Assembly: GCA_019752925.1 (NCBI GenBank) | Contig: JAIELP010000009.1 | Span: 1-64,000, forward strand | Source: a bacterium | GTDB lineage: Bacteria > Bdellovibrionota > Bdellovibrionia > Bdellovibrionales > Bdellovibrionaceae | Direction: 5' to 3' | DNA length: 64,000 bases | Part shown: one piece after another, positions 1 through 64,000 of the stretch | Position numbering within the stretch: position 1 is the stretch's first letter | How the letters are laid out: every line of letters starts with the position of its first letter | Notes under the pieces: model-generated | What the model saw: only the letters and a program-made list of their open reading frames with translations | Told to the model about the DNA's origin: nothing | The model's database searches: none | Position numbers and translations under genes: made by a program

Positions 1-74
1 GGCAGTATATTTTCATAAGCATTGGAAAATGCAGATTATGAGCCTGAGCGATATGAACAATTTAAGGGGCCAGT
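1..74 (-). other. left-edge stretch, possible start of a further minus-strand gene
   Basis: This short stretch lies downstream of the broken glycosyltransferase. On the minus strand two in-frame ATG codons (first bases at 22 and 16) open a frame that runs off the window edge, starting M-L-M-K-I-Y-C. No convincing ribosome binding site precedes either, and the readable peptide is too short to recognise. It could be the next gene of the polysaccharide operon, but the window does not decide this. Confidence 0.2.
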
Positions 75-941
75 TTATGAGTTTTCGATAAGCTGGAAAA
101 GTTTTTTAGTCTGACTTTGCATTTCAAAGTGCTCTTCAAAATACTTTAATCCATTTTGACCTAATTCTTCAAGTTCGTGAGAATTCATATTCACGGCTTT
201 TCTAATATTAGCTGCTAAGGCCTCAGCATCTTCAGCTTTACCTGCAAAACCACATTTTGATTCAGTAATAACTCGCGCACCTTCTCCATCAATACCACCC
301 ACAATAGGTTTACCCGCGGCCATATAGGACTGTGTTTTCCATGGGAGCGTATACTTTAAAATATCATCTGAATTTAAAGTTAAAAGCATGAGTTTAGCTT
401 TCGAATAAATCAAAGGCATCATCGTCAGATCAAAACGCCCGACACATTCTATATTATCCAAATTAAAGCGAGCCTTTTCTTCCTGAATCCACGCCAAGCT
501 GCTGCCACTGCCAACAAAAACTATTTTCAGATTTGGAAGATCTTTAAGTTTTTTTGCAGACTCCACTATAGTTTCAACTGATTGAGCTTTACCGATATTG
601 CCGGCGAAAACCACGCAGAAGTTTTCTGTTAATATTTTTTCTACATGTGTTGGTAGAGTTGCTTTATTATCCTGAAAACCATTTTTCTTGAACGAGTTCG
701 GAAAGTATTCGATCTTGGCTTTTGAATAAATTCGCTCGATAGGCTCGTAAAAGGCTTTAGACTGAACCAAAACCAGATCGCTACCCATGTAAATAAGCTT
801 AACCATCAATTCGACGGCTTTTAATACATACTTATTTTGAACATACTTAGTTACCACTAAACTTTCCGGCCATAGATCCTGCACCCATAAAGCAAAGAAA
901 GCTCTTTTAAATAAGTTAATAACAAGCCCTGGAATAGCCAC
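75..941 (-). pseudogene. wbuB: WbuB-type glycosyltransferase, C-terminal fragment of a frameshifted gene
   Basis: This is the C-terminal two thirds of a GT4-family glycosyltransferase of the WbuB type, which transfers L-FucNAc in E. coli O26-like loci. The readable 288 residues hold the family block FALWVQDLWPESL near the start, VVFAGNIGKAQSVE (start of the nucleotide-sugar-binding Rossmann half) and a GKPIVGGIDGEGARVI segment near the donor site. The open frame extends upstream of the GTG at 941 and reads TFGVSPITVAIPG, joining directly to the N-terminal fragment at 944-1291. The two pieces together are about 403 residues, the normal family length. It follows fnlA-fnlB-fnlC, matching the known fnl/wbuB cassette order. 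A true frameshift would leave the FucNAc transferase inactive; a sequencing error is the alternative. Confidence 0.85.
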
Positions 942-943
942 CG

Positions 944-1291
944 TTATAGGAGAAACACCAAAGGTAATATTAAATCAAACTTCTTTTTTCTTAAAAGCCA
1001 GGGGCCAAGTAAGGTGGCTGAAACAACAAATGAAATATAATTTAAAATCAAATGAAGGGCGCGGCCATTGCGTCGAGGCAGTAGTGGTACTCTGATAACT
1101 TCAATACTGTGTCCGTAAATTTCGTGCTGTACACCCCAAATACGGAAACCTTCAAATATTTTTCCCTCTGGGTAGTTAGGTTTACCCGTAAGAACCGTAA
1201 TTTTATGCCCTAACTTTTCCATTTCTAATACTAGTTCATTAATAATGAAAGTTTCAGGCTTAAAATACTGGCTCAGTATAAGTATATTCAT
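944..1291 (-). pseudogene. wbuB: WbuB-type glycosyltransferase, N-terminal fragment of a frameshifted gene
   Basis: The 115-residue product is the N-terminal acceptor-binding portion of a GT4 glycosyltransferase: MNILILSQYFKPET, a KLGHKITVLTGKPNYPEG segment and KKKFDLIL, then a premature stop. In WbuB-family proteins the FDLIL-like strand is followed by an SPIT motif. Here SPIT is present but in another frame, so about one base is missing in roughly 961-972. A TGA lies just upstream in the second frame, which confines the indel to a few codons after KKKF and excludes the nearby A6 run as the site. The start is the ATG at 1291, 22 bases after fnlC. Confidence 0.85.
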
Positions 1292-1313
1292 GTATTCAGG
1301 CTCTCAGCTTTCT

Positions 1314-2441
1314 TTATTTGCGCCAAACAACTCTGTTTACATAATCTGTGTAACTATGAATAATTCTTACAACTTTTTCTGATACATTGGCCCAAGAGTA
1401 ATCAGCTACTAGATTAAGTAGCCTTTCTTCGCCTCTTGGTTGAGTCTTTAAAATTTGCAAACCTTGAAATACTCTTTCAACATCTAAGCCTACAAACATA
1501 ACCGAGGCTTCCTCAAAACCTTCAGGCCTTTCGTGGGCTTCACGAATATTAAGTGCTGGGAAATTTAAAATAGAAGACTCTTCAGTGATAGTACCGCTAT
1601 CAGATAACACGGCTGCAGCATTAATCTGCAAATGATTATAGTCTAAAAACCCAAGAGGTTTTAAAAACTGAATCAATGGATGAAAGGTTTTAGCTTCTTT
1701 ATTTATTCTGTTTTGAGTTCTCGGATGAGTCGAAACGATTACCGGCATATTGTACTTTTCAGCCACCGAATTTAAAATGTTAACAATTTTATTAAAGTTT
1801 ATATCGGATTCGATATTTTCTTCCCTGTGCGCGCTAACTACAAAATACTGCCCACGCTTAAGATTTAACTTTTGTAAAACTTGAGATTCCTCAATACCTT
1901 TTCTGTAGTGTTTCAGAACTTCAAACATTGGGCTGCCAGTTTTAATAACTCTATCTGGTGGTAAGCCTTCTCTCAGTAAATATTCACGCGCAATTGAACT
2001 GTAAGTTAAATTGATGTCAGACGTATGATCCACAATGCGTCTGTTTGTTTCTTCTGGAACGCGCTGATCAAAACAACGATTGCCCGCTTCCATATGAAAA
2101 ATCGGAATTTTTCGACGTTTTGCCGGTATCACCGATAAACAGCTGTTTGTATCACCCAGCACGAGCACTGCCTCAGGTTTTACGGATTCTAGAACTTTAT
2201 CTACTTCTTTAATAATATTTCCTATTGTAGCGGTAGCATTTTCGCCGGCAGCATTTAAAAAATGATCCGGCTTTCTAACTTGTAGATCCTGAAAAAAAAT
2301 TTCATTCAGTTCGTAGTCGTAGTTTTGACCGGTATGTACAATTGTATGTTCACAATGCTCATCAAGCTTAGACAATACTCTCGATAACCTAATGATTTCA
2401 GGTCTGGTTCCCAGAATAGTCATTACTTTCATCTTTTTCAT
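1314..2441 (-). CDS. fnlC: UDP-N-acetylglucosamine 2-epimerase family enzyme, FnlC/CapG type (UDP-L-FucNAc synthesis)
   Basis: This 375-residue cytoplasmic enzyme belongs to the non-hydrolysing WecB/CapG UDP-GlcNAc 2-epimerase family. Visible family blocks are MTILGTRPEIIRLS at the N terminus, HTGQNYDYELNEIFF, VLVLGDTNSCLSV, HMEAGNRCFDQRVPEETNRR (the long catalytic signature) and SDSGTITEESSILNFPALN in the C-terminal domain. Because it directly follows fnlA and fnlB, the likely reaction is C2 epimerisation of UDP-2-acetamido-2,6-dideoxy-L-talose to UDP-N-acetyl-L-fucosamine. The ATG at 2441 has a GAGG Shine-Dalgarno about five bases upstream and abuts the fnlB stop, so translation is probably coupled. 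A generic wecB role is the alternative but fits the context less well. Confidence 0.9.
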   Translation of the reverse strand: MKKMKVMTILGTRPEIIRLSRVLSKLDEHCEHTIVHTGQNYDYELNEIFFQDLQVRKPDHFLNAAGENATATIGNIIKEVDKVLESVKPEAVLVLGDTNSCLSVIPAKRRKIPIFHMEAGNRCFDQRVPEETNRRIVDHTSDINLTYSSIAREYLLREGLPPDRVIKTGSPMFEVLKHYRKGIEESQVLQKLNLKRGQYFVVSAHREENIESDINFNKIVNILNSVAEKYNMPVIVSTHPRTQNRINKEAKTFHPLIQFLKPLGFLDYNHLQINAAAVLSDSGTITEESSILNFPALNIREAHERPEGFEEASVMFVGLDVERVFQGLQILKTQPRGEERLLNLVADYSWANVSEKVVRIIHSYTDYVNRVVWRK

Positions 2442-3554
2442 TTAGACCTCACACCCAATAGTATCTGGTTTTTCACGATCAAATATTTCATTAGCCCATA
2501 ACATAACAATCATCACATCTTCACCTATATTGGTAATATCATGGGTCCAGCCAGGGATTGTTTCGACCACAGTTGAGGTGTTGGCCTCTACTGTTTGCTC
2601 ATAGTATTCGTTAGTATACATATGTCTGAAACGGAATTTAGCTTTACCTTGCAACACCAAAAACTTTTCGGTTTTTGAATGATGATAATGGCCACCACGG
2701 GTTATACCCGCACCTGCCGTAAAAAATGAAAACTGACCGGAATCTTTAGTTTTTAAAAATTCGACAAACACTCCGCGGGGGTCCGCATATCTTTTGAGTT
2801 CATAGCTGAACTGCCCAGGCTTGTAGTAACTTAAGTAAGTCGCATGGAGCGCACGATCTAAAGCTATACCTACAGGCTCAGTGATTAAACTTGTGCGGCT
2901 ATTTTTGATTTGGGTCAACTTGTCGGCCAACTCACCTACACTTAAAGTATAAACTGGAGAAATTTCATAAAAATGAGTCTTATCTTTAGCTGCTGCTGAG
3001 TGATTCTGAACCAATTTAATAAAATTTTCGACAACATCATCGACATAAACTAAATTCACTAACGAACTAGAATCATGAATAGTTAAAGGTATTTCGTTAA
3101 TTAAGTTATAGCAAAAAGTAGCCACAGCTGAGTTGTAGTTAGGCTTGCACCACTTACCAAATACATTAGGTAATCTGTAAATAAAGACCGGATGCTTATT
3201 AGATAATTCTAATATTTTGTCTTCAGCCTTTTTTTTGCTTTCGCCGTAAGGATTACTTTTTTCGGCTTGAGTCGATGATGAAAAAACTATTGGTATTGTT
3301 TTCGCTGAGCTTTCGATGCTTTTGCATAATTGGGCAGTTAAATCGTAATTACCTGTATTAAATTCTTCAATATTCTGAGGTCTATTTACACCGGCCAGAT
3401 GAAATACAAAATCAGACTGCTTTACCAAAACATCTAAGTCAGCTAATGCGTTATCACGATTAAACTCTACAACATCACAGGTTTTGAGTTCTTTTAATCT
3501 CAGGATTAAATTTTTTGCTAGAAAGCCTCGAGAACCGGTAACCAAAACTTTCAT
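2442..3554 (-). CDS. fnlB: FnlB/CapF-type UDP-sugar reductase with C-terminal cupin
   Basis: The 370-residue protein has two parts. Residues 1 to about 240 form an SDR-fold NAD(P)-binding domain (MKVLVTGSRGFLAKNL, the FHLAGVNRP strand, YGESKKKAED carrying the YxxxK pair). Residues about 250-370 form a cupin with the metal-ligand stretch TRGGHYHHSKTEKF and an IPGWTHDITN block. This two-domain architecture is the hallmark of CapF/FnlB/WbjC, which makes UDP-2-acetamido-2,6-dideoxy-L-talose from the FnlA product. It sits between fnlA (3-base gap) and fnlC (0-base gap). TGAGG lies about eight bases before the ATG at 3554. Confidence 0.93.
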   Translation of the reverse strand: MKVLVTGSRGFLAKNLILRLKELKTCDVVEFNRDNALADLDVLVKQSDFVFHLAGVNRPQNIEEFNTGNYDLTAQLCKSIESSAKTIPIVFSSSTQAEKSNPYGESKKKAEDKILELSNKHPVFIYRLPNVFGKWCKPNYNSAVATFCYNLINEIPLTIHDSSSLVNLVYVDDVVENFIKLVQNHSAAAKDKTHFYEISPVYTLSVGELADKLTQIKNSRTSLITEPVGIALDRALHATYLSYYKPGQFSYELKRYADPRGVFVEFLKTKDSGQFSFFTAGAGITRGGHYHHSKTEKFLVLQGKAKFRFRHMYTNEYYEQTVEANTSTVVETIPGWTHDITNIGEDVMIVMLWANEIFDREKPDTIGCEV

Positions 3555-3557
3555 AGA

Positions 3558-4595
3558 TTAATCCTCAGGACTGATTGAACGGCCATCAATTTGAGCTTTA
3601 ATGAAATCCAGTTTAAGTAAGAGGTTTTTCATAGCCTCAATATCTAATCTTTCAGTATTGTGAGAGTTGTAATCTTCAGATTTCGTAATAGCCATCTCAC
3701 CTTGGTCAACGAATTTACCATAATTTAAATCACGCAAATCTGGTGGCACGCGGTAGTATTTTTTTAAATCTACTGCCGAAACCATCTCCTCACGGCTTAA
3801 TAGTGTTTCAAAAAGCTTTTCTCCATGGCGAGTACCCATAATATGAATAGGATGCTCAGGAACTTTTAATAACTCACGTAAAGCCTGAGCTAACACTTCA
3901 ACTGTGGCCGCCGGAGCCTTCTGTACAAAAATATCACCGTTCTTTGCATTTTCAAATGCGTATAAAACTAAATCCACCGCATCTTCAAGAGTCATCATAA
4001 AGCGGGTCATTTGCGGATCCGTAATTGTAATTGGCTTTTTATCTCGGATTTGATCCACAAAAAGAGGGATAACCGATCCTCTTGATGCCATTACGTTACC
4101 GTAGCGTGTTCCCGAAATAACCATGTTTTCGTCTTTGAGCTCACGTGATTTTGCAATCATCACCTTTTCCATCAGAGCTTTAGAAATTCCCATGGCATTG
4201 ATCGGGTAAACAGCTTTATCGGTACTTAAACAAACAACCTTTTTAACTTTCGACTGAATGGCAGCTTCTAATACGTTTTCAGTACCAATAACATTTGTTT
4301 TAACAGCTTCCATTGGGTGGAATTCACATGAGGGAACTTGTTTGAGCGCAGCTGCATGAAATATATAATCAACACCGCGGCAGGCATTTGAAATACTGTT
4401 AAAATCGCGTACATCACCGATATAGAACTTTAGCTTTGTAGATTTATACTTTTTACGAAGGTCGTCCTGCTTTTTTTCATCACGGCTAAAAATACGAATT
4501 TCTTCAATATCTGTTGCCAGAAAACGATGAAGAACCGCGTTACCAAAAGAGCCTGTACCACCAGTAATTAAGAGTGACTTATTTTTAAACAACAT
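3558..4595 (-). CDS. fnlA: FnlA/CapE UDP-GlcNAc 4,6-dehydratase/5-epimerase
   Basis: This cytoplasmic SDR enzyme starts the UDP-L-FucNAc pathway by 4,6-dehydration and 5-epimerisation of UDP-GlcNAc. It shows the cofactor loop LLITGGTGSFGNAVL at the N terminus, FHAAALKQVPSCE, the CLSTDKAVYPINAMGISKA segment and GTRYGNVMASRGSVIPLF, all typical of CapD/CapE-type single-domain dehydratases. I start it at the ATG at 4595. A TTG four codons upstream is also open, but the GGAAA ribosome binding site lies between the two and serves the ATG. It is the first gene of the minus-strand cassette fnlA-fnlB-fnlC-wbuB and has its own candidate promoter. Confidence 0.93.
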   Translation of the reverse strand: MLFKNKSLLITGGTGSFGNAVLHRFLATDIEEIRIFSRDEKKQDDLRKKYKSTKLKFYIGDVRDFNSISNACRGVDYIFHAAALKQVPSCEFHPMEAVKTNVIGTENVLEAAIQSKVKKVVCLSTDKAVYPINAMGISKALMEKVMIAKSRELKDENMVISGTRYGNVMASRGSVIPLFVDQIRDKKPITITDPQMTRFMMTLEDAVDLVLYAFENAKNGDIFVQKAPAATVEVLAQALRELLKVPEHPIHIMGTRHGEKLFETLLSREEMVSAVDLKKYYRVPPDLRDLNYGKFVDQGEMAITKSEDYNSHNTERLDIEAMKNLLLKLDFIKAQIDGRSISPED

Positions 4596-4624
4596 AGTAA
4601 TTTCCAACCAAAATCAATTACTTA

Positions 4625-4652
4625 TTTATACGCGTCTTGATAACAACGGCAA
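4625..4652 (-). promoter_or_regulatory. candidate sigma-70-type promoter for the fnl operon
   Basis: On the minus strand TTGCCG (4652-4647) and TATAAA (4630-4625) are separated by 16 bases, about 30 bases upstream of the fnlA ATG and downstream of the carB stop. It is a sequence match only, but its position suggests fnlA-fnlB-fnlC-wbuB can be transcribed independently of carAB. Confidence 0.45.
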
Positions 4653-4703
4653 GCGAGAAAGCTATGTTTATTGGACAACAAGCTGCGTAACGCAAAGCAA
4701 TAA

Positions 4704-7700
4704 TTAGAGCTGCTCTGGCACCAGATCAGGTGTTCGGGTGGCTAAAGCTGCAAAAAAAGAAATAGCCTTATCAGCATCCGTTAAAAGTGAACACCCTGCA
4801 CGCGAAGCCGTTTGTCTTATTATTCGATTATTAAAAAGTTGTTTTTCTTTTTCATCCTTTGGAATGTTAATCACAAAATCTACTTTTTTATCAATTATAA
4901 GAGAAATAATTTTGGTATCCCCGTCATCGAGCCACTTAATTTTTTCACATTTTATTCCATTATCATGAAGGAAATTTGCAGTGCCCTCGGTGGCAAAAAT
5001 AGGGATATTCATTTCTTTCAGAAAAGGTAAAATCGGCTTAAATTTATTTTTTTCTTCTTTAGGACCCGCACTGAATAAAATCCCCTTTTGCGGAAGCTTA
5101 ATCCCCGTTGCTTCAAAAGCTCTCAACAACACATTTTGATAATTTTTGCCAACACATCCAACTTCACCTGTAGAAGCCATCTCTACGCCTAAAATTGGAT
5201 CAACACCTTCGAGGCGGTTAAATGAAAACATCGCGGCTTTAACACCTATACGGGATTGATCAATTAAACTATTTACGACAGGAGTTCTGCCGGTAATTAC
5301 CTGCATAGCTAAATCAGCTAAGTTTTGCTCGATTACTTTTGATATAAAAGGAAAAGATCTTGAAGCTCTTGCATTACATTCAATTACATAAATTTCATCG
5401 TTGAAAACTAAAAACTGTATATTAAATGGGCCATTCAAACCGATTTTTTGTACAATCTTGTTCCCGGCTTCTTTAATTTTAAGCTCAAGATTTTTATTTT
5501 GGACCGGCAAGGTAATTGTTGCATCTCCAGAGTGAACACCTGCATTTTCAATATGTTCGGAAACTATGGCTATAATTGTATTACCTGATTGAGCAACCCC
5601 ATCCATTTCAAACTCTTTTGCACCCGAAATGAATTCAGTCAGAATTATCGGACTATCCGGCGCCACAGCGCGTGCTTTACTGATAAACGCTGTTAATGAC
5701 TCAATATCGTGAGTTACCTTCATGGCCGTTCCTGACAGAACAAAACTTGGTCTAACCAGAATGGGAAATCTTGATACCGCTAAAAATCTTTTAATTTCTT
5801 CATCACTGCGGGCCGCAACCCATGCCGGCTGTTTGATTCCTAACTCATCTAAGCAAGAAGAAAAAAGTATACGGTTTTCTGACAAATTAATAGCATCGGC
5901 CGAATGACCATATAAACGAATACCTAGTCGTTTTAAAGAAGGAACTAAATTGTTCGGAAGCTGCCCCCCAAAACAAGTTATAACTCCTGTCGGATTTTCA
6001 AACTCGTATATTTCTAAAATTGTTTCATTGTTAATTTCATCAAAATAAAGTCGGTCAGACGTATTGTAATCAGTTGAAACTGTTTCTGGATTGCAATTCA
6101 GCACAATGCTGGTCATTTTATTCTTTTTTAAAAATTGGCTGGCCGAAACGCCGCACCAATCAAACTCCACACTGCTCCCAATGCGGTAGGGGCCACTTCC
6201 AAGTAATAGAAAACTTTGGGACTCATTTACAGAAGGAATAACATCATTTTTAGCACCGTGATAAGTCAGGTACAAATAATTCGAAGTTGTGGGAAACTCA
6301 GAAGCGACTGTATCAATTTTTTTAATTACCGGTCTGATTTTAAAGGCATGGCGCTTAAGTCTGACCAGCTCTTCGCGCTGTTCTAAATCAAGAGCTGATA
6401 CCCGGTCTCCTGAAGAAAGTAACGAAGCTATTTGCCTATCTGAAAATCCAAGTTTTTTCCATTTTAATAGCTTTAACGAATCTAATTTAAAAACGGCCGC
6501 TTCATAATCAGAAACACCCGAGTTTGAATTTCTGCATGATCTAACCTCAGAGCAAGTTTTTGTAATTAATTTGATTTGTTCCAAAAACCACGGAGTAATT
6601 TTTGTTAGTGAAAATATTTTTTCTAAGCTGAATTTTCTTTTAAAAGCTTCAAATACTGCGAAAATTCTTTTATCGGTGGCTTTTTCTAATTCTTTTTCAA
6701 GTTCGGCATCTGAAATTTCTGAGAATGGCGAATACAAAATTCCTTCAGGTTTTTCAAGAACCATACGAATAGCTTTTTGGAAAGCTTCGGGAAAAGTCCG
6801 CCCTATGGACATCACTTCACCCACCGACTTCATTTTTGAATCTAAAAATCTATAGGCACCTGAAAATTTATCTAAATCCCACTTAGGTACTTTAATTGTT
6901 ACGTAATCCAATGAAGGCTCGAAAAATGCCGAAGTATTTTTGGTAAGCGGATTTTTAAGTTCAAGCAAGCTGTAACCTAATACTACTTTTGCAGCCACAT
7001 AGGCAATCGGGTAACCGGTCGCTTTACTTGCCAATGCGCTTGATCGTGATAAGCGCGCATTGATTTCAATTACATAGTATTCGAGCGACTCAGGGTTTAA
7101 AGCAAATTGAACGTTGCACTCACCCACTATTTGAAGCTTGTTAACGATCTGAATGGCCACATCTCTTAAAAGTTGATACTCTTGATCGTTAATTGTTTGG
7201 CTTGGTGCAATCACTATAGAATCGCCAGTATGAATACCTAGCGGGTCTAAGTTTTCCATATTGCAAATGCAAATGGTATTACCTTGAGAATCGCGCATGA
7301 CTTCGTATTCAAGCTCTTTCCAGCCAGCTAAAGATTTTTCTATAATAACCTGTGGATTAATCGATAGAGCATGCTCAGTAAGATTGATGACTTCAGAAAT
7401 ATTGTTGGCAAATCCGCTTCCAAGACCGCCCAAAGCATAGGCCGAACGGACTATCACAGGGTAATCAAATGTTTGTGCTACTTTCTGAACATCCTGTTTA
7501 CTGGTATAAACATTAAATGGTAAACATTTAATATCAAAAGAACTCATTTTGTCGGCAAATAATTTACGATCCTCTGTTGTAATTAAAGTTTTGACCGGGG
7601 TACCTAACGAAATCACGTTGTACTTTTTTAAAATAGATAACTTTTCTAGCTCGATTAAACAATTCAAAGCTGTCTGACCACCGAATCCACCGATAATGGC

Positions 7701-7964
7701 AGCAGGACGCTCTTTTTCGATAATGTAAGTTACATTCTCTGCATTCACCGGATAAAGGTAGACCTTACGATTTTCGCTTGTATTGGTTTGAACAGTGGCA
7801 ATGTTAGGATTAACCACAATGACTTCAAAGCCTTCTTCCTCCAAAGCCATCACAGCCTGCGATCCTGAATAATCAAACTCGCCGGCCTGTCCGATAGTCA
7901 GAGCGCCCGAACCTAGAACTAATATTTTTTTATTGCCACTTTTTAAACTATCAAGAATAGGCAC
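4704..7964 (-). CDS. carB: carbamoyl-phosphate synthase large subunit
   Basis: CarB makes carbamoyl phosphate from bicarbonate, two ATP and ammonia supplied by CarA. The protein has the duplicated architecture of the family: an N-terminal carboxyphosphate half (VLGSGALTIGQAGEFDYSGS, then an ATP-grasp with IVRSAYALGGLGSGF), an oligomerisation domain in the middle, a second synthetase half (LLLGSGPYRIGSSVEFDW; LVRPSFVLSGTAMKV) and a C-terminal MGS allosteric domain from about residue 950. I favour the GTG at 7964, about 1086 residues, because AAGGA lies about eight bases before it; a longer GTG frame opens at 7991. It overlaps the end of carA. Its product could feed pyrimidines, arginine and the carbamoyltransferase encoded on the other side of carA. 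Confidence 0.97.
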   Translation of the reverse strand: MPILDSLKSGNKKILVLGSGALTIGQAGEFDYSGSQAVMALEEEGFEVIVVNPNIATVQTNTSENRKVYLYPVNAENVTYIIEKERPAAIIGGFGGQTALNCLIELEKLSILKKYNVISLGTPVKTLITTEDRKLFADKMSSFDIKCLPFNVYTSKQDVQKVAQTFDYPVIVRSAYALGGLGSGFANNISEVINLTEHALSINPQVIIEKSLAGWKELEYEVMRDSQGNTICICNMENLDPLGIHTGDSIVIAPSQTINDQEYQLLRDVAIQIVNKLQIVGECNVQFALNPESLEYYVIEINARLSRSSALASKATGYPIAYVAAKVVLGYSLLELKNPLTKNTSAFFEPSLDYVTIKVPKWDLDKFSGAYRFLDSKMKSVGEVMSIGRTFPEAFQKAIRMVLEKPEGILYSPFSEISDAELEKELEKATDKRIFAVFEAFKRKFSLEKIFSLTKITPWFLEQIKLITKTCSEVRSCRNSNSGVSDYEAAVFKLDSLKLLKWKKLGFSDRQIASLLSSGDRVSALDLEQREELVRLKRHAFKIRPVIKKIDTVASEFPTTSNYLYLTYHGAKNDVIPSVNESQSFLLLGSGPYRIGSSVEFDWCGVSASQFLKKNKMTSIVLNCNPETVSTDYNTSDRLYFDEINNETILEIYEFENPTGVITCFGGQLPNNLVPSLKRLGIRLYGHSADAINLSENRILFSSCLDELGIKQPAWVAARSDEEIKRFLAVSRFPILVRPSFVLSGTAMKVTHDIESLTAFISKARAVAPDSPIILTEFISGAKEFEMDGVAQSGNTIIAIVSEHIENAGVHSGDATITLPVQNKNLELKIKEAGNKIVQKIGLNGPFNIQFLVFNDEIYVIECNARASRSFPFISKVIEQNLADLAMQVITGRTPVVNSLIDQSRIGVKAAMFSFNRLEGVDPILGVEMASTGEVGCVGKNYQNVLLRAFEATGIKLPQKGILFSAGPKEEKNKFKPILPFLKEMNIPIFATEGTANFLHDNGIKCEKIKWLDDGDTKIISLIIDKKVDFVINIPKDEKEKQLFNNRIIRQTASRAGCSLLTDADKAISFFAALATRTPDLVPEQL

Positions 7965-9117
7965 GATGTGTTTCCTTAGCTTTAATATCACGTATAAAAT
8001 CTTGAATTAAAAAACTAGTATCATTCGGACCGCCACAGGCTTCCGGATGAAACTGTACCGATCTCATTAACTTTGTTTTGTGTCGAATTCCTTCGATAGA
8101 ACCGTCATTCAGATTTTCAAACCAAACTTCCATATCTGAAGGAAGATTATTCTTATTTACAACAAAACCATGATTTTGAGATGTAATGTAACCCTGCTGA
8201 GTGCCCGCCATGTGAACAGGTTGATTATGCCCTCGATGTCCATACGGCAATCTTTCCGTTTGAGCCCCTAGAGCTAAAGCCAGCAGTTGATGCCCCAGAC
8301 AAATTCCAAAAATATTGGCATTTGAATGGATAAGATTTTTTAATTGTTTAATCACATCTACTGCCGTGGCCGGATTACCCGGTCCGTTACTGAGCACCCA
8401 TCCATCTGCATCACAATAACTCTCATAATTGCAATCCCAAGGCAGGAGTCTTACACGACAATTAGCTCGTAAAAGCTCACGCACTATGTTCCATTTAACA
8501 CCATAATTAACTACATTAATCAAAACAGGGCCATCGCCGTATTCCACAACGCTTTTATTTGAAACTTCAGGATACAAGTTATAGTCAGAAGGATTAAAGA
8601 AATGATCTGTTACGCTTTTGTTTTCCTGAAAATTAAGATTAGATCTATCGATAAACCCAACAGACTCCCGCGGAATAATTTTAGCAAAAATTTGCCCCTG
8701 ATCACGGACAAGCTGTGTAATCATACGCGTATCTAAACCAACTACCCCTGGTATGTTATATTTTTTTAACCAAGAGTCTAAGTTAACATGAGACAATCGA
8801 TGGGCCGGGTTTTCAAAGTGCTCTGTAATCAGCACTCCCGACACAGCTACTTTATCGCTCTCCATTCCCCGTTCCAAGAATTCAGCGCTTGCTATATCCG
8901 TAAGCACATTGTTTGGTAATCCGTAATTGCCTATTAACGGATAAGTAAAAGTCAAAATCTGACCGTAATAAGATGGATCTGTAAGAGCCTCAGAGTAGCC
9001 CACCATACCTGTGGTGAATACAAGTTCACCGCTGCTCACCAGTGGCGCTCCAATTAGTTTCCCTGCGAAAATTTGTCCTGTAGAAAGATGGACATCTACA
9101 TTTGTATCTTGATTCAT
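7951..9117 (-). CDS. carA: carbamoyl-phosphate synthase small subunit
   Basis: CarA is the glutamine amidotransferase subunit that hydrolyses glutamine and channels ammonia to CarB. The 388 residues show the CarA-specific N-terminal domain (GELVFTTGMVGYSEALTDPS) and a class I amidotransferase domain with the oxyanion segment SNGPGNP, the nucleophile Cys around residue 273 in FGICLGHQ, and the His-Pro-Glu of VQFHPEACGG near the C terminus. The start is the ATG at 9117. The carB start lies within its last codons, so the subunits are translationally coupled. I found no obvious arginine-repressor or attenuator structure in the short upstream region. Confidence 0.97.
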   Translation of the reverse strand: MNQDTNVDVHLSTGQIFAGKLIGAPLVSSGELVFTTGMVGYSEALTDPSYYGQILTFTYPLIGNYGLPNNVLTDIASAEFLERGMESDKVAVSGVLITEHFENPAHRLSHVNLDSWLKKYNIPGVVGLDTRMITQLVRDQGQIFAKIIPRESVGFIDRSNLNFQENKSVTDHFFNPSDYNLYPEVSNKSVVEYGDGPVLINVVNYGVKWNIVRELLRANCRVRLLPWDCNYESYCDADGWVLSNGPGNPATAVDVIKQLKNLIHSNANIFGICLGHQLLALALGAQTERLPYGHRGHNQPVHMAGTQQGYITSQNHGFVVNKNNLPSDMEVWFENLNDGSIEGIRHKTKLMRSVQFHPEACGGPNDTSFLIQDFIRDIKAKETHRAYS

Positions 9118-9132
9118 GCTTTAAACCTAAGC

Positions 9133-9161
9133 TTTACAATCCTAGTCGTTTATTTTATATT
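9133..9161 (+). promoter_or_regulatory. candidate promoter for the carbamoyltransferase operon
   Basis: TTTACA (9133-9138) and TATATT (9156-9161), each five of six matches to the sigma-70 consensus, are separated by exactly 17 bases. They lie between the divergent carA and carbamoyltransferase starts, about 50 bases before the ATG at 9211. Sequence match only. Confidence 0.55.
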
Positions 9162-9210
9162 TTTTGATTCTAGTAATTTACTATTGAACCGTTTGGGAGA
9201 GTCAAGGCCT

Positions 9211-11046
9211 ATGTATACGTTAGGGATTTCATGTTATTATCATGACGCAGCTGCATGCATTCTTTCGAACGGTCAAATTATCGCCGCAGCTCAAGAAGAA
9301 CGCTTTACTCGAAAAAAGCATGATCCGGCTTTTCCTCATAACGCTATCAAATACTGTTTAGAAGAAGCGCAAATTTCGTTAGATCAAGTGGATCACATTA
9401 TTTTTTACGACGACCCTACTCTCAAGTTTAAAAGAATTTTAAAGACCTACATCGATTTTTTCCCACGCTCAATTCCTTTTATTTTTAAATCTTTACCAAT
9501 CTGGCTTTCTAAAAAAATTCACTGGAAATCAAATTTAAAAAAAGAATTTAATAAATATTTCGATGTTTCTGTGCCAGCAAATAAAATCAGCTGTTCTCAA
9601 CATCATTTGTCTCACGCCGCAAGCGCATTTTACCCTTCGCCTTTTGAAGATGCTGCAATTCTTGTTTTGGATGGCGTAGGCGAATTTGCTACAACCACAA
9701 TCTGGCACGGCCAGGGCAATAAAATTAAATTGGTTGAGCAAATTAATTTCCCCCATTCTTTAGGTCTTCTTTACTCAGCCATGACGTCATACGCAGGTTT
9801 CAAGGTTAACTCAGGCGAATATAAAGTTATGGGATTAGCGCCTTACGGAGCTCCTCAATTTGCCGAGAAAATTAAAAATAATTTAATTAAAATTGACGAC
9901 AAAGGCTTGTTCAAAATGGATATGAGCTATTTTGATTATGCCATTAACGACCATATGACCAACGATAAATTTAATAATTTATTCGATGGCCTGCCTCGCG
10001 AAAAAGAATCCACAGTAACTCAGAAAGAAATGGACATCGCACGTTCAATTCAAGAAGTTACTGAAGAAGTGATGATGAAGCTTGCCAAATACTGCCAAGA
10101 AAAAACCGGATCAAAAAATCTATGTATGGCTGGCGGCGTGGCTTTAAATTGCGTAGCTAATGGTAAAATTTTAAATTCAGGCGTTTTTAAAAACGTATGG
10201 ATTCAGCCAGCCGCAGGCGATGCTGGCGGCGCTCTTGGAGCTGCTTATGTTCATTACTACAAAGACCACTCAAGAAAAGTTGCTAGCACATTAGACTCAA
10301 TGAAGGGTTCATATCTAGGCCCTCAGGACAAAAAAGAAGATATTAAAGCTTATCTCGATTCAATCCATGCCAAATATCATTTTATAGAAAATGAAGATCA
10401 ATGCTTGGATACTGTGGCCGAAGCTCTTAAGCAGGAAAAAGTTGTGGGTTGGCACTCTGGCCGTATGGAGTTTGGCCCCCGTGCTTTAGGAGCGCGAAGT
10501 ATTATAGGCGATTCTCGCAGTACAGAAATGCAAAAAACGATGAATCTTAAAATTAAGTACCGTGAAAGCTTTAGACCTTTTGCTCCATCTGTGTTGAGAG
10601 AAAGAGTTTCAGACTACTTCCAGCTAAATGTGGATAGCCCTTACATGCTTATTGTGGCCCCTGTGGCTGATAAAATCCGTAAAAGCATGACTAAAGAACA
10701 AGAGTCTCTTTTCGGAATTGATAAGTTAAATATACCTCGTAGTACAATCCCAGCTGTCACTCACGTGGACTATTCAGCGCGTGTTCAAACTGTTCATAAA
10801 GAAACAAATCCTAGATATTACAATCTGATCAAAAAATTTGAAGAAAAAACAGGTTATGGAGTATTAGTTAATACATCATTCAATGTGCGCGGTGAACCCA
10901 TCGTTTGCACGCCTGAGGACAGTTACCGATGCTTTATGCGTACCGAAATGGACGTTTTAGTTATCGAGAATTTCGTACTTTACAAACAAGAACAGCCAAA
11001 CTTCGACGATAAACAAAACTGGAAGAGTGAGTTCGAACTTGACTAA
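9211..11046 (+). CDS. NodU/CmcH-family O-carbamoyltransferase
   Basis: The 611-residue enzyme is predicted to move a carbamoyl group from carbamoyl phosphate, through an ATP-dependent adenylate, onto a sugar hydroxyl. The N-terminal domain starts YTLGISCYYHDAAACIL and contains QHHLSHAASAFYPSPF (the family metal-binding His cluster) and AAILVLDGVGE. The ASKHA/YrdC-like core shows GGVALNCVANGKI and PAAGDAGGALGAAY. The C-terminal domain has GRMEFGPRALGARSI, RPFAPSV and NTSFNVRGEPIVCTPEDS. I use the ATG at 9211; the frame is open back to 9073, but that would run into carA and adds an unrelated leader. It heads a plus-strand operon with sulfation and glycosyl-transfer genes and lies back-to-back with carAB, which makes its donor. 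Confidence 0.92.
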   Translation: MYTLGISCYYHDAAACILSNGQIIAAAQEERFTRKKHDPAFPHNAIKYCLEEAQISLDQVDHIIFYDDPTLKFKRILKTYIDFFPRSIPFIFKSLPIWLSKKIHWKSNLKKEFNKYFDVSVPANKISCSQHHLSHAASAFYPSPFEDAAILVLDGVGEFATTTIWHGQGNKIKLVEQINFPHSLGLLYSAMTSYAGFKVNSGEYKVMGLAPYGAPQFAEKIKNNLIKIDDKGLFKMDMSYFDYAINDHMTNDKFNNLFDGLPREKESTVTQKEMDIARSIQEVTEEVMMKLAKYCQEKTGSKNLCMAGGVALNCVANGKILNSGVFKNVWIQPAAGDAGGALGAAYVHYYKDHSRKVASTLDSMKGSYLGPQDKKEDIKAYLDSIHAKYHFIENEDQCLDTVAEALKQEKVVGWHSGRMEFGPRALGARSIIGDSRSTEMQKTMNLKIKYRESFRPFAPSVLRERVSDYFQLNVDSPYMLIVAPVADKIRKSMTKEQESLFGIDKLNIPRSTIPAVTHVDYSARVQTVHKETNPRYYNLIKKFEEKTGYGVLVNTSFNVRGEPIVCTPEDSYRCFMRTEMDVLVIENFVLYKQEQPNFDDKQNWKSEFELD

Positions 11047-12073
11047 TGTTCGCCTAAAAGCCTTTCCTCAAATGCTTGCATATGACCAAATGGCTGGCGG
11101 ACGCCAAACTCCATTTGCAATGCTGAGTGGACCTATTTCCTACACTAGCCCTCTTATTAACACCGATGAATATGGCTTTAGAAAAACTATTTACCAACAA
11201 CAAAAACTTTCCGTAACCGATTTAGAAAATTTAGATTCAGTCAGTTTTTTAATTGGTGGCTCCACTGCTTTTGGCGTGGGTTGCTCTGACGATAGCACAA
11301 CGATCGCTTCGATGTTGAGCCAAAAAACTAATAAAGTTTGGATCAATCTAGGAATAAGAGCCGGAGTGAGTTTTCAGGAACTCATTCATTTATTACAAAT
11401 TTTTGGTAAAGCTAAACGCATTGAGAATATTATTTTTTTTAGTGGAATTAACGATATTTATACAAACTTTCTTCATACTGAAAAGTCACTTTACGACCAT
11501 ACAGTTAACCAGCTAGATCTAGAATTTGTTTCTAAGTCCCTAAAGCGCCAGATCATTTGTAAAATTTTTGCTAAAATCCATTCGTGCAGAACTTCTGATT
11601 TACAAGAACTACCTCTTAAAAAAATCATCTTAGGACAGTTCCAAAGAACAGCGCCCGCAGAACATATACCGGTTGAAAAAATTTGCGAAATTATAAAAAG
11701 AAATTTTTTGTTATATCGTGGATTAAAATCACTGGTTAACGGACAGCTTGGCTTTGTTTTACAACCTTACTACCCATGGACTAATAAAAAACCAAGTGCC
11801 GAAGAAGACGTAACTATGGCTTACCTCGATAAACTTCAAGCCGATACAGCATGGCCTGAAATCAGAGCAGCTATTTCAGAAAAAGCTGTCTACAATACTA
11901 TTACAGAATGCTATTTAGAAACTTCTAAAAAAGAAAATATTCCTTTTGCAGATTCTAATCCACTTTTTAACACTTCAGCTTCACTTTTTGTTGATTCGGT
12001 ACATCTTACGGATGAAGGAAACAAAATAGCCACTGACCTTATTTTACAAAAATTTAACATATTGGAGAAATAG
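11027..12073 (+). CDS. SGNH/GDSL-hydrolase-like protein
   Basis: This roughly 345-residue protein has the block order of an SGNH hydrolase: FLIGGSTAFGVG, with Ser in the block I position; a glycine in INLGIRAGVSFQE (block II); FFSGINDIYTNF, with Asn (block III); and DSVHLTDEGN, carrying Asp and His near the C terminus (block V). The preceding NTDEYGFRK segment is typical of SGNH proteins found in polysaccharide clusters. No signal peptide or membrane segment is evident, so it may act in the cytoplasm as an esterase or acyltransferase. It overlaps the carbamoyltransferase end. The start is ambiguous: GTG 11027 sits against a GGAAGAG motif, and TTG 11039 has that motif at better spacing. The natural substrate cannot be told. 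Confidence 0.75.
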   Translation: MSSNLTNVRLKAFPQMLAYDQMAGGRQTPFAMLSGPISYTSPLINTDEYGFRKTIYQQQKLSVTDLENLDSVSFLIGGSTAFGVGCSDDSTTIASMLSQKTNKVWINLGIRAGVSFQELIHLLQIFGKAKRIENIIFFSGINDIYTNFLHTEKSLYDHTVNQLDLEFVSKSLKRQIICKIFAKIHSCRTSDLQELPLKKIILGQFQRTAPAEHIPVEKICEIIKRNFLLYRGLKSLVNGQLGFVLQPYYPWTNKKPSAEEDVTMAYLDKLQADTAWPEIRAAISEKAVYNTITECYLETSKKENIPFADSNPLFNTSASLFVDSVHLTDEGNKIATDLILQKFNILEK

Positions 12074-12076
12074 ACC

Positions 12077-12190
12077 ATGTTAAAAAAAATTATAGAATTT
12101 TTAAAATCTCTTTTCTCATCAAATGAAAACAAAGATCAAAAAGATAAAAAGAAGAAGAAACCTGTAAAGGATAACTACCCTATGTGGTAG
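12077..12190 (+). CDS. 37-residue lysine-rich small protein, function unknown
   Basis: A short gene lies in the gap between the SGNH protein and the sulfotransferase. It starts ATG with GGAGAA eight bases upstream and ends TAG 27 bases before the next ATG. The product begins with an amphipathic-looking helix (MLKKIIEFLKSLFSS), continues as a highly charged Lys/Asp/Asn linker and ends K-D-N-Y-P-M-W. It is too short for standard ORF cut-offs, but the strong ribosome binding site, good spacing and operon position support translation. The amphipathic N terminus could bind a membrane, and the aromatic C-terminal tag could be a recognition motif. I do not recognise a named family. Confidence 0.65.
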   Translation: MLKKIIEFLKSLFSSNENKDQKDKKKKKPVKDNYPMW

Positions 12191-12217
12191 TTCGTCAATT
12201 TTGAAAGAGGTTTTCTG

Positions 12218-13279
12218 ATGTATAATTTTGTAGACGTCTCAGGAGTTGGTAATTCCGGAAAAACTGCTGTTTCGGACATTTTAAGAGAGTTCGACAGAGT
12301 TTGGACTCCCGCCGATTCTTTTGAATTTGATCTATTCAGGTTACCTAACGGAATTCTTGATTTACATCATCATCTGGCAGAAGACTGGTCCCCGATTAGG
12401 TCGCATTACGCGATAAGCCGATTTAACGAGCTTATAGACCAAATCGGCATGTCTCCGTCTAAACTCAGTTGGAAAAAAATATATTCAACTGGAAATAACT
12501 ATGATCGCTTGTTTGAAAGACAGTTTAGAACTGTAATGAAAGGTTTTAGCAATAAGTTAATTGCTGGTTCTTACCAAGCTGAATGGCCCTATGAATTAAC
12601 AACGTATAGCGTGAGGAGAAGAATCTTACACAAGCTGGCCGTTAAGCTCAACATACGATCTTTATTGGAACGCCAAGTGTACTTATCTGATTCCTCAGAA
12701 TTCGAACAAGAACTTACAGCTACAATGAACAAGCTATTTCAGATACTTGTTAATAAAGACAGTGTATCTTCATCAATAGACTATGTCGTTTTACATAACT
12801 GCTTTGAACCTTTTAACCCTGTAAGAAGCTTAAACATTTTATCCAAATCGAAATCTATTATTGTATATCGTGATCCACGTGACGTTTATGTTTCCGGCAT
12901 AAGAAATGGAAAAGTTAGCTACAAAAAAGACATTACTTTCGGCGCTGAAGATGAACACGGCCTTAGCGAAGCCTTTTTAGCCACCTACGACATTAACTTG
13001 TTCATTCTACGCTACCAAACCTACATGAAAAATATTTACAAGGGGCAAGACAATCGCGTTTTAAAATTACGCTTTGAAGATTTAGTTCATAATTATGACC
13101 AATCTTTAACTCAAATTTGTAATTTTTTAAATTTAGACTCAGCACTTCACGTAAGAAAAAAACAAAAATTCCAACCAAGCCAATCCGCTAAAAATATTGG
13201 AAAATGGCGTAAATATGAAAACAGCCAGGAAATTAAGTTAATTACTGAAAAATTAAGTGATTTCGTATGGAACAGCTAA
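12218..13279 (+). CDS. sulfotransferase-family protein
   Basis: The 353-residue cytoplasmic protein looks like a PAPS-dependent sulfotransferase. The 5'-phosphosulfate loop is at the N terminus as VSGVGNSGKTAV, closer to a true Walker A (GxxxxGKT) than the usual sulfotransferase loop. The 3'-phosphate block is IIVYRDPRDVYVSG around residue 216, and KLRFEDLVHNYDQSLTQICNFL near the C terminus is the usual sulfotransferase tail. Between them lies about 150 residues of family-specific sequence. The ATG at 12218 follows an AAAGAGG ribosome binding site. It probably sulfates a sugar made by this operon, though a protein or peptide acceptor cannot be excluded. The stop overlaps the next gene by 13 bases. 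Confidence 0.7.
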   Translation: MYNFVDVSGVGNSGKTAVSDILREFDRVWTPADSFEFDLFRLPNGILDLHHHLAEDWSPIRSHYAISRFNELIDQIGMSPSKLSWKKIYSTGNNYDRLFERQFRTVMKGFSNKLIAGSYQAEWPYELTTYSVRRRILHKLAVKLNIRSLLERQVYLSDSSEFEQELTATMNKLFQILVNKDSVSSSIDYVVLHNCFEPFNPVRSLNILSKSKSIIVYRDPRDVYVSGIRNGKVSYKKDITFGAEDEHGLSEAFLATYDINLFILRYQTYMKNIYKGQDNRVLKLRFEDLVHNYDQSLTQICNFLNLDSALHVRKKQKFQPSQSAKNIGKWRKYENSQEIKLITEKLSDFVWNS

Positions 13280-14535
13280 ATTGTAAAAATATCATTTTAT
13301 GTTTTCCCTACAAAGGCGTTGGTGGCGTTTCTTTATTATTTTTAAGATTATCTAACCATCTACAGCAGATCACCCGTAAGAACATAATTTTAATTGATTA
13401 CAAAGATGGCTACATGTCTCGCCATAATCAAAATAAAAATGTAAGCATTTTGGAGTACTCGGATGATGCTAAAACCGAAATTCCCCCGGATTCTTTGGTG
13501 CTCTTACAAAGCATGACCCCATGGTCGATTTTTCCAAACATAAACTTTCGTGCTGACACAAAATTATTTTTTTGGAACTGTCATCCGTTCAACCTAGTAC
13601 CACTTCTTCCCGGATTAAGAAATTGGATTGCTCAGTATCCAAAGCTAGTATGGCTCAGTCATAAGACACTTTTAATTTCTTACAATCTAACTTTAAAGAA
13701 ATTCTATAAACTACTGGTCAACCAACAGTCTATAGCTTTTATGGACGCTGATAATTTAAAAATGACAGAATTTATTTTGGGCCAACATAAACCTCATGCC
13801 GAATTCTTGCCTATTCCGGTTGAAGTTCCGCAAATTAATTCTTTCTCGTCCAGATCTAAGACTTCACAAAAAAAAATCACTTGTGGTTGGGTTGGTCGCG
13901 TAGCTGATTTTAAACATACTATACTTAAGCGCACCATTATCGAACTAAAAAAGTATGCAGGCACTCATAAACAGCCTATTCATTTTATTCTAGTTGGCGA
14001 TGGTGACTACATAGACCAGATAAAACCTGAGCTGGTTAGCACAGACTACTTTAGCTACGAACACATCAAAGAGGTTTCACCACAAGAACTGGACCAGTTT
14101 ATTCTCAAAAATATCGATTTACTATTTAGCATGGGCACATCTGCACTGGAGTCTGCTAAACTGGGAATACCTAGTGTTTTATTGGACTTCTCTTACGGAC
14201 CCGTACCTGAAACTTACGGCTTTAAATTTATTTTTGAAAGCCAGCAGTATTCGTTAGGCCGAGTTATTACTTCCGAGCTATGCGATCAAAAAAACTCAAT
14301 AGATCGTATTATACGTAAAACATTGGCCAACCCAGCCGAAATTTCAGATAAGTGCTACCAGTACTGCCTAAGCAACCACAGCATAGAAAGTACAACAAAT
14401 AACTTATTAAATAGGCTTAAATTCAGCAATCTGACTTACGGTCAACTGACTAAGACTGGTATTGTAAACAAAAGCTTTATTTACAAATTTTTTAAAGCAC
14501 TTAAAACTATTTTATTACAAAGAAGGCCTGCCTGA
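13267..14535 (+). CDS. glycosyltransferase, GT4-like (GT-B fold)
   Basis: The 422-residue protein is a GT-B-type glycosyltransferase. An acceptor-domain N terminus with a glycine loop (FPYKGVGGVSLLFLRLSNHL) is followed by a C-terminal donor domain with GWVGRVADFKHTIL, FILVGDGDYIDQI and the donor-site helix SMGTSALESAKLGIPSVL, where the Glu corresponds to the GT4 nucleotide-ribose contact. No membrane segments are seen apart from a basic, hydrophobic C-terminal tail that may touch the inner membrane. It overlaps the sulfotransferase by 13 bases and precedes a flippase, so it should add one sugar of the repeat unit. Donor and linkage are unknown. Confidence 0.8.
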   Translation: MEQLNCKNIILCFPYKGVGGVSLLFLRLSNHLQQITRKNIILIDYKDGYMSRHNQNKNVSILEYSDDAKTEIPPDSLVLLQSMTPWSIFPNINFRADTKLFFWNCHPFNLVPLLPGLRNWIAQYPKLVWLSHKTLLISYNLTLKKFYKLLVNQQSIAFMDADNLKMTEFILGQHKPHAEFLPIPVEVPQINSFSSRSKTSQKKITCGWVGRVADFKHTILKRTIIELKKYAGTHKQPIHFILVGDGDYIDQIKPELVSTDYFSYEHIKEVSPQELDQFILKNIDLLFSMGTSALESAKLGIPSVLLDFSYGPVPETYGFKFIFESQQYSLGRVITSELCDQKNSIDRIIRKTLANPAEISDKCYQYCLSNHSIESTTNNLLNRLKFSNLTYGQLTKTGIVNKSFIYKFFKALKTILLQRRPA

Positions 14536-14567
14536 ACTTCAATAGGTCAGTAATTAAACACTTTATT

Positions 14568-15971
14568 TTGTACGCACTTGGCAGCGCAGCTCAGTCCATA
14601 GCGAGCTTCTTCATTTTGCCTCTATTGACGCATAAATTAGACGTAAATGAGTTCGCCATTTACTCGCTAACACAATTAATTGCCTCACTCTTTGGAACTG
14701 TTTTTTACTTGGGAATTTCTTCAGCATTAACTCGATCTTATTATGATTATGAAAACGACCAAATGAGAGGCTCAGTGGTTTACACTGGGTTTTTAATTAC
14801 TTGCTTCGGAGCCATTACGCAAGTTGTAGTAGCCTATTTATTCAGAAATCTTATCTCTGAAAATCTTTTCGATTCCGACAAATGGGGTTTATTTGTTTTT
14901 GTATCGCTTATTGCTTCTGCTATTGGAATTTTAACTCAATATTTACTCCTCTATTTACGAATATTACAAAAATCTTTAATTGTAGGCTTTTCGGGTTTAC
15001 TTATATTATTAGGTAATTTTGGCTTCACACTAATTCTTTTTAACTACATAGAAAGCAAATTATTTGCACCCGTAATAGCCAACATAATTTCACAGGGATT
15101 GCTGCTTTTAGTACTTCTTTTTTATTCACGTGAATTCTTTAAGGGAAGTTTTTTAAGCCACGAACTAAAAATACTTTTAAAATTTGGTATTCCAACAATC
15201 TTTATTAGCATTTCAGTGGCCATCATCGAATGGTCCGACCGACTTTTTATTAAAGAATATCTGAGTCTGGGCGATGCCGGAATTTATAATTTAGGTTATA
15301 AATTTGCCTCTGTAGTTAACATTTTCCTAATAACCCCGTTTGTTCAGGTTTGGAACCCTATTATGATGGAAAGTCGAACTAAGCCTAACAACAAAGATAT
15401 CTTTAAATACGTCTTTAAATATTTCTATGAAATTGGCCTTATTTGCGTAGTGGCAGCAAGCCTTATATTGCCTGATTTAATTTATCTTTTTGTACCCAAA
15501 GAGGCCTATCAAAAAGGTATCGAAATATTTCCTATTATCATGCTTGGAGTTTTGATTAACGGACTCAATAATATAGTTTCGGCAGGCATGCTATATGCTC
15601 GAAAGATAAATTATATGTCATTCATAGCGTACTTCGTAGCTGCCCTTAACATACTTTTAAATTTTCTTCTTATTCCTAAGTATGGCTATTACGGCGCCGC
15701 TTGGGCTAGCCTTATTACCTATTCATCCTCACCGTTTATTAATTATTATATCTCGAAACGATATTTTGAATTTGAAATTAACTGGATAAGACTCAGTATA
15801 GGCGTCCTAATTTGTCTTTGTTTTGTAATGAATTATACTTTGTTAGAAGCCCTAACAACGACTTTAGGTATTGTTATTAAGGTGGGAATTTTATCAATTT
15901 TGGCGATTTGGTATTTCAGAAGCCTTCCTACAGAGCATCGTCTCAAAGTATATTCCTTAATTAGAAAATAA
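14568..15971 (+). CDS. Wzx-type oligosaccharide flippase
   Basis: This is an inner-membrane protein with about 12-14 hydrophobic segments, of the MOP/PST flippase family that flips undecaprenyl-linked repeat units. The N terminus (YALGSAAQSIASFFILPLLTHKL) and the charged loop motif EWSDRLFIKEYLSLGDAGIYNLG, followed by PFVQVWNPIMMES, are typical of Wzx and RfbX proteins. The start is unclear. The TTG at 14568 has no ribosome binding site, while family-like sequence (NRSVIKHFI) continues upstream in frame to about 14535, where only rare start codons are available, so the real protein may be about 10 residues longer. It is one of two flippase genes in the window. Confidence 0.85.
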   Translation: MYALGSAAQSIASFFILPLLTHKLDVNEFAIYSLTQLIASLFGTVFYLGISSALTRSYYDYENDQMRGSVVYTGFLITCFGAITQVVVAYLFRNLISENLFDSDKWGLFVFVSLIASAIGILTQYLLLYLRILQKSLIVGFSGLLILLGNFGFTLILFNYIESKLFAPVIANIISQGLLLLVLLFYSREFFKGSFLSHELKILLKFGIPTIFISISVAIIEWSDRLFIKEYLSLGDAGIYNLGYKFASVVNIFLITPFVQVWNPIMMESRTKPNNKDIFKYVFKYFYEIGLICVVAASLILPDLIYLFVPKEAYQKGIEIFPIIMLGVLINGLNNIVSAGMLYARKINYMSFIAYFVAALNILLNFLLIPKYGYYGAAWASLITYSSSPFINYYISKRYFEFEINWIRLSIGVLICLCFVMNYTLLEALTTTLGIVIKVGILSILAIWYFRSLPTEHRLKVYSLIRK

Positions 15972-16008
15972 TTGTGTTTAAGTTTGATTTACCCTATTCT
16001 TCAAACCT

Positions 16009-16965
16009 ATGGCATTTAATAGCCCATTGGTGAGCGTTGTAATTAATTGTTTTAACGGAGAAGCCTATCTTAAAGAGGCTATTGATAGCGTTTATGCACA
16101 GACGTACAGCAATTGGGAAATCATTTTTTGGGATAACTGTTCAACCGACCGTAGCGCCGAAATCGCCAAATCCTACGGCAACAAAGTACGTTACTTTAAA
16201 GCCGAAAAAACAACTCCTTTAGGTGAGGCCAGAAATTTAGCCCTAAAACAATCTCAAGGCGATTTTATTGCGCTACTAGATTCTGATGATATCTGGCTGC
16301 CTGAAAAACTAACGACGCAAATTCAAAGCATAACTAAAAATGATGCTGCGGTTTGCTTCAGTGGTGTTATCGAAATTGACGAATCCGGCACTAAGCTTCG
16401 TGAAATTAATCCAATAAAAAAAAGCGGATACATGATTGAAGAGCTACTCTATCAATTCGACATTTATCTTTCGAGCATTATGTTTCGACGTGAGAGCTTA
16501 GTTAAAGAGTCCATTTCATTCGATACGCACCTAGTTTGCTCAGAAGAATATAATATACTGATGCGACTAGCAGCTAAATACAAGTTTGCTGTGGTCAGTG
16601 CAGCACTATCTAAATGGAGAGTTCACGGAACCTCGCTCACAACAAAAACGATTTCAAAATGGGCCTACGAACGTGAGTATACATTAAATCAAATTATCCG
16701 TGAAAACCCTGGTATAGATTTAAAATACCAGAAAGCCTTTGTTGAAGCCTATGCCCGCGCCGACTACTACAGAGCCCGCCTCTATTTTGAAACAGGAGAA
16801 ACTTCAAAAGCCCGACAATCTCTAGCAAAAGTTAAGTTTGTCCATCCACGCTATTTAATTCTATATACTGTTTCTTTTTTACCTAAATCTGTCTGGTTTT
16901 TTATTCATAAATCTAAATTGAAAAACAGCCTACTGCCTAAGCTGTTTAAATTTATATTTAGATAA
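16009..16965 (+). CDS. glycosyltransferase family 2
   Basis: The 318-residue GT-A enzyme starts with the GT2 nucleotide-binding strand PLVSVVINCFNGEAYLKEAIDS, has WEIIFWDNCSTDRS and the metal-binding DSDD in GDFIALLDSDDIWLPEK, and a downstream FRRESLVKES/CSEEYNILMRLA acceptor region with an E-D-like catalytic stretch. A short basic, hydrophobic C-terminal segment may associate with the membrane. It is the last gene of the plus-strand operon and stops 13 bases from the convergent polymerase gene, with no clear terminator hairpin between. Sugar specificity cannot be read from sequence. Confidence 0.88.
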   Translation: MAFNSPLVSVVINCFNGEAYLKEAIDSVYAQTYSNWEIIFWDNCSTDRSAEIAKSYGNKVRYFKAEKTTPLGEARNLALKQSQGDFIALLDSDDIWLPEKLTTQIQSITKNDAAVCFSGVIEIDESGTKLREINPIKKSGYMIEELLYQFDIYLSSIMFRRESLVKESISFDTHLVCSEEYNILMRLAAKYKFAVVSAALSKWRVHGTSLTTKTISKWAYEREYTLNQIIRENPGIDLKYQKAFVEAYARADYYRARLYFETGETSKARQSLAKVKFVHPRYLILYTVSFLPKSVWFFIHKSKLKNSLLPKLFKFIFR

Positions 16966-16978
16966 ATATTTTTTAATA

Positions 16979-18532
16979 TTATTTAAGCAAATCTTTCAGT
17001 TTAAATATTCCAATAATGGTACCAAAAAAACAGACAAAAGCTGGAAAAATCAAAACACTTGGCGAAATTATATACGTATAAAAAAAGCTGAGCGCTACCG
17101 ATGTAAATAAGGGTGCATAAATTAATTGAAAACTCCACAGCCCCTGCTGTGCTCGCAAGTGAACAAAAGAAACTACCAGTTGAATTAAAAAAACTATAAT
17201 TGCTGTGATCACAAATCCGAAGTCGGAAATAAACGGCGAATAAAAGCTAGTTGCATTGTAGGTCTTAGATCTTAATTTTATTGGGTACTGTTGATTTGCA
17301 AATAATTTATTTCGAACAACCGTTGGTACCACAACTTGTAGAGAGTAATAAGGATAATAAAGTGGGTAAATTCCTTGAGATTCAGCAAAATATAAATTGC
17401 TGACTGGCGTAGTGATGTAGAGGTAAATAGTTTTGAATCCATGTGGCATTTTTTGCAACACTTTATTTGTAAAAGATTCTGGCTTAACAAAATCAAGCTT
17501 ATCGACTAATAAATTTACATTAGAGTCAGAATAAAATTTCCTCAACAGCTCGTAATTTACCAGAATACTGACCATTGCATTATTTGCATACCGAGACACA
17601 TCTGAAGCCGTATATCCCTTTACCTTCAGCAAATTGGTCTGTTCATACAGTACAAACCTATCTTTTAATATCTGCTGTTCTTGCTCTGCCAACGAGACAT
17701 ATACTTTATTGACTCCATACAGTTGAGTTTTAAATTCATCAAGGCTGTGAGTCGCTAATTTAAGGTCTGGCACTTTCTTTATTAAAGGCTGATAACGTAC
17801 TTTTTTTTCTTCATCTGAAACTTCAGGTGTACGTATTTTTTCTACAAAACCAAAGAAAACAGTAAAAATTGTGAAACACAAGGCAAGAAATAATGCTAGA
17901 CGTTTTGATAATAAATTAAATCTTACATTCAATAAAAATACTGCCAGCCCACAGATAACTAAATAAACTGTATTACCTCTTGCCAACTCAGTTAATGAAA
18001 ATAAAAACATTAAAATAGCTACAATTAAAATCTTTTTATCCTTACTTTTTAAGTAGAGGTATATTGAAAGACAAAATATAAACACCCTGATTGAATTTGC
18101 AAAACCCGATACAGTTGGCACACCGTAATCTACATATGATTTTTTGATGTGAAATAGAGACCAAAAAACAGGAAGCCCGTTACTCTTGTAGATAATAAAA
18201 AGAAATAATGCGAACCAAAGGCCGGACAAAGCATAGGTTAGTTTTTTTAACTTATGTAAATTTTCATTAGACAAAGAAACTGCAACAGAAGAACTCTTAT
18301 TGCCGAAAAATTTTCTTACTAAAAAATAAGCCAGAAAAAAGGATAAAATATTAAAACCAATTAAAGAGGATACCCCTATCGAGTTTTCAATGCCAATTTC
18401 ATAAAGATCAACGAAAGCAAGCGCGGTGGCTATTAACCATATTACGCAAAACAAAAAATCTGGTCGACTTAGGTCGAACTGTTTTATTGATTTTATCACA
18501 GTTAATACACTAACATATTGCATATATATCAT
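16979..18532 (-). CDS. O-antigen/oligosaccharide repeat-unit polymerase (Wzy-like)
   Basis: This is a multi-spanning inner-membrane protein (about 10-12 hydrophobic segments) with a large periplasmic loop in the second half. The segment LTELARGNTVYLVICGLAV, with Arg-Gly after a transmembrane helix, and the preceding YGVPTVSGFANSIRV are typical of Wzy-like oligosaccharide repeat unit polymerases. It likely joins flipped repeat units in the periplasm. The frame is open from ATG 18571, but CAGGTGA lies just upstream of a TTG/ATG pair at 18535/18532, which I prefer. An 11-bp inverted repeat covers the upstream ATG. It ends a long minus-strand gene run. Confidence 0.75.
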   Translation of the reverse strand: MIYMQYVSVLTVIKSIKQFDLSRPDFLFCVIWLIATALAFVDLYEIGIENSIGVSSLIGFNILSFFLAYFLVRKFFGNKSSSVAVSLSNENLHKLKKLTYALSGLWFALFLFIIYKSNGLPVFWSLFHIKKSYVDYGVPTVSGFANSIRVFIFCLSIYLYLKSKDKKILIVAILMFLFSLTELARGNTVYLVICGLAVFLLNVRFNLLSKRLALFLALCFTIFTVFFGFVEKIRTPEVSDEEKKVRYQPLIKKVPDLKLATHSLDEFKTQLYGVNKVYVSLAEQEQQILKDRFVLYEQTNLLKVKGYTASDVSRYANNAMVSILVNYELLRKFYSDSNVNLLVDKLDFVKPESFTNKVLQKMPHGFKTIYLYITTPVSNLYFAESQGIYPLYYPYYSLQVVVPTVVRNKLFANQQYPIKLRSKTYNATSFYSPFISDFGFVITAIIVFLIQLVVSFVHLRAQQGLWSFQLIYAPLFTSVALSFFYTYIISPSVLIFPAFVCFFGTIIGIFKLKDLLK

Positions 18533-18555
18533 CAAAGATAAAGTCACCTGCCCAT

Positions 18556-18591
18556 GCATAATTATATGCATTTTAGGCTATATAATTATGC
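18556..18591. repeat. AT-rich 11-bp inverted repeat between the OafA and polymerase genes
   Basis: Perfect arms GCATAATTATA (18556-18566) and TATAATTATGC (18581-18591) are separated by 14 bases. They lie immediately after the OafA stop codon on the minus strand and cover the most upstream possible ATG of the polymerase (18571). It could form a weak RNA hairpin that disfavours that ATG or partly terminates; the stem is mostly A-T pairs. Confidence 0.5.
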
Positions 18592-20550
18592 TTATTTAAA
18601 ATTTTTAATTGATTCAAAAAGAACCTTATCAAAATGAATTTGCGAGCGTACAAACTCCACACCTAAAGGATTTAAATGAGTTTTATCGTAATACAAAAGA
18701 TTGTTCTTTAAAACTGCATCACATACACCACTCTTACACAATGCTAAGTCTACATTAAATAGGGCTACATTCGGCATTGATTCGATAGCCTGATATATGA
18801 CACTTCTCGATGGCTGCAGTAGCTCCATAGTATCTTTGTAAGTGATCTGGCAATTGAAGTTGTTTTGACTCACTCTAAAAGGCCTACTCAAGCATTTTTT
18901 TGGTTCAAAGGAAAGAGCAGGTATTTGCTCAAAAATTATAATTGGCATTTTTTTTAAACGCACTAAGGTTCGCTTTAAGGCAGAACTCAAACTTATCTTA
19001 TCTTCGCCGTTAACATTTTTTAGCCAGTCAGCTTCTGTGTATTTACTAAATTCACCAGCAAGCACAATTGCTTTAATATCAGTTTGATTAACACTAATAA
19101 AATCTAAAATTTCAGAGTTTTTTAAAGAGCAGTCATTTACATTTTCTACATTTACATCTATTAAGAAAGGACAACCACCATTTGAAAATGCAACTATGTC
19201 GTGGTTGGCATTTATAACCTGATCTTTTATAAGTTCATAGGTATGTCTAACATGCGAATCCCCAACTAAAAGTATAATTGATTTTCCGGTTTTTAGTTGT
19301 TCGGCACAGTGATTGATCTTATTTAACTGGCGAGAACACTTGTCACTAAACTGCTGCTCTGTTGTTTGCGCAATGTATGTTTTGTCTGTACTTGGATCTC
19401 TGAACTTAAGACCATCACGTTGATATACATTATAACCAACACATCCTACGGCAAACATAAGGGCTAATAGAACATTCGTCTTTACTTTACTACGCTGTCC
19501 AAACCGAATTGGTGTTTCGACTAGCTTATAGGTTAACCATGCTAACAAAACAGATAGTAGTACTACAGCAATTCTTATGTTGCGTGATGGAACTTCACTT
19601 TCCACAATTCGCGCAAACGAAAGCAATGGCCAATGCCACATATAAAGTGGAAAACTGATCAATCCAAACCAAACAAGTATTTTATTAGATAGCACAACAC
19701 GATTCAGCCAAGAGCGCATTCCAGCCGAAATCATCAAAACCGCACCCAGCGTTGGCAATAAGGCCCACCAGCCCGGAAATTTTGAAGCACTTGTCGTTAA
19801 AGACATAGCTGCAACAAGCAAAGATGTGCCCAACCAGGCCTGTGTATTTGCACTGAACCAATAATCAAGCTGGTACTGTATTTTTATATTTTTTTGTTGA
19901 AGCGTAAACCAAGCCAAAAGTGAACCTGCAAACATTTCCCAAAATCGCGTTTGCGGGGCATAGAAAGTAGCGACAGTATCTGTTTGAATACCCCAGATAT
20001 TCAAAGCAAATGATATTATTAACAGTATAACGATAATTTTGAGTAGATTGAGGCGCTTTTTCCATACTACCCATAGCAGCAAAGGCCAAAAGATATAAAA
20101 CTGCTCCTCAATTCCTAACGACCACAGATGAAGTAAGGGCTTAGTTTCTGCCGCATTATCAAAGTAGCCATTTTCAGACCACAGTACCAAGTTAGAAACA
20201 AATCCTGCAGCAGCCGCGATGTGTTTACCAAGCTGCTTGTATTCATCAGCGAACAATGCAAACCAGCCAAATATAAAACAACTGATAAGCACAATTAATA
20301 GAGCTGGAAAAATACGCTTAATACGACGAATATAAAACTCAAGAAAACTAAAAGTATTGCTTTCTAAATTTTTAAATAAAATAGTCGAAATCAGATAGCC
20401 CGATATCACAAAAAATATATCGACGCCAACGAAGCCGCCCTTAAACCAATTTGGAAAAGCATGGAAAGCAACCACAGACAAAACTGCTATGGCACGCAGG
20501 CCATCAATGTCGGCACGATATTTAATATGACTTAAGCCATTAGCCGCCAT
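18592..20550 (-). CDS. OafA/YrhL-type acyltransferase with C-terminal SGNH domain
   Basis: The 652-residue inner-membrane enzyme has two parts. Residues 10 to about 350 are an acyltransferase-3 domain with about ten transmembrane segments: YRADIDGLRAIAVLSVVAFHAFP carries the R-x-D-G-L-R-A motif and catalytic His, then GGFVGVDIFFVISGYLIS and SIEEQFYIFWPLLLW. Residues about 410-650 form a periplasmic SGNH domain with ILLVGDSHVRHTYE (Ser nucleophile) and DKTHLNPLG (Asp/His). This fusion O-acetylates LPS or capsule sugars. It lies downstream of the Gfo/Idh and hexapeptide-transferase genes and upstream of the polymerase, so it probably decorates that repeat unit. Confidence 0.93.
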   Translation of the reverse strand: MAANGLSHIKYRADIDGLRAIAVLSVVAFHAFPNWFKGGFVGVDIFFVISGYLISTILFKNLESNTFSFLEFYIRRIKRIFPALLIVLISCFIFGWFALFADEYKQLGKHIAAAAGFVSNLVLWSENGYFDNAAETKPLLHLWSLGIEEQFYIFWPLLLWVVWKKRLNLLKIIVILLIISFALNIWGIQTDTVATFYAPQTRFWEMFAGSLLAWFTLQQKNIKIQYQLDYWFSANTQAWLGTSLLVAAMSLTTSASKFPGWWALLPTLGAVLMISAGMRSWLNRVVLSNKILVWFGLISFPLYMWHWPLLSFARIVESEVPSRNIRIAVVLLSVLLAWLTYKLVETPIRFGQRSKVKTNVLLALMFAVGCVGYNVYQRDGLKFRDPSTDKTYIAQTTEQQFSDKCSRQLNKINHCAEQLKTGKSIILLVGDSHVRHTYELIKDQVINANHDIVAFSNGGCPFLIDVNVENVNDCSLKNSEILDFISVNQTDIKAIVLAGEFSKYTEADWLKNVNGEDKISLSSALKRTLVRLKKMPIIIFEQIPALSFEPKKCLSRPFRVSQNNFNCQITYKDTMELLQPSRSVIYQAIESMPNVALFNVDLALCKSGVCDAVLKNNLLYYDKTHLNPLGVEFVRSQIHFDKVLFESIKNFK

Positions 20551-20556
20551 TTAACA

Positions 20557-21213
20557 TTACTTCTTATCCCACCACTCAAATGGCTTTTTAAAAAATCCAG
20601 GCTTACAATCGAGCTCGTCAAAATTCTTAATTTTGCGGCCCGGATTACCCGCTATGACTGAATTCGGCGGAACATCATGTAACACCACAGCTCCACCATA
20701 TATCTGCGAATGATGGCCAATACGAACCCCGGGAGCTATAAATACATTGGCCCCTATCGATACAAATGATTCCACATGACTTTTAGGCACACAGTCTTTG
20801 TACTTCGGGCAAGGCGGATGAAGATCGTCTGAAAAAACCGTATTAGGCCCGATAAAAATATTATTTTCTAAAACGACTCTCTCTAAAAACACCTGAGAGT
20901 TGATGCGTATGTCATTACCCATAACACAGCCATTTTTAATAACAGCTTTGGGACCAATTCTTACACGATCCCCGATTATGTTGTCGGTAAAAACTGTAGA
21001 CTGATCGCTTATGTCGAAATTATCGCCGATTGTAACACCTGTGTAGAGCGTACATCTGGATCCGATAAATGCATTTTTACCGACTATTAGCTTAGTTTCC
21101 GGATGAAATCTGTCTTCAATACCAAGAATAGCCAAAGGCTCAATAATAGCGCCCTCGCCTATTTCTACGTTTTTATATTTGATAACGAGATTTTCATCGT
21201 ATTGAAATTTCAT
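20557..21213 (-). CDS. left-handed beta-helix (hexapeptide) acyltransferase, WlbB-like
   Basis: The 218-residue protein consists largely of hexapeptide repeats ([LIV]-G-x-x-x-x): VEIGEGAIIEPLAILG, IVGKNAFIGSRCTLYTG, VTIGDNFDISDQSTVF and onward, with a loop bearing SDDLHPPCPKYKDC and the family end PPNSVIAGNPGRKIKNF. Such trimeric enzymes use acetyl-CoA to acetylate amino sugars. Its start abuts the Gfo/Idh dehydrogenase stop (TAG-ATG). With that gene and the DegT aminotransferase upstream it completes a dehydrogenase-transaminase-acetyltransferase set as in WlbA-E-B pathways. O-acetylation is the alternative role. The unusual Cys-rich PPCPKYKDC loop might bind metal. Confidence 0.82.
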   Translation of the reverse strand: MKFQYDENLVIKYKNVEIGEGAIIEPLAILGIEDRFHPETKLIVGKNAFIGSRCTLYTGVTIGDNFDISDQSTVFTDNIIGDRVRIGPKAVIKNGCVMGNDIRINSQVFLERVVLENNIFIGPNTVFSDDLHPPCPKYKDCVPKSHVESFVSIGANVFIAPGVRIGHHSQIYGGAVVLHDVPPNSVIAGNPGRKIKNFDELDCKPGFFKKPFEWWDKK

Positions 21214-22302
21214 CTAGTTATCTTTCGTTCTGTATAAGTCAGCCAGTTTTTCGTCTGGACGACCTAAGAATTTAGATTGTTTAAATTCTTGTGGCGAAAC
21301 CGGAACCCCAGTTTCACTTGAGACGTAAAAGCTATGTAATAAGCCCAAAGATTTTTTGGCTTCTAAATAGTCTACAAAGTATTTTTTACGCTCTAGCATG
21401 TGGTCTGCAACGTCTTTATAAAAAGTTTCATGGCCATTACCATAAACGCATTTCGAAAAATCTTCTGAGTGAGCTGCTTGCTCTTTTGCATCTGGAGTAA
21501 AGATTTGTAACTCATTGACTGCTAAGCCACCAATTTGCATAAGACCTTTAGATCCAACTACTGAAATTGAAGCTTCAAAGTCATCTGGGCGAGCGGCTGT
21601 TGTAATTTCCAATGTACCTACTGCACCGTTAGCAAATTTTAAAGTCGATATGCAGGTGTCTTCAACTTCAATGTCGGCGCCAAAGGTTCTCATTTCTGTT
21701 TTAACCTCAGACACTTCACCACATAAATACCTTAGTAAGTCGATGTGATGAACGCCTTGATTTGTTATAGCTCCGCCATCTTGTGCAAAAGTACCTCTCC
21801 ACGGGGAAAGATCGTAATACCTTTGAGGCCGACACCATCTTACTCGAACAGAAACAATCTGAACCTTGCCTAATTCTTCATTATTAATTGCAGTTTTAAC
21901 TCTTTGCACAGCTTTATTATAACGGTTTTGGAAAACTGCAAATACATTTAGGCCTAACTTCTCAGCTGTTTGATAAACTTCATCAATATGTGAAAGTTTT
22001 AAAAATGTTGGCTTTTCAACAATGATATTTTTCTTATACTTAGTTAATACTTCTAAAGAATGTTCATAGTGCATACCTGACGGAGTTATAATAGCCACCA
22101 AATTAATTTCAGGATGTTTATCGAACATGGTTCTATAGCTTTTATATCCCGGGACTTCATACTCTTTTGAGTACGCATTGACTCTTTCTTCGTTTAGGTC
22201 ACAGACGGCTACTAAGTTATATTCCGGATTAGATTTAATATTTTTACAGTGATGGCCTGCAATTCGACCGCTGCCAATAACAGCTATATTTATTTTTTTC
22301 AT
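21214..22302 (-). CDS. Gfo/Idh/MocA-family sugar dehydrogenase, WlbA-like
   Basis: The 362-residue NAD(P)-dependent oxidoreductase has an N-terminal Rossmann fold (IAVIGSGRIAGHHCKNI), the family motif IVEKPTFLKLS, with the EKP lysine, near residue 96, and a C-terminal alpha/beta domain with RPQRYYDLSPWRGTFAQDGG and GVHHIDLLRYLCGE (the catalytic His region). It most resembles 3-oxidising enzymes on nucleotide sugars such as WlbA. It overlaps the aminotransferase stop by four bases (ATGA). No UDP-GlcNAc 6-dehydrogenase is seen in the window, so a UDP-GlcNAcA substrate would have to come from elsewhere; CDP- or CMP-linked substrates are possible. Confidence 0.85.
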   Translation of the reverse strand: MKKINIAVIGSGRIAGHHCKNIKSNPEYNLVAVCDLNEERVNAYSKEYEVPGYKSYRTMFDKHPEINLVAIITPSGMHYEHSLEVLTKYKKNIIVEKPTFLKLSHIDEVYQTAEKLGLNVFAVFQNRYNKAVQRVKTAINNEELGKVQIVSVRVRWCRPQRYYDLSPWRGTFAQDGGAITNQGVHHIDLLRYLCGEVSEVKTEMRTFGADIEVEDTCISTLKFANGAVGTLEITTAARPDDFEASISVVGSKGLMQIGGLAVNELQIFTPDAKEQAAHSEDFSKCVYGNGHETFYKDVADHMLERKKYFVDYLEAKKSLGLLHSFYVSSETGVPVSPQEFKQSKFLGRPDEKLADLYRTKDN

Positions 22303-23387
22303 TTAATTTGCCTTATTTTTTGCATTATCAATTCAAACTGAGATTTAGTACCTAAACTAAAGCGTGAAAAACCCTTTAAGCAGTTCGCATCGCCAAATTC
22401 GGTACGGTATAAAACGGTATCTTTGAGATTTTGTGCAATCTTTGACTCATCAGTACCAAAATCCACATGTAAAAAATTTCCATGAGATTCTGTTACTTGA
22501 TAACCCAATTTTCGCAATTCTGATTTAAAGTAGTCGCGACCTTCTTGAAGTCTGGCTACTGAAGCCAATATTTCAGTTTTATAATCTAAAAGTTGATAAA
22601 TAATTTCAGCAGATAAAGTTCCTACTTCGTACATGGCTCTGTTTTTATGAACAATTTGAATGAGTTCTTTGTTTGCAGCTAAGTAACCCACTCGAACACC
22701 GGCGGCTCCCCATGCTTTTGAAAAGGTCCGGCATACTAATAGCTGTGGAAATTCATTTACTTTATTAATCTGTGTTTTTGTAAAAAACGGATAGTAGGCT
22801 TCATCAATTAACAACAAACATTTTAATTCTAAAGTTGTTTTTAAAAGAATTTGCATCTGTTCATCCGTCAGCACTGTACCAGTTGGACTGTCTGGATTTG
22901 GTAAGCACACAAGCTTAGGCTGGCTTACTTTGATTTGCTCGATGAACTTATTAAAATCGAGAACCGGACCTTCGGGTGTATAAGTGTAAGCGACTTTAAT
23001 TTGCTCTGCTGCGAACATTTTACAATAAACATCGTACATTGCAAAAGTTGGATGGGTGTGAAGTACTTTATCACCTGGTGCTATAAACACTTCAAATGTA
23101 TTGCGAATTGCTCCATCAGAGCCTGAAGTCAGTATAAAATTATTAGGCTCCAGAGAGTCCAATGCAGCTAATTTTTTATAGATCTTTGCATTTTCAGGAT
23201 AGGTATTGACGGCAAAAGGCTTTATCTTTTTCAGAATACCGTTAATTTGTTCATTTAAAACAGGATCTAGATTTTCATTCTTATTTAGCCACAATACTTT
23301 CTCATCCCGCGAAGTATCAATTGTCCAATCAGGACGAGTGATAAGACCTTCTTTATATTGTCTTTTAGCTAATTGAGTAAAATCCAC
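22299..23387 (-). CDS. HisC-like class I/II PLP aminotransferase
   Basis: The 362-residue fold-type I aminotransferase resembles histidinol-phosphate aminotransferases: WLNKNENLDP near the N terminus, SGSDGAIRNTFEVFIAPGD, the CLPNPDSPTGTVLT loop, LLIDEAYYPF and the PLP lysine in RTFSKAWGAAGVRVG around residue 218. It is embedded in sugar genes with no other his gene near, so it probably transaminates a sugar- or cyclitol-derived oxo compound or an alpha-keto acid rather than serving histidine synthesis. It overlaps the Gfo/Idh gene by four bases and lies 15 bases after the KdsB-like gene. The exact substrate is unknown. Confidence 0.82.
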   Translation of the reverse strand: MDFTQLAKRQYKEGLITRPDWTIDTSRDEKVLWLNKNENLDPVLNEQINGILKKIKPFAVNTYPENAKIYKKLAALDSLEPNNFILTSGSDGAIRNTFEVFIAPGDKVLHTHPTFAMYDVYCKMFAAEQIKVAYTYTPEGPVLDFNKFIEQIKVSQPKLVCLPNPDSPTGTVLTDEQMQILLKTTLELKCLLLIDEAYYPFFTKTQINKVNEFPQLLVCRTFSKAWGAAGVRVGYLAANKELIQIVHKNRAMYEVGTLSAEIIYQLLDYKTEILASVARLQEGRDYFKSELRKLGYQVTESHGNFLHVDFGTDESKIAQNLKDTVLYRTEFGDANCLKGFSRFSLGTKSQFELIMQKIRQIK

Positions 23388-23402
23388 GATAGCCTGTCTT
23401 TC

Positions 23403-24170
23403 TTAATTGTAAGATTTAAATATCGGGTCGTGCACCATGGCGCCTTCAACTTTCTGTACATCATGAGGACTATCTACAGAATAGGAAGGTAAATAACGGT
23501 ATGGAGCCACTCTCTGCTTGAATCCGTAGTCAAAAATGCGGTTTGAATCACATGATTCTACTTTTTCCAGAGGAGATTCAGCTAAAGAAGTAAATTTCTT
23601 TAAAAAATGCCAACGGAATGCAAATATTCCGTAAATTCTTTTAGCACCGGCTTCAGGAGTTAGTTTAGTTGTATAAGGAATCGGCGAACGAGATGTATAT
23701 AACACATCACCCTTCATATTATGGATAATTTTAACGGTGTCTTTATTTCTGAATTCAGCATCATCAACAATATCCATACCTAAAACCGTACAGTTAACTT
23801 CGGGGTCGTTAAGGAGCGGAGCAATTGAAGCCTGGATCATATCCGGAAGTAACATAGGCTCGTCACCTTGAACACAAACGACGATGTCATTATCTGCAAT
23901 ATCTGGAACTAGTTTGGGTGCGGCTTCTGCAACTCGGTCTAAACAACGTGTGTGCTGATCTGAAGTCATTAAAACATCCCAACCTTGGGTCGCACCAAAG
24001 TCGGCAATTTCTTTATCACAGGTTGCTAAACCTAGCTTGGTCCAGCCATTAAACATTAAAGCGCGACGGTAAACATGCTCAATCATTGGTTTACCTAAAA
24101 TTTTAAATAAAGGTTTTCCCGGAAATCGGCTTGAAGCCATTCTTGCTGGAACAATACCTATAACTTTCAT
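23403..24170 (-). CDS. KdsB-like CMP-sugar cytidylyltransferase
   Basis: The 255-residue protein belongs to the KdsB/SpsF/NeuA nucleotidyltransferase group that transfers CMP from CTP to an acidic sugar. It has the N-terminal nucleotide loop IVPARMASSRFPGKPLFKI, VCVQGDEPML in the middle, SRSPIPY, and GIFAFRWHFL followed by SPLEKVE. It differs from housekeeping KdsB: the usual SGTER segment reads TRCLDR, and the C-terminal region has CDSNRIFDYG. This suggests a non-Kdo substrate, such as a modified ulosonate or other acidic sugar. No KdsA- or NeuB-type synthase is in the window. It overlaps the DegT aminotransferase by four bases. Confidence 0.8.
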   Translation of the reverse strand: MKVIGIVPARMASSRFPGKPLFKILGKPMIEHVYRRALMFNGWTKLGLATCDKEIADFGATQGWDVLMTSDQHTRCLDRVAEAAPKLVPDIADNDIVVCVQGDEPMLLPDMIQASIAPLLNDPEVNCTVLGMDIVDDAEFRNKDTVKIIHNMKGDVLYTSRSPIPYTTKLTPEAGAKRIYGIFAFRWHFLKKFTSLAESPLEKVESCDSNRIFDYGFKQRVAPYRYLPSYSVDSPHDVQKVEGAMVHDPIFKSYN

Positions 24171-25306
24171 AAAACTCTCTCCTTAAAGTAAACTTCGAGT
24201 TTATTTTCTATATAACTGATATCTTCTGCCGTGATCCCTACATGAAACGGAAAAGTAACAAGCCTTTCACACAAATCTTCAACCTTAGGTAAGGCATAAT
24301 CTGTTTTAAAATACTCATGCAAATGGTTGGCATAGTAATGAAGACCCACCGATACGCCTTGCTCCTGAAGATAAGAAACAATACGGTCCCGCTTTTCAGA
24401 TACGATTTGACATACGAAAATATGTGGAACGATATCTTTGTTTTTTAATGTAACCGGTTTAATCTGCGGAAACTTTTCAAACATATTAAAATACATTTCA
24501 GCCAGTTGTTTTCTTTTTTCAGCAAACTGAGGAGCTTTTTTTAATTGCTCTCGGCCTATGGCGGCCATGATGTCGCTCATGTGGTAGCGATAACCCTGAT
24601 GTTTAACGGCAAAAACCCAAGAGCGGTTTCTTTCAAAACGCATTTGCGTATCGTTTTCAACGGAAAGTAGTCTGGCGTCTTTTATTCTTGCAGCTACTGC
24701 TTTATCGGCAGTTAATACACAACCGCCTTCACCTGAAGTAATATTTTTAATTCCATCAAAGCTAAAGCAAATTATATCGCCCGCCTCACCTATCCAATGC
24801 CCATCTCTTTTATTCCCGAAGGAATGAGCCGCATCTTCAACCACTCTAAGGCCATGCTTTTTTGCAAATTCATAGACTTGAGGGATATCAACTGAATTAC
24901 TAGAATAATGAACCGGCATAATGGCTTTAGTTTTTGCAGAGATTCTTTTTTCGGCATCGACTAAGTCAATAAATCCCGTTTGAGCATCAACATCACACGA
25001 AACAGGCTTTAAACCTGCCGCGCTGATCGCCTGATGGCTTGCCACATAAGTTAATGATGGAACTAAGACTTCGTCGCCGTCTTGAAAATCTAAACACTCT
25101 AAAGCCAAATGTAAGGCTGCCGTACCTGTGTTTACCAATATAACTTCAAGCTCGGTATTTAAATAGGCTTTAATCTCTTTTTCAAATTGCTGAACTTCAA
25201 CACCCATACCTAAAAAGTGTGAATCTAAAACGCGGCTAACAGCCTCTTTTTCGTGATGATCCACAGAACATTTTGAAAGACGTATTGTTCTTTTTTCACC
25301 ACTCAT
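24167..25306 (-). CDS. DegT/DnrJ/EryC1-family sugar aminotransferase
   Basis: The 379-residue PLP enzyme shows [39 protein letters not shown], the internal-aldimine lysine in FSFDGIKNITSGEGGCV around residue 185, and KHQGYRYHMSDIMAAIG. It should aminate a keto-sugar nucleotide. Retention of the Lys distinguishes it from RfbH/ColD dehydratases. Position between the CDP-sugar genes (rfbF, rfbG, cupin) and the KdsB-like gene suggests a CDP-4-keto-deoxy sugar or a CMP-sugar precursor as substrate. The ATG at 25306 is used; an in-frame GTG lies four codons upstream. Confidence 0.88.
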   Translation of the reverse strand: MSGEKRTIRLSKCSVDHHEKEAVSRVLDSHFLGMGVEVQQFEKEIKAYLNTELEVILVNTGTAALHLALECLDFQDGDEVLVPSLTYVASHQAISAAGLKPVSCDVDAQTGFIDLVDAEKRISAKTKAIMPVHYSSNSVDIPQVYEFAKKHGLRVVEDAAHSFGNKRDGHWIGEAGDIICFSFDGIKNITSGEGGCVLTADKAVAARIKDARLLSVENDTQMRFERNRSWVFAVKHQGYRYHMSDIMAAIGREQLKKAPQFAEKRKQLAEMYFNMFEKFPQIKPVTLKNKDIVPHIFVCQIVSEKRDRIVSYLQEQGVSVGLHYYANHLHEYFKTDYALPKVEDLCERLVTFPFHVGITAEDISYIENKLEVYFKERVL

Positions 25307-25712
25307 AGGGGATCTCACTTAAATCTTTATTAACACTTTCTTTTGGATCGTGTTCGATGTCGGCAATATTTAATATTAAGTTTTCAGATTTATCTAACCC
25401 TTGAAAGGCAACCCATAAACCCGGAGGCACCGTTAATCTCTTATACTGTTCACCAGAGTTTCTCGATAAACAAAACTCTTTAAACTGGTTTCCTGCCTTC
25501 GCTGTTTCATCATATACAACAAATCTAACTTCGCCGGAAATGGCCATTAAATTCAAAGTCATCTGAGTGTGTTTTTTCCAGCCTTTAACTTCTTTAAAAT
25601 TAACTTCAGAGAAATAGGCTTCACCGAAGTTTTTAAAAGAAGCCTCGCTTTTTTTAAGAGCATGAAATACTCGACCCTTTGGGGTTTCGATTATTTTCAG
25701 ATCACTAAGCAT
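25296..25712 (-). CDS. RmlC-like cupin sugar epimerase
   Basis: The 138-residue single-domain cupin resembles dTDP-4-dehydrorhamnose 3,5-epimerases, in the short WbmI/AscE-like branch: FSEVNFKEVKGWKKHTQMTL with the catalytic-type His, RFVVYD, RLTVPPGLWVAFQGLD and LNIADIEHDPKES near the C terminus. It follows the CDP-glucose 4,6-dehydratase, so the likely substrate is CDP-4-keto-6-deoxyglucose, epimerised at C5 and/or C3. The ATG at 25712 is used; a GTG at 25724 that overlaps the rfbG stop (TAGTG) is equally possible. It overlaps the DegT gene by 11 bases. Confidence 0.8.
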   Translation of the reverse strand: MLSDLKIIETPKGRVFHALKKSEASFKNFGEAYFSEVNFKEVKGWKKHTQMTLNLMAISGEVRFVVYDETAKAGNQFKEFCLSRNSGEQYKRLTVPPGLWVAFQGLDKSENLILNIADIEHDPKESVNKDLSEIPYEW

Positions 25713-25723
25713 TACATCCGCCA

Positions 25724-26827
25724 CTACACTGTCCAGGTTAAATTTTGTTTTTTAGCAGAATCAAAGTAGAAATTAATTTGTTTATCGGTGTAGTCCATCA
25801 TGTTGGTTTCTTTTTTCTGGTAGTATGTTGCATACCATTCACCAACTAATTGAGCCGTTTCCTGATAATTTAAAGTGGCCTGCCATCCCAAATGAAATAA
25901 AGCTTTGTCACAATTTAATTTTAATAGACCAGCTTCTTTCAGGTTTAAGTTTTCAACTACAGAATAACTTCCTGAAGGATTTTTATGACCCCAGATGCGG
26001 GCTAAGTTTTCACAGATGTCTTTTACCGTTTTATTTTGTTCTGCGCGTGGACCAAAGTTGAAAGATTCGCCATGAAGTTTTTCACGGGCATATAACTCAG
26101 CACCTAAATGTAAATAGCCACACAGAGGCTCCATTACGTGTTGCCATGGGCGTGTTGAATTCGGACTGCGTAAAACCACTGTTTTATCTTCAGACCAAGA
26201 TCTCACCATATCGGCCACAATACGGTATTGAGCCCAGTCACCACCGCCAATAACATTACCCGCTCTGGCTGAACAAAGTTTTACCGGGTGATTATTAACA
26301 AAGAATGTTCTCACGTAAGAATGAAAAATATGTTCGGCTGCGGCCTTTGAAGCACTGTAAATGTCTTTACCGCCAAGAGCATCAGTTTCCTTATAACCCC
26401 ACTCCCATTCAACGTTTTCGTAGCACTTGTCAGAAGTAATAACTACACCGGTGCAAGCATGTTTAAATGAGCGCATAGCTTCAAGAACATGGGCTGTTCC
26501 CATAGCATTCACTGATAAAGTTCTTAATGGTTCTGATTGCGAAGTGGCTACAATGGGCTGAGCCGCCATATGAAAAATAAAATCTGGCTTTTCGTTCTGA
26601 AATATTATGTTAAGCTCGGGATAATTCAAAATATCTAAACGATAATCTTTACACAACTCATTAATTTTTAAAGCTTCAAACATAGAAGGTGTTGTTGGCA
26701 CACAGTCCGAAACACCAACTACATGAGCACCTAATTTTTTGAGTAATAAAACTAACCATGAGCCTTTAAAGCCAGTATGACCGGTTACTAAAACCTTTTT
26801 ACCTCTGTAAACGTCTTTAAATAGCAT
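25724..26827 (-). CDS. rfbG: CDP-glucose 4,6-dehydratase
   Basis: RfbG converts CDP-glucose to CDP-4-keto-6-deoxyglucose. The 367-residue SDR protein has VLVTGHTGFKGSWLVLLLK at the N terminus (the His-Thr-Gly-Phe-Lys-Gly loop is characteristic), HMAAQPIVATSQSEP, VITSDKCYEN with the Thr/Ser-Asp-Lys catalytic set, YSASKAAAEH and a downstream RPWQHVMEPL block. The ATG at 26827 is chosen because it forms a TAATG stop/start overlap with rfbF and matches the family N terminus; the frame is open 13 codons further. It acts with rfbF and the following cupin epimerase. Confidence 0.95.
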   Translation of the reverse strand: MLFKDVYRGKKVLVTGHTGFKGSWLVLLLKKLGAHVVGVSDCVPTTPSMFEALKINELCKDYRLDILNYPELNIIFQNEKPDFIFHMAAQPIVATSQSEPLRTLSVNAMGTAHVLEAMRSFKHACTGVVITSDKCYENVEWEWGYKETDALGGKDIYSASKAAAEHIFHSYVRTFFVNNHPVKLCSARAGNVIGGGDWAQYRIVADMVRSWSEDKTVVLRSPNSTRPWQHVMEPLCGYLHLGAELYAREKLHGESFNFGPRAEQNKTVKDICENLARIWGHKNPSGSYSVVENLNLKEAGLLKLNCDKALFHLGWQATLNYQETAQLVGEWYATYYQKKETNMMDYTDKQINFYFDSAKKQNLTWTV

Positions 26828-27600
26828 TACTTCCAAACTTTCCAAGGAGCTTCGCCAATACTCCACATTTTTTCAAGCGTATCGCGGTCGCGAATTGTAT
26901 CCATACAGTGCCAAAACCCGTTATGCTGATAAGCCATCAACTCACCGGCTTTAGCTAATTTTTCAAGTGGTTCTTTTTCTAAAATTGTAGATTCGTCTGT
27001 TAGGTAATTGAATATCTCTTTATTGAATATAAAGAATCCACCATTAATCCAACCTTCACCCACTTGTGGTTTTTCGTGGAAATCAGTAACTTTACCTTCT
27101 CTGATTTCTAAAGCACCAAAACGCGCCGGAGGTCTTACCGCAGTAACTGTGGCAATTTTTTTGTGAGATTTATGGAACTCAAGTAATTTAGAAATATTAA
27201 TATCGCAAAGACCATCACCGTAAGTCACCATGAATGTTTCTTCGTTTTTTAGCTGCTCTTTTAATTTAAAAATACGACCACCGGTCATTGAATCTTTTCC
27301 GGTGTCGATAAGGTGAACTTTCCAGTCTTCCTGCACTTCTGTTACGTTTTCGATTTTACGAGATTTCAGTTCAATGGTGAAATCTTTAGAGATATGACTG
27401 AAGTTTAAGAAATAATCTTTAATAAATTCGCCTTTATATCCAAGTGCCGGCATAAATTCATTAAATCCGTAATGAGCGTAAGATTTCATAATGTGCCAAA
27501 GAATCGGACGACCACCGATTTCTACCATAGGCTTAGGCTTAACCTGAGTCTCTTCAGCTAATCTTGTTCCAAGTCCACCGGCCAATATTACAACTTTCAT
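26827..27600 (-). CDS. rfbF: glucose-1-phosphate cytidylyltransferase
   Basis: RfbF makes CDP-glucose from glucose-1-phosphate and CTP, the first committed step to CDP-deoxy sugars. From the ATG at 27600 the product is 257 residues, the usual RfbF length, with the nucleotidyltransferase loop VILAGGLGTRLAEETQVKPK, PMVEIGGRPILWHIMKSYAH, TYGDGLCDINI and NGGFFIFNKEIF. The frame is open further upstream, but the extra leader does not match the family. Its stop overlaps the rfbG start by one base. Confidence 0.96.
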   Translation of the reverse strand: MKVVILAGGLGTRLAEETQVKPKPMVEIGGRPILWHIMKSYAHYGFNEFMPALGYKGEFIKDYFLNFSHISKDFTIELKSRKIENVTEVQEDWKVHLIDTGKDSMTGGRIFKLKEQLKNEETFMVTYGDGLCDINISKLLEFHKSHKKIATVTAVRPPARFGALEIREGKVTDFHEKPQVGEGWINGGFFIFNKEIFNYLTDESTILEKEPLEKLAKAGELMAYQHNGFWHCMDTIRDRDTLEKMWSIGEAPWKVWK

Positions 27601-27628
27601 AAATAAAACCTGTCTTTCAATATATCTA

Positions 27629-28282
27629 TTATTTATCCCAAGAAAATACAGTAACTGGTCCGCCATCGGCATCTGTTATGCGCAGCGGACTTATTAAAAC
27701 TTCTTTTGGCGAACTAAGTAAACCACGCAGGTCCATATCTTCAACAATTAATATTGGTTTATCTGCATTTTTTAAAAAGGCCTGATGAGCCTTTTTTCCC
27801 TCTTCACGGTTCACATAACTTGTTAAAGAAATCAGATCCATTCCTAAAAATTTAACATCGGGGCAATGTTTGCGCAAAAAATCGGCGCTGTTAGATGCAA
27901 TCCCTGGATTTGCACTCCAATAAACCTCTTGGTCTCTTTTATAGCAAAAGCCTGTTTTAACTAAAACAAGCTCAGAATTAGGGCTAATTTGAGATTTGTA
28001 CTTCTCTAAGTCGATCAACATATCCGTGTCAGGCACTTCCACTAGACTAATTTTTCGACAAAACCAGAAGTCTGGAGCGTAATCTGTTATTTTTAAGCCT
28101 TTTTGGTCAAAATGATAAGGACAGTCCAAATGAGTACCTATGTGATTGCTCACCTGAAAGGTCATTTGATTACAGCTTGCTCCGTGTTCAATGCACTTAT
28201 CGAGCACTCGGTTAAACCTGGGCCCATTTCCATAGGAAGGACTGTTTTCATCAAGGGAATAAGATAGAAATTTTATCACCAA
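27629..28282 (-). CDS. cyclase-family (kynurenine-formamidase-like) metal hydrolase
   Basis: The 217-residue protein has the metal-binding signature HxGTHxDxPxH (NHIGTHLDCPYHF, around residues 47-59) of the cyclase/arylformamidase family, followed by LVLVKTGF and a C-terminal GLLSSPKEVLISPLRI segment that is typical for the family. Members hydrolyse formamides, lactones or related bonds with a metal ion. No kynurenine-pathway gene is nearby. Its position at the head of the CDP-sugar operon, divergent from the GmhA/sugar-cyclase operon, suggests action on a formyl or lactone group of a sugar intermediate. The start is TTG 28282 or GTG 28279; neither has a clear ribosome binding site. Confidence 0.78.
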   Translation of the reverse strand: MVIKFLSYSLDENSPSYGNGPRFNRVLDKCIEHGASCNQMTFQVSNHIGTHLDCPYHFDQKGLKITDYAPDFWFCRKISLVEVPDTDMLIDLEKYKSQISPNSELVLVKTGFCYKRDQEVYWSANPGIASNSADFLRKHCPDVKFLGMDLISLTSYVNREEGKKAHQAFLKNADKPILIVEDMDLRGLLSSPKEVLISPLRITDADGGPVTVFSWDK

Positions 28283-28326
28283 AAGAAACTAGCAAAATCT
28301 TTGTTAAGCGTCGAGGTTACGCCTAT

Positions 28327-28355
28327 TTGACACACGCCGACATAAGGAGTAGTTT
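28327..28355 (+). promoter_or_regulatory. candidate promoter for the GmhA-like/sugar-cyclase operon
   Basis: A perfect -35 hexamer TTGACA (28327-28332) is followed after 17 bases by TAGTTT (28350-28355), a poor -10. It lies in the divergent gap upstream of the ATG at 28411. The -35 match and spacing support it; the weak -10 lowers confidence. Confidence 0.4.
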
Positions 28356-28410
28356 TTGTGGTCGAATCATTTTTCGGTTAGAAATGTTTAACACGCACGA
28401 GGATATCATT

Positions 28411-29022
28411 ATGCAGAACAAATTAGATGAAATTTTTCAATCTCACCGCCAACCCGCTGACTTTGCCAAACACTATGGGGCTTACCTATCTGAAGTCTTA
28501 TCAAAGCTTGATTACGAACAAGTTGGTAAAATGATTGAAACAGTAATTGATGCCCGCAACAGAGGCGCGCATATTTTCTTCATAGGTAATGGTGGAAGCG
28601 CGGCTACAGCTTCTCACTTTGCAAACGACATTTCTATCGGAACCCGCGTAACTGAAAAGCCATTCAAAGCTCTGGCTTTTACAGACAATGTAGCTATTTT
28701 AACAGCCGTTGGTAATGACGATGGATACGAATATGTTTTCACAAAACAATTGCAAAATTTTGCACAACCTAATGATGTGCTTGTTGCCATTTCAGCTTCA
28801 GGAAATTCACCAAATATTATTCATGCAGTTGATTATGCAAAGAAAAAGAATTTAAAAGTTATCGGTCTTACTGGCTTTGACGGCGGAAAACTCCGTGAAA
28901 TGTCAGATATCAAAATACATGTTCAAACTCAAAAAGGCGAATACGGTCCGGTTGAAGATGTTCATATGTTTATTGACCATTTATTGGGTTCATATTTAAA
29001 TCGCCATGTAAAGATGTCTTAA
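28411..29022 (+). CDS. GmhA-like SIS-domain sugar-phosphate isomerase (variant active site)
   Basis: The 203-residue SIS-domain protein resembles sedoheptulose-7-phosphate isomerase: FFIGNGGSAATASHFANDISIG, ALTF-like AFTDNVAILTAVGNDDGYEYVF, VAISASGNSPNI and the C-terminal VEDVHMFIDHLL. Compared with E. coli GmhA (His61, Glu65, Gln172, His180), the base after the first His is Asp instead of Glu (SHFAND), and the Gln-Glu before the C-terminal His reads Glu-Asp. This suggests altered chemistry or substrate. The ATG at 28411 has GAGGA seven bases upstream, so I use it instead of the upstream in-frame codons. It opens a four-gene operon with an SDR, a sugar cyclase and a 2-hydroxyacid dehydrogenase. 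Confidence 0.85.
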   Translation: MQNKLDEIFQSHRQPADFAKHYGAYLSEVLSKLDYEQVGKMIETVIDARNRGAHIFFIGNGGSAATASHFANDISIGTRVTEKPFKALAFTDNVAILTAVGNDDGYEYVFTKQLQNFAQPNDVLVAISASGNSPNIIHAVDYAKKKNLKVIGLTGFDGGKLREMSDIKIHVQTQKGEYGPVEDVHMFIDHLLGSYLNRHVKMS

Positions 29023-29741
29023 TGCCTTATAATTTCAAGAACAAAAAAATTCTTGTAACAGGCGGTTCTCGTGGGATTGGCGCTGCAATTGTAGACGCCT
29101 ATCTCAAATGTGGTGCTGAAGTCACTTATACAGGCCAAAAAAAAGCGCAAAATCCAAACCCTTCAGCAAAATTTCTACAGTTGGATTTTTCAAATGATGC
29201 ATCAATTGAATCTTTTTTATCCTCTGCAGAAATTGAAAAATTTGACGTATTAGTTAACAATGCAGGCATTAATAAAATTGATCATTTCCATGAAATTCAA
29301 TTAGAAGATTTTAAACAAATTCAAAAAGTTAATGTAGAAGGTCCATTTCGGCTAAGCCAAGCTGTGGTTAAGGGTATGCTGAAAAGAAATTTTGGCCGCA
29401 TCGTTAATGTAGGTTCAATATTTTCTACCATCAGTAAAGAAAAAAGAGCTTCCTACTCCACTTCTAAATTTGCATTAGTTGGAATGACTAAGGCCATGGC
29501 TATTGAATACGCTTCGAAAAATATTTTAGTAAATGTAATTTCACCGGGCTTTATTGATACAGAGTTAACCCGACAAATATTATCAGAAACTCAAATTGCT
29601 GAGCTAACTAGCCAAGTGCCTATTAAACGATTGGGCACTCCGGCCGAAGTAGCTGAGGCTGTCTTGTTTTTAACAAGCCCCGAAAATACTCTTATTACCG
29701 GCCAGAATATTGTAGCAGACGGAGGCTTTACCTGTGTCTAA
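29022..29741 (+). CDS. short-chain dehydrogenase/reductase (FabG-like)
   Basis: The 239-residue classical SDR has the cofactor loop ILVTGGSRGIGAAIVDAY, VLVNNAGINK, the catalytic Ser in NVGSIFSTIS and YSTSKFALVG with YxxxK near residue 145, then SPGFIDTELT. It uses NAD(P)(H) to oxidise or reduce an alcohol or ketone. The start overlaps the previous stop by one base (TAATG). In this operon, between a GmhA-like isomerase and a 3-dehydroquinate-synthase-like cyclase, it probably reduces or oxidises a sugar or cyclitol keto group and is unlikely to be a fatty-acid enzyme. Confidence 0.88.
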   Translation: MPYNFKNKKILVTGGSRGIGAAIVDAYLKCGAEVTYTGQKKAQNPNPSAKFLQLDFSNDASIESFLSSAEIEKFDVLVNNAGINKIDHFHEIQLEDFKQIQKVNVEGPFRLSQAVVKGMLKRNFGRIVNVGSIFSTISKEKRASYSTSKFALVGMTKAMAIEYASKNILVNVISPGFIDTELTRQILSETQIAELTSQVPIKRLGTPAEVAEAVLFLTSPENTLITGQNIVADGGFTCV

Positions 29742-30819
29742 GCTATCAAAAATTGAAATAAAATCATATAAAGGTATTTACGCAGTGGATTTTATTGATG
29801 ATGCTTTCAAAAAAATGGAAGAATTATCTAACTCAAATGTATGTTTTATAATCGATAAAAATGTTTCTGAGCTTTACAAAAAACAACTCTCTTCAATTAT
29901 TACAAAAAGTCCGCACTTTATTATCGAAGCTACTGAGGAAAATAAAGATCTGTCAAAGTTCACACAACTAGCAGTTGATTTAACAAAAATTGGCGTGAAA
30001 CGTAATGTGACCTTGGTTGCTGTTGGAGGTGGTATTATTCAGGATATCACCTGCTTTATGGCGGCTACCTTGTTTAGAGGGCTCAACTGGGTATTCTTTC
30101 CAACTACTCTTTTAGCACAGGCCGATTCCTGCATTGGCTCTAAAAGTTCAATAAATGTGGGCGGCGTAAAAAATCTGATGGGTACTTTTACTCCACCTAA
30201 TCATATTTACATAAGCGTACAGTTTTTAAAAACTCTAAATCCTGTTGAGGTCTATTCTGGCATAGGTGAAATGATAAAAGTTCATGGCATTGCAGGAATT
30301 GAAAAACTTAAAGAGTTTTCAGCCAATTACGATCTGATTTTAAAAGAAGACTCAAAGTTAGAGCACTTCTTAATGCAGTCTTTATTAATTAAAAAAGGCA
30401 TTATTGAAATTGATGAGTTTGATACTGGCCCTAGACTTGTTATGAATTACGGTCACACCTTCGGTCATGCTATCGAATCTGCTACAAATTACAAAATTCC
30501 TCATGGAATTGCTGTCACAATAGGTCAGTCAATGGCTTGCGAGTATAGTTTTTCGCAAAATTTAATCAGCAAAGAAATTAATGATTCGGCTCAAGGTCTT
30601 TTTGCTAAAAACTGGTTAGACTTCTGTAAATCAGATTTAAATTTTGATGTTTTCATGACAGCTATCCAAAAAGATAAAAAAAATGTCGGAAAAAATGTCA
30701 GCCTGATAATTCCAAAAAACAATGCGTTTAAAATAGAAAAACAAGAAGTTCCCGCAGATTCAAGCTTTGTACAGTTCTGCAATAGCTACTTTGTAAAAAA
30801 GGGATTTCATGTCATCTAA
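29734..30819 (+). CDS. 3-dehydroquinate synthase-like sugar-phosphate cyclase
   Basis: The 361-residue protein belongs to the sugar-phosphate cyclase superfamily (DHQS, DOIS, EEVS). Visible blocks are VAVGGGIIQDITCFMAATLF, RGLNWVFFPTTLLAQADS, GVKNLMGTF, SGIGEMIKVHGI (metal Glu and catalytic Lys) and NYGHTFGHAIES (metal His). The DHQS motif GGKTxxN is replaced by GSKSSIN and GxIGD by GIIQD, so it is unlikely to be the shikimate-pathway AroB. Neighbours (GmhA-like isomerase, SDR, hydroxyacid dehydrogenase, KdsB-like gene) suggest a heptulose or similar phosphate is cyclised to a carbasugar or cyclitol. The start is GTG 29734, with GGAGG nearby upstream, overlapping the SDR by eight bases. Confidence 0.85.
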   Translation: MSKLSKIEIKSYKGIYAVDFIDDAFKKMEELSNSNVCFIIDKNVSELYKKQLSSIITKSPHFIIEATEENKDLSKFTQLAVDLTKIGVKRNVTLVAVGGGIIQDITCFMAATLFRGLNWVFFPTTLLAQADSCIGSKSSINVGGVKNLMGTFTPPNHIYISVQFLKTLNPVEVYSGIGEMIKVHGIAGIEKLKEFSANYDLILKEDSKLEHFLMQSLLIKKGIIEIDEFDTGPRLVMNYGHTFGHAIESATNYKIPHGIAVTIGQSMACEYSFSQNLISKEINDSAQGLFAKNWLDFCKSDLNFDVFMTAIQKDKKNVGKNVSLIIPKNNAFKIEKQEVPADSSFVQFCNSYFVKKGFHVI

Positions 30820-31774
30820 TTCAGGATTAATTGCTGTTGCATCAAGATCGTTTTCACAGGATGAATTCCTCAGAAACAAACTTTCTGAAAAATATCCTTC
30901 GGTTAAATTTAATGAAACAGGCAAATCCTTACAAGGAGATGAACTCGTTTCGTTTTTAAAAGGTGCTGAAAAAGCTATCGTGGCTCTTGAAAAAATTAAT
31001 GATGATACTCTTAAGTATCTACCTGACTTAAAAGTTATAAGTAAATATGGCGTTGGTTTAGATAATATTTCTTTCGAGGATATGTTTAAACATAATATCC
31101 AGTTGGCTTGGCAAGGAGGCGTTAACCGCCGCTCGGTTGCTGAACTTGCTATGCATTTTATATTAGGTTGCGTACGTGGGAGCTTTCACTCTCATCATGA
31201 AGTACAAAAAGGCACATGGACTCAGTTTAAGGGCCAAAACCTCTCAGGCAAAACTATCGGTATTTTGGGGCTTGGTTACGTTGGGCAAGAGCTGGTTCCA
31301 TTTTTAAAACCTTATGGTGTTAAAATTCTAGCTTATGACCTTTTCCCTAAAGATGACTACTGCATTGCAAATGGTATTCAACAAACAACTCTCGAGAACG
31401 TTTTAAAAGAGTCTGATGTTGTAACTATTCACTTACCTTTAACTTCTAAAACAAAAGCTCTACTTAACCGCGAAAGCTTGATGTTAATGAAAAAAGGAAG
31501 CTTTTTAGTTAATACAGCTCGCGGCGGTATGGTTGATGAATCTGCATTATATGATTTACTTTCTACACGTCATATTCAGTCAGCAGCATTTGATGTTTTT
31601 GAAAAAGAGCCACCCGTAGATCAAAAGCTTTTTAGCTTAGATAATTTCTTTTCGACGGCTCATATTGGTGGTTCTTCAATTCAATCTATTAGATTAATGG
31701 GACAAGCAGCTATCGAAGGACTTAGCAATCCAAAGCCTGCTAAGCCTGAAAATTTCTTCAACTACCCGCTTTAA
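30809..31774 (+). CDS. D-isomer-specific 2-hydroxyacid dehydrogenase (SerA-like)
   Basis: The 321-residue NAD-dependent dehydrogenase has the Rossmann signature TIGILGLGYVGQELVPFL, SDVVTIHLPLTSKTKALLN, NTARGGMVDESAL with the substrate Arg, the FDVFEKEPP glutamate and STAHIGGSS with the catalytic His. There is no C-terminal ACT domain, so it is not a full-length regulated SerA. It overlaps the cyclase gene by 11 bases, has AAGGGA before its ATG and ends exactly where the convergent Gfo/Idh gene ends. It may oxidise or reduce a 2-hydroxy acid side chain in the pathway of this operon. Confidence 0.88.
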   Translation: MSSNSGLIAVASRSFSQDEFLRNKLSEKYPSVKFNETGKSLQGDELVSFLKGAEKAIVALEKINDDTLKYLPDLKVISKYGVGLDNISFEDMFKHNIQLAWQGGVNRRSVAELAMHFILGCVRGSFHSHHEVQKGTWTQFKGQNLSGKTIGILGLGYVGQELVPFLKPYGVKILAYDLFPKDDYCIANGIQQTTLENVLKESDVVTIHLPLTSKTKALLNRESLMLMKKGSFLVNTARGGMVDESALYDLLSTRHIQSAAFDVFEKEPPVDQKLFSLDNFFSTAHIGGSSIQSIRLMGQAAIEGLSNPKPAKPENFFNYPL

Positions 31775-32815
31775 CTAGATTTTATCTGTTAAATTGTATT
31801 TTTCTTTCCATACTTTATCTGAACAGTAAATGCGGTATACTAATTCCATCGTTTTGAAGGCCTCTTCTGAAGAACCTTGTTCTATTTTTTTGTTTTTAAC
31901 AATACAGTCTGCAAAATAGTTTACTTCATCTCTCCAAGAGTTATCCTCATTGTATCGTGTCGTGACCTCTAAAGGATCGCCACTACCGTTAGCTTCATGA
32001 TTAGCATAGGCAACTGTAATCGTTTCAGCACCATAACTTTTTGATCCTGATAAAATTCCTGAAAGGATAATGCTTCCTTTTTCTAAAGAAATTTCTAAAT
32101 TAAATCTATGACGCCACTGCGTAGCTGTCGAATGTAAGAAGGCCACAATACCCGACTTAGTTTTCATTAATGCATAGGCATTATCTTCCACATCGTGATT
32201 CCAGAAACCATTATCTACAAAACTATGAATTTGTTCAAAATCGCCCACAAACATTCTGATCAAATCCACCATATGGATACCTTGATCAAGTAAAATGCCG
32301 CCGCCAGCAATAGCTCTTTTAGTTCTCCAATCAGATTCAAAAGAAATAATTTTGGACTTACCATAAACACCACGTAAGTTGATGATGCGGCCTAATTCTT
32401 TAGTTTTAACAATCTCAAAAGCTTTTTTAATTGAGTCGTGATAACGATGATTGAAGCCATACATCAGTTTGAGATCGGGATGTATTTTTTCTACCTGAAT
32501 TACATTATGTATATCTTTTAAGTCTTTTCCCGGAGGTTTTTCGCAAAATACGTGAAGACCTTTATTTAAACCAGCTATAGTCACTTCAGGAGCAATATCA
32601 TTTGTTAAGCAAACAAATAAAATATCCAGATCTTCTTTTAAAAGATCTTTGTAGTTATCGTATACCTTAGCTCCGTGATCTTCAGTTTTGCCAGTACCTT
32701 TAAATTTCATATCACAAACAGCTACGGTTTGAAGTGATGGATGCAAATCTATAAATTTACGACGACGAATACCCACTATACCATAACCTGCTATTCCCAC
32801 TTTTAATTTTTTCAT
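31775..32815 (-). CDS. Gfo/Idh/MocA-family oxidoreductase
   Basis: The 346-residue protein has an N-terminal Rossmann fold (KVGIAGYGIVGIRRRKFI), the EKP motif in HVFCEKPPGKDLKD near residue 95, YGFNHRYHDSIKKAFEIV and GGGILLDQGIHMVDLIRMF with the usual Asp/His. It is a second, clearly different paralogue of the 21214 gene. It probably oxidises or reduces a sugar derivative at the end of the minus-strand operon. The ATG at 32815 has AAAGAG eight bases upstream; a TTG two codons earlier is possible. Its stop directly abuts that of the convergent hydroxyacid dehydrogenase, so transcription from the two strands meets here. Confidence 0.85.
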   Translation of the reverse strand: MKKLKVGIAGYGIVGIRRRKFIDLHPSLQTVAVCDMKFKGTGKTEDHGAKVYDNYKDLLKEDLDILFVCLTNDIAPEVTIAGLNKGLHVFCEKPPGKDLKDIHNVIQVEKIHPDLKLMYGFNHRYHDSIKKAFEIVKTKELGRIINLRGVYGKSKIISFESDWRTKRAIAGGGILLDQGIHMVDLIRMFVGDFEQIHSFVDNGFWNHDVEDNAYALMKTKSGIVAFLHSTATQWRHRFNLEISLEKGSIILSGILSGSKSYGAETITVAYANHEANGSGDPLEVTTRYNEDNSWRDEVNYFADCIVKNKKIEQGSSEEAFKTMELVYRIYCSDKVWKEKYNLTDKI

Positions 32816-32865
32816 AACCAATACTCTTTCGCATTTAATTTAAATCGGCTGAATGCTACTGCAAC

Positions 32866-33753
32866 TCACGCGCGATTAATATATTTTTTTAAAAAATTTC
32901 TTATAGCAGCCGGCAAAGCTGCTATCATATGCAACAATATTTCACTGACCACGCTGAGATCTTTACCTTCGCTTGCTAAACTGCCCTTAAGCCCCGCCAC
33001 ACCGTCCAGCACTGCTACCTTAATAAGGTATTGAAGCTTTCTTCTGTTAAGCGCTGAGCGCACGATAGGTTGATCTAAGTATTCAGAAAAAACCTGCGCT
33101 AAGCCTCGGTAATACCAATCTACTTTTTTTGCCGTAACTAATGGGTTTACGCGGTAAAAAGCCCAGTTGTATTCAAAATTAGCTAAGCGCCCGCCCTTAG
33201 ATAAAATTCGCATCCACATTGAATAGTCTTCAATTAAATGATTTGGATTATAACGTCCGAATTTTTTAAATGTGGTGGCTTTAAACATAACAGTTGGCGC
33301 GCAAATTAAATTTTTAAAAAGCATCTCGTCAAAAAACACTTCACCAGCTTTGGGTGGCTTTACATAATTCAATACCGCCGAGCTTTCGCTCACAACTGTC
33401 ATTCCACCGGCAATGGCGTCAAAAGGACTCTGTGATAACTTTTCAACTTGCTCACTTAAGCGTTCAGCGGGCATAAAATCATCGCTAGCAATAATCACTA
33501 CATAATCGCCGCTGATCTCATCAAGTCCGCGGTTAATCGTAGCACAAAGGCCTTCGTTTTTTTTACTGATTAACTTAAATCCATATTTGCTTTTAACTGA
33601 CTCAAGATAATCCACAGTACCATCGCTGGAGCCGTCATCTACAATAACAAGCTCTCTTTGGTTGTATGTCTGTGCGGCTATAGAATCCAAAAGCTCCGGA
33701 AGATATTTTTTATGATTGTAGCTTGGAACAATTATCGAAACCAGGCCGCTCAT
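32866..33753 (-). CDS. glycosyltransferase family 2
   Basis: The 295-residue GT-A enzyme starts VSIIVPSYNHKKYLPELLDSIAAQ, has LVIVDDGSSDGTVDYL, NEGLCATINRGL, the divalent-metal segment IIASDDFMPAERL and LIEDYSMWMRIL with the catalytic Glu-Asp. It should extend the second repeat unit on the inner face of the membrane. It overlaps the flippase stop by four bases and is followed, 50 bases downstream, by the Gfo/Idh gene. Confidence 0.88.
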   Translation of the reverse strand: MSGLVSIIVPSYNHKKYLPELLDSIAAQTYNQRELVIVDDGSSDGTVDYLESVKSKYGFKLISKKNEGLCATINRGLDEISGDYVVIIASDDFMPAERLSEQVEKLSQSPFDAIAGGMTVVSESSAVLNYVKPPKAGEVFFDEMLFKNLICAPTVMFKATTFKKFGRYNPNHLIEDYSMWMRILSKGGRLANFEYNWAFYRVNPLVTAKKVDWYYRGLAQVFSEYLDQPIVRSALNRRKLQYLIKVAVLDGVAGLKGSLASEGKDLSVVSEILLHMIAALPAAIRNFLKKYINRA

Positions 33754-35066
33754 ACGCCCGCCTTAGGTTTTTTACGGGCAACTAGGACCATCGCAAAGCC
33801 AGATAAGATCATGATAATAAACATGGAACTGACAGCCAGAGAAACCCCAATTAACTGATATTTTTCAATAAAGTAATCGAGAAATAGCTTAAAGCTGATA
33901 ATTCCTAGTATATAAATAGCCAAGGTTTTAAATACCGAGCCTGTTGAAACCAAATACGATTCTAAAACCGTAAAACTTAAATACAAAACGGCTGAAACCG
34001 AGCAAAGCTGAATTAAAATACCAGTTGTAGCTGATAGCTCTTCACCTATTAAAAATGAAGAAATAGGTACTGCTAACACCGATAATGGTAAGTAATAGAC
34101 CAACGTCATCAGTAAAACTGCTAGCAATTGTATTTTGAGCAAGTGGCTTCTTGAGTGCCCTTGGCTATGATTTTTAATTAATTTGGGATAAATCACACTG
34201 GTAACAGCATAAACAAGAAAGTATGCCTTAGTAGTAAGATCATAAGCAAATGAATACGACGTAAACGCCGTAGCACTGATTTTACCCGATACTAAGAACT
34301 TATCCATCATCGACATGAATAACGAACACAGGGCTATTCCCACAGAAGGCAGAGCCAATTTAAGCATGGCGCGAGTTTTAAGCCAGTCGAGTTTAACTTT
34401 AAGCTCTGGTAAGAGTTTAAAGAAATAAAATAAATCGAAAATAATTTTTGTTACAACACTCAGAAGAATAAAATACACAATAGCCTGTGGTGCAAACTGC
34501 ATATAACCCATCAGTGCCACACCAACTACTTTAACAAGGTCGAGTAAAAATCTGCCAGTTGCGATTAGATTTATTTTTTCATGAGCCTGCAAAACAGTGG
34601 AAAGCATGCTATCGAGAGTTGATAGGGCTAATACAAAGCCGAATAAAAACATTTCAAACGAATATGTATCGGTATTGAAAGCCAGAATGCTGATTTCTTT
34701 ACGAAATACAGCAAAACCTAAAAATGCAAACAGACTTAATAGCAAATACACCGGTACGGCCGAGTAAAACACATCTCGCGCGTCTTTTTCGCTATGAACC
34801 AGTTTTTGGGTGTACTGTAACCCCAGAGCATAGGTAAACCCTGAATCCAGAAGCGAAACATACCCATGCATTGTTAAAAAGAAAGCTGCAATACCGTATT
34901 TTTCAGCTCCAAGACTGCGAATGGCATACGGAACCAGAATTAAAAATAAAAATGAAGTTAAAATCTTAAAAATCAGAGAAATATAAATATTACGTGCGGC
35001 GACCGACCCGCTTTGCGTTTTAAAGTACTGTAACCAAATTAAAAGTTTAGACTGCACTTTTACCAT
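33750..35066 (-). CDS. Wzx-type oligosaccharide flippase (second)
   Basis: This 438-residue inner-membrane protein has about 12 hydrophobic segments and a PST-family N terminus: ARNIYISLIFKILTSFLFLI, then PYAIRSLGAEKYGIAAFFLT and DSGFTYALGLQYTQ. It would flip undecaprenyl-linked oligosaccharide. It differs strongly from the flippase at 14568, which implies a second polysaccharide or a glycan of separate origin. It overlaps the preceding putative glycosyltransferase by seven bases and the following GT2 by four. Confidence 0.88.
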   Translation of the reverse strand: MVKVQSKLLIWLQYFKTQSGSVAARNIYISLIFKILTSFLFLILVPYAIRSLGAEKYGIAAFFLTMHGYVSLLDSGFTYALGLQYTQKLVHSEKDARDVFYSAVPVYLLLSLFAFLGFAVFRKEISILAFNTDTYSFEMFLFGFVLALSTLDSMLSTVLQAHEKINLIATGRFLLDLVKVVGVALMGYMQFAPQAIVYFILLSVVTKIIFDLFYFFKLLPELKVKLDWLKTRAMLKLALPSVGIALCSLFMSMMDKFLVSGKISATAFTSYSFAYDLTTKAYFLVYAVTSVIYPKLIKNHSQGHSRSHLLKIQLLAVLLMTLVYYLPLSVLAVPISSFLIGEELSATTGILIQLCSVSAVLYLSFTVLESYLVSTGSVFKTLAIYILGIISFKLFLDYFIEKYQLIGVSLAVSSMFIIMILSGFAMVLVARKKPKAGV

Positions 35067-35848
35067 TTTTTATAAATTTTATTTCTGACAAAGTCGGAAA
35101 TTTTAAATAAATGTGGACGCATCTGTACAGGAGTATTAATAAAAATATAACGTCGGGCCAGTGATAACTGTGACTTCAGGTAATTTTGCTGGCTCAAAAC
35201 TGCGCGGGCTTTTAAATCAGGCTCAATACCGTGCTCTTTCAGCACTTTAACTGCGTTTTTATACCACATGCCTTTTTCTACGCCGTGAAGAAAATTAAAG
35301 TATTCTTTATACACACCAAAGAAATTTTCATACTTTGAAGATCTGAGCCTTCCATCGATTTCAAATTTCCATGCAGACTCACCGGGCACGATAAGCTCTA
35401 ATAAAGTTTTTCTTTTCCAGATCGACATTAAACCATTGCGGTAATGGGTTTCAGGTAAATACTTACCGATATCCTGATTAATGCGGATATCAGGCTTAGG
35501 AACCGCTGTAAACTTTTGGTACTCCGGACGGAACTGGGCTACGTAAGAAGTTAATTTTTCTATGCGTTTTTCATCAACTTTTTCCAGTAAAAACACATCA
35601 TCAAACAATATAAGAACATATTCTTCTTCAATTTGCTCCAAACAGGCTTTAACACTGCTCGACCAGTCTTTATCTGGGCCAGATAAAATTGTTTTTACGC
35701 GTGAGTCCTCAGACGATATTTCATTTGAAAACAAATACAATTTATACGGACATTGCGGCCAGTTTCTGAAAAATAGCTCAAAAAACGGAGGCCAGAGGTC
35801 TCTGTATTTATCGCAAGATAGAACGACAATGGCCATATTCAGATTCAT
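35060..35848 (-). CDS. putative glycosyltransferase (GT-A-like, family uncertain)
   Basis: The 262-residue protein begins with an A-I-V-V-L-S-C-D-K-Y-R-D-L strand typical of nucleotide-sugar binding, has EYVLILFDDVFLLEKVD, where Asp-Asp could be the metal-binding DxD equivalent, and a His/Tyr-rich C-terminal half. There is no signal peptide or transmembrane segment. Its size, motif layout and place between an aminotransferase and the second flippase suggest a glycosyltransferase of a small, poorly characterised family. I cannot name its donor. It starts three bases after the aminotransferase stop. Confidence 0.6.
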   Translation of the reverse strand: MNLNMAIVVLSCDKYRDLWPPFFELFFRNWPQCPYKLYLFSNEISSEDSRVKTILSGPDKDWSSSVKACLEQIEEEYVLILFDDVFLLEKVDEKRIEKLTSYVAQFRPEYQKFTAVPKPDIRINQDIGKYLPETHYRNGLMSIWKRKTLLELIVPGESAWKFEIDGRLRSSKYENFFGVYKEYFNFLHGVEKGMWYKNAVKVLKEHGIEPDLKARAVLSQQNYLKSQLSLARRYIFINTPVQMRPHLFKISDFVRNKIYKKW

Positions 35849-35851
35849 CTA

Positions 35852-36952
35852 TTAACCTTTATTGTAGAAGTTGGCAATTTCACCAGTTATGTAATCAATT
35901 TCTTGAACAGTTAACTGAGTAGTCGATGGCAACCATAAGCCTTTTTCGCCAACCAACTCCGACACCGGGAATGATCCTGCTACCCCATAAGCTTTTTGTT
36001 TATTAATCGGCGGATACATAATGCGAGTGCCGATATTTTTTGATTTAAGATAGTCCTGCAAAGCTTGGCGGTTTTCACAAAGTGAATCTATAAACCAAGG
36101 CGGAGTGGTTTCGAGATTATGTTTAAATAACTGAATACCCTTTATACCTGAAAGATTTTTCTCATAACGACGGGCCAGTTCTTTTTTAAGAGCTACGCGA
36201 GATGTGAGCTTTTTCATTTGTTCGATGCCTAGACAGGCCTGTAGTTCGGTAAATTTGAAATTAAATCCTATCCAGTCGTGAATATCATTACCTCCACCTG
36301 AACGACCGAAGTCTTTAAGTCGTCTTAACTTAAAGGCTAGGTCATCATTATTGGTAATTAAACACCCACCCTGCCCTGTCGAAATAATTTTAGGAGCTGA
36401 AAATGAAAAACTGCCGATATCGCCGAAAGTTCCTACGTGCCCGCCCGTTACATCAAACGAACCCAAGGATTGCGCCGAATCTTCAATTAAAGCAATTTTT
36501 TTATCTTTACAGAGTTGAACAAAGGCTTGAACTGTCGACTTAGGGTAACGGCCATTAGCCGATACCAGCATGACCGCTTTAGTTTTTGGAGTAATGGCTT
36601 TTTTTACTAATTCAATATCTAAACAAAGAGTTTCAGGTTCTACGTCTACAAATACCGGTACTGCGCCTATCATTTTCACCGAATTAGGCGAAGCAATCAT
36701 TGTGTAATTTGGAATTATAACTTCATCACCATGTCCAATATCAAGCGCCAAAGCTGCTAAAGTCAGGCTAATGGTGCCGTTATTAACAACGATACAGTGT
36801 TTAGCTCCAGTGTACTCAGCGATCATTTTTTCAAACTGCTCAGTGCGTTTGAATTCGGTCATAAAACCGTTTTCATCTAAATATGAAATTATCGATTTTT
36901 TTTCTTCTTCACCGAACCAAGGCTGCATTTGCATGATAAATTGTTGGCTCAT
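35852..36952 (-). CDS. DegT/DnrJ/EryC1 aminotransferase, perosamine-synthase-like
   Basis: The 366-residue PLP enzyme has VNNGTISLTLAALALDI, GDEVIIPNYTMIAS, LIEDSAQSLG, the PLP lysine in FSFSAPKIISTGQGGCL around residue 187, and a GFNFKFTELQACLGI block. It is related to GDP-perosamine synthases, which aminate GDP-4-keto-6-deoxymannose, the product of the Gmd encoded four genes upstream in the same operon. The acetyltransferase between them could N-acetylate the product. Perosamine is therefore the best guess, but other 4-amino sugars are possible. Confidence 0.82.
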   Translation of the reverse strand: MSQQFIMQMQPWFGEEEKKSIISYLDENGFMTEFKRTEQFEKMIAEYTGAKHCIVVNNGTISLTLAALALDIGHGDEVIIPNYTMIASPNSVKMIGAVPVFVDVEPETLCLDIELVKKAITPKTKAVMLVSANGRYPKSTVQAFVQLCKDKKIALIEDSAQSLGSFDVTGGHVGTFGDIGSFSFSAPKIISTGQGGCLITNNDDLAFKLRRLKDFGRSGGGNDIHDWIGFNFKFTELQACLGIEQMKKLTSRVALKKELARRYEKNLSGIKGIQLFKHNLETTPPWFIDSLCENRQALQDYLKSKNIGTRIMYPPINKQKAYGVAGSFPVSELVGEKGLWLPSTTQLTVQEIDYITGEIANFYNKG

Positions 36953-36954
36953 AA

Positions 36955-37365
36955 TTATTTCACCTCAAAACGGCGGCGATCACGATCAGCGCCAACATAA
37001 GGGCCATTTTTAATTTCAAGTACTTGAGTGCCGTCTTCTAAAATTGTGTAACCATGGCCACCACGTAGTAAAATAATCACATCTCCGGCACTTACATCAA
37101 TGTCTGTAATTTTATTTTCCGCAGTACCAAAAATATGAGCGCGGATTTTTCCGGTCTTAACAAAAATTACTTCCTGAGTCCAAAGGCACTCGCGCGGCAC
37201 TTCATTATGGATGTGCGGTAATAAGTATTTATCTTTATCGTAACCCCAGCTGCCAACCTGAATAAAATCTTGGTCCTGCGAAAAGAATGACAAACCACCC
37301 TTCCACACATCTTCAGATTTAATATGACGAGCTAATACGATTCCGTTTTCTTTTATTTCATTCAT
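36955..37365 (-). CDS. small cupin-domain protein
   Basis: The 136-residue protein is a single beta-barrel cupin: LLPHIHNEVPRE, where His residues could bind metal, KTGKIRAHIFG, VSAGDVIILLRGGHGYTIL with a second His, then a charged tail. It resembles the WxcM/WbuC-type cupins found in sugar clusters, which are often isomerases, but no exact family is recognised. It overlaps the acetyltransferase by four bases (ATGA) and is two bases from the aminotransferase start, so it is part of the GDP-sugar operon. Confidence 0.65.
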   Translation of the reverse strand: MNEIKENGIVLARHIKSEDVWKGGLSFFSQDQDFIQVGSWGYDKDKYLLPHIHNEVPRECLWTQEVIFVKTGKIRAHIFGTAENKITDIDVSAGDVIILLRGGHGYTILEDGTQVLEIKNGPYVGADRDRRRFEVK

Positions 37366-37928
37366 TTCAGTAAACTCTCTTTAAATTTTTTCTCTAATTG
37401 AAGTATTTCAGCTTGGTTGCGTTTTTTTAATTCTTGAGCCGGAATGCCGGCATACAAAGTCCAGGCTGCTAAATCAGATTTAGCTAATGACAAAGCACCA
37501 AGGCTTGCACCATCGTGCAAAGTTACTTTAGGTAAAATAACCGACCCCGAGCCAACAATACAATGGCGGCCGATTTTAATATCGCCGTATTCTACATTTC
37601 CTTTGAACTCATTACCAACAAGAGGCGTAGCTATTCCCGACATATAGTCGTCGCTACCAGCCGATAAAACAACTTGCGGAGCCAATGTCGAAAAAGAACC
37701 AAAGTGCACTGTGCAATTTTGTCCTCCGATAATTTTAGCGCCTGAAGCAATATGAACATAGTCATCAATTTTCATTGCCGTTGAAATGTAAGTAAAATCA
37801 TCGATAATCACATTATCGCCGATTTCAACTAATTCTGGGTAACGAATGCGAACCGTTTTACCGATAATCACATTCTTACCGATTTTTTTAAGACGTTTAA
37901 GATCAAAAAATATATTTTCATTAAGCAT
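37362..37928 (-). CDS. hexapeptide-repeat acetyltransferase
   Basis: The 188-residue left-handed beta-helix protein carries repeats such as IGKNVIIGKTVRI, VEIGDNVIIDDFTYIS, IKIGRHCIVGSGSVILP and VTLHDGASLGALSL, and ends with AGIPAQELKKRN, the usual acetyltransferase C-terminal motif. It likely N- or O-acetylates a sugar. Between the Fcl-like gene (8-base overlap) and the perosamine-synthase-like gene, N-acetylation of a GDP-4-amino sugar is a reasonable inference. Confidence 0.82.
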   Translation of the reverse strand: MLNENIFFDLKRLKKIGKNVIIGKTVRIRYPELVEIGDNVIIDDFTYISTAMKIDDYVHIASGAKIIGGQNCTVHFGSFSTLAPQVVLSAGSDDYMSGIATPLVGNEFKGNVEYGDIKIGRHCIVGSGSVILPKVTLHDGASLGALSLAKSDLAAWTLYAGIPAQELKKRNQAEILQLEKKFKESLLK

Positions 37929-38832
37929 GTTTTAAATACCATTCGACGGTGTCTTTCACACCTTGTTCAAGTTGAACTGACGGCTTCCAGCCTAATAAAG
38001 CTTCGCCTTTTGTACCATCAACTGTTTTGTAAGGAGCTCCATCTGGCTTTGAAGTATCAAAAACCATTTCGCCCTTGTACCCAACTACTTCTTTAATTAA
38101 CAACGCTAAGTCTTTAATTGAAATACCTGAAGCCACGCCTACGTTAACTGGCTCAACAACTTTAGCAGCGTCTAAACCGCGAACTAGAGCTTCTGCACCG
38201 TCATCAACGTGTAACCATTCACGAACAGGTGAGCCCGTTCCCCAAACTACAACCTGGGGCAAGTTTTCTTTTTTAGCTTTTACAAATTTCATAATCAGCG
38301 CACCGAGTGCGTGTGATCTTTCTTCTTCAAAGTGATCTTCAGGTCCGTACATATTAGAAACGATTAAGTTTAAAACATCTAAACCATGTTGTTTATTGTA
38401 AGCCCAAGAACCTATCCACGAAGCCTTTCGTACAAAACCGTAAACCAGTACTGAGTCATGTAGTGGGCCGTCCCAGAACTCTTCTTCTTTAAATAAAGTA
38501 GCCTTAGCCGGATAAGCACAATTTGAAATAGGGTTTACTAAACGTTTAATACCAAATTTATGGGCCGCTGCCAGTAAGTTAACGGTCATGAGCATATTAT
38601 TTTGAAATAATTCTACCGGATGTTTGTAGCCAAACTGAATTCCACCAACAAAGGCCGCACAATTAATAATTTGATCAGTTTTATTTTTTTCAAAAAAATT
38701 TTGAGTAGCAACTGGATCACGTAAATCTAAACCTAAAGATACAGAGGTACGGATAAATTTTTTATTTTGCTTTTCAAGCAAGTGGCAAACTCTTTTACCA
38801 ACAAAGCCGGTGGCACCGGTTACTAAGATCAC
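37921..38832 (-). CDS. Fcl-like NAD-dependent epimerase/dehydratase (GDP-fucose synthase relative)
   Basis: The 303-residue SDR-fold protein follows gmd with a GTGA start/stop overlap, the usual place for GDP-L-fucose synthase. It has [46 protein letters not shown] (the Fcl Ser/Cys region) and a C-terminal [15 protein letters not shown]. The Tyr of the catalytic pair is present, but position +4 is Arg (YGFVR, with Lys at +5) where SDR enzymes have Lys. It could still be an epimerase-reductase, or only one of the two Fcl activities, or act on another GDP-keto sugar. Annotation as GDP-fucose synthase is therefore provisional. Confidence 0.75.
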
Positions 38833-39860
38833 TCAGCACCGCCATAGTTTTCATTTTTAAGATCGTAATTAACCATGATCTTAACCAGCTCTTTTAAATC
38901 TGTTTTAGGCTTCCAACCGATATTTTTAAGAATTAAACTTGGGTCACCGTGAAGTACTTCTACTTCTGCAGGACGATAGTACTTAGGATCGATTTTAACT
39001 AAAACTTCATTTGTTTCAGCATTCAATCCTTGCTCGTTAGAGCCCGCACCTTGCCATTTAATTTTTACACCGATTTCAGAAAAAGCCATTTCAACGAACT
39101 GACGTACTGAATACATTTTTCCGGTAGCCACAACATAATCAACAGGCTTTTCCTGCTGGAGCATCAACCACATAGCTTCAACGTACTCTTTAGCGTATCC
39201 CCAGTCGCGCATGGCATCTAGGTTACCTAGAGTTAAATGTTTTTGCTTTCCGTGTTTAATTGCAGCAACTGCTTTAGTAATTTTTTTAGTTACAAAAGTT
39301 TCTCCCCGGCGTGGAGATTCATGATTAAATAAAATGCCGTTACACGCATATAAGCCGTAAGATTCACGGTAATTAACCGTTACCCAGTAGGCATAAAGCT
39401 TTGCCGCTCCGTATGGAGACTTCGGATAAAAAGGAGTTTTCTCACTTTGCGGAGCGCTATCTGGAAGCCCACCAAACAGCTCAGATGTTGAAGCCTGATA
39501 AAATTTAGTTTTAATTCCAAGATCTTTAATTGCATTTAATAACCGAATCGTACCTAAAGCATCCACCTCGGCCGTATACTCCGGAACTTCAAATGAAACC
39601 GCCACATGCGACTGAGCACCTAAGTTGTAAACTTCGTCGGGCTGAATTTTAGAAAGTAAGGTGTGTAGGTTGCTCGAGTCGGCCAGATCTCCGTGATAAG
39701 TTTTAAATCGCGGGTGCGACATCAGATGTTCAATACGGTCTGTGGTAAATACTGAAGACCTTCGCAAAATAGCATGAACCTCATAATTTTTTTCAAGTAA
39801 AAGCTCAGCTAAATAAGATCCGTCCTGACCTGTAACTCCGGTAATAAATGCTTTTTTCAT
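38829..39860 (-). CDS. gmd: GDP-mannose 4,6-dehydratase
   Basis: Gmd converts GDP-mannose to GDP-4-keto-6-deoxymannose, the branch point to fucose, perosamine, colitose and rhamnose. The 343-residue SDR enzyme shows [51 protein letters not shown], the Thr/Glu region [10 protein letters not shown], the catalytic YGAAK and [17 protein letters not shown], all diagnostic for Gmd. It needs GDP-mannose, which the manC product at 53406 can supply. It starts 59 bases after fdtB ends; this gap holds TTGACT- and TATACG-like elements but no convincing promoter. Confidence 0.96.
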
Positions 39861-39919
39861 ATATAAAAAACATGAGTTACCTAGACGTATAAATCAAGTC
39901 AATTGTGACTGAAAAAGCA

Positions 39920-41023
39920 TTAAACTTTAAAGCTGTTAACGGCTTCAATTACCTTCGAAATTTCCTGAGAAGTCATACTCGGGTCCATAGGTAAACTGAT
40001 CACCTCAGCATGAATTTGCTCGCTCACAGGCAGCTTCAAATCGCTCATCTCTTTATAGGCTTTTTGTTTATGCGGAGGGACTGGGTAATGGATTACTGTT
40101 CCCACCTGATTGTTCTTAAGATGGCTGGCTAAAGCATCGCGATGAGCTGTGCGCACCACAAAAAGATGCCACACATGTTGCTCAGCTGCTGGACTATTTG
40201 GCAAAATGATAGCTGAGTTAGTGATATTTTTTGTATACTGGTTGGCAATTTGTTTTCGGGCATTGTTCTGCAAATCCAGATACTTAAGTTTAATACGTAA
40301 AAGTGCTGCTTGAACTTCATCAAGGCGACTATTCACCCCTTGATAGTCGTTATAGTACTTTTTCTGAGATCCATAATTTGCAATATTTTTAACCATTTCG
40401 GCTAATGCTTGATCGTCTGTTGTAACCGCACCAGCATCACCCAAAGCACCTAAGTTTTTACCTGGATAGAACGAAAAGCCCGACGCATGCCCCCAAGAGC
40501 CGGCCTTAATACTGTCAAGACTGGCCCCATGAGATTGAGCCGTATCTTCTAAAACCAGCAAATTATGTTTTTTGGCAAAATCCATAATTTCCTTCATCGG
40601 GCAAATACGGCCATACAGATGCACAGGCAATATAGCCTTCGTTTTAGAGGTCATAACTTTTTCAAAATTTGCGGGATTGATATTGTAAGTGTTTAGATCT
40701 GGCTCAACCAAAACAGGCACTAAATCATTTTCAGAAATAGCCAAGATACTTGCAATATAAGTATTAGATGGAACTAAAACCTCATCACCTACTTTTAACT
40801 TTCCAAGCTCTTTCCACGCACGAATAACTAAAACCAGAGCATCCAAACCATTAGCCACACCAATACAATATTTTTGATTTTGGTAGGCTGCATATTCTTT
40901 TTCAAAATGCTCCACTTCCTGACCACGGATAAACCAGCCTGAATCTAAAACCCGCGAAAAGGCACCTTCTAGTTCCTGCTTCATTTGTAAATTAATACGC
41001 TTTAAATTTAAAAAATCGACCAT
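39920..41023 (-). CDS. fdtB: dTDP-3-amino-3,6-dideoxyhexose aminotransferase (FdtB/QdtB-like)
   Basis: The 367-residue DegT-family PLP enzyme starts [15 protein letters not shown], has [14 protein letters not shown] (the NGLDAL motif is characteristic of FdtB/QdtB), [25 protein letters not shown], the PLP lysine in [17 protein letters not shown] around residue 183, and [14 protein letters not shown]. It transaminates dTDP-3-keto-6-deoxyhexose. It is two bases downstream of rmlA and works with the FdtA ketoisomerase at 43100 and the acetyltransferase at 43526 to make dTDP-Fuc3NAc or dTDP-Qui3NAc. Which epimer cannot be decided from sequence. Confidence 0.9.
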
Positions 41024-41025
41024 AA

Positions 41026-41913
41026 CTAACCTTTACTTTTTTGCAGCTCTTGCTTTGCAAAAAATTTCACATATTCGCCGTAACTAGATGCTGGAATTTC
41101 TTCCGCTATTTTCTGCAACTGATCCAAGTTGATAAAACCCATGTGATAGGCAATCTCTTCTAAACAGGCAATTTTTAAGCCTTGGCGTTGTTCAATGGTT
41201 TGCACAAACTGAGAAGAACTCAACAGAGTGTCGTGAGTTCCTGTATCGAGCCAAGCTGTGCCACGCCCCAAAGTCTGAACATTCAACTGATTTTTAGCTA
41301 GGTAAACACGGTTCAAGTCGGTAATTTCAAGCTCGCCACGAGCACTTGGTTTAAGTTCTTTGGCATATTTTACAACGTTGCTGTCATAAAAATATAGGCC
41401 CGTCACAGCCCAGTTTGATTTTGGCTGTTTAGGTTTTTCTTCAATAGAAATAGCATTTCCGCTTTTATCAAACTCAACAACACCGAATCTTTCCGGGTCG
41501 TTAACGTGGTAAGCAAAAACTGTTGCACCTTTATTTTCCTGAACCACTTTTCGCGCCACTGCCGGAAGAGTTTGCCCGTAAAATAGGTTGTCGCCTAAAA
41601 TTAAAGCGCATGGATCATTGTTAATGAATTTTTCTCCTACTAGAAAGGCCTGAGCAATACCCTTAGGTTCAGGTTGAACCGCGTAACTGAATTTAACTCC
41701 CAGTCTTGAACCATCACCCAGTAAATCTTCAATTAATGGAATATCGCGCGGCGTACTGATGATTAAAATTTCTTTAAGACCTGCAAGCATCATCACCGAT
41801 ATAGGATAGTAAATAGTAGGTTTATCATAAACGGGTAAAAGCTGCTTACTTATGGATTTTGTTGATGGGTAAAGTCTCGTACCGCTGCCACCTGCCAAAA
41901 CTATTGCTTTCAT
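41026..41913 (-). CDS. rmlA: glucose-1-phosphate thymidylyltransferase
   Basis: RmlA makes dTDP-glucose from dTTP and glucose-1-phosphate. From the ATG at 41913 the protein is 295 residues with [23 protein letters not shown] split across the classic loop, [45 protein letters not shown] and [16 protein letters not shown]. The start is supported by AAGGTGA about seven bases upstream; the frame is open to 41961, but that leader does not match the family. rmlC and rmlD are not found, so the pathway here leads to an amino-deoxyhexose, not to rhamnose. Confidence 0.97.
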
Positions 41914-41932
41914 AAATTCACCTTCACGTATA

Positions 41933-41961
41933 TTCTTAAGGCTACATAGTAACGACATCAA
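41933..41961 (-). promoter_or_regulatory. weak candidate promoter upstream of rmlA
   Basis: On the minus strand TTGATG (41961-41956) and TAAGAA (41938-41933) are 17 bases apart, about 20 bases before the rmlA ATG, in the 66-base gap to the divergent acyltransferase. The -10 match is poor. The position is right because rmlA begins the minus-strand gene run after an oppositely oriented gene. Confidence 0.3.
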
Positions 41962-41979
41962 AGGGTAAACTCAATCAAT

Positions 41980-43122
41980 ATGAACAAAAGTCTAACTACA
42001 CCAGCTTACTTACCGGCCCTAACTGCTCTTCGGGCTATTGCTGCGTTTATGGTCTTTTTGCATCACAAAAACTTTATACCGACCTTTGGAAATCAATTCG
42101 CAGAAATTTTTATATTTCAGGGGTATACCGGCGTATCGTTGTTTTTCGTACTCAGTGGCTTTTTGATTCACCGCAATTATGTGCTGAAAATACCTAACTT
42201 TAACTTCGGCTTTCTGAAAAGTTATTTTTTAAACCGCTTTGCCCGTATTTATCCAATGTACTTTTTGGTTCTAGTCGTAACTATGATGAATTTCCGGCAA
42301 GTTGATTCTTTTTTCTGGTTTTTACAATTGTCTCTTTTTAAAGGTTTTTCTGACCTTTTTAAATTTAGTGGAGTTGCCACTTCTTGGTCATTAACAGTTG
42401 AAGAGTGCTTTTATTTTTTCTTTCCAATACTGGCTTTGTTAAGAAACAGAAAAGTTAATTATTTCATTCTTCTCGCCGGAATTTACCTCATTGGTTACGG
42501 GCTCTTACAGCTAGGCTCTTCTTTTAACTTTATCGGTTTCTTTACATCCTTTACCTTTGTATCTTTGTACACATTCTTCGGGCGTGCTTTTGAGTTCATT
42601 TTAGGTATGTGGGCATCGGAACTGGTTTTAAATAATAAATTAAAATCTTTTACCAAACCGCTTTATACTTATGCTGGCGTTGTCGGCTCGATTCTTACGC
42701 TTTTAATATTAACTTTTATCAGCTGGCATTACCGTAAAGACGATTTTGAGTTTCAGATCGTATCGATGTTTATTTCAGAGGGGTTTTGGGTGCATCAGTT
42801 TATTTTACCTGTAGCATTTGCTTTACTGATTGTCGGATTAAGTGTCGAAAAAACTATTTTACAAAAACTGTTTTCCTACGATTTTTTTCAACTCTTGGGA
42901 AAAAGCTCCTACGTGTTTTACCTCTTACAGGGCGGAATATTTTATTTATATTTTGAAAGATATTTCCCCGGCTCCGAAAATATCGTACTATTTCTAGCCA
43001 TGGCGCTAGTTTCAATATTGATGTTTTTATTCTTGGAAGATCCAATCAATAGATTGATTCGCCGTAAAGAAAATATTTTTCTGGAACTTAAGAAATTATT
43101 TACGCGCCGACAAACTTCTTAA
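41980..43122 (+). CDS. acyltransferase-3 (OafA-like) membrane protein
   Basis: The 380-residue inner-membrane protein has about ten transmembrane segments and the acyltransferase-3 motifs LTALRAIAAFMVFLHHKNF (R-x-x-A and catalytic His), YTGVSLFFVLSGFLIHRNY, RIYPMYFLV and SWSLTVEECFYFFFP. It has no C-terminal SGNH domain, unlike the 18592 paralogue. It probably O-acetylates a sugar. It is the only plus-strand gene in 31.8-45.0 kb, inserted between rmlA and fdtA, and its 3' end overlaps the convergent fdtA end by 23 bases. The ATG at 41980 has no clear ribosome binding site. Confidence 0.88.
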   Translation: MNKSLTTPAYLPALTALRAIAAFMVFLHHKNFIPTFGNQFAEIFIFQGYTGVSLFFVLSGFLIHRNYVLKIPNFNFGFLKSYFLNRFARIYPMYFLVLVVTMMNFRQVDSFFWFLQLSLFKGFSDLFKFSGVATSWSLTVEECFYFFFPILALLRNRKVNYFILLAGIYLIGYGLLQLGSSFNFIGFFTSFTFVSLYTFFGRAFEFILGMWASELVLNNKLKSFTKPLYTYAGVVGSILTLLILTFISWHYRKDDFEFQIVSMFISEGFWVHQFILPVAFALLIVGLSVEKTILQKLFSYDFFQLLGKSSYVFYLLQGGIFYLYFERYFPGSENIVLFLAMALVSILMFLFLEDPINRLIRRKENIFLELKKLFTRRQTS

Positions 43123-43522
43123 ATTCATCGTAATTAGTTAAATAATCTTCTTTGTCGTAATAATGAGATGCAAATACCATTAAACTGCAGTCGCTCGAGT
43201 AATCTTGCTGCACTCCCCAAGTACCCGGAGGTAAATAAAGCCCTTGGCTTGGCTGATTTAAAATAACTTCCGACTTTACGCGCCCATCGTCCACAATTAC
43301 TTTTACACTGCCTTGTGCACATACCAAAAACTGATGGCACTCTTTGTGTCCATGCTCACCACGAACTTTACCTGCCGGCACATTTGATACAATAAAGTAA
43401 CGTTTTGGCATAAAAGGAATTTCAGTTCCGAAGTTTCCCACCGTAAGATTACCGCGCGGGTCCGTCATGTTTTTAAAATTAAAAAGCTTAACACCTTTTA
43501 CATTTAAATCTTGCACCGTCAT
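43100..43522 (-). CDS. fdtA: dTDP-6-deoxy-hex-4-ulose 3,4-ketoisomerase (FdtA/QdtA)
   Basis: The 140-residue cupin has the FdtA features: LFNFKNMTDPRGNLTVGNF, PKRYFIVSNVPAGKVRGEHGH, with the His-x-His active-site pair (GEHGHKECHQFL), and SQGLYLPPGTWGVQQDYS. It shifts the keto group of dTDP-4-keto-6-deoxyglucose from C4 to C3. The start follows the acetyltransferase stop by three bases; in FdtD-type enzymes these two domains are fused in the same order. QdtA is the alternative; the epimer formed depends on a few pocket residues that I cannot judge. Confidence 0.9.
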   Translation of the reverse strand: MTVQDLNVKGVKLFNFKNMTDPRGNLTVGNFGTEIPFMPKRYFIVSNVPAGKVRGEHGHKECHQFLVCAQGSVKVIVDDGRVKSEVILNQPSQGLYLPPGTWGVQQDYSSDCSLMVFASHYYDKEDYLTNYDEFKKFVGA

Positions 43523-43525
43523 AGC

Positions 43526-44005
43526 TTAGCCTTTATTTCGTTGATCAACATAACCGGTTACACGGGCCGGATTACCCATAACAATGGCTTTATCAGGAAC
43601 TGACTTGGTCACAACCGCACCGGCCGCTACCATTGCACCTTCCCCAATTGTAATGCCGGGAAGTATCGTCGAATTAGCTCCGATTGAAGCGCCTTTTTTA
43701 ACTATTGTTCTTAAAAACTGCTCTGGATAAACTTTGCTGCGTGGAAAAATATCATTGGTAAAAGTTGCATTAGGTCCGATGAACACGTCGTCCTCTACTG
43801 TAATGCCGTCCCACAACTGAACTCCGCATTTAACAGTAACACGATTCCCGACTTTAACGTCGTTTTCGATAAATACGTGATCACAGATATTACATTCGCT
43901 GCCTAAAACTGCTCCCGGCAAAACATGGGCAAAAGCCCAAACTCTGGTTTTCTCACCAATTGTTTTACTCTCACATAAAGCCTGCGGATGTACAAAAAAT
44001 GACAT
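43526..44005 (-). CDS. hexapeptide N-acetyltransferase for the dTDP-3-amino sugar
   Basis: The 159-residue left-handed beta-helix acetyltransferase reads [22 protein letters not shown] in pieces typical of WlbB/FdtC-like proteins, then [33 protein letters not shown] and the repeat [22 protein letters not shown], ending [13 protein letters not shown]. The N-D-x-x-P-R-S loop is common in sugar N-acetyltransferases. It lies between rmlB (one-base overlap) and fdtA, and so probably makes the 3-acetamido group on dTDP-Fuc3N or Qui3N. Confidence 0.88.
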
Positions 44006-45036
44006 TATTTCTTCCCTTGGATTTGCTCAACCCATTCATTGTTTTCAAGATACCAGTTAATCGTACTTTCAAGACCTTTTTCAAAAGTGTCGAATTGACG
44101 AGTGTATTTTAGTTTTTCCTGCGCATGACTATCATCAATAGCGTAACGGAAATCGTGGCCTTTACGGTCTTCAACAAAGCGAATCAGCTCTTTGTAACTT
44201 TTTTTGTCGGCTCGAGGTCTTTTTGCATCCAGCACTTCACAAATGCGGTTAACAACATCGATGTTTTTTCTTTCTGAGTTTCCACCTAGGCAATAAGTAT
44301 CGCCCGGGGCTCCACGTGTAAGCGCTAACCATACGCCATTAGCGTGATCATCAACATAAATCCAATCCCGCACGTTTTCGCCCTTACCGTATACTGGTAG
44401 TTCTTTACCGCTAAGCGCATTTAAAATCATGCGGGGAATCAGTTTTTCAGGAAACTGTCTTGGACCGTAGTTATTTGAACAGTTGGTAATAACACTAGGT
44501 AAGCCGTAAGTTCTGTTCCAAGCTCTAACCAAGTGATCGCTTCCTGCTTTAGACGCCGAGTAAGGAGAACTTGGATCATAGGCTGTTGTTTCAGAGAATT
44601 TACCCTCGTTGCCCAGCTCACCAAACACTTCGTCCGTAGAAACATGAACGAATCTAAATTTCTTTTTTTCATCTTCGTTAAGTGCGGCAAAAATTTCACG
44701 CGAGCACTCAAGTAAATTAAAGGTGCCGATAACATTTGTTTCAATAAAAATTCTCGGACCTGAAATGGAATTATCGACGTGAGATTCAGCCGCTAAATGA
44801 ACAACGGCTTTAGGCTGATACTTTTTAAATACAGCCTGAACTGCATTAAAGTCTCTGATATCGGTTTTTTCAAATACAACCGTTTCCCCGTTTACGAGCT
44901 CTATAAAGTTTTCTTCTCGTCCTGCATAGGTCAGCGAGTCCAAGATAATAATTTTGGAAAAAGATTTTTTTTGAATAGCGGTTCTCAAAAAAGAGCTTCC
45001 GATAAAGCCCGCAGCACCTGTAATTATAAGACTCAT
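44005..45036 (-). CDS. rmlB: dTDP-glucose 4,6-dehydratase
   Basis: RmlB produces dTDP-4-keto-6-deoxyglucose. The 343-residue SDR enzyme has [43 protein letters not shown], the Thr-Asp-Glu triad in [27 protein letters not shown] with YxxxK, and [17 protein letters not shown], all diagnostic. A GAGG ribosome binding site lies just before the ATG at 45036. It is first in the order rmlB-acetyltransferase-fdtA, then rmlA-fdtB beyond the inserted acyltransferase. The upstream divergent gap contains an ATTATATAAT palindrome with a -10-like TATAAT on each strand. Confidence 0.97.
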
Positions 45037-45174
45037 AAAACCTCAAATCTAATCATGCGCAAAGTACATTATATAATCATTAAATCAATAAATATGACGC
45101 AAATCGGAAAATAGATCATTAAGGCAAGCACTGGCATTTACCACCCAGTTCTTATGTGGCTTAATGTAACTTCG

Positions 45175-46467
45175 ATGAAAATGATAATTCTTGGTGCCGG
45201 AAATATTGGCCTTGTTACAGCTCTTTGTTTTGCAGAAAAAGGGCATGAAGTTTATTGCGTAGATAATAATCAATCTAAAGTTAATAATCTTAACCTGGGC
45301 GTTAGCAGTATTTATGAACCAGGCCTTGAACCTCTGTTAAAAAAACATTTATCTGAAAAAAGAATTCATTTTACCACTGAGTTGTCGGAGTTTATCGAGC
45401 AATCCGATGTTGTTGTGGTGGCCGTAGGCACTCCGAATTCCCCTTCAGGTGAAATCGATCTTCAACATGTAAACGCAGCCGTATCACAAATTGCTTCGCT
45501 GAGTACTAAACCTAAAACAGTTATTCTGCGCTCCACTGTACCACCGGGAACAAATCAAAGCCTTTCGCTGAAGTTTCCTAAAATTAATTTCATTTCAAGC
45601 CCTGAATTTTTACGCGAAGGAAGTGCGGTGCATGATGGCCTTCACCCCGAGCGTCTGATTGTAGGTTCAAACAAAACTGAGCATTTAAAGCTGTTTCAGG
45701 AAATGTATCAAAATTTTGAAATCACTCCCTCTCAGATTATTCAAATGGATCCGGCCTCTGCAGAACTCAGCAAATATGCCGCTAATATTTTTTTGGCGAC
45801 GCGTATTTCTTTGATTAATGAATTCTCGAGAATCTGTGAAAAAACCGGCGCTAATATCCAACAAATTAAAAAAGCTATTGGAATGGATTCCCGCATTGGT
45901 TCTGAGTTTTTAAATGCAGGAATAGGTTACGGCGGAAGTTGCTTCCCTAAAGATATTGATGCTCTTATTAGTTTTGCGGCTTCCTTAAGTGAAAAACTCA
46001 ACATTGTTCAGGCCACAAAAGAAACCAACAAATCTCAAGTTTGTATTTTTGCAGAAAAAATTAAAGTTCGTTTTAAAGACTCGGCTTCAAAAAATTTAGC
46101 TTTGTGGGGAGCCAGCTTTAAACCTGAAACTGACGATTTGCGGGAAGCTCCTTCTCTTAAATTGATTTCATTCTTGTGCTCTGCTGGGTTTAATTTAAAT
46201 ATTTACGATCCTAAAGCTACGACTGCATTAAGTGAGCTTTTCAAAAACAATTCACAAATTAAAATCAGCACAACAGCACAGCTCGCCGTTACTAAGGCTG
46301 ATGCCTTAGTTATCGTGACGGAATGGTCTGAGTTTGGTAGCTTTGATATGACTCAGCTTAAGTCTTCTTTAAAAAACTCAATTGTTTTTGATGGACGAAA
46401 CCAACTCGATCCACAAAAAATGAAACAACTCGGATTTGAATATTACTCTGTTGGGCGTCCATCATGA
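45175..46467 (+). CDS. ugd: UDP-glucose 6-dehydrogenase
   Basis: Ugd oxidises UDP-glucose to UDP-glucuronate with two NAD. The roughly 430-residue protein shows MIILGAGNIGLVTALCFAEK, IYEPGLEPLLKKHL, VVVVAVGTPNSPSGEIDL, RSTVPPGTNQ, SSPEFLREGSA, the catalytic Cys in GIGYGGSCFPKDIDAL around residue 257, and LWGASFKPETDDLREAPS in the C-terminal domain. I use the ATG at 45175; ATG 45181 and an earlier ATG at 45154 are possible, and none has a clear ribosome binding site. It is followed with a four-base overlap by a UDP-glucuronate decarboxylase-like gene. Its substrate comes from GalU at 48004. Confidence 0.95.
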   Translation: MKMIILGAGNIGLVTALCFAEKGHEVYCVDNNQSKVNNLNLGVSSIYEPGLEPLLKKHLSEKRIHFTTELSEFIEQSDVVVVAVGTPNSPSGEIDLQHVNAAVSQIASLSTKPKTVILRSTVPPGTNQSLSLKFPKINFISSPEFLREGSAVHDGLHPERLIVGSNKTEHLKLFQEMYQNFEITPSQIIQMDPASAELSKYAANIFLATRISLINEFSRICEKTGANIQQIKKAIGMDSRIGSEFLNAGIGYGGSCFPKDIDALISFAASLSEKLNIVQATKETNKSQVCIFAEKIKVRFKDSASKNLALWGASFKPETDDLREAPSLKLISFLCSAGFNLNIYDPKATTALSELFKNNSQIKISTTAQLAVTKADALVIVTEWSEFGSFDMTQLKSSLKNSIVFDGRNQLDPQKMKQLGFEYYSVGRPS

Positions 46468-47405
46468 AGGCTATACTTGTTACCGGAGCTGCCGGTTTTA
46501 TAGGTTCACATCTGTGCGAATATTATCTTCGCCAAGGTTATCAAGTTGTTGGAATGGATAACTATTTAACTGGCCGTGTTGATAATATTGAACACCTTCA
46601 GCAGCATTACAAATCAGATTTCTTTTTTGTTGAATTGGATGTGAGCAAGCCATGGCCTTACATTGAAAATTTTCATATTCAAAATCTGAAATATGTTTTT
46701 CATTTTGCCAGTCCTGCATCCGTTAAAAACTATCAAAAATACCCACTTGAAACGATGTGGGTTAATTCGACTGGCCTTTCCCACGCCATTAAATTTGCTG
46801 ATGAGCACAAAGCGCGCCTAATATTTGCCTCAACAAGCGAAATTTACGGAACACCGCTGTCATCACCACAAAAAGAAAGTGACTGGGGAAATGTTAATTC
46901 TTTCGGGGCCCGCAGCTGTTATGATGAAGCTAAAAGGTTCGGCGAATCTCTAATTTATACGTCTAATAAATTCAACAACACCTCACATGGAGTTGTACGT
47001 ATTTTTAATACCTATGGTCCGCGCATGAACGCAGAGGATGACCGCGTGGTGAATTCTTTTGTGAATCTGGCGGCCCAAGCTCAGGATTTGATGGTCTTTG
47101 GCGATGGAAAACAAACTCGCAGTTTTTGTTATATTGATGACCTTATCAATGGAATTACTAAATACGCCGGTTCAGAATTAACCCAGCCCGTGAATTTAGG
47201 AAATGATAGCGAAATTACTATATTAGAATTAGCCGAATTAGTTATTACAATAACCGGAAGCAAATCAAAAATAGTATTTAATTCACTTCCTGAAGATGAT
47301 CCACCTCAAAGAAGGCCTGACCTGAGCCTTGCATACTCTCAGCTTGGCTACACCCCGTCAGTTTCGCTTACAGATGGGCTTAAAAGGTTTATCGGTACGA
47401 AATAA
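46464..47405 (+). CDS. UDP-glucuronate decarboxylase (UDP-xylose synthase)-like SDR
   Basis: The 313-residue extended SDR has [53 protein letters not shown] (the ASPAS block with Y-x-x-x-P is typical of UXS), ASTSEIYGTP, SCYDEAKRFGESL with YxxxK, and VVRIFNTYGPRM. This fits UDP-xylose synthase. A start overlap of four bases (ATGA) with ugd supports the two-step route UDP-Glc to UDP-GlcA to UDP-Xyl. Its last codons overlap the convergent gmhA by 17 bases. Confidence 0.88.
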   Translation: MKAILVTGAAGFIGSHLCEYYLRQGYQVVGMDNYLTGRVDNIEHLQQHYKSDFFFVELDVSKPWPYIENFHIQNLKYVFHFASPASVKNYQKYPLETMWVNSTGLSHAIKFADEHKARLIFASTSEIYGTPLSSPQKESDWGNVNSFGARSCYDEAKRFGESLIYTSNKFNNTSHGVVRIFNTYGPRMNAEDDRVVNSFVNLAAQAQDLMVFGDGKQTRSFCYIDDLINGITKYAGSELTQPVNLGNDSEITILELAELVITITGSKSKIVFNSLPEDDPPQRRPDLSLAYSQLGYTPSVSLTDGLKRFIGTK

Positions 47406-47994
47406 TTCTTTCGTCGATTAAACGTTTTTCAAGAGCATAACAAATTGTGTGATAAATAATGAGATGAATTTCCTGAATCCGAGCGGTATTGGGTCCCGGC
47501 GCAATTAGATTTACATCTGCCATATTTTCTTTAACAGCCTTACCACCGTCTTTGCCGGAAAGCAGAATAGTTTTAGCACCTTTTTTCTTAGCCATACTAA
47601 AAGCTTTTAAAATATTCGGAGAATTTCCCGAAGTGGTGATCCCCATAAAAACATCGTTAGGCCCCATTAAGCCTTCAACCTGACGTGAAAAAATATCGTC
47701 ATACGTAAAGTCATTCCCGATAGCGGTTAATATTGATGTATCTACCGTTAATGCAAAAGCTTTAATAGGATCGCGGTCCTTACTAAGTTTAACAACTAAC
47801 TCAGCCACAAAGTGCTGAGCATCCGCGGCAGAGCCACCATTGCCGGCTACAAATAAAGCTCCGCCTTTTTTATATGTATTGACTAAAAGATCCACTGCTT
47901 TTTCAAAGTCAGCATGCAGTCCAGTTGCATTTTTAAGTGCATTAACATTATCTACAGCTTCGTTGATAGCATCTAATAATAATTGTTTAGTCAT
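47389..47994 (-). CDS. gmhA: sedoheptulose-7-phosphate isomerase
   Basis: GmhA converts sedoheptulose 7-phosphate to D-glycero-D-manno-heptose 7-phosphate for LPS inner-core heptose. The 201-residue SIS protein has FVAGNGGSAADAQHFVAELVV, with the catalytic-type His and Glu four residues later, ALTVDTSILTAIGNDFTYDDIF, ITTSGNSPNIL and IQEIHLIIYHTICYALE, with Gln-Glu and His at the C-terminal site. Unlike the 28411 paralogue it keeps the E. coli GmhA residues, so it is the better candidate for the housekeeping enzyme. It is last in the manC-to-gmhA operon, nine bases after galU. Confidence 0.93.
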   Translation of the reverse strand: MTKQLLLDAINEAVDNVNALKNATGLHADFEKAVDLLVNTYKKGGALFVAGNGGSAADAQHFVAELVVKLSKDRDPIKAFALTVDTSILTAIGNDFTYDDIFSRQVEGLMGPNDVFMGITTSGNSPNILKAFSMAKKKGAKTILLSGKDGGKAVKENMADVNLIAPGPNTARIQEIHLIIYHTICYALEKRLIDERIISYR

Positions 47995-48003
47995 TTTATT
48001 CCT

Positions 48004-48891
48004 CTATTTCGTAAATTTTTTATTTAAGTATTTCATAAGTTCTTCACGCATCTCTTCGCGCTCCAAAGCCATGTCTATGTTTGCAATTAAAAATCCTAGC
48101 TTATCTCCAGTATCATAACGTCTTGAATTAAAACTGTACGCATTCAGAGTCGAAGATTTAGCCAACTCGTTCATGGCATCACTTAATTGAATTTCGCCGT
48201 TATTACCCGGCTTAATCATATCGAGATAATTAAAAATCTCAGAATTAAAAACATAGCGACCCGGCAGAGCCCATGTCGACGGCGCCTTACTAGCTGCTGG
48301 TTTTTCAACTACACCTAATACTTTTTTACCGCCTGAAAGGTCTTTATTTTCGGGCCCCACATCAATGATGCCGTATTTATGGCTGTCTTTAGGATCTGTA
48401 GGTAAAACCCATACTGAGCTCAATTTTGTTTTTTCATATTGATCACACAAGTAAGCCGTTACATTATCGCTTCGACTATTGGTAATGGTAATTTCATCAC
48501 CCAGAAGTACGGCAAAAGGTTCTTCACCGATAACTGGTTTTGCGCAACGTACAGCATGGCCTAAACCTAAAGCCGCTTTCTGACGAATGGAAATAATATT
48601 CACTGAAGAACGTATTTTATTCAGCTTTTCCAAAACATCTGATTTGCCGTCTTTAATTAATTTGTCTTCTAATTCATAAGAAACGTCAAAAAAATCTTCA
48701 ATGGCTGTTTTACCACGTCCTTGAATTAACACGATATCTTCAATGCCTGCCTGAATAGCTTCTTCAATCACATATAAAATAGCCGGCTTATCTACGATAG
48801 GTAGCATCTCTTTAGGAATTGTTTTAGTAGCCGGGAAAAATCGTGTTCCTAGACCGGCTGCGGGTATAATGGCTTTTTTAACTTTTTTCAT
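48004..48891 (-). CDS. galU: UTP-glucose-1-phosphate uridylyltransferase
   Basis: GalU makes UDP-glucose. The 295-residue protein has KAIIPAAGLGTRFFPATKTI, PKEMLPIVDKPAILYVIEEA, IQGRGKTAIEDFFD, PFAVLLGDEI, VVEKPAASKAPSTWALPGRY and GEIQLSDAMNELA, all characteristic. The product feeds Ugd and glucosyl transfer. It follows the DPM-like glycosyltransferase after 26 bases and precedes gmhA in the same operon. Confidence 0.97.
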   Translation of the reverse strand: MKKVKKAIIPAAGLGTRFFPATKTIPKEMLPIVDKPAILYVIEEAIQAGIEDIVLIQGRGKTAIEDFFDVSYELEDKLIKDGKSDVLEKLNKIRSSVNIISIRQKAALGLGHAVRCAKPVIGEEPFAVLLGDEITITNSRSDNVTAYLCDQYEKTKLSSVWVLPTDPKDSHKYGIIDVGPENKDLSGGKKVLGVVEKPAASKAPSTWALPGRYVFNSEIFNYLDMIKPGNNGEIQLSDAMNELAKSSTLNAYSFNSRRYDTGDKLGFLIANIDMALEREEMREELMKYLNKKFTK

Positions 48892-48917
48892 CTTATCCCT
48901 GTTTTAATACACCCTGA

Positions 48918-49634
48918 TTATAAACGTTTACGGTAAATCTTAGCAATGACAAATAAAACCTTTAAAGCGCTTTTAATCTCTTTAAACGACAATTTACTCT
49001 CACCCCGCTCACGGTTTACAAATACGGCGGGCATTTCAATTATCTTGTATCCGGCGTAATACAACAAGGCCAGACACTCCGTTAACAGTGAAAATCCGGT
49101 ACTATAAAACTGAGGTTGATTTACTATTTTTCCAGCCGCTTTATGGCTGTACATTCTAAACCCATTGGTACAGTCCGCAAACGGCAACTTCAATAAAAAC
49201 GCGGCCAGTTTGTTAGCCAAAAAAGAAAAAATTCTTCTCGCTAATGGCCAATTTAATATGCGACTTCTTTTAAGGTAGCGGCTGCCGATAACCACATCTG
49301 CATTCTGCGCCTGAATAGATAAGAGCATTCCGGGAATTTCCTCTGGCGAATGGGAAAAATCGGTATCCATTTCAACGTAGTAATCATATTTTTCAGTGTG
49401 CGCTAGTTTAAGTCCCTGCAAAACCGCACTTCCACGCCCACCTTTATTTTTGCGGTGAATATACTTTACATTTTTATATTTTTTCGCCTGAACTAGATTT
49501 AATGAAACCTCATCCAGAGAATCATCAATTATTAAAATATCTAAATCTAAACCCAGGACCAATAGCGACTCACACATCTTAACGATGTTGTTACTTTCAT
49601 TATATGTCGGAAGTATAACTACGATTTTACTCAA
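48918..49634 (-). CDS. DPM1-like polyprenol-phosphate glycosyltransferase (GT2)
   Basis: The 238-residue GT2 enzyme resembles dolichyl/polyprenyl-phosphate mannose synthases: VVILPTYNESNNIVKMCESL, ILIIDDSLDE, GGRGSAVLQGLKLA, the metal site in YYVEMDTDFSHSPEEIPGML, GSRYLKRSRI, DCTNGFRMY and a C-terminal NRERGESKLSFKEI. It lacks the membrane anchors seen in some members. With manC in the same operon, GDP-mannose is a plausible donor, giving polyprenyl-phosphate mannose, or another sugar. It overlaps the colD-like stop by eight bases. Confidence 0.88.
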   Translation of the reverse strand: MSKIVVILPTYNESNNIVKMCESLLVLGLDLDILIIDDSLDEVSLNLVQAKKYKNVKYIHRKNKGGRGSAVLQGLKLAHTEKYDYYVEMDTDFSHSPEEIPGMLLSIQAQNADVVIGSRYLKRSRILNWPLARRIFSFLANKLAAFLLKLPFADCTNGFRMYSHKAAGKIVNQPQFYSTGFSLLTECLALLYYAGYKIIEMPAVFVNRERGESKLSFKEIKSALKVLFVIAKIYRKRL

Positions 49635-50796
49635 AAGCAGCCTTCAGAGTTTTAATTTTATCAGACATAGGATTATGTGAGTTGCCGACATAAAAACCAT
49701 GCGTATGAATATGGTCTGCGTTAATCAGGCTTCCTGAAATTTCATAATTAAAATATTTTAAAACCGATTGTTTTGTAAAGTTACCGCTTAAAATCGGACG
49801 GCAATCAATTCCGTTTTTCTTAAGTTTGGCAACAAGCTCGCGACGGCTGTATTCAGAATCCTTCTTCAGCACAAAACTAAAGCCAAACCAACTGCTCACG
49901 CCCGTTTCTTTTTGCAAATAATAATTGGGATTATTTCCGAACTCCTGCGCAAATATTTTCGCATTCATACGACGGGTCACCATAAATTGATCGATTTTTT
50001 TAAGTTGCTCAACGCCTATGGCTCCGCTGAACTCCTGTGGTCGCACATTGTATCCCGGTAAAACAAAATTAAATGATTCTTCAAAATCGTCTTCACTTTT
50101 ATGCCCGGTTACCGCATTAGTGCCTGGTAAATTACGTGTCCAACCGTGTGAACGTAGACACACTAGAATATGCTGCAACTCCTCATCGTCTGTTGAAACA
50201 AAGCCGCCTTCAATAGTTGAAAAGTGATGACTGAAATAGCTACTGTAAGAAGCCATACAACCAAATGTGCCGGTTTTTTTAGATTCGTACTCGGCTCCCA
50301 TGGCTTCACAATTGTCTTCAAGTAAATAAATATTATGTTTCGCGATTATTTTTTTGATCTCTTTAAAATCATTGGGATTACCTAGCATATTCACTGCTAA
50401 AATCAGCTTCGTATCCGGTGTAATCGCCGCCTGTAAGGCACTTACATCGTAATTTAAGGTTTGTAGGTCGACGTCTACAAATTTCAGTTTTAAGCCATAC
50501 TGCTGAAGCGGATAATAACTGGTCGACCAACCCACTGACGGTACAATAACTTCATCACCCCGTTTAAGTGGGTTTTCTTTTTTAAAAAATAAAGCGGCCA
50601 CCATTAAAAGGTTTGCCGAAGATCCTGAGTTCACCATCACACAATATTTAACACCTAAATAGGCGGCCAAACCCTGCTCGCATAAAGCGACCTGTTTTCC
50701 CATAGTGTAGTGACCACTTGCGATCACATTCTGGATAGCATCTAACTCTTTCTGATCCCAACTGAGTTCGGCCATGGGAAGGCCTGGCTTAATCAC
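49627..50796 (-). CDS. ColD/RfbH-type PLP sugar 3-dehydratase
   Basis: The 389-residue DegT-fold protein has VNSGSSANLLMVAALFFKKE, GDEVIVPSVGWSTSYYPL, AVNMLGNPNDF, LLEDNCEAMGA and YFSHHFSTIEGGFV around residue 190. In the last block His replaces the PLP-binding Lys of transaminases, the mark of sugar 3-dehydratases. Its length and the HGWTRNLP block match ColD, which makes GDP-4-keto-3,6-dideoxymannose (colitose route), better than the longer RfbH. GDP-mannose and Gmd are encoded here, so a GDP-3,6-dideoxyhexose is plausible; a CDP substrate from RfbG is the alternative. The GTG at 50796 overlaps the pstB stop (TAGTG); an ATG seven codons later is possible. Confidence 0.85.
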   Translation of the reverse strand: MIKPGLPMAELSWDQKELDAIQNVIASGHYTMGKQVALCEQGLAAYLGVKYCVMVNSGSSANLLMVAALFFKKENPLKRGDEVIVPSVGWSTSYYPLQQYGLKLKFVDVDLQTLNYDVSALQAAITPDTKLILAVNMLGNPNDFKEIKKIIAKHNIYLLEDNCEAMGAEYESKKTGTFGCMASYSSYFSHHFSTIEGGFVSTDDEELQHILVCLRSHGWTRNLPGTNAVTGHKSEDDFEESFNFVLPGYNVRPQEFSGAIGVEQLKKIDQFMVTRRMNAKIFAQEFGNNPNYYLQKETGVSSWFGFSFVLKKDSEYSRRELVAKLKKNGIDCRPILSGNFTKQSVLKYFNYEISGSLINADHIHTHGFYVGNSHNPMSDKIKTLKAAFE

Positions 50797-51581
50797 TAGC
50801 CAAATCTTCCTGTGATGTAATTTTCAGTTTTTTGTTCTTTAGGATTAGTAAAGATCTGCGAACTTTCACCGAACTCAACTAAATCACCTAAATACATAAA
50901 CGCTGTGTAATCTGCCGTGCGGGCTGCTTGATGTAGATTATGAGTTACCATTAATAAAGTAACTGATTTTTTAAGCTCAGTTACAAGTTCTTCAATATGC
51001 GCTGTGGAAATGGGATCCAAGGCCGAAGTCGGCTCATCCAATAAAAGTAAGTCTGGCTCAGTTGCTAAAGCTCTGGCAATACAAAGTCTTTGTTGCTGAC
51101 CACCCGAAAGCGACGTGGCTGAAGAATGCAAGCGATCTGAAACTTCATTCCACAGGCCTGCTTTTTTTAGCGAGTCTTCCACTTTATCATCAATATAGGA
51201 TTTTTTCTTTACTCCGCGTACTTTTAAACCATAGGAAATATTTTCATAAATACTTTTAGGAAATGGATTAGGTTTTTGAAATACCATGCCGATTTTCATA
51301 CGCACTTCTATCGGGTCAATATCACGGGCTAAAATATTAATATCATCTGGATAAAGCTTAATCTCACCATTATATCGAACCTCGCCATACAAATCATGCA
51401 TGCGGTTAAAACAACGAAGTAAGGTTGTTTTACCGCAACCTGAAGGACCAATCAGCGCTGTTACTTTGTTTTGGTAGATCGGCATTGATATTTTATTTAA
51501 AACATTTTTTTCGGTATACCCGAAAGTTAAATCTACAACTTCAGCTTTTTTAATATTTGAATCGGTTTTAGTGGTTACCAT
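50796..51581 (-). CDS. pstB: phosphate ABC transporter ATP-binding protein
   Basis: PstB energises high-affinity phosphate uptake at the inner membrane. The 261-residue ABC ATPase has Walker [20 protein letters not shown] (the F-N-R-M-N-D-like tail is PstB-specific), [17 protein letters not shown] around the Q-loop, the signature [15 protein letters not shown], Walker [14 protein letters not shown] and the switch His in [11 protein letters not shown]. It follows pstA with a seven-base overlap. No pstS or phoU is encoded in the window. Confidence 0.97.
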
Positions 51582-52474
51582 TTGTATTTTTTCCTGAATC
51601 TGTAACGTATAAAAATAGCGGTCGCATTTAAAATTAAAGTCATTGAAAGTAGAACTAATCCGGCAGCCGCCGCATTAACATGAAACTCTTCCTGCGGGCG
51701 CGACACCCAGTTGAACATCTGGATCGGCATAACTGTATAGGGGTCAAGTAACCATTGGGCGGATACATAAGGCGGCGTCGCCATTACCGGCGCCGTAGGA
51801 AGAAAGGCTATAAACGTTAAAGCACCCACTGTAATAAGCGGAGCTGTTTCGCCAATTGCACGCGATAGTGCTATTACAACTCCTGTTAAAATACCACCTG
51901 ATGAATAAGGTAAAATATGATTCCAGGTCGTTTGCCACTTAGTTGCACCTAAAGAGTATGAGGCTTCGCGTATATGTGCCGGAATAGTCCGGATCGCCTC
52001 ACGAGTCGTCACGATAATAATTGGTAGCACAAGTAAGCCCAATGTCATACCAGCTGTAATAATCGACTGACCCAGCTTCAGATGGTAAACAAAAAATCCT
52101 AATGCCATCAAACCATAGGTAATAGATGGAATACCTGCCAAATTTAAAATGTTAACTTCAATTATTTTGGTCCAGATATTTTTTTTAGAATATTCTTCCA
52201 GATAAACACCAGATGCAATTCCTAAAGGGATAGCCAAAAAAGCCGTTACAAAAACCACGCACAGACTACCCACCCAGGCCGAAAGAATTCCGGCTTTTTC
52301 AGGAAAGCGCGACGGAAAATTCATAAAAAATTCGGAACTGATTCGCGGCCACCCCGTCATGGCCATATCAACAATAAGGCTTAATAAAGTAATTAAAGCA
52401 AAAGCCAGTGTCAGCAAGCCAACTATCCAAAAAACTGAATCCTGTCTTTTTAGTTTTTCTACTTGCTGCTTCAT
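51575..52474 (-). CDS. pstA: phosphate ABC transporter permease PstA
   Basis: This 299-residue inner-membrane permease has about six transmembrane helices and the binding-protein-dependent permease EAA-like loop [36 protein letters not shown] and [18 protein letters not shown] are characteristic of PstA. It pairs with PstC to form the phosphate channel. It overlaps pstC by four bases and pstB by seven. Confidence 0.96.
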
Positions 52475-53403
52475 TTGAATTTAATTTCCATTTTTGAACG
52501 AATACGTAAACCAATTAAATTAAATATAAGTGTAAAGAATAAAAGAACCACTCCTGCCACATAGATGGTTTTGTAACCTATTGACCCATGCGGCAGATCA
52601 CCCTGACTGACCTGAACAATATAAGCTGTTAATGTCTGCGTAGACTCCAAAGGGTTCAGCGATATTTTAGGCTGTAATCCGGCTGCTATCGCTACTACCA
52701 TGGTTTCGCCCAAAGCGCGCGATATACCCAGAACATACGCAGATGCAATACCTGAAAATGCTGATGGAATAATAACTTTAAAAGAAGTTTGCAAATTTGA
52801 AGCACCAAGTGCCAAGCTGCCTTCTCGCAAATGCACTGGAACCGCCCGCATAGCATCTTCTGATAAGCTGCTGACGTAAGGAATAATCATAACTCCCATT
52901 ACCAAACCTGCACTTAAAGCATTAAAACTTGATAAGTCCGGGTAAATTTTCTGCAGCAGCGGAGTAACAAACAATAAAGCAAAGTAACCATAGACTACTG
53001 TTGGTACCGCAGCCAATAACTCCAATATAGGTTTCAGAATTTCACGATAGCGGTTAGACATATACTCACTTAAAAAAACTGCTGTAATTGTACCAAGCGG
53101 AATAGCTACGCTTAAGGCAATAGCTGTTGTTAAGAAAGTACCGCAAATTAAATTAAAAATACCGTACTGTGGATTTTCAAATAAAGGAGTCCACTCCTTA
53201 TCAGTCAAAAAATTTTTGACTGATACTTCCATAAAAAATGGAAATGCTTCTTTTAACAGTGTCCATACAACGCCAAAAGTAATCAGCACCGAGCTGGCTG
53301 CGCAGATAAATAAAATAATTCGTATAACAAGCTCTTTAAGTTCGCGGACTCTTCTTTTAATACTTTGAGGTTTTGAAAAAGTCGTGGCTAGCTTTGAGTC
53401 CAT
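52471..53403 (-). CDS. pstC: phosphate ABC transporter permease PstC
   Basis: This 310-residue inner-membrane permease has about six helices, LLAAVPTVVYGYFALLFVTP, the EAA loop EGSLALGASNLQTSFKVIIP and GISRALGETMVVAIAAG, diagnostic for PstC. It starts two bases after the manC stop, so manC and pstCAB appear to be one transcript. There is no gap for a Pho box or promoter in front of it. Confidence 0.96.
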   Translation of the reverse strand: MDSKLATTFSKPQSIKRRVRELKELVIRIILFICAASSVLITFGVVWTLLKEAFPFFMEVSVKNFLTDKEWTPLFENPQYGIFNLICGTFLTTAIALSVAIPLGTITAVFLSEYMSNRYREILKPILELLAAVPTVVYGYFALLFVTPLLQKIYPDLSSFNALSAGLVMGVMIIPYVSSLSEDAMRAVPVHLREGSLALGASNLQTSFKVIIPSAFSGIASAYVLGISRALGETMVVAIAAGLQPKISLNPLESTQTLTAYIVQVSQGDLPHGSIGYKTIYVAGVVLLFFTLIFNLIGLRIRSKMEIKFK

Positions 53404-53405
53404 TT

Positions 53406-54806
53406 TTATTTACGTCCGTATTCGTCCTGATAGCGCACAATATCGTCTTCACCGAAATAAGATCCAACTTGCACTTCAATAAACTCCACAACTGAATCCG
53501 TGCGATTGATCACGCGGTGCTTGGCACCTTGAGGAATCAAAATATGCTCGCCTTGCTTCACAATGTGCTCTTTGTCATTAAGTACAACAATCGCTTCACC
53601 TTTTACCATAACCCAGTGTTCAGATCTTTTAGCATGCGATTGGTATGAAATTTTTTGGCCCGCTTCAACACGTATAATTTTAGATTTATAATTAGGCTCA
53701 TCACGTAATACTTCAAAACGTCCCCATGGACGGTTTTCAAATACGTGTTCAGAGATAATTTTATCACCGCTGACTTTAAGTGTATCAACCAGATCTTTAA
53801 CTTTCTGTGATTCGCCTTTTTTACAAATCATCATTGCATCTGCCGTATCAACGATGATGAGGTCATCACAGCCGATAACGCTGTATTTTTTCTTTTGCTT
53901 TGAAAATACAGAGTTGGCTTTTGAAGCAATTTGCACCGGCTGTTTCTTAAGGCTGTTTTCACCGAAAGGTAAGCCTTCGGTTACTTCAACTAATGCATCC
54001 CAAGAACCCACGTCACTCCAGCCAATATCACAAGGCACGCATCTCAACTGATCTGCCGAAAGTTTTTCGATGATGGCATAATCTAAAGATATATTTTTAA
54101 TGCGTGCGTATATATCCTCAATATTTGATAAATCAGCGCTTAATTCATTGATCAGATTCCAAACCTCAGATTCATGCTGTTTGAAATAGGTAATCATTTT
54201 AGAAACTTTAAATATGAAAATTCCTGCGTTCCAGAAATAGTGACCATCGTTTACAAAACTTTGTGCTTTTTCAAGCGTTGGCTTTTCATGGAATTTTAAA
54301 ACCTGCGTAGCTTTTTGTGTATTTAAAGCTCTTTCTTTAACCTGAATATAGCCGAATCCGGTTTCAGGTCCGCGAGGCTGAATACCTAATGTCACTACAA
54401 AATCTTGAGCTGCCGACTGAACAGCAGCCATTAAGGCTTGATCAAACTCCTGAGTTTTTAAAATCAAGGCGTCTGAAGAGAACACACCGACAATTTCATC
54501 GGCTCTACCCGTTAGCTCCAGAAATTTGCAGGCCAGCGCCACCGCTGCCGCTGTATTTTTACCAACCGGTTCATAAAGTACTTTTTCAATTTTTAATTTA
54601 TTCTGAATGATATCTTTTTCAGTCATATCTTTCAGTTTTTCTGAAGTTACTAAAAGCCCTGCTCCATACTTTTGAAGGCGCTCAATCGTTAGTGTTTGCA
54701 AGGGTTTATCTAACAACTCACAGAATTGTTTAGGATACTTAGTTCGGGATATCGGCCATAGTCTTGTGCCGCTTCCGCCACTCAATATAACAGGTATAAA
54801 TTTCAT
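53406..54806 (-). CDS. manC: mannose-1-phosphate guanylyltransferase (type II, with cupin domain)
   Basis: The 466-residue enzyme makes GDP-mannose. Residues 1 to about 285 form the GT-A nucleotidyltransferase domain: PVILSGGSGTRLWPISRTKYPKQ, VGKNTAAAVALACK and WNAGIFIF. Residues about 345-455 form a cupin with NRPWGRFEVL, GQKISYQSHAKRSEHWVMVKG in the metal-binding region and LIPQGAKHRVIN, the domain that in bifunctional members isomerises fructose-6-P to mannose-6-P. It is the first gene of an eight-gene operon running to gmhA. A 176-base divergent gap upstream should hold its promoter, but I see no strong match. Confidence 0.96.
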   Translation of the reverse strand: MKFIPVILSGGSGTRLWPISRTKYPKQFCELLDKPLQTLTIERLQKYGAGLLVTSEKLKDMTEKDIIQNKLKIEKVLYEPVGKNTAAAVALACKFLELTGRADEIVGVFSSDALILKTQEFDQALMAAVQSAAQDFVVTLGIQPRGPETGFGYIQVKERALNTQKATQVLKFHEKPTLEKAQSFVNDGHYFWNAGIFIFKVSKMITYFKQHESEVWNLINELSADLSNIEDIYARIKNISLDYAIIEKLSADQLRCVPCDIGWSDVGSWDALVEVTEGLPFGENSLKKQPVQIASKANSVFSKQKKKYSVIGCDDLIIVDTADAMMICKKGESQKVKDLVDTLKVSGDKIISEHVFENRPWGRFEVLRDEPNYKSKIIRVEAGQKISYQSHAKRSEHWVMVKGEAIVVLNDKEHIVKQGEHILIPQGAKHRVINRTDSVVEFIEVQVGSYFGEDDIVRYQDEYGRK

Positions 54807-54982
54807 GCCCCGATATTGCCTTTTTTTAGAAGTAGCATCAACAGTTTTGGCTTCAAGATTGCTTTAAGATACCAAAGTGATCTGAAACACAGTCGGAAAG
54901 AGCCACCTAGACACCGATTTTCTGTTATCAGGTCAAATATATTGATTTTTTGCACGTATTTTAACCAAAAAGGGAGAACAAA

Positions 54983-55603
54983 ATGTTAAAACAATTATTA
55001 TCGGTGACAGCATTACTTTTAGTCACGTCTGAATTATTTGCACAAAGTGTAGTAATCAGAGGTGTACGCTTAACGGGTTCAGGTTGTGATGCAGCAACAG
55101 CCAGCGCATCTGTAACTTCAGACGGCCAATTATTATCAGTACTGTTTGATGATTATAATGCTCAGATCGGTATTGGCTCAACAAACCCACAAGCATCGAC
55201 TCTTAAAAAAGATTGTCGCGTTTTAATTGATGTTGATGTTCCATTCGGTATGCAATACGCAATCGAGCGCACTGAGTACCGCGGTTTCGCAGCATTACCT
55301 GCTTCAGCTTACGGTTACCACAGATTCACTCAAGTAATTCCGGGACAAGTTGTTCCTTCATTAAGAGAAGCGCAATTACGCGGACCAGTTTCTGGCAACT
55401 ACGAAGTTATCGTAGCTCAAAAACCAGGGCGCTCACCATTCTCTAAATGTAACAGCCCACAACAAACAATCGAATTATTATCTGAACTTTCTGTAGCTTA
55501 CTTACCGGGTTCGCGTGACAGATCTATGGCAATGATCAATTTAGATTCTATCGACACAGGCATCAATTCACGCTTTAAACTAACATGGAGACCTTGCCGC
55601 TAG
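54983..55603 (+). CDS. secreted DUF4360-family protein
   Basis: The 206-residue protein has a clear Sec signal peptide (MLKQLLSVTALLLVTSELFA, cleavage near FAQS). The mature part carries GSGCDAATASASVTSDGQLL, SVLFDDYNAQIG, KKDCRVLIDVDVPFGMQYA, EYRGFAALPA and a C-terminal FKLTWRPC. Four Cys in the mature part could form two disulfides. This layout matches DUF4360, a family of exported proteins of unknown function. An AGGGAG ribosome binding site precedes the ATG. It has its own divergent promoter region and ends at a very long terminator hairpin. Codon use looks more uniform than in the sugar genes, suggesting good expression. Confidence 0.85.
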   Translation: MLKQLLSVTALLLVTSELFAQSVVIRGVRLTGSGCDAATASASVTSDGQLLSVLFDDYNAQIGIGSTNPQASTLKKDCRVLIDVDVPFGMQYAIERTEYRGFAALPASAYGYHRFTQVIPGQVVPSLREAQLRGPVSGNYEVIVAQKPGRSPFSKCNSPQQTIELLSELSVAYLPGSRDRSMAMINLDSIDTGINSRFKLTWRPCR

Positions 55604-55620
55604 TCTAAACCAATAGCTAC

Positions 55621-55733
55621 GAGATTTTCTTAAGGCCTCTGAAAGCCTCAGACAGCCGCAAATAAAAAAAGCCAGTCTATGACTGGCTTTTTTTATTTGC
55701 GGAACTCGTTTTCAGAGGCCTTAAGAAAATCTC
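55621..55733. terminator. very long bidirectional terminator hairpin
   Basis: Two nested perfect inverted repeats lie between the convergent DUF4360 and O-antigen ligase genes. The inner stem (55656-55677 with 55681-55702) is 22 bp with a 3-base TAT loop; its GC-rich tip GCCAGTC/GACTGGC is flanked by A7 and T7 runs, so it reads as an intrinsic terminator on both strands. The outer stem (55621-55644 with 55710-55733) is a further 24 bp. The two are separated by 11 and 7 unpaired bases. Confidence 0.9.
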
Positions 55734-55738
55734 TACTT

Positions 55739-57394
55739 TTAGTTTAGATTGTCTAGCCACTTCATATACTGTGCTCGGAATTGCGCTGGGTTTTCGAAGT
55801 AGAATATATCTGGGAAGCCTTTGCAGTTGTCGAAATATTTTTGATCGAATGTTTTTGAGTTCGGGAAAATAGTTCTATATAAAAATAATGACTGACAGGT
55901 TTTTTTATTATCGGGTTTTACGCTGTAATAAGTTGGCAAAAGTCTTAGATAATCTACAAAAAACGGTTCTCTGATAAATTCAGTTTTAAAATGCTTTAAA
56001 AATTCAGGGAATTTCTTATTATCAACAAAATATCCCAGCTTTGCATGGCAGGCTTTAATATTAATCGGATAATAATCACAAGCCTCAATAATATTTGCAT
56101 TACGTGGATACGTTGACTCCTGGTAAACGGAGTTTACAAAGGCATAGGCGTTCCAAATTCCGACCAGTGCTAGCGGAATAGTAAAAATTCTAAAACCGAA
56201 ATGCCATTTGTAATCACGCAGTTTTGGAAAGCTCAAATAAAACAAGGCCGTCACTAAACTCAAATAACCCAAACTTGCCGGGTTTTCATAGGGAAACTGG
56301 AACATAATCTGGGGTATTAAAACTACAAATGATCCAACAAGAAAATAGTTTTCTGATTTCCAAAACCATTTTACAGTAATAAAAGTTACGGTTCCAAGAA
56401 ACACTAAAGCCATTACTCCAAATAACCAACCAAACTGCGCTGGCCATTTTAAAAGTTCAGAGTGAGGTTGATCAAAGTATGAAAACTCGGAAGGCTTAAC
56501 ATTACTTGCCATCTGATAAGGTTCAATTTCTCCCATGAATCCGCCGGGCTGAATTCCCCACGGATGATCTTGGATAAGATCAATTGTGGCATAAGCCAAT
56601 GCGCTACGTACAACAGTGTTATTATTTTTGATCGCATCCGTAATGTTATTTTTTGCCGGGGCATGAGCCGCTATTAAATAACAAACGAGCGCTACAGATA
56701 TTGAAATTAACTCTTTTTTTGTAATTTTATATTTAAAGAACAGAGCCATCCAAAGGCCAAAGCCTATCCAAGCCGAACGACTGCGGCAGTAAAAAATAAA
56801 GAAAATCCAAAGTGTAAACAAAACTGTTTTAATCCAACTTGGAATACGGTCAGTATGTCGAGTCCACGCAAATACAAAAGGTAAACTCAGAATCAGAAAT
56901 TCAGCAAACATATTGATATTACCGAATGTACTCACAAGTCCAAAATCAAGAGATACATTTTCGATACGGAATGCGTAAAACTCTTTCAGAGACACCGACA
57001 AAATAAAAACCATGCAGATAAGTATGAGATAAGTGGTTTTTTCAAAAATTTCATCCAATGTCACACGTAAATTATAAAAATAAAAACATAGAGCTGCAAA
57101 ACCCATAAATTTAAACACATAAAGAAAATCTGCATAGTCTAAGCGATAAGTGTGAAATACAAATTGGTAAATGAGTAAAAACAGAGTGCTGAGTAATAGT
57201 GTCTTGGGTAACTTAGGCATGGTAAAATTAAACGACAACCCCAGCAATGCAAAGGCCGAAGTAAAATAAAACAGCATTGTTTTGGTTGAGTAATAATTGG
57301 CATTTAAGCGAGTCCACCAAACAAGTGGAATCAGAAAAAAGAGAATGATCAAAGTTGCTTTGTGAAGTTTGAATAAGTTTTTTAACATATACAT
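55739..57394 (-). CDS. O-antigen ligase/polymerase (Wzy_C-like) membrane protein
   Basis: This 551-residue inner-membrane protein has about 11 transmembrane segments. The Wzy_C/WaaL-type core shows FGNINMFAEFLILSLPFVFA, FYCRSRSAWIGFGLWMALFF (Arg-Ser-Arg near the ligase motif), GIQPGGFMGE and PHSELLKWPAQFGWLFGVMA, with the H-S/N-x-x-L motif. A soluble C-terminal tail of about 120 residues (roughly 430-551) is predicted to be periplasmic. It probably transfers polymer to lipid A-core or polymerises units. It is transcribed alone between two divergent or convergent plus-strand genes. No clear ribosome binding site precedes ATG 57394. Confidence 0.82.
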   Translation of the reverse strand: MYMLKNLFKLHKATLIILFFLIPLVWWTRLNANYYSTKTMLFYFTSAFALLGLSFNFTMPKLPKTLLLSTLFLLIYQFVFHTYRLDYADFLYVFKFMGFAALCFYFYNLRVTLDEIFEKTTYLILICMVFILSVSLKEFYAFRIENVSLDFGLVSTFGNINMFAEFLILSLPFVFAWTRHTDRIPSWIKTVLFTLWIFFIFYCRSRSAWIGFGLWMALFFKYKITKKELISISVALVCYLIAAHAPAKNNITDAIKNNNTVVRSALAYATIDLIQDHPWGIQPGGFMGEIEPYQMASNVKPSEFSYFDQPHSELLKWPAQFGWLFGVMALVFLGTVTFITVKWFWKSENYFLVGSFVVLIPQIMFQFPYENPASLGYLSLVTALFYLSFPKLRDYKWHFGFRIFTIPLALVGIWNAYAFVNSVYQESTYPRNANIIEACDYYPINIKACHAKLGYFVDNKKFPEFLKHFKTEFIREPFFVDYLRLLPTYYSVKPDNKKTCQSLFLYRTIFPNSKTFDQKYFDNCKGFPDIFYFENPAQFRAQYMKWLDNLN

Positions 57395-57572
57395 AAAAGC
57401 TTAGATGAGATTTCTTCAACCCACAATCTCATTTTGAGACACCGGGCGAAGTGCTTCCCCTATACACCCGTCAACCCATTGATCAATTCGACCACTATAT
57501 GTCTGCCCAATAAGCAATATATTGCTACCCACTGGGCACTGCTTTTGCCTATTAACCTGTGAGGTAATTTTT

Positions 57573-58742
57573 ATGAGTAAAATGACTGGTGTCCTATTAT
57601 TTATCGCGACTTTTTTGTTTTACAAACTTAGTTACGCAGCTCCCATGTGTAGAGTAATGGTTCATAATAGCCAGGCCTCAATCTATGCTCCAGAAATTAC
57701 AGTTGTCATTAGCACTGACCGTAAAAACTCAAATACTATGGTTGTCAGCAAAGAGCTATTAAAGCATTTAGCCCAAAACCCAAACGCTCGCATTAACGTT
57801 GTTGATCTAGCTAAACTACCTCAATCTATGTTTAAAGCCGATTATTTCGAAAAAAAATCCCCTTTCTTTGAAAATAACTTCGTTAAACCTATCGTTAATA
57901 CTGATGGCATCATCTTCGTAATACCTGAATACGACGGCGCAGTACCGGGAATTTTATCTTATTACATGAATCACATGCGTGCGAGCTTAAGCAAAAAACA
58001 AATAGCTTTAGTAGGTATTTCTGCAGGCCGTTGGGGCGCAAGGTCTCCTCTAGATGCCTTCAAGGGAACACTGACCCACCGTGGTGGACGTGTACTGGGC
58101 GACATTCAAGTCAATATCGAGTTCGTAGAGAGTAAAGTTGAACAATCACAATTAACTAATCCGGATGCAAAAAGCCGCTTGGGTATGCTAGCAACTGAAT
58201 TAACTAAGTCTTTAAATTTAAGCCCAGGGGCAATTCCAACACAGAAAAATTTAGGTATGATCGCAGCTGGCGCAAAAGACAAAAAAGCTCAGGTTTTATT
58301 GAATAACTCAAACGCAGTTGAAGGCGTATTTTCAAATTATGTATTAAATGATAACGGCACTTTATCTTATGTTCAGTTTTCCGGCCCTACTAAAATTAAA
58401 AACAAAGATGTTATTATTCCCGGCCAAGATGTAAACGTGCATGACTTAGGTTACGGTATGCCTGTTGGAGCTATCAAAGGCTTCAAAAAAGAATGGTATA
58501 AAAAGCCAAACATCGAGTCTACTGGTTTAAAAATCGGTGAACGCGTAAAACTTGAGTACGAATCTGGAATTGTTGTTAATGGCCAACTTAAAAATATGAC
58601 CTTCGATACCGATGGAAACCTTCTCGTATTAACTTTCAGTGATGTTACCGTTAAAAATGGGTCAAATTTCCTATTTCAAAAAGATTGGGGAGATTTCGAC
58701 ATTGCAGTAGCTGATTATATTGAGCAAATCACCTTGCAATAA
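57573..58742 (+). CDS. exported NADPH-dependent FMN reductase-like protein fused to an aromatic-hydroxylase C-terminal domain
   Basis: From the ATG at 57573 (GAGG eight bases upstream) the 389-residue protein has an N-terminal signal-like segment (MTGVLLFIATFLFYKLSYA) and then a flavodoxin-like FMN reductase domain to about residue 200: EITVVISTDRKNSNTMVV in the phosphate loop, and IPEYDGAVPGILSYYMNHM, the family PEYNG motif. Residues about 250-389 (YVQFSGPTKI, DLGYGMPVGAIKGF, KLEYESGIVVNGQL, LLVLTFSDVTV, DWGDFDIAVADYI) resemble, from memory, the C-terminal domain of long bacterial aromatic amino acid hydroxylases. An exported flavoprotein with that domain is unusual. A longer in-frame start at 57522 would bury the signal segment. 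Confidence 0.7.
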   Translation: MSKMTGVLLFIATFLFYKLSYAAPMCRVMVHNSQASIYAPEITVVISTDRKNSNTMVVSKELLKHLAQNPNARINVVDLAKLPQSMFKADYFEKKSPFFENNFVKPIVNTDGIIFVIPEYDGAVPGILSYYMNHMRASLSKKQIALVGISAGRWGARSPLDAFKGTLTHRGGRVLGDIQVNIEFVESKVEQSQLTNPDAKSRLGMLATELTKSLNLSPGAIPTQKNLGMIAAGAKDKKAQVLLNNSNAVEGVFSNYVLNDNGTLSYVQFSGPTKIKNKDVIIPGQDVNVHDLGYGMPVGAIKGFKKEWYKKPNIESTGLKIGERVKLEYESGIVVNGQLKNMTFDTDGNLLVLTFSDVTVKNGSNFLFQKDWGDFDIAVADYIEQITLQ

Positions 58743-58781
58743 CAATTATGTAACATTGTCTTTTATTAGTACAAAATGGGC

Positions 58782-58787
58782 TATAAT
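58782..58787 (+). promoter_or_regulatory. -10-like element upstream of the histidine kinase
   Basis: A consensus TATAAT lies 30 bases before the GTG at 58818 in the 75-base gap after the FMN-reductase gene. The nearest -35-like TTGTCT (58756-58761) is 20 bases away, too far for a good match, so the kinase may depend on an activator or be partly co-transcribed with the upstream gene. Confidence 0.35.
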
Positions 58788-58817
58788 TATTTTTGATGAT
58801 GTTCCGATAAGTCATAT

Positions 58818-60461
58818 GTGAATTTGTACTTAAAAGCTCATCTAAATTTAAAACTTCGCGAAGAACTATCCGATACATGTTTTCGTGCGGCTGCTGCCAG
58901 TGTGGTACTTTTAGTTCTTTACCAACTTCCTTTTTTTGATTTTCTTAAAAACGACCCAGTTAACTGGATCATTGTGGCTTTTCTTCTGTTGAGCTATGCC
59001 GCCCGGTTTTCACTACCCTACATCAAATCAATCAACAATGACGATTGGCTTTGGTGCCACGCACTCACTGTAGGAGCGCATGCACTCGGCTGGTCTGCCC
59101 TACTCATTAATGATGTTATTAAATACCAAGGTGTGTATGACGAATTTATTATTTTTACCTACATTATTTTTGCAGGACTAAATGCCGCTGCTTCCTATGC
59201 GCTCTCTATGTCAAAACGGGATTTTTACTTCTTTGTAACACCGATTTTATTAGCCCAGTTTATAGCTTTTTACTTGAATGATTACATCCTCAAGTTTCAG
59301 ATTATTGGCTCTCTTACTATTTTATTATTTTTTATATTTTTAGCTTCTCAAAGAAAGCGGGCTGAAAGAAGTTGGATTGAGCAGCGCACTATTAACTTTG
59401 AATTGCAGAATATTATCGATGCCGTTCCTGGCGGCATTTCCGTCATCAGGTCGCAAAACTACTACGTTATCAATAAATACATCCAAAGCCTTATATCAAC
59501 TGACCTGAGCTTAATTGGCACCACTCCGAAAGAAAATCTCGGCAAAGATCCTACTATTAATGAAAAAATGATCCAATTTATACAATCCAATGAACAGCAT
59601 ACACAGTATGAAACTAATTTAACAGTGAATGGCGAAGAGCGCACACATCTAGTTACGGCAGTTAAATCCATGAATGAAGAAACAATTATTTCGACCATCG
59701 ACATTCATGAGCTTAAAAAAATTGAATTTGAAATGAATCGTCAAAAGATGAGTCTTGAGTACAGCGCAAAAATGGCTTCATTGGGGGAAATGTCCGGAGG
59801 TTTAGCGCATGAAATTAATAATCCGGTAGCCATAATTGCCGGGCGCGCACAGCAACTACTTATGATGGTAAAAAAAGATAATGCCCCTAAAGAAACCCTT
59901 ATCAAGTCTCTCGAAAACATTACGAAGACCACAGAAAGAATTGATAAAATCATAAAAGGATTACGCAGTTTTTCGCGGGATACTGGCAGCGAAGCTTATA
60001 AATTAACCAACCTCAAATCTATTATCGAAGACACTCTTACATACTGTGAGGCAAAATTTAAAAATAACGGAGTCTATCTAACCTATGAAATTTCTGAAAA
60101 TATCGAGATAGAATGCAGTCATACGCTGATTTCACAGGTAGTACTTAATGCATTAAACAATTCATATGATGCTATTTCAAAGACTGAATCGCGCTGGATT
60201 AAAATTGAAGCTCAACAACTCAATGACAACATTCAGCTGAGCATTGCCGATTCAGGTCCAGGTATATCTGAGCACCTACGTGAAAAAATCATGCAACCCT
60301 TTTTCAGTACAAAAGAAATAGGCAAAGGAACAGGATTAGGTCTGAGTATATCTAAAGGAATTATCGACGCCCACAAAGGACAGTTTTACTTCGATCACAG
60401 CAGCGCAAATACAAAGCTTGTAATTGTACTGCCTAAAAAGCAACTAGATGCTACAATTTAG
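58818..60461 (+). CDS. membrane-bound sensor histidine kinase
   Basis: The 547-residue protein has about six N-terminal transmembrane segments (residues 25-175), a short linker and a PAS-like region (about 195-300), then a HisKA dimerisation domain with the phospho-acceptor in GGLAHEINNPVAIIAGRAQQ (His at about residue 331) and a HATPase_c domain with NALNNSYDAIS (N box), DSGPGISE (G1) and GTGLGLSISKGII (G2). It autophosphorylates and signals to a response regulator, none of which is encoded nearby. The H box resembles NtrB/ZraS-type kinases. The start is GTG 58818 without a clear ribosome binding site. Its end overlaps the convergent merR gene by four bases. Confidence 0.92.
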   Translation: MNLYLKAHLNLKLREELSDTCFRAAAASVVLLVLYQLPFFDFLKNDPVNWIIVAFLLLSYAARFSLPYIKSINNDDWLWCHALTVGAHALGWSALLINDVIKYQGVYDEFIIFTYIIFAGLNAAASYALSMSKRDFYFFVTPILLAQFIAFYLNDYILKFQIIGSLTILLFFIFLASQRKRAERSWIEQRTINFELQNIIDAVPGGISVIRSQNYYVINKYIQSLISTDLSLIGTTPKENLGKDPTINEKMIQFIQSNEQHTQYETNLTVNGEERTHLVTAVKSMNEETIISTIDIHELKKIEFEMNRQKMSLEYSAKMASLGEMSGGLAHEINNPVAIIAGRAQQLLMMVKKDNAPKETLIKSLENITKTTERIDKIIKGLRSFSRDTGSEAYKLTNLKSIIEDTLTYCEAKFKNNGVYLTYEISENIEIECSHTLISQVVLNALNNSYDAISKTESRWIKIEAQQLNDNIQLSIADSGPGISEHLREKIMQPFFSTKEIGKGTGLGLSISKGIIDAHKGQFYFDHSSANTKLVIVLPKKQLDATI

Positions 60462-61006
60462 TTAAATAATTTTTTAGTTTTTTTGATTTCATCTACAAAG
60501 CTTTTAATCTGTGTTTGAACAAAATCAATTCTTTGAATAACAGAGTTGAAGTCTTTTTCTTTTTTAAGAGCAAACTTTACATCTTTGAGCGCCTGTCTTG
60601 CCCCTTCAATCGAAAATTTATCACGATATAATAATTTACGGATTAAAAATGCATTTTCGACATCTTTTTTTGTGTATAGTCTTTGATTGTTGGAAGCCTT
60701 TTTAGGCTTTAATAAATCAAATTCCTGTTCCCAGTAACGTAAAACATATTGTTTGATACCAAGTAAATCAGCCACATCTCCAATTTTAAAACCGAAACGA
60801 TCCGGAATAGCTGCAATTTCTTTTAATAATTCTTCATCAATCAAAACACTTGGTAAACTTGAAGAATCTGCTTTAATTTCAGCAGGTTCTACTGCTGAAG
60901 TAATTTCTAGAATTTCCTGTTCTAAGAACTTATCTTCCAACGAAAGTTCGATTTCGCTGTCAATATCCTGTATTTTCTCTGTCGGAGAAGTCGGATTACT
61001 ATTCAT
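60458..61006 (-). CDS. MerR-family transcriptional regulator
   Basis: The roughly 182-residue protein has an acidic N-terminal extension of about 60 residues, a MerR winged helix-turn-helix (FKIGDVADLLGIKQYVLRYW, then NNQRLYTKKDVE with the R-x-Y wing) around residues 75-145, and a C-terminal coiled-coil region. This is the small MerR type that follows ihfA in many proteobacteria; it has no obvious ligand domain. I use ATG 61006, the last of a run of in-frame ATGs, because GAGG lies six bases before it. The start overlaps the ihfA stop region, so the two are coupled. Confidence 0.9.
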   Translation of the reverse strand: MNSNPTSPTEKIQDIDSEIELSLEDKFLEQEILEITSAVEPAEIKADSSSLPSVLIDEELLKEIAAIPDRFGFKIGDVADLLGIKQYVLRYWEQEFDLLKPKKASNNQRLYTKKDVENAFLIRKLLYRDKFSIEGARQALKDVKFALKKEKDFNSVIQRIDFVQTQIKSFVDEIKKTKKLFN

Positions 61007-61346
61007 CATCATCCTCATCATCTTTCAAGTGAGCGTATTCTTCACCGTTCAGCATGGCCTTTAAAACCTGACTTGGTCTAAAGGTCAAAACTCTGCGAGC
61101 TGAAATTTTGATTTGCTCACCGGTTTGCGGGTTACGACCTACGCGCTCGCTTTTCCCACGCACAACAAAGTTACCAAATCCGGAAATTTTAACTTTTTCG
61201 CCGTTTTGTAAAGTATTTTTAAGCTCTTCGAATACCAGCTCAACTAGCTCGCTAGCTTCTTTCTTTGAAAAACCAATGGTCTCATATACTTTTTCAACAA
61301 TATCTGCTTTAGTTACTGTTGAGTTTCCGACATTCTGTCCAGCCAT
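60999..61346 (-). CDS. ihfA: integration host factor alpha subunit-like DNA-binding protein
   Basis: The 115-residue HU/IHF-family protein has TKADIVEKVYETIGFSKKEAS, the family signature KISGFGNFVVRGKSERVGRNPQTGE (residues about 52-77, with the arm tip RNPQTG) and ARRVLTFRPSQVLKAM. It bends DNA as a dimer. The position between pheT and a merR gene is typical for ihfA. It is longer than the usual 95-100 residues because of an N-terminal extension and a very acidic tail (D-D-E-D-D-D-E), which could modulate DNA binding. AAGGAGA lies about ten bases before the ATG. Confidence 0.93.
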   Translation of the reverse strand: MAGQNVGNSTVTKADIVEKVYETIGFSKKEASELVELVFEELKNTLQNGEKVKISGFGNFVVRGKSERVGRNPQTGEQIKISARRVLTFRPSQVLKAMLNGEEYAHLKDDEDDDE

Positions 61347-61430
61347 TAGATATCTTCTCCTTGAGTTAATAAAAGCGTAGCAAGTATTTGAAATGAATCA
61401 AGTTTTTGAGTCATATTCGCCATTTGTTGC

Positions 61431-63857
61431 TTAGCGTAATGCCGCATTCACTGCTTTTTTAGCAGCTTCAATCACCTTTTGACTTAATTGCTGAATATCC
61501 GCCTCAGCTAAAGCCACATCACCTGACTGAAACTGAGCTCTTAAAGCCACTGACTTCTGCCCGGCCGGTAACTTATCACCTTCATAAATATCAAATACTT
61601 TTAAGTCTTTTAACGAGGCTCCACAGGCTTTTTTAGCTTCTTTAAGTAAATCGCCGATGTTCTTTCCTGACTCCATCACAAATGCAAAGTCGCGCTCAAC
61701 AGGCTGGAATTTAGAAAGAGATTTAAATTTTACAGGACGTGGTTGTCCTTTTAAAATCTGTTGCAGGTCCAACTCGGCTATGGCCACCGGCAAACGTACT
61801 TTTTCGTTATCGAGAGTTCTCGGATGCACACTTCCGATGTAACCAACGGCTTGACCTTCAACAATGACTTGAGCCCATTGGCCTAAATGTAAAAATGATG
61901 GCGGTTGAGCCACACTTACAAAACTGTAAGCCGAAATTTGTAAATTCTGAAACAATTTTTCGATACTGGCTTTTACATTAAACACTGCCGGTGATTGGCT
62001 CGCATAAATACCAACCGGAGTTCCCCAGTTAATTAGCGCTAATCTGGGTTTTTCAGAGTAATCGCTCCCAGCTTTTGAGAATACCGAACCGATTTCAAAT
62101 AAAGCACCGACTTGGTTACCTGCGCGGATATTATCCAGAGCATTTCTCCATAAACTTAGCGAAATAGTTCTTCTCATCACATTGAGTTCTTCACTTAACG
62201 GATTTAAAATTTTAACAGCCTGTGCATCCGTTGCTAAACCTTGAGTTGTTAATTTAACTAAATCGCCAATCCAGTTTTTCTCTAAAGTATCACTCGTGAA
62301 CGCATAGTTGAAAGCCTGATTAAAACCATCAGCACGCATCCACTGAGAGATTTTTTGATTCATCATGTACTGAGCGTCGTGATTTGCAGGCTCTGATCTT
62401 AAAGCCGGAATAGTTTCTTGAAGATGCTCATAACCGTAAAGGCGCGCGTACTCTTCAACTAAATCCATGTCTTGTTCGATATCGAAACGGAATAATGGCG
62501 GCGTCATTAAGTACTCGCCGTTATTAGGGCCTTCAACTTTAATTTGCAGACCTTTCATGTAATTTAAAAACAATTTTTCATCAGCTTGGTAACCTAAACG
62601 CTCACTTACTGTTTGAATTGAAATCTTAATCGGCTTTTTAAGCGTTGGATTTGTATGGATGTCGTAAGCCTCACCGCATACTTCACCACCCGCTACTTGC
62701 TGGATTAATAAAGCTGCGCGGTCCATAATCTGTGCTGTTTGACTTGGATCCACCCCTCGAGAAAAACGATAAGCTGAATCTGTATCTACACCATGAGTAC
62801 GCGATGTCTTACGCACCGACATAGCTTTAAATGAAGCACTCTCTAAGAAAATATTTTTTGTTGCATCTGATACGCCTGAATTCATTCCACCAATTACGCC
62901 GGCTAATGCTACAGGTTTCTGAGCATCACAAATTACTAATTCTTCACCGCTTAAAGTGAGTTCTTGCTCTTTAAGCGTTTTGAACTTTTCGTTTTTAGTG
63001 GCATTACGAACAATCACGCTGCCACCAGCTAATGAATCCGCATCGAATGCATGGAGTGGTTGACCCATTTCAAGCATTACATAGTTAGTTACGTCGACTA
63101 CATTGTTAATTGAGTTCTGACCTATAGCCTCTAAACGTTGTTTTAACCATGCTGGGCTTGGGCCGATTTTAACTCCTGAAATATAACGACCACAGTAACG
63201 TGGGCATAATTCAGTGTTGTTCACTTCTAATTTAATTTTTTGTTTAGTAGAAGCTGAAGCAAACTTAGTTAAAGTTTCAGGCTGCTTAACCGGCTTATTA
63301 AGCAAACAACCTAGTTCACGTGCCAAACCAAAGTGACTTAAACAGTCGGCACGGTTCGGAGTTACTTTTAATTCAAATGTAACATCATCATACCCACCGA
63401 ATTCAGCAAAACTCTGACCTACTTTTGCGTCTGCTGGTAAAATAGCAATGCCATCAGAAGTTTCGACTAAGCCTAATTCTTTATGGGAACATAACATCCC
63501 GTTACTTTCCACATCGCGGATTTTAGATTTTTTAATAGCAAAGTTACCTGGCAAAACTGCACCGGCTAAAGCTGCAATAACTTTATCGCCGGCTTTATGA
63601 TTCTGTGCTCCGCACACAATTTGTAAAACCTGACCGGGAGCCACTTCAACCTGACATAGCGAAAGTTTATCCGCATTAGGATGTTTATCTTTAGTTACGA
63701 TGTGGCCTACCACAACGTGAGCGTAATCTTTTGCGCGGTTTTGAATTTCTTCAACCTCAAGACCGGCCTTAGTTAAAATATCCGCTAATTCTTGCGGATT
63801 ATTTAAATACTGTCTTACATCAACAAAATCATTTAACCATTTAAGAGAAATTTTCAT
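61431..63857 (-). CDS. pheT: phenylalanyl-tRNA synthetase beta subunit
   Basis: The 808-residue protein is a full-length PheT: an N-terminal EMAP-type tRNA-binding domain (HVVVGHIVTKDKHPNADKLSL, residues about 45-150), B3/4 editing domain, B5 domain (PIKISIQTVSERLGYQ), a catalytic-like core and a C-terminal FDX-ACB anticodon-binding domain (LSKFQPVERDFAFVM to the end). It charges tRNA-Phe as alpha2-beta2 with PheS. AGG lies seven bases before the ATG at 63857. It is downstream of pheS and followed after 84 bases by ihfA. Confidence 0.98.
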   Translation of the reverse strand: MKISLKWLNDFVDVRQYLNNPQELADILTKAGLEVEEIQNRAKDYAHVVVGHIVTKDKHPNADKLSLCQVEVAPGQVLQIVCGAQNHKAGDKVIAALAGAVLPGNFAIKKSKIRDVESNGMLCSHKELGLVETSDGIAILPADAKVGQSFAEFGGYDDVTFELKVTPNRADCLSHFGLARELGCLLNKPVKQPETLTKFASASTKQKIKLEVNNTELCPRYCGRYISGVKIGPSPAWLKQRLEAIGQNSINNVVDVTNYVMLEMGQPLHAFDADSLAGGSVIVRNATKNEKFKTLKEQELTLSGEELVICDAQKPVALAGVIGGMNSGVSDATKNIFLESASFKAMSVRKTSRTHGVDTDSAYRFSRGVDPSQTAQIMDRAALLIQQVAGGEVCGEAYDIHTNPTLKKPIKISIQTVSERLGYQADEKLFLNYMKGLQIKVEGPNNGEYLMTPPLFRFDIEQDMDLVEEYARLYGYEHLQETIPALRSEPANHDAQYMMNQKISQWMRADGFNQAFNYAFTSDTLEKNWIGDLVKLTTQGLATDAQAVKILNPLSEELNVMRRTISLSLWRNALDNIRAGNQVGALFEIGSVFSKAGSDYSEKPRLALINWGTPVGIYASQSPAVFNVKASIEKLFQNLQISAYSFVSVAQPPSFLHLGQWAQVIVEGQAVGYIGSVHPRTLDNEKVRLPVAIAELDLQQILKGQPRPVKFKSLSKFQPVERDFAFVMESGKNIGDLLKEAKKACGASLKDLKVFDIYEGDKLPAGQKSVALRAQFQSGDVALAEADIQQLSQKVIEAAKKAVNAALR

Positions 63858-63869
63858 ATTATACCTATA

Positions 63870-64000
63870 TTAAAACTGTTTTAAAAATCTGGTGTCGTTG
63901 GCTGGAAATAATCGAATATCATCTACACCGTACTTGATAATCGCCATACGCTCCACACCAAAGCCGAAAGCAAAGCCCTGCCATTTGGGGTATTCAACTT
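63870..64000 (-). CDS. pheS: phenylalanyl-tRNA synthetase alpha subunit (C-terminal part only)
   Basis: The last 42 codons of a minus-strand gene enter at the right edge. The translation [20 protein letters not shown] ending in the motif-3 region, then GVDDIRLF and RFLKQF before the TAA, is the conserved end of PheS. The rest of the gene lies beyond 64000. It stops 12 bases before the pheT start. Confidence 0.97.

Follow-up and report, generated by a model that had tools for sequence, protein, structure and literature searches.

The CMP enzymes of surface sugar biosynthesis normally act on keto acids, and Kdo carries its CMP at the hydroxyl beside the carboxylate; the Kdo8N pathway contains a dehydrogenase and aminotransferase pair. 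Pathways to carbasugars and cyclitols follow another logic, made up of a cyclase, reduction, amination and nucleotide activation. In the known heptose pathway, GmhA handles sedoheptulose 7-phosphate. The cyclases of such pathways resemble dehydroquinate synthase (DHQS, AroB), and, according to PMC5133447, the sedoheptulose 7-phosphate user EVS belongs to a clade whose tree position would suggest DHQS. That paper also describes the Ebo operon, an uncharacterised conserved operon with a DHQS-annotated cyclase lineage of its own (EboD). A further lineage is the NCBIfam hypothetical equivalog TIGR04425, “AroB-related putative sugar phosphate phospholyase (cyclizing)”, a name that gives no substrate, product or pathway; we found no mention of its id or family name in open-licence PMC papers.

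We analyze a TIGR04425 member in a stretch of 64,000 nucleotides (“the window”) from contig JAIELP010000009.1 of a Bdellovibrionaceae bacterium, where an original prediction had placed a cyclitol or unusual ulosonate pathway. Our preferred explanation, which we put at somewhat below an even chance, is that the divergent genes at 20557-32821 serve to build a carbocyclic sugar acid that is activated with CMP and destined for a surface glycan; an embedded CDP-sugar cassette is not counted among them. The proposed product is a carba-analogue of a 2-ulosonic acid. The prediction that this is not a described pathway agrees with our search of the open-licence PMC literature, in which we found neither a pathway with this gene combination nor an assay of any of its enzymes. 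The bradyrhizose cluster (eleven genes including a dTDP-glucose dehydratase; PMC4743980) was considered as a link and rejected, as “dehydroquinate” and “cyclase” are absent from the text of that paper.

Gene content of the locus

The genes are as follows, with the profile matches that support them.

20557..21213, minus strand: hexapeptide acyltransferase (DapD- and NeuD-like matches, under cut-offs)
21214..22302, minus strand: Gfo/Idh dehydrogenase B, proposed aminotransferase partner (alcohol to ketone; 6/23 family loci)
22299..23387, minus strand: HisC-like PLP aminotransferase, proposed amination step (TIGR01141, 224.2 bits; cut-off 276.55)
23403..24170, minus strand: KdsB-like cytidylyltransferase, proposed CMP-activating enzyme (NF003952 and TIGR00466)
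24167..27672, minus strand: CDP-sugar cassette of four genes, probably a separate pathway (Pfam PF05523, PF16363, PF00483; NCBIfam DegT)
24167..25318, minus strand: DegT (NCBIfam), in the cassette
25296..25724, minus strand: presumed FdtA-like cupin, in the cassette
25724..26866, minus strand: presumed CDP-glucose 4,6-dehydratase-like protein, in the cassette
26827..27672, minus strand: presumed glucose-1-phosphate cytidylyltransferase-like protein, in the cassette
27629..28282, minus strand: PF04199 metal-dependent hydrolase, proposed lactonase (60.2 bits)
28411..29022, plus strand: GmhA-like SIS isomerase with altered metal/catalytic residues (SIS_2 PF13580, 77.5 bits)
29022..29741, plus strand: SDR reductase (adh_short_C2, 188.5 bits)
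29734..30819, plus strand: DHQS-like sugar-phosphate cyclase (TIGR04425)
30809..31774, plus strand: SerA/PGDH-like D-2-hydroxyacid dehydrogenase (2-Hacid_dh_C, 177.8 bits)
31775..32821, minus strand: Gfo/Idh dehydrogenase A (solved relatives; 15/23 family loci)

Profile searches place all seven genes of the original prediction where it had them and in the families it had named. Its inventory overlooked the PF04199 hydrolase and the four-gene CDP cassette inside the span, and the span itself (21214..31774) holds the named genes and ends just short of Gfo/Idh A, one of the most constant members. There is zero gap between the genes for Gfo/Idh B and the hexapeptide acyltransferase, and those for the SDR and the cyclase overlap by 8 bases. 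A site search of 28150-28500 gave no sigma-70-like or terminator-like site. An argument from foreign composition was set aside, as GC is flat at 35-39% throughout the window.

The GmhA-like gene has a listed ORF start at TTG 28327; ATG 28411 is the likelier start. Its product scores 132 bits against TIGR00441 (cut-off 209.45), and a second, canonical GmhA in the window (47389-47994) is also under this cut-off at 181.9 bits, so the altered residues count more than the score. As predicted, these residues are changed: in a comparison that also included solved GmhAs, D replaces the E of HFxxEL, and E the Q of IQEIH, in 14/14 rows (the window and 13 family rows), while the second window GmhA retains the canonical E and Q. 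The SerA-like protein has the R, E and H (in ARGG, xEP and HIGG) that we take to be catalytic. Gfo/Idh A has inositol dehydrogenase, 1,5-anhydro-D-fructose reductase and glucose-fructose oxidoreductase as its closest solved relatives, and the PF04199 hydrolase, related to kynurenine formamidase, has an intact HxGTHxDxPxHF motif. The other loci that carry Gfo/Idh B (46-60% identity) all have a KdsB as well, 53-64% identical to the KdsB-like protein of the window. The hexapeptide enzyme possibly N-acylates the amino group of the cyclase-pathway unit or of the CDP-sugar.

Clade and residues of the cyclase

The cyclase scores 438.5 bits against TIGR04425, over the curated cut-off of 400 (NCBIfam profile search), and 265.1 bits against the aroB model TIGR01357, under its cut-off of 305. 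It falls in a 35-row clade (support 100/99) with no AroB, DOIS or sedoheptulose-7-phosphate cyclase inside, in a tree that has several long branches (a tool warning) and that was built without the truncated FAM_L048, AroB_L146 and EVS. The motif DSCIGSKSSIN replaces DSSVGGKTGxN or similar of AroB. The original prediction had set the protein apart from AroB by GSKSSIN; the motif is present, and family membership and tree position agree with that view. Nor is this the genome's only aroB, since a second, AroB-type DHQ-synthase gene lies elsewhere in it; nine of ten other carrier genomes likewise have a better aroB match. Plasmid and phage matches to the cyclase (115 and 15 records) are all below 60% identity; the records listed have 25-35% identity and carry either no annotation or one of AroB/DHQS family, DOIS, sedoheptulose cyclase or hypothetical protein.

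With AroB the cyclase has in common the fold, the metal ligands and conserved active-site residues that we take to bind DAHP; it differs in its clade, in its Q and C signature, in its gene neighbors and in its sub-cut-off score. In the alignment, K220, R234, N238 and H245 are kept in 36/36 clade rows (in which L040 and L149 are one gene counted twice) and in 21/21 AroB-type rows, and K315 in 35/36 (a gap in one truncated row) and 21/21. R234 is presumably the contact to the DAHP carboxylate, a role that we assume for K220/R234 from A. nidulans literature. It is absent from 5/5 non-AroB references, namely both sedoheptulose-7-phosphate cyclases, a DDGS-like row, DOIS and EboD; an aminoDHQS-like row keeps it. 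Since R234 and its companions are kept and a 2-hydroxyacid dehydrogenase is in the gene set, a 2-keto acid phosphate is indicated as the substrate. However, K182 is H in 7/36 clade rows, so the DHQS residues are not all retained, which counts against our preferred explanation.

The same alignment bears on the analogy to EEVS and heptulose 7-phosphate in the original prediction, which is not supported. An EEVS-type cyclase acting on sedoheptulose 7-phosphate would give a valiolone-like cyclitol, to be aminated and activated later. Such a route would suit GmhA, given the substrate that it handles in the heptose pathway, and the cyclase, SDR, aminotransferase and nucleotidyltransferase fit carbasugar logic; the warning about EVS in PMC5133447 also applies, as an EVS clade can resemble DHQS by its place in a tree. 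We nevertheless consider it very unlikely. The sedoheptulose/DDGS marks (M220, K/S/D234, D/A238, P245, V/S315) occur in 0/36 clade rows (one gap at 315) in a comparison whose references lack EVS, and the route has no role for the 2-hydroxyacid dehydrogenase or for a CMP enzyme of a kind normally acting on keto acids. The DOIS pattern (G234, E238, N315, from a single reference) is not matched by the clade rows either. The window set resembles the EEVS, EVS, DDGS and DOIS pathways in general logic and differs from them, in a comparison without EVS, in cyclase residues, the 2-hydroxyacid dehydrogenase, CMP rather than NDP activation and the surface-glycan setting. The Ebo operon (PMC5133447) differs from the window in clade, residues and partner genes.

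Neighbors of the cyclase across genomes

We compared 23 family loci with 58 control loci (L055-L112) taken as AroB type, among which L058 falls in the cyclase clade (the clade check covered controls L055, L058 and L059). Thirteen family loci (L033-L044, L048) come from at least 80 contig loci and ten (L113, L115-L119, L155-L158) from whole genomes. Nine loci (L045-L047, L049-L054), in which GmhA-like, PGDH-like and Gfo/Idh A matches are all missing, are in neither table; also left out are L114, whose contig is that of L033, and the more distant L120, which has no module match in 20 kb.

A neighbor was counted when its match covered more than 60% of the reference at an identity of at least 36%. 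The SDR, the most constant partner, occurs in 22/23 family loci and adjoins the cyclase in all of these (23/23 with a contig-edge partial in L034). Gfo/Idh A follows with 15/23 (identity up to 68%), then the GmhA-like protein (13/23), the PGDH-like protein (10/23; 13/23 at any identity, with 26% in L037, 29% in L038 and 27% in L040), the KdsB-like protein (9/23; 10/23 at any identity), Gfo/Idh B (6/23), the HisC-like protein (5/23) and the PF04199 hydrolase (4/23: L033, L039, L113, L115). Each of these counts is 0/58 in the controls, with weaker matches for the SDR (five), Gfo/Idh A (one) and Gfo/Idh B (one); as the control loci span 3.8-21 kb and are mostly not surface-sugar islands, they give no measure of the background in such islands. 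Gfo/Idh A is present in 13/13 loci with the GmhA-like gene, and a 2-hydroxyacid dehydrogenase in 12/13. The latter occurs in 14/15 loci with Gfo/Idh A versus 0/8 without (Fisher 2e-5, kinship ignored), and a CMP enzyme in 12/15 versus 1/8. The co-occurrence that the original prediction had proposed to look for is present, other phyla included; CMP-type activation and amination within a surface-sugar gene set are likewise supported. In L157 the genes for GmhA, Gfo/Idh A, an SDR, the cyclase, a SerA-like protein, an SDR and the CMP enzyme form one run on the same strand. Flagellin-like and FleQ-like genes lie near this run.

Several loci carry what appear to be step swaps. L158 has an FAD-linked YdiJ-like protein (508.9 bits, under the 1350 cut-off) instead of the SerA-like one; L040 and L035 have PF01182-family proteins instead of the PF04199 hydrolase, the one in L040 scoring 188.6 against the 6-phosphogluconolactonase model TIGR01198 (cut-off 124); L034 and L157 have PseF/NeuA-like CMP enzymes (PF02348) instead of the KdsB type, with relatives in L040 (28%) and L041 (53%); and L042 has a DegT-type aminotransferase in the HisC-like position. 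Other loci deviate further, and these deviations, together with the rarity of the PF04199 hydrolase, count against our preferred explanation. The module is missing in the available stretch of L116 and L156, though both lie deep in the window's own sub-clade, and the 21 kb of L037 contain no GmhA-like gene. In the available stretches of wider-clade members (L045-L047, L049, L050, L052, L053), GmhA-like, PGDH-like and Gfo/Idh A genes are all missing, and in L117-L119 their place is taken by a thiamine enzyme and a weakly HpcH-like protein; the cyclase may therefore act on different substrates across the clade.

Of the activation by “CMP/CDP” in the original prediction, the CMP part stands: the CMP step, not the CDP genes, is the activation linked to the cyclase module. 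The four-gene CDP cassette recurs in L113, L037 and L156 and is probably a separate pathway of the CDP-3-amino-sugar type, with a putative 3-amino product. The KdsB-like protein scores 148.8 bits against the equivalog TIGR00466, under the cut-off of 155.2, and 216.2 bits against the subfamily NF003952, over the cut-off of 193; having passed the latter, it takes the NCBIfam subfamily name of an ordinary Kdo cytidylyltransferase, which counts against our preferred explanation. It is the sole full-length KdsB match in the assembly (the second is at 34 bits), in a genome with KdsA and WaaA-type genes and an assembly in which an ordinary kdsB was not found. We set aside the idea that it is the genome's only Kdo activator. 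An ordinary kdsB is over the cut-off in 19/19 relatives, adjoining a gene judged by eye as pyrG in the three relatives inspected, and a search of this assembly with a pyrG-like protein, run without a positive control, gave no match. With this neighbor absent as well, an assembly gap is the simpler, and likely, cause of the missing kdsB.

Proposed pathway and alternatives

Read from family assignments, the substrates, products and step order of our preferred explanation would be as follows. The altered GmhA would yield an aldo-heptose 7-phosphate, which Gfo/Idh A (31775) would oxidize at C1 to a lactone; the PF04199 hydrolase (a member of the 6-phosphogluconolactonase family in two other loci) would open the lactone to heptonate 7-phosphate. 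Oxidation of the C2 hydroxyl by the SerA-like enzyme would give 2-keto-heptonate 7-phosphate, in effect 3-hydroxy-DAHP, and the TIGR04425 cyclase would convert this by DHQS chemistry (oxidation, phosphate loss, ring closure) to a hydroxylated dehydroquinate, whose ring ketone the SDR would reduce. Gfo/Idh B and the HisC-like aminotransferase would then exchange one hydroxyl for an amine, which the hexapeptide enzyme may acylate, and the KdsB-like enzyme would attach CMP at the hydroxyl next to the carboxylate. One point against this scheme is the transfer step: with CMP esterified to a tertiary alcohol of a carbocycle, departure via an oxocarbenium ion is not possible, which leaves this step unexplained.

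The window set shares KdsB- or PseF/NeuA-like CMP activation with the Kdo, Kdo8N and nonulosonic acid pathways, and its Gfo/Idh B and HisC-like pair resembles that of Kdo8N. It is unlikely, in our view, that two co-travelling pathways are present, in which the KdsB-like, HisC-like and Gfo/Idh B proteins would make a CMP-amino-ulosonate related to amino-Kdo, and the GmhA-like, Gfo/Idh A, SerA-like, cyclase and SDR proteins a separate cyclitol decoration. The HisC-like and Gfo/Idh B genes do occur in only 5/23 and 6/23 loci; L113, L037 and L039 encode an HpaI-family aldolase close to a KdsB that is less similar to the window's (37-43% identity), as would suit a KdsB half that makes a plain 3-deoxy-ulosonate; and in the available stretches of L033, L115 and L158 the cyclase module comes with no CMP enzyme. 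However, the stretches of L115 and L158 end shortly past the module, two kinds of CMP enzyme track the cyclase module, and in L157 the CMP enzyme shares a gene run with the cyclase and there is no match to the aldolase or to the NeuB of L033, the one NeuB among the family loci. Unlike the Kdo-type pathways, the window has a cyclase, and a search of the window and all 23 loci with this genome's KdsA, and with the KdsA-family protein taken as its DAHP synthase, gave no relative (AroG-type and class II DAHP synthases were outside the reach of this search). In another alternative, the cyclase would be a second DHQ synthase acting on ordinary DAHP, and with the SDR would supply a quinate-like decoration while the remaining genes served other sugars. 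This is quite unlikely in view of the separate clade, the altered signature (Q in GGGxxQD, C in DSC), the score under the aroB cut-off and the linkage to genes for GmhA-like proteins, Gfo/Idh A and 2-hydroxyacid dehydrogenases.

A broader form of our preferred explanation, a CMP-activated carbocyclic acid, is more doubtful but possible. It would be a scattered, probably horizontally moving pathway to carbocyclic ulosonic acids, in which a DHQS relative cyclizes a 2-keto-heptonate 7-phosphate that comes from heptose phosphate oxidation rather than from PEP. Its product would stand in for acids of the Kdo or sialic type in surface polysaccharides and perhaps, in at least one lineage, on flagellin. 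The retention or loss of R234 suggests a quick rule for carboxylate versus non-carboxylate substrates in the cyclase superfamily. If the proposed pathway is correct, the orphan cyclase family TIGR04425 would gain a substrate type, there would be a non-PEP route into dehydroquinate-like carbocycles, and surface glycans would be predicted to contain carbocyclic acidic residues that routine sugar analysis could miss.

The cyclase and its clade

By its sequence, the window cyclase (29734-30819, plus strand) is not AroB: it scores 438.5 bits against TIGR04425 (cut-off 400) and 265.1 bits against the aroB model, below the latter's cut-off of 305. A second DHQ-synthase-type gene elsewhere in the same genome is placed among the AroB-type rows of a 63-row tree, and 9 of 10 other carrier genomes have another, better aroB match (8 over the aroB cut-off), the sole exception being a 0.9 Mb genome. 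TIGR04425 matches over cut-off are sparse, occurring in 6 of 368 genomes of the organism's own phylum (window genome included); a phylum sample built around the genome of another carrier locus (L035) has 5 among 398, that genome counted.

In the tree, which shows long branches for several of its reference rows, the window cyclase falls in a 35-row clade (support 100/99) that excludes all 21 AroB-type rows, DOIS, the DDGS-like row, EboD and both sedoheptulose-7-phosphate cyclases, and whose signature is the Q in GGGxxQD and the C in DSC. The analogy to EEVS-type cyclases in the original prediction is not supported. Its broader idea of an undescribed cyclitol-type pathway gains support from the separate clade and the co-conserved partners described below, and the general kind would be that of sugar-phosphate cyclase pathways.

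Gene layout and co-conserved partners

The genome (2.74 Mb, 14 contigs) is 94.4% complete. Given its glycosyltransferase, nucleotide-sugar, acyltransferase and repeat-unit-polymerase-type genes, the 12-54 kb region of the window looks like a surface-polysaccharide island. Two divergent runs start between 28282 and 28411; every plus-strand gene overlaps its successor, and gaps in the minus-strand run are at most 15 bases.

28411-29022 (+), GmhA-like
29022-29741 (+), SDR
29734-30819 (+), cyclase
30809-31774 (+), SerA-like (PGDH-like) 2-hydroxyacid dehydrogenase
31775-32821 (-), Gfo/Idh A, abutting the end of the plus-strand run
27629-28282 (-), PF04199 hydrolase
24167-27672 (-), CDP-sugar cassette: glucose-1-phosphate cytidylyltransferase-like, CDP-glucose dehydratase-like, FdtA-like cupin, DegT
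23403-24170 (-), KdsB-like
22299-23387 (-), HisC-like
21214-22302 (-), Gfo/Idh B, the run ending with a hexapeptide acyltransferase
12218-14535 and 16009-16965, sulfotransferase-like protein, 422-aa protein (no Pfam or NCBIfam match) and glycosyltransferase-like protein
47389-47994, second GmhA, retaining the canonical E and Q

Beyond this second GmhA and the GmhA-like protein of the cyclase run, no further SIS_2 match turned up in the genome. L113, L037 and L156 each carry all four cassette genes alongside the cyclase. Relatives of the sulfotransferase-like, 422-aa and glycosyltransferase-like proteins occur in the same three loci, so these proteins may act on the same unit.

Across 23 loci carrying relatives of the cyclase, the SDR is present in 22 (and in one more as a partial gene where the contig ends), Gfo/Idh A in 15, GmhA-like in 13, PGDH-like in 13 (10 at ≥36% identity), KdsB-like in 10 (9 at ≥36%), Gfo/Idh B in 6, HisC-like in 5 and the PF04199 hydrolase in 4. 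At ≥36% identity all eight families are absent from 58 control loci, which are mostly not surface-sugar islands; weaker control matches number five for the SDR and one for each Gfo/Idh. Gfo/Idh A accompanies GmhA-like in 13 of 13 loci, and of the 15 loci that have Gfo/Idh A, 14 also carry a 2-hydroxyacid dehydrogenase (13 PGDH-type, one FAD-linked YdiJ-like), against 0 of the 8 that lack it, although the Fisher values for such linkage take no account of kinship between loci. The original observation is confirmed, and two co-conserved genes omitted from it, Gfo/Idh A and the hydrolase, are added to the set. Carriers among the matches listed, mostly metagenome-assembled, include Bacteriovoracia, SAR86, Sulfuritalea, Undibacterium, Opitutaceae, Syntrophaceae, Cytophagaceae, Desulfosudis and Pelagibacteraceae.

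A possible sugar-acid route and its alternatives

Four steps look like swaps between unlike enzymes of one likely chemistry: 2-hydroxyacid oxidation (SerA-like or, in L158, YdiJ-like), lactone opening (PF04199 or, in L040 and L035, PF01182-family proteins), CMP transfer (KdsB-like or PseF/NeuA-like) and amination (HisC-like or, in L042, DegT, beside Gfo/Idh B). These apparent swaps point to a sugar-acid route. The simplest chain using all four would run from a heptose 7-phosphate through a lactone and heptonate to 2-keto-heptonate 7-phosphate, followed by ring closure, reduction, amination and CMP activation. This route does not account for how the leaving group would depart from a carbocyclic CMP ester. 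Nothing related to the genome's own KdsA, or to a KdsA-family protein taken as its DAHP synthase, is encoded in the window or the 23 loci; a NeuB is present in L033.

It is also conceivable, if rather unlikely, that two separate pathways travel together, the KdsB half apart from the cyclase half, and an HpaI-family aldolase near KdsB in L113, L037 and L039 fits that arrangement. An NCBIfam subfamily model would name the window KdsB-like protein a Kdo enzyme. An ordinary kdsB is missing from the assembly, as is any match to the pyrG-like gene adjoining kdsB in three relatives; an assembly gap is the likeliest cause.

Variation among loci also counts against a single sugar-acid route. Seven wider clade members, as well as L116 and L156 inside the window's own sub-clade, keep the cyclase and lack the module (GmhA-like, Gfo/Idh A, PGDH-like) within the stretch covered, and five loci (L117, L118, L119, L043, L044) pair cyclase and SDR with an acetolactate-synthase-like thiamine enzyme instead; the cyclase substrate may therefore vary between family members. 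A weakly HpcH-like protein occurs in three of these five (PF03328, 31-32 bits where tested), and L037 has no GmhA-like gene. An FGGY-type kinase, identified by Pfam in L044 and by eye in L043, follows the cyclase in both.

Candidate transfer steps and flagellin

Methyltransferases that by eye carry a zinc-ribbon-like motif at the N terminus recur near the cyclase in L113, L033, L037 and L156 and in L035 and L038, and fall into two sequence clusters, c15 and c33. A large protein common to L035, L036, L038 and L039 recurs with KdsB; the L036 copy, the one tested, matches TIGR04326 ("surface carbohydrate biosynthesis"), and the protein is a candidate for the enzyme that transfers the CMP-activated unit. 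MptE-like proteins, a family linked to flagellin glycosylation, are encoded on either side in L040 (one by Pfam, the other by membership of the same similarity cluster). In L157 a full run (3505-12424) includes a second SDR and, as its CMP enzyme, a PseF/NeuA-like protein, and the flagellin-like and FleQ-like genes a few kilobases away suggest that the unit made there would be used on flagellin.
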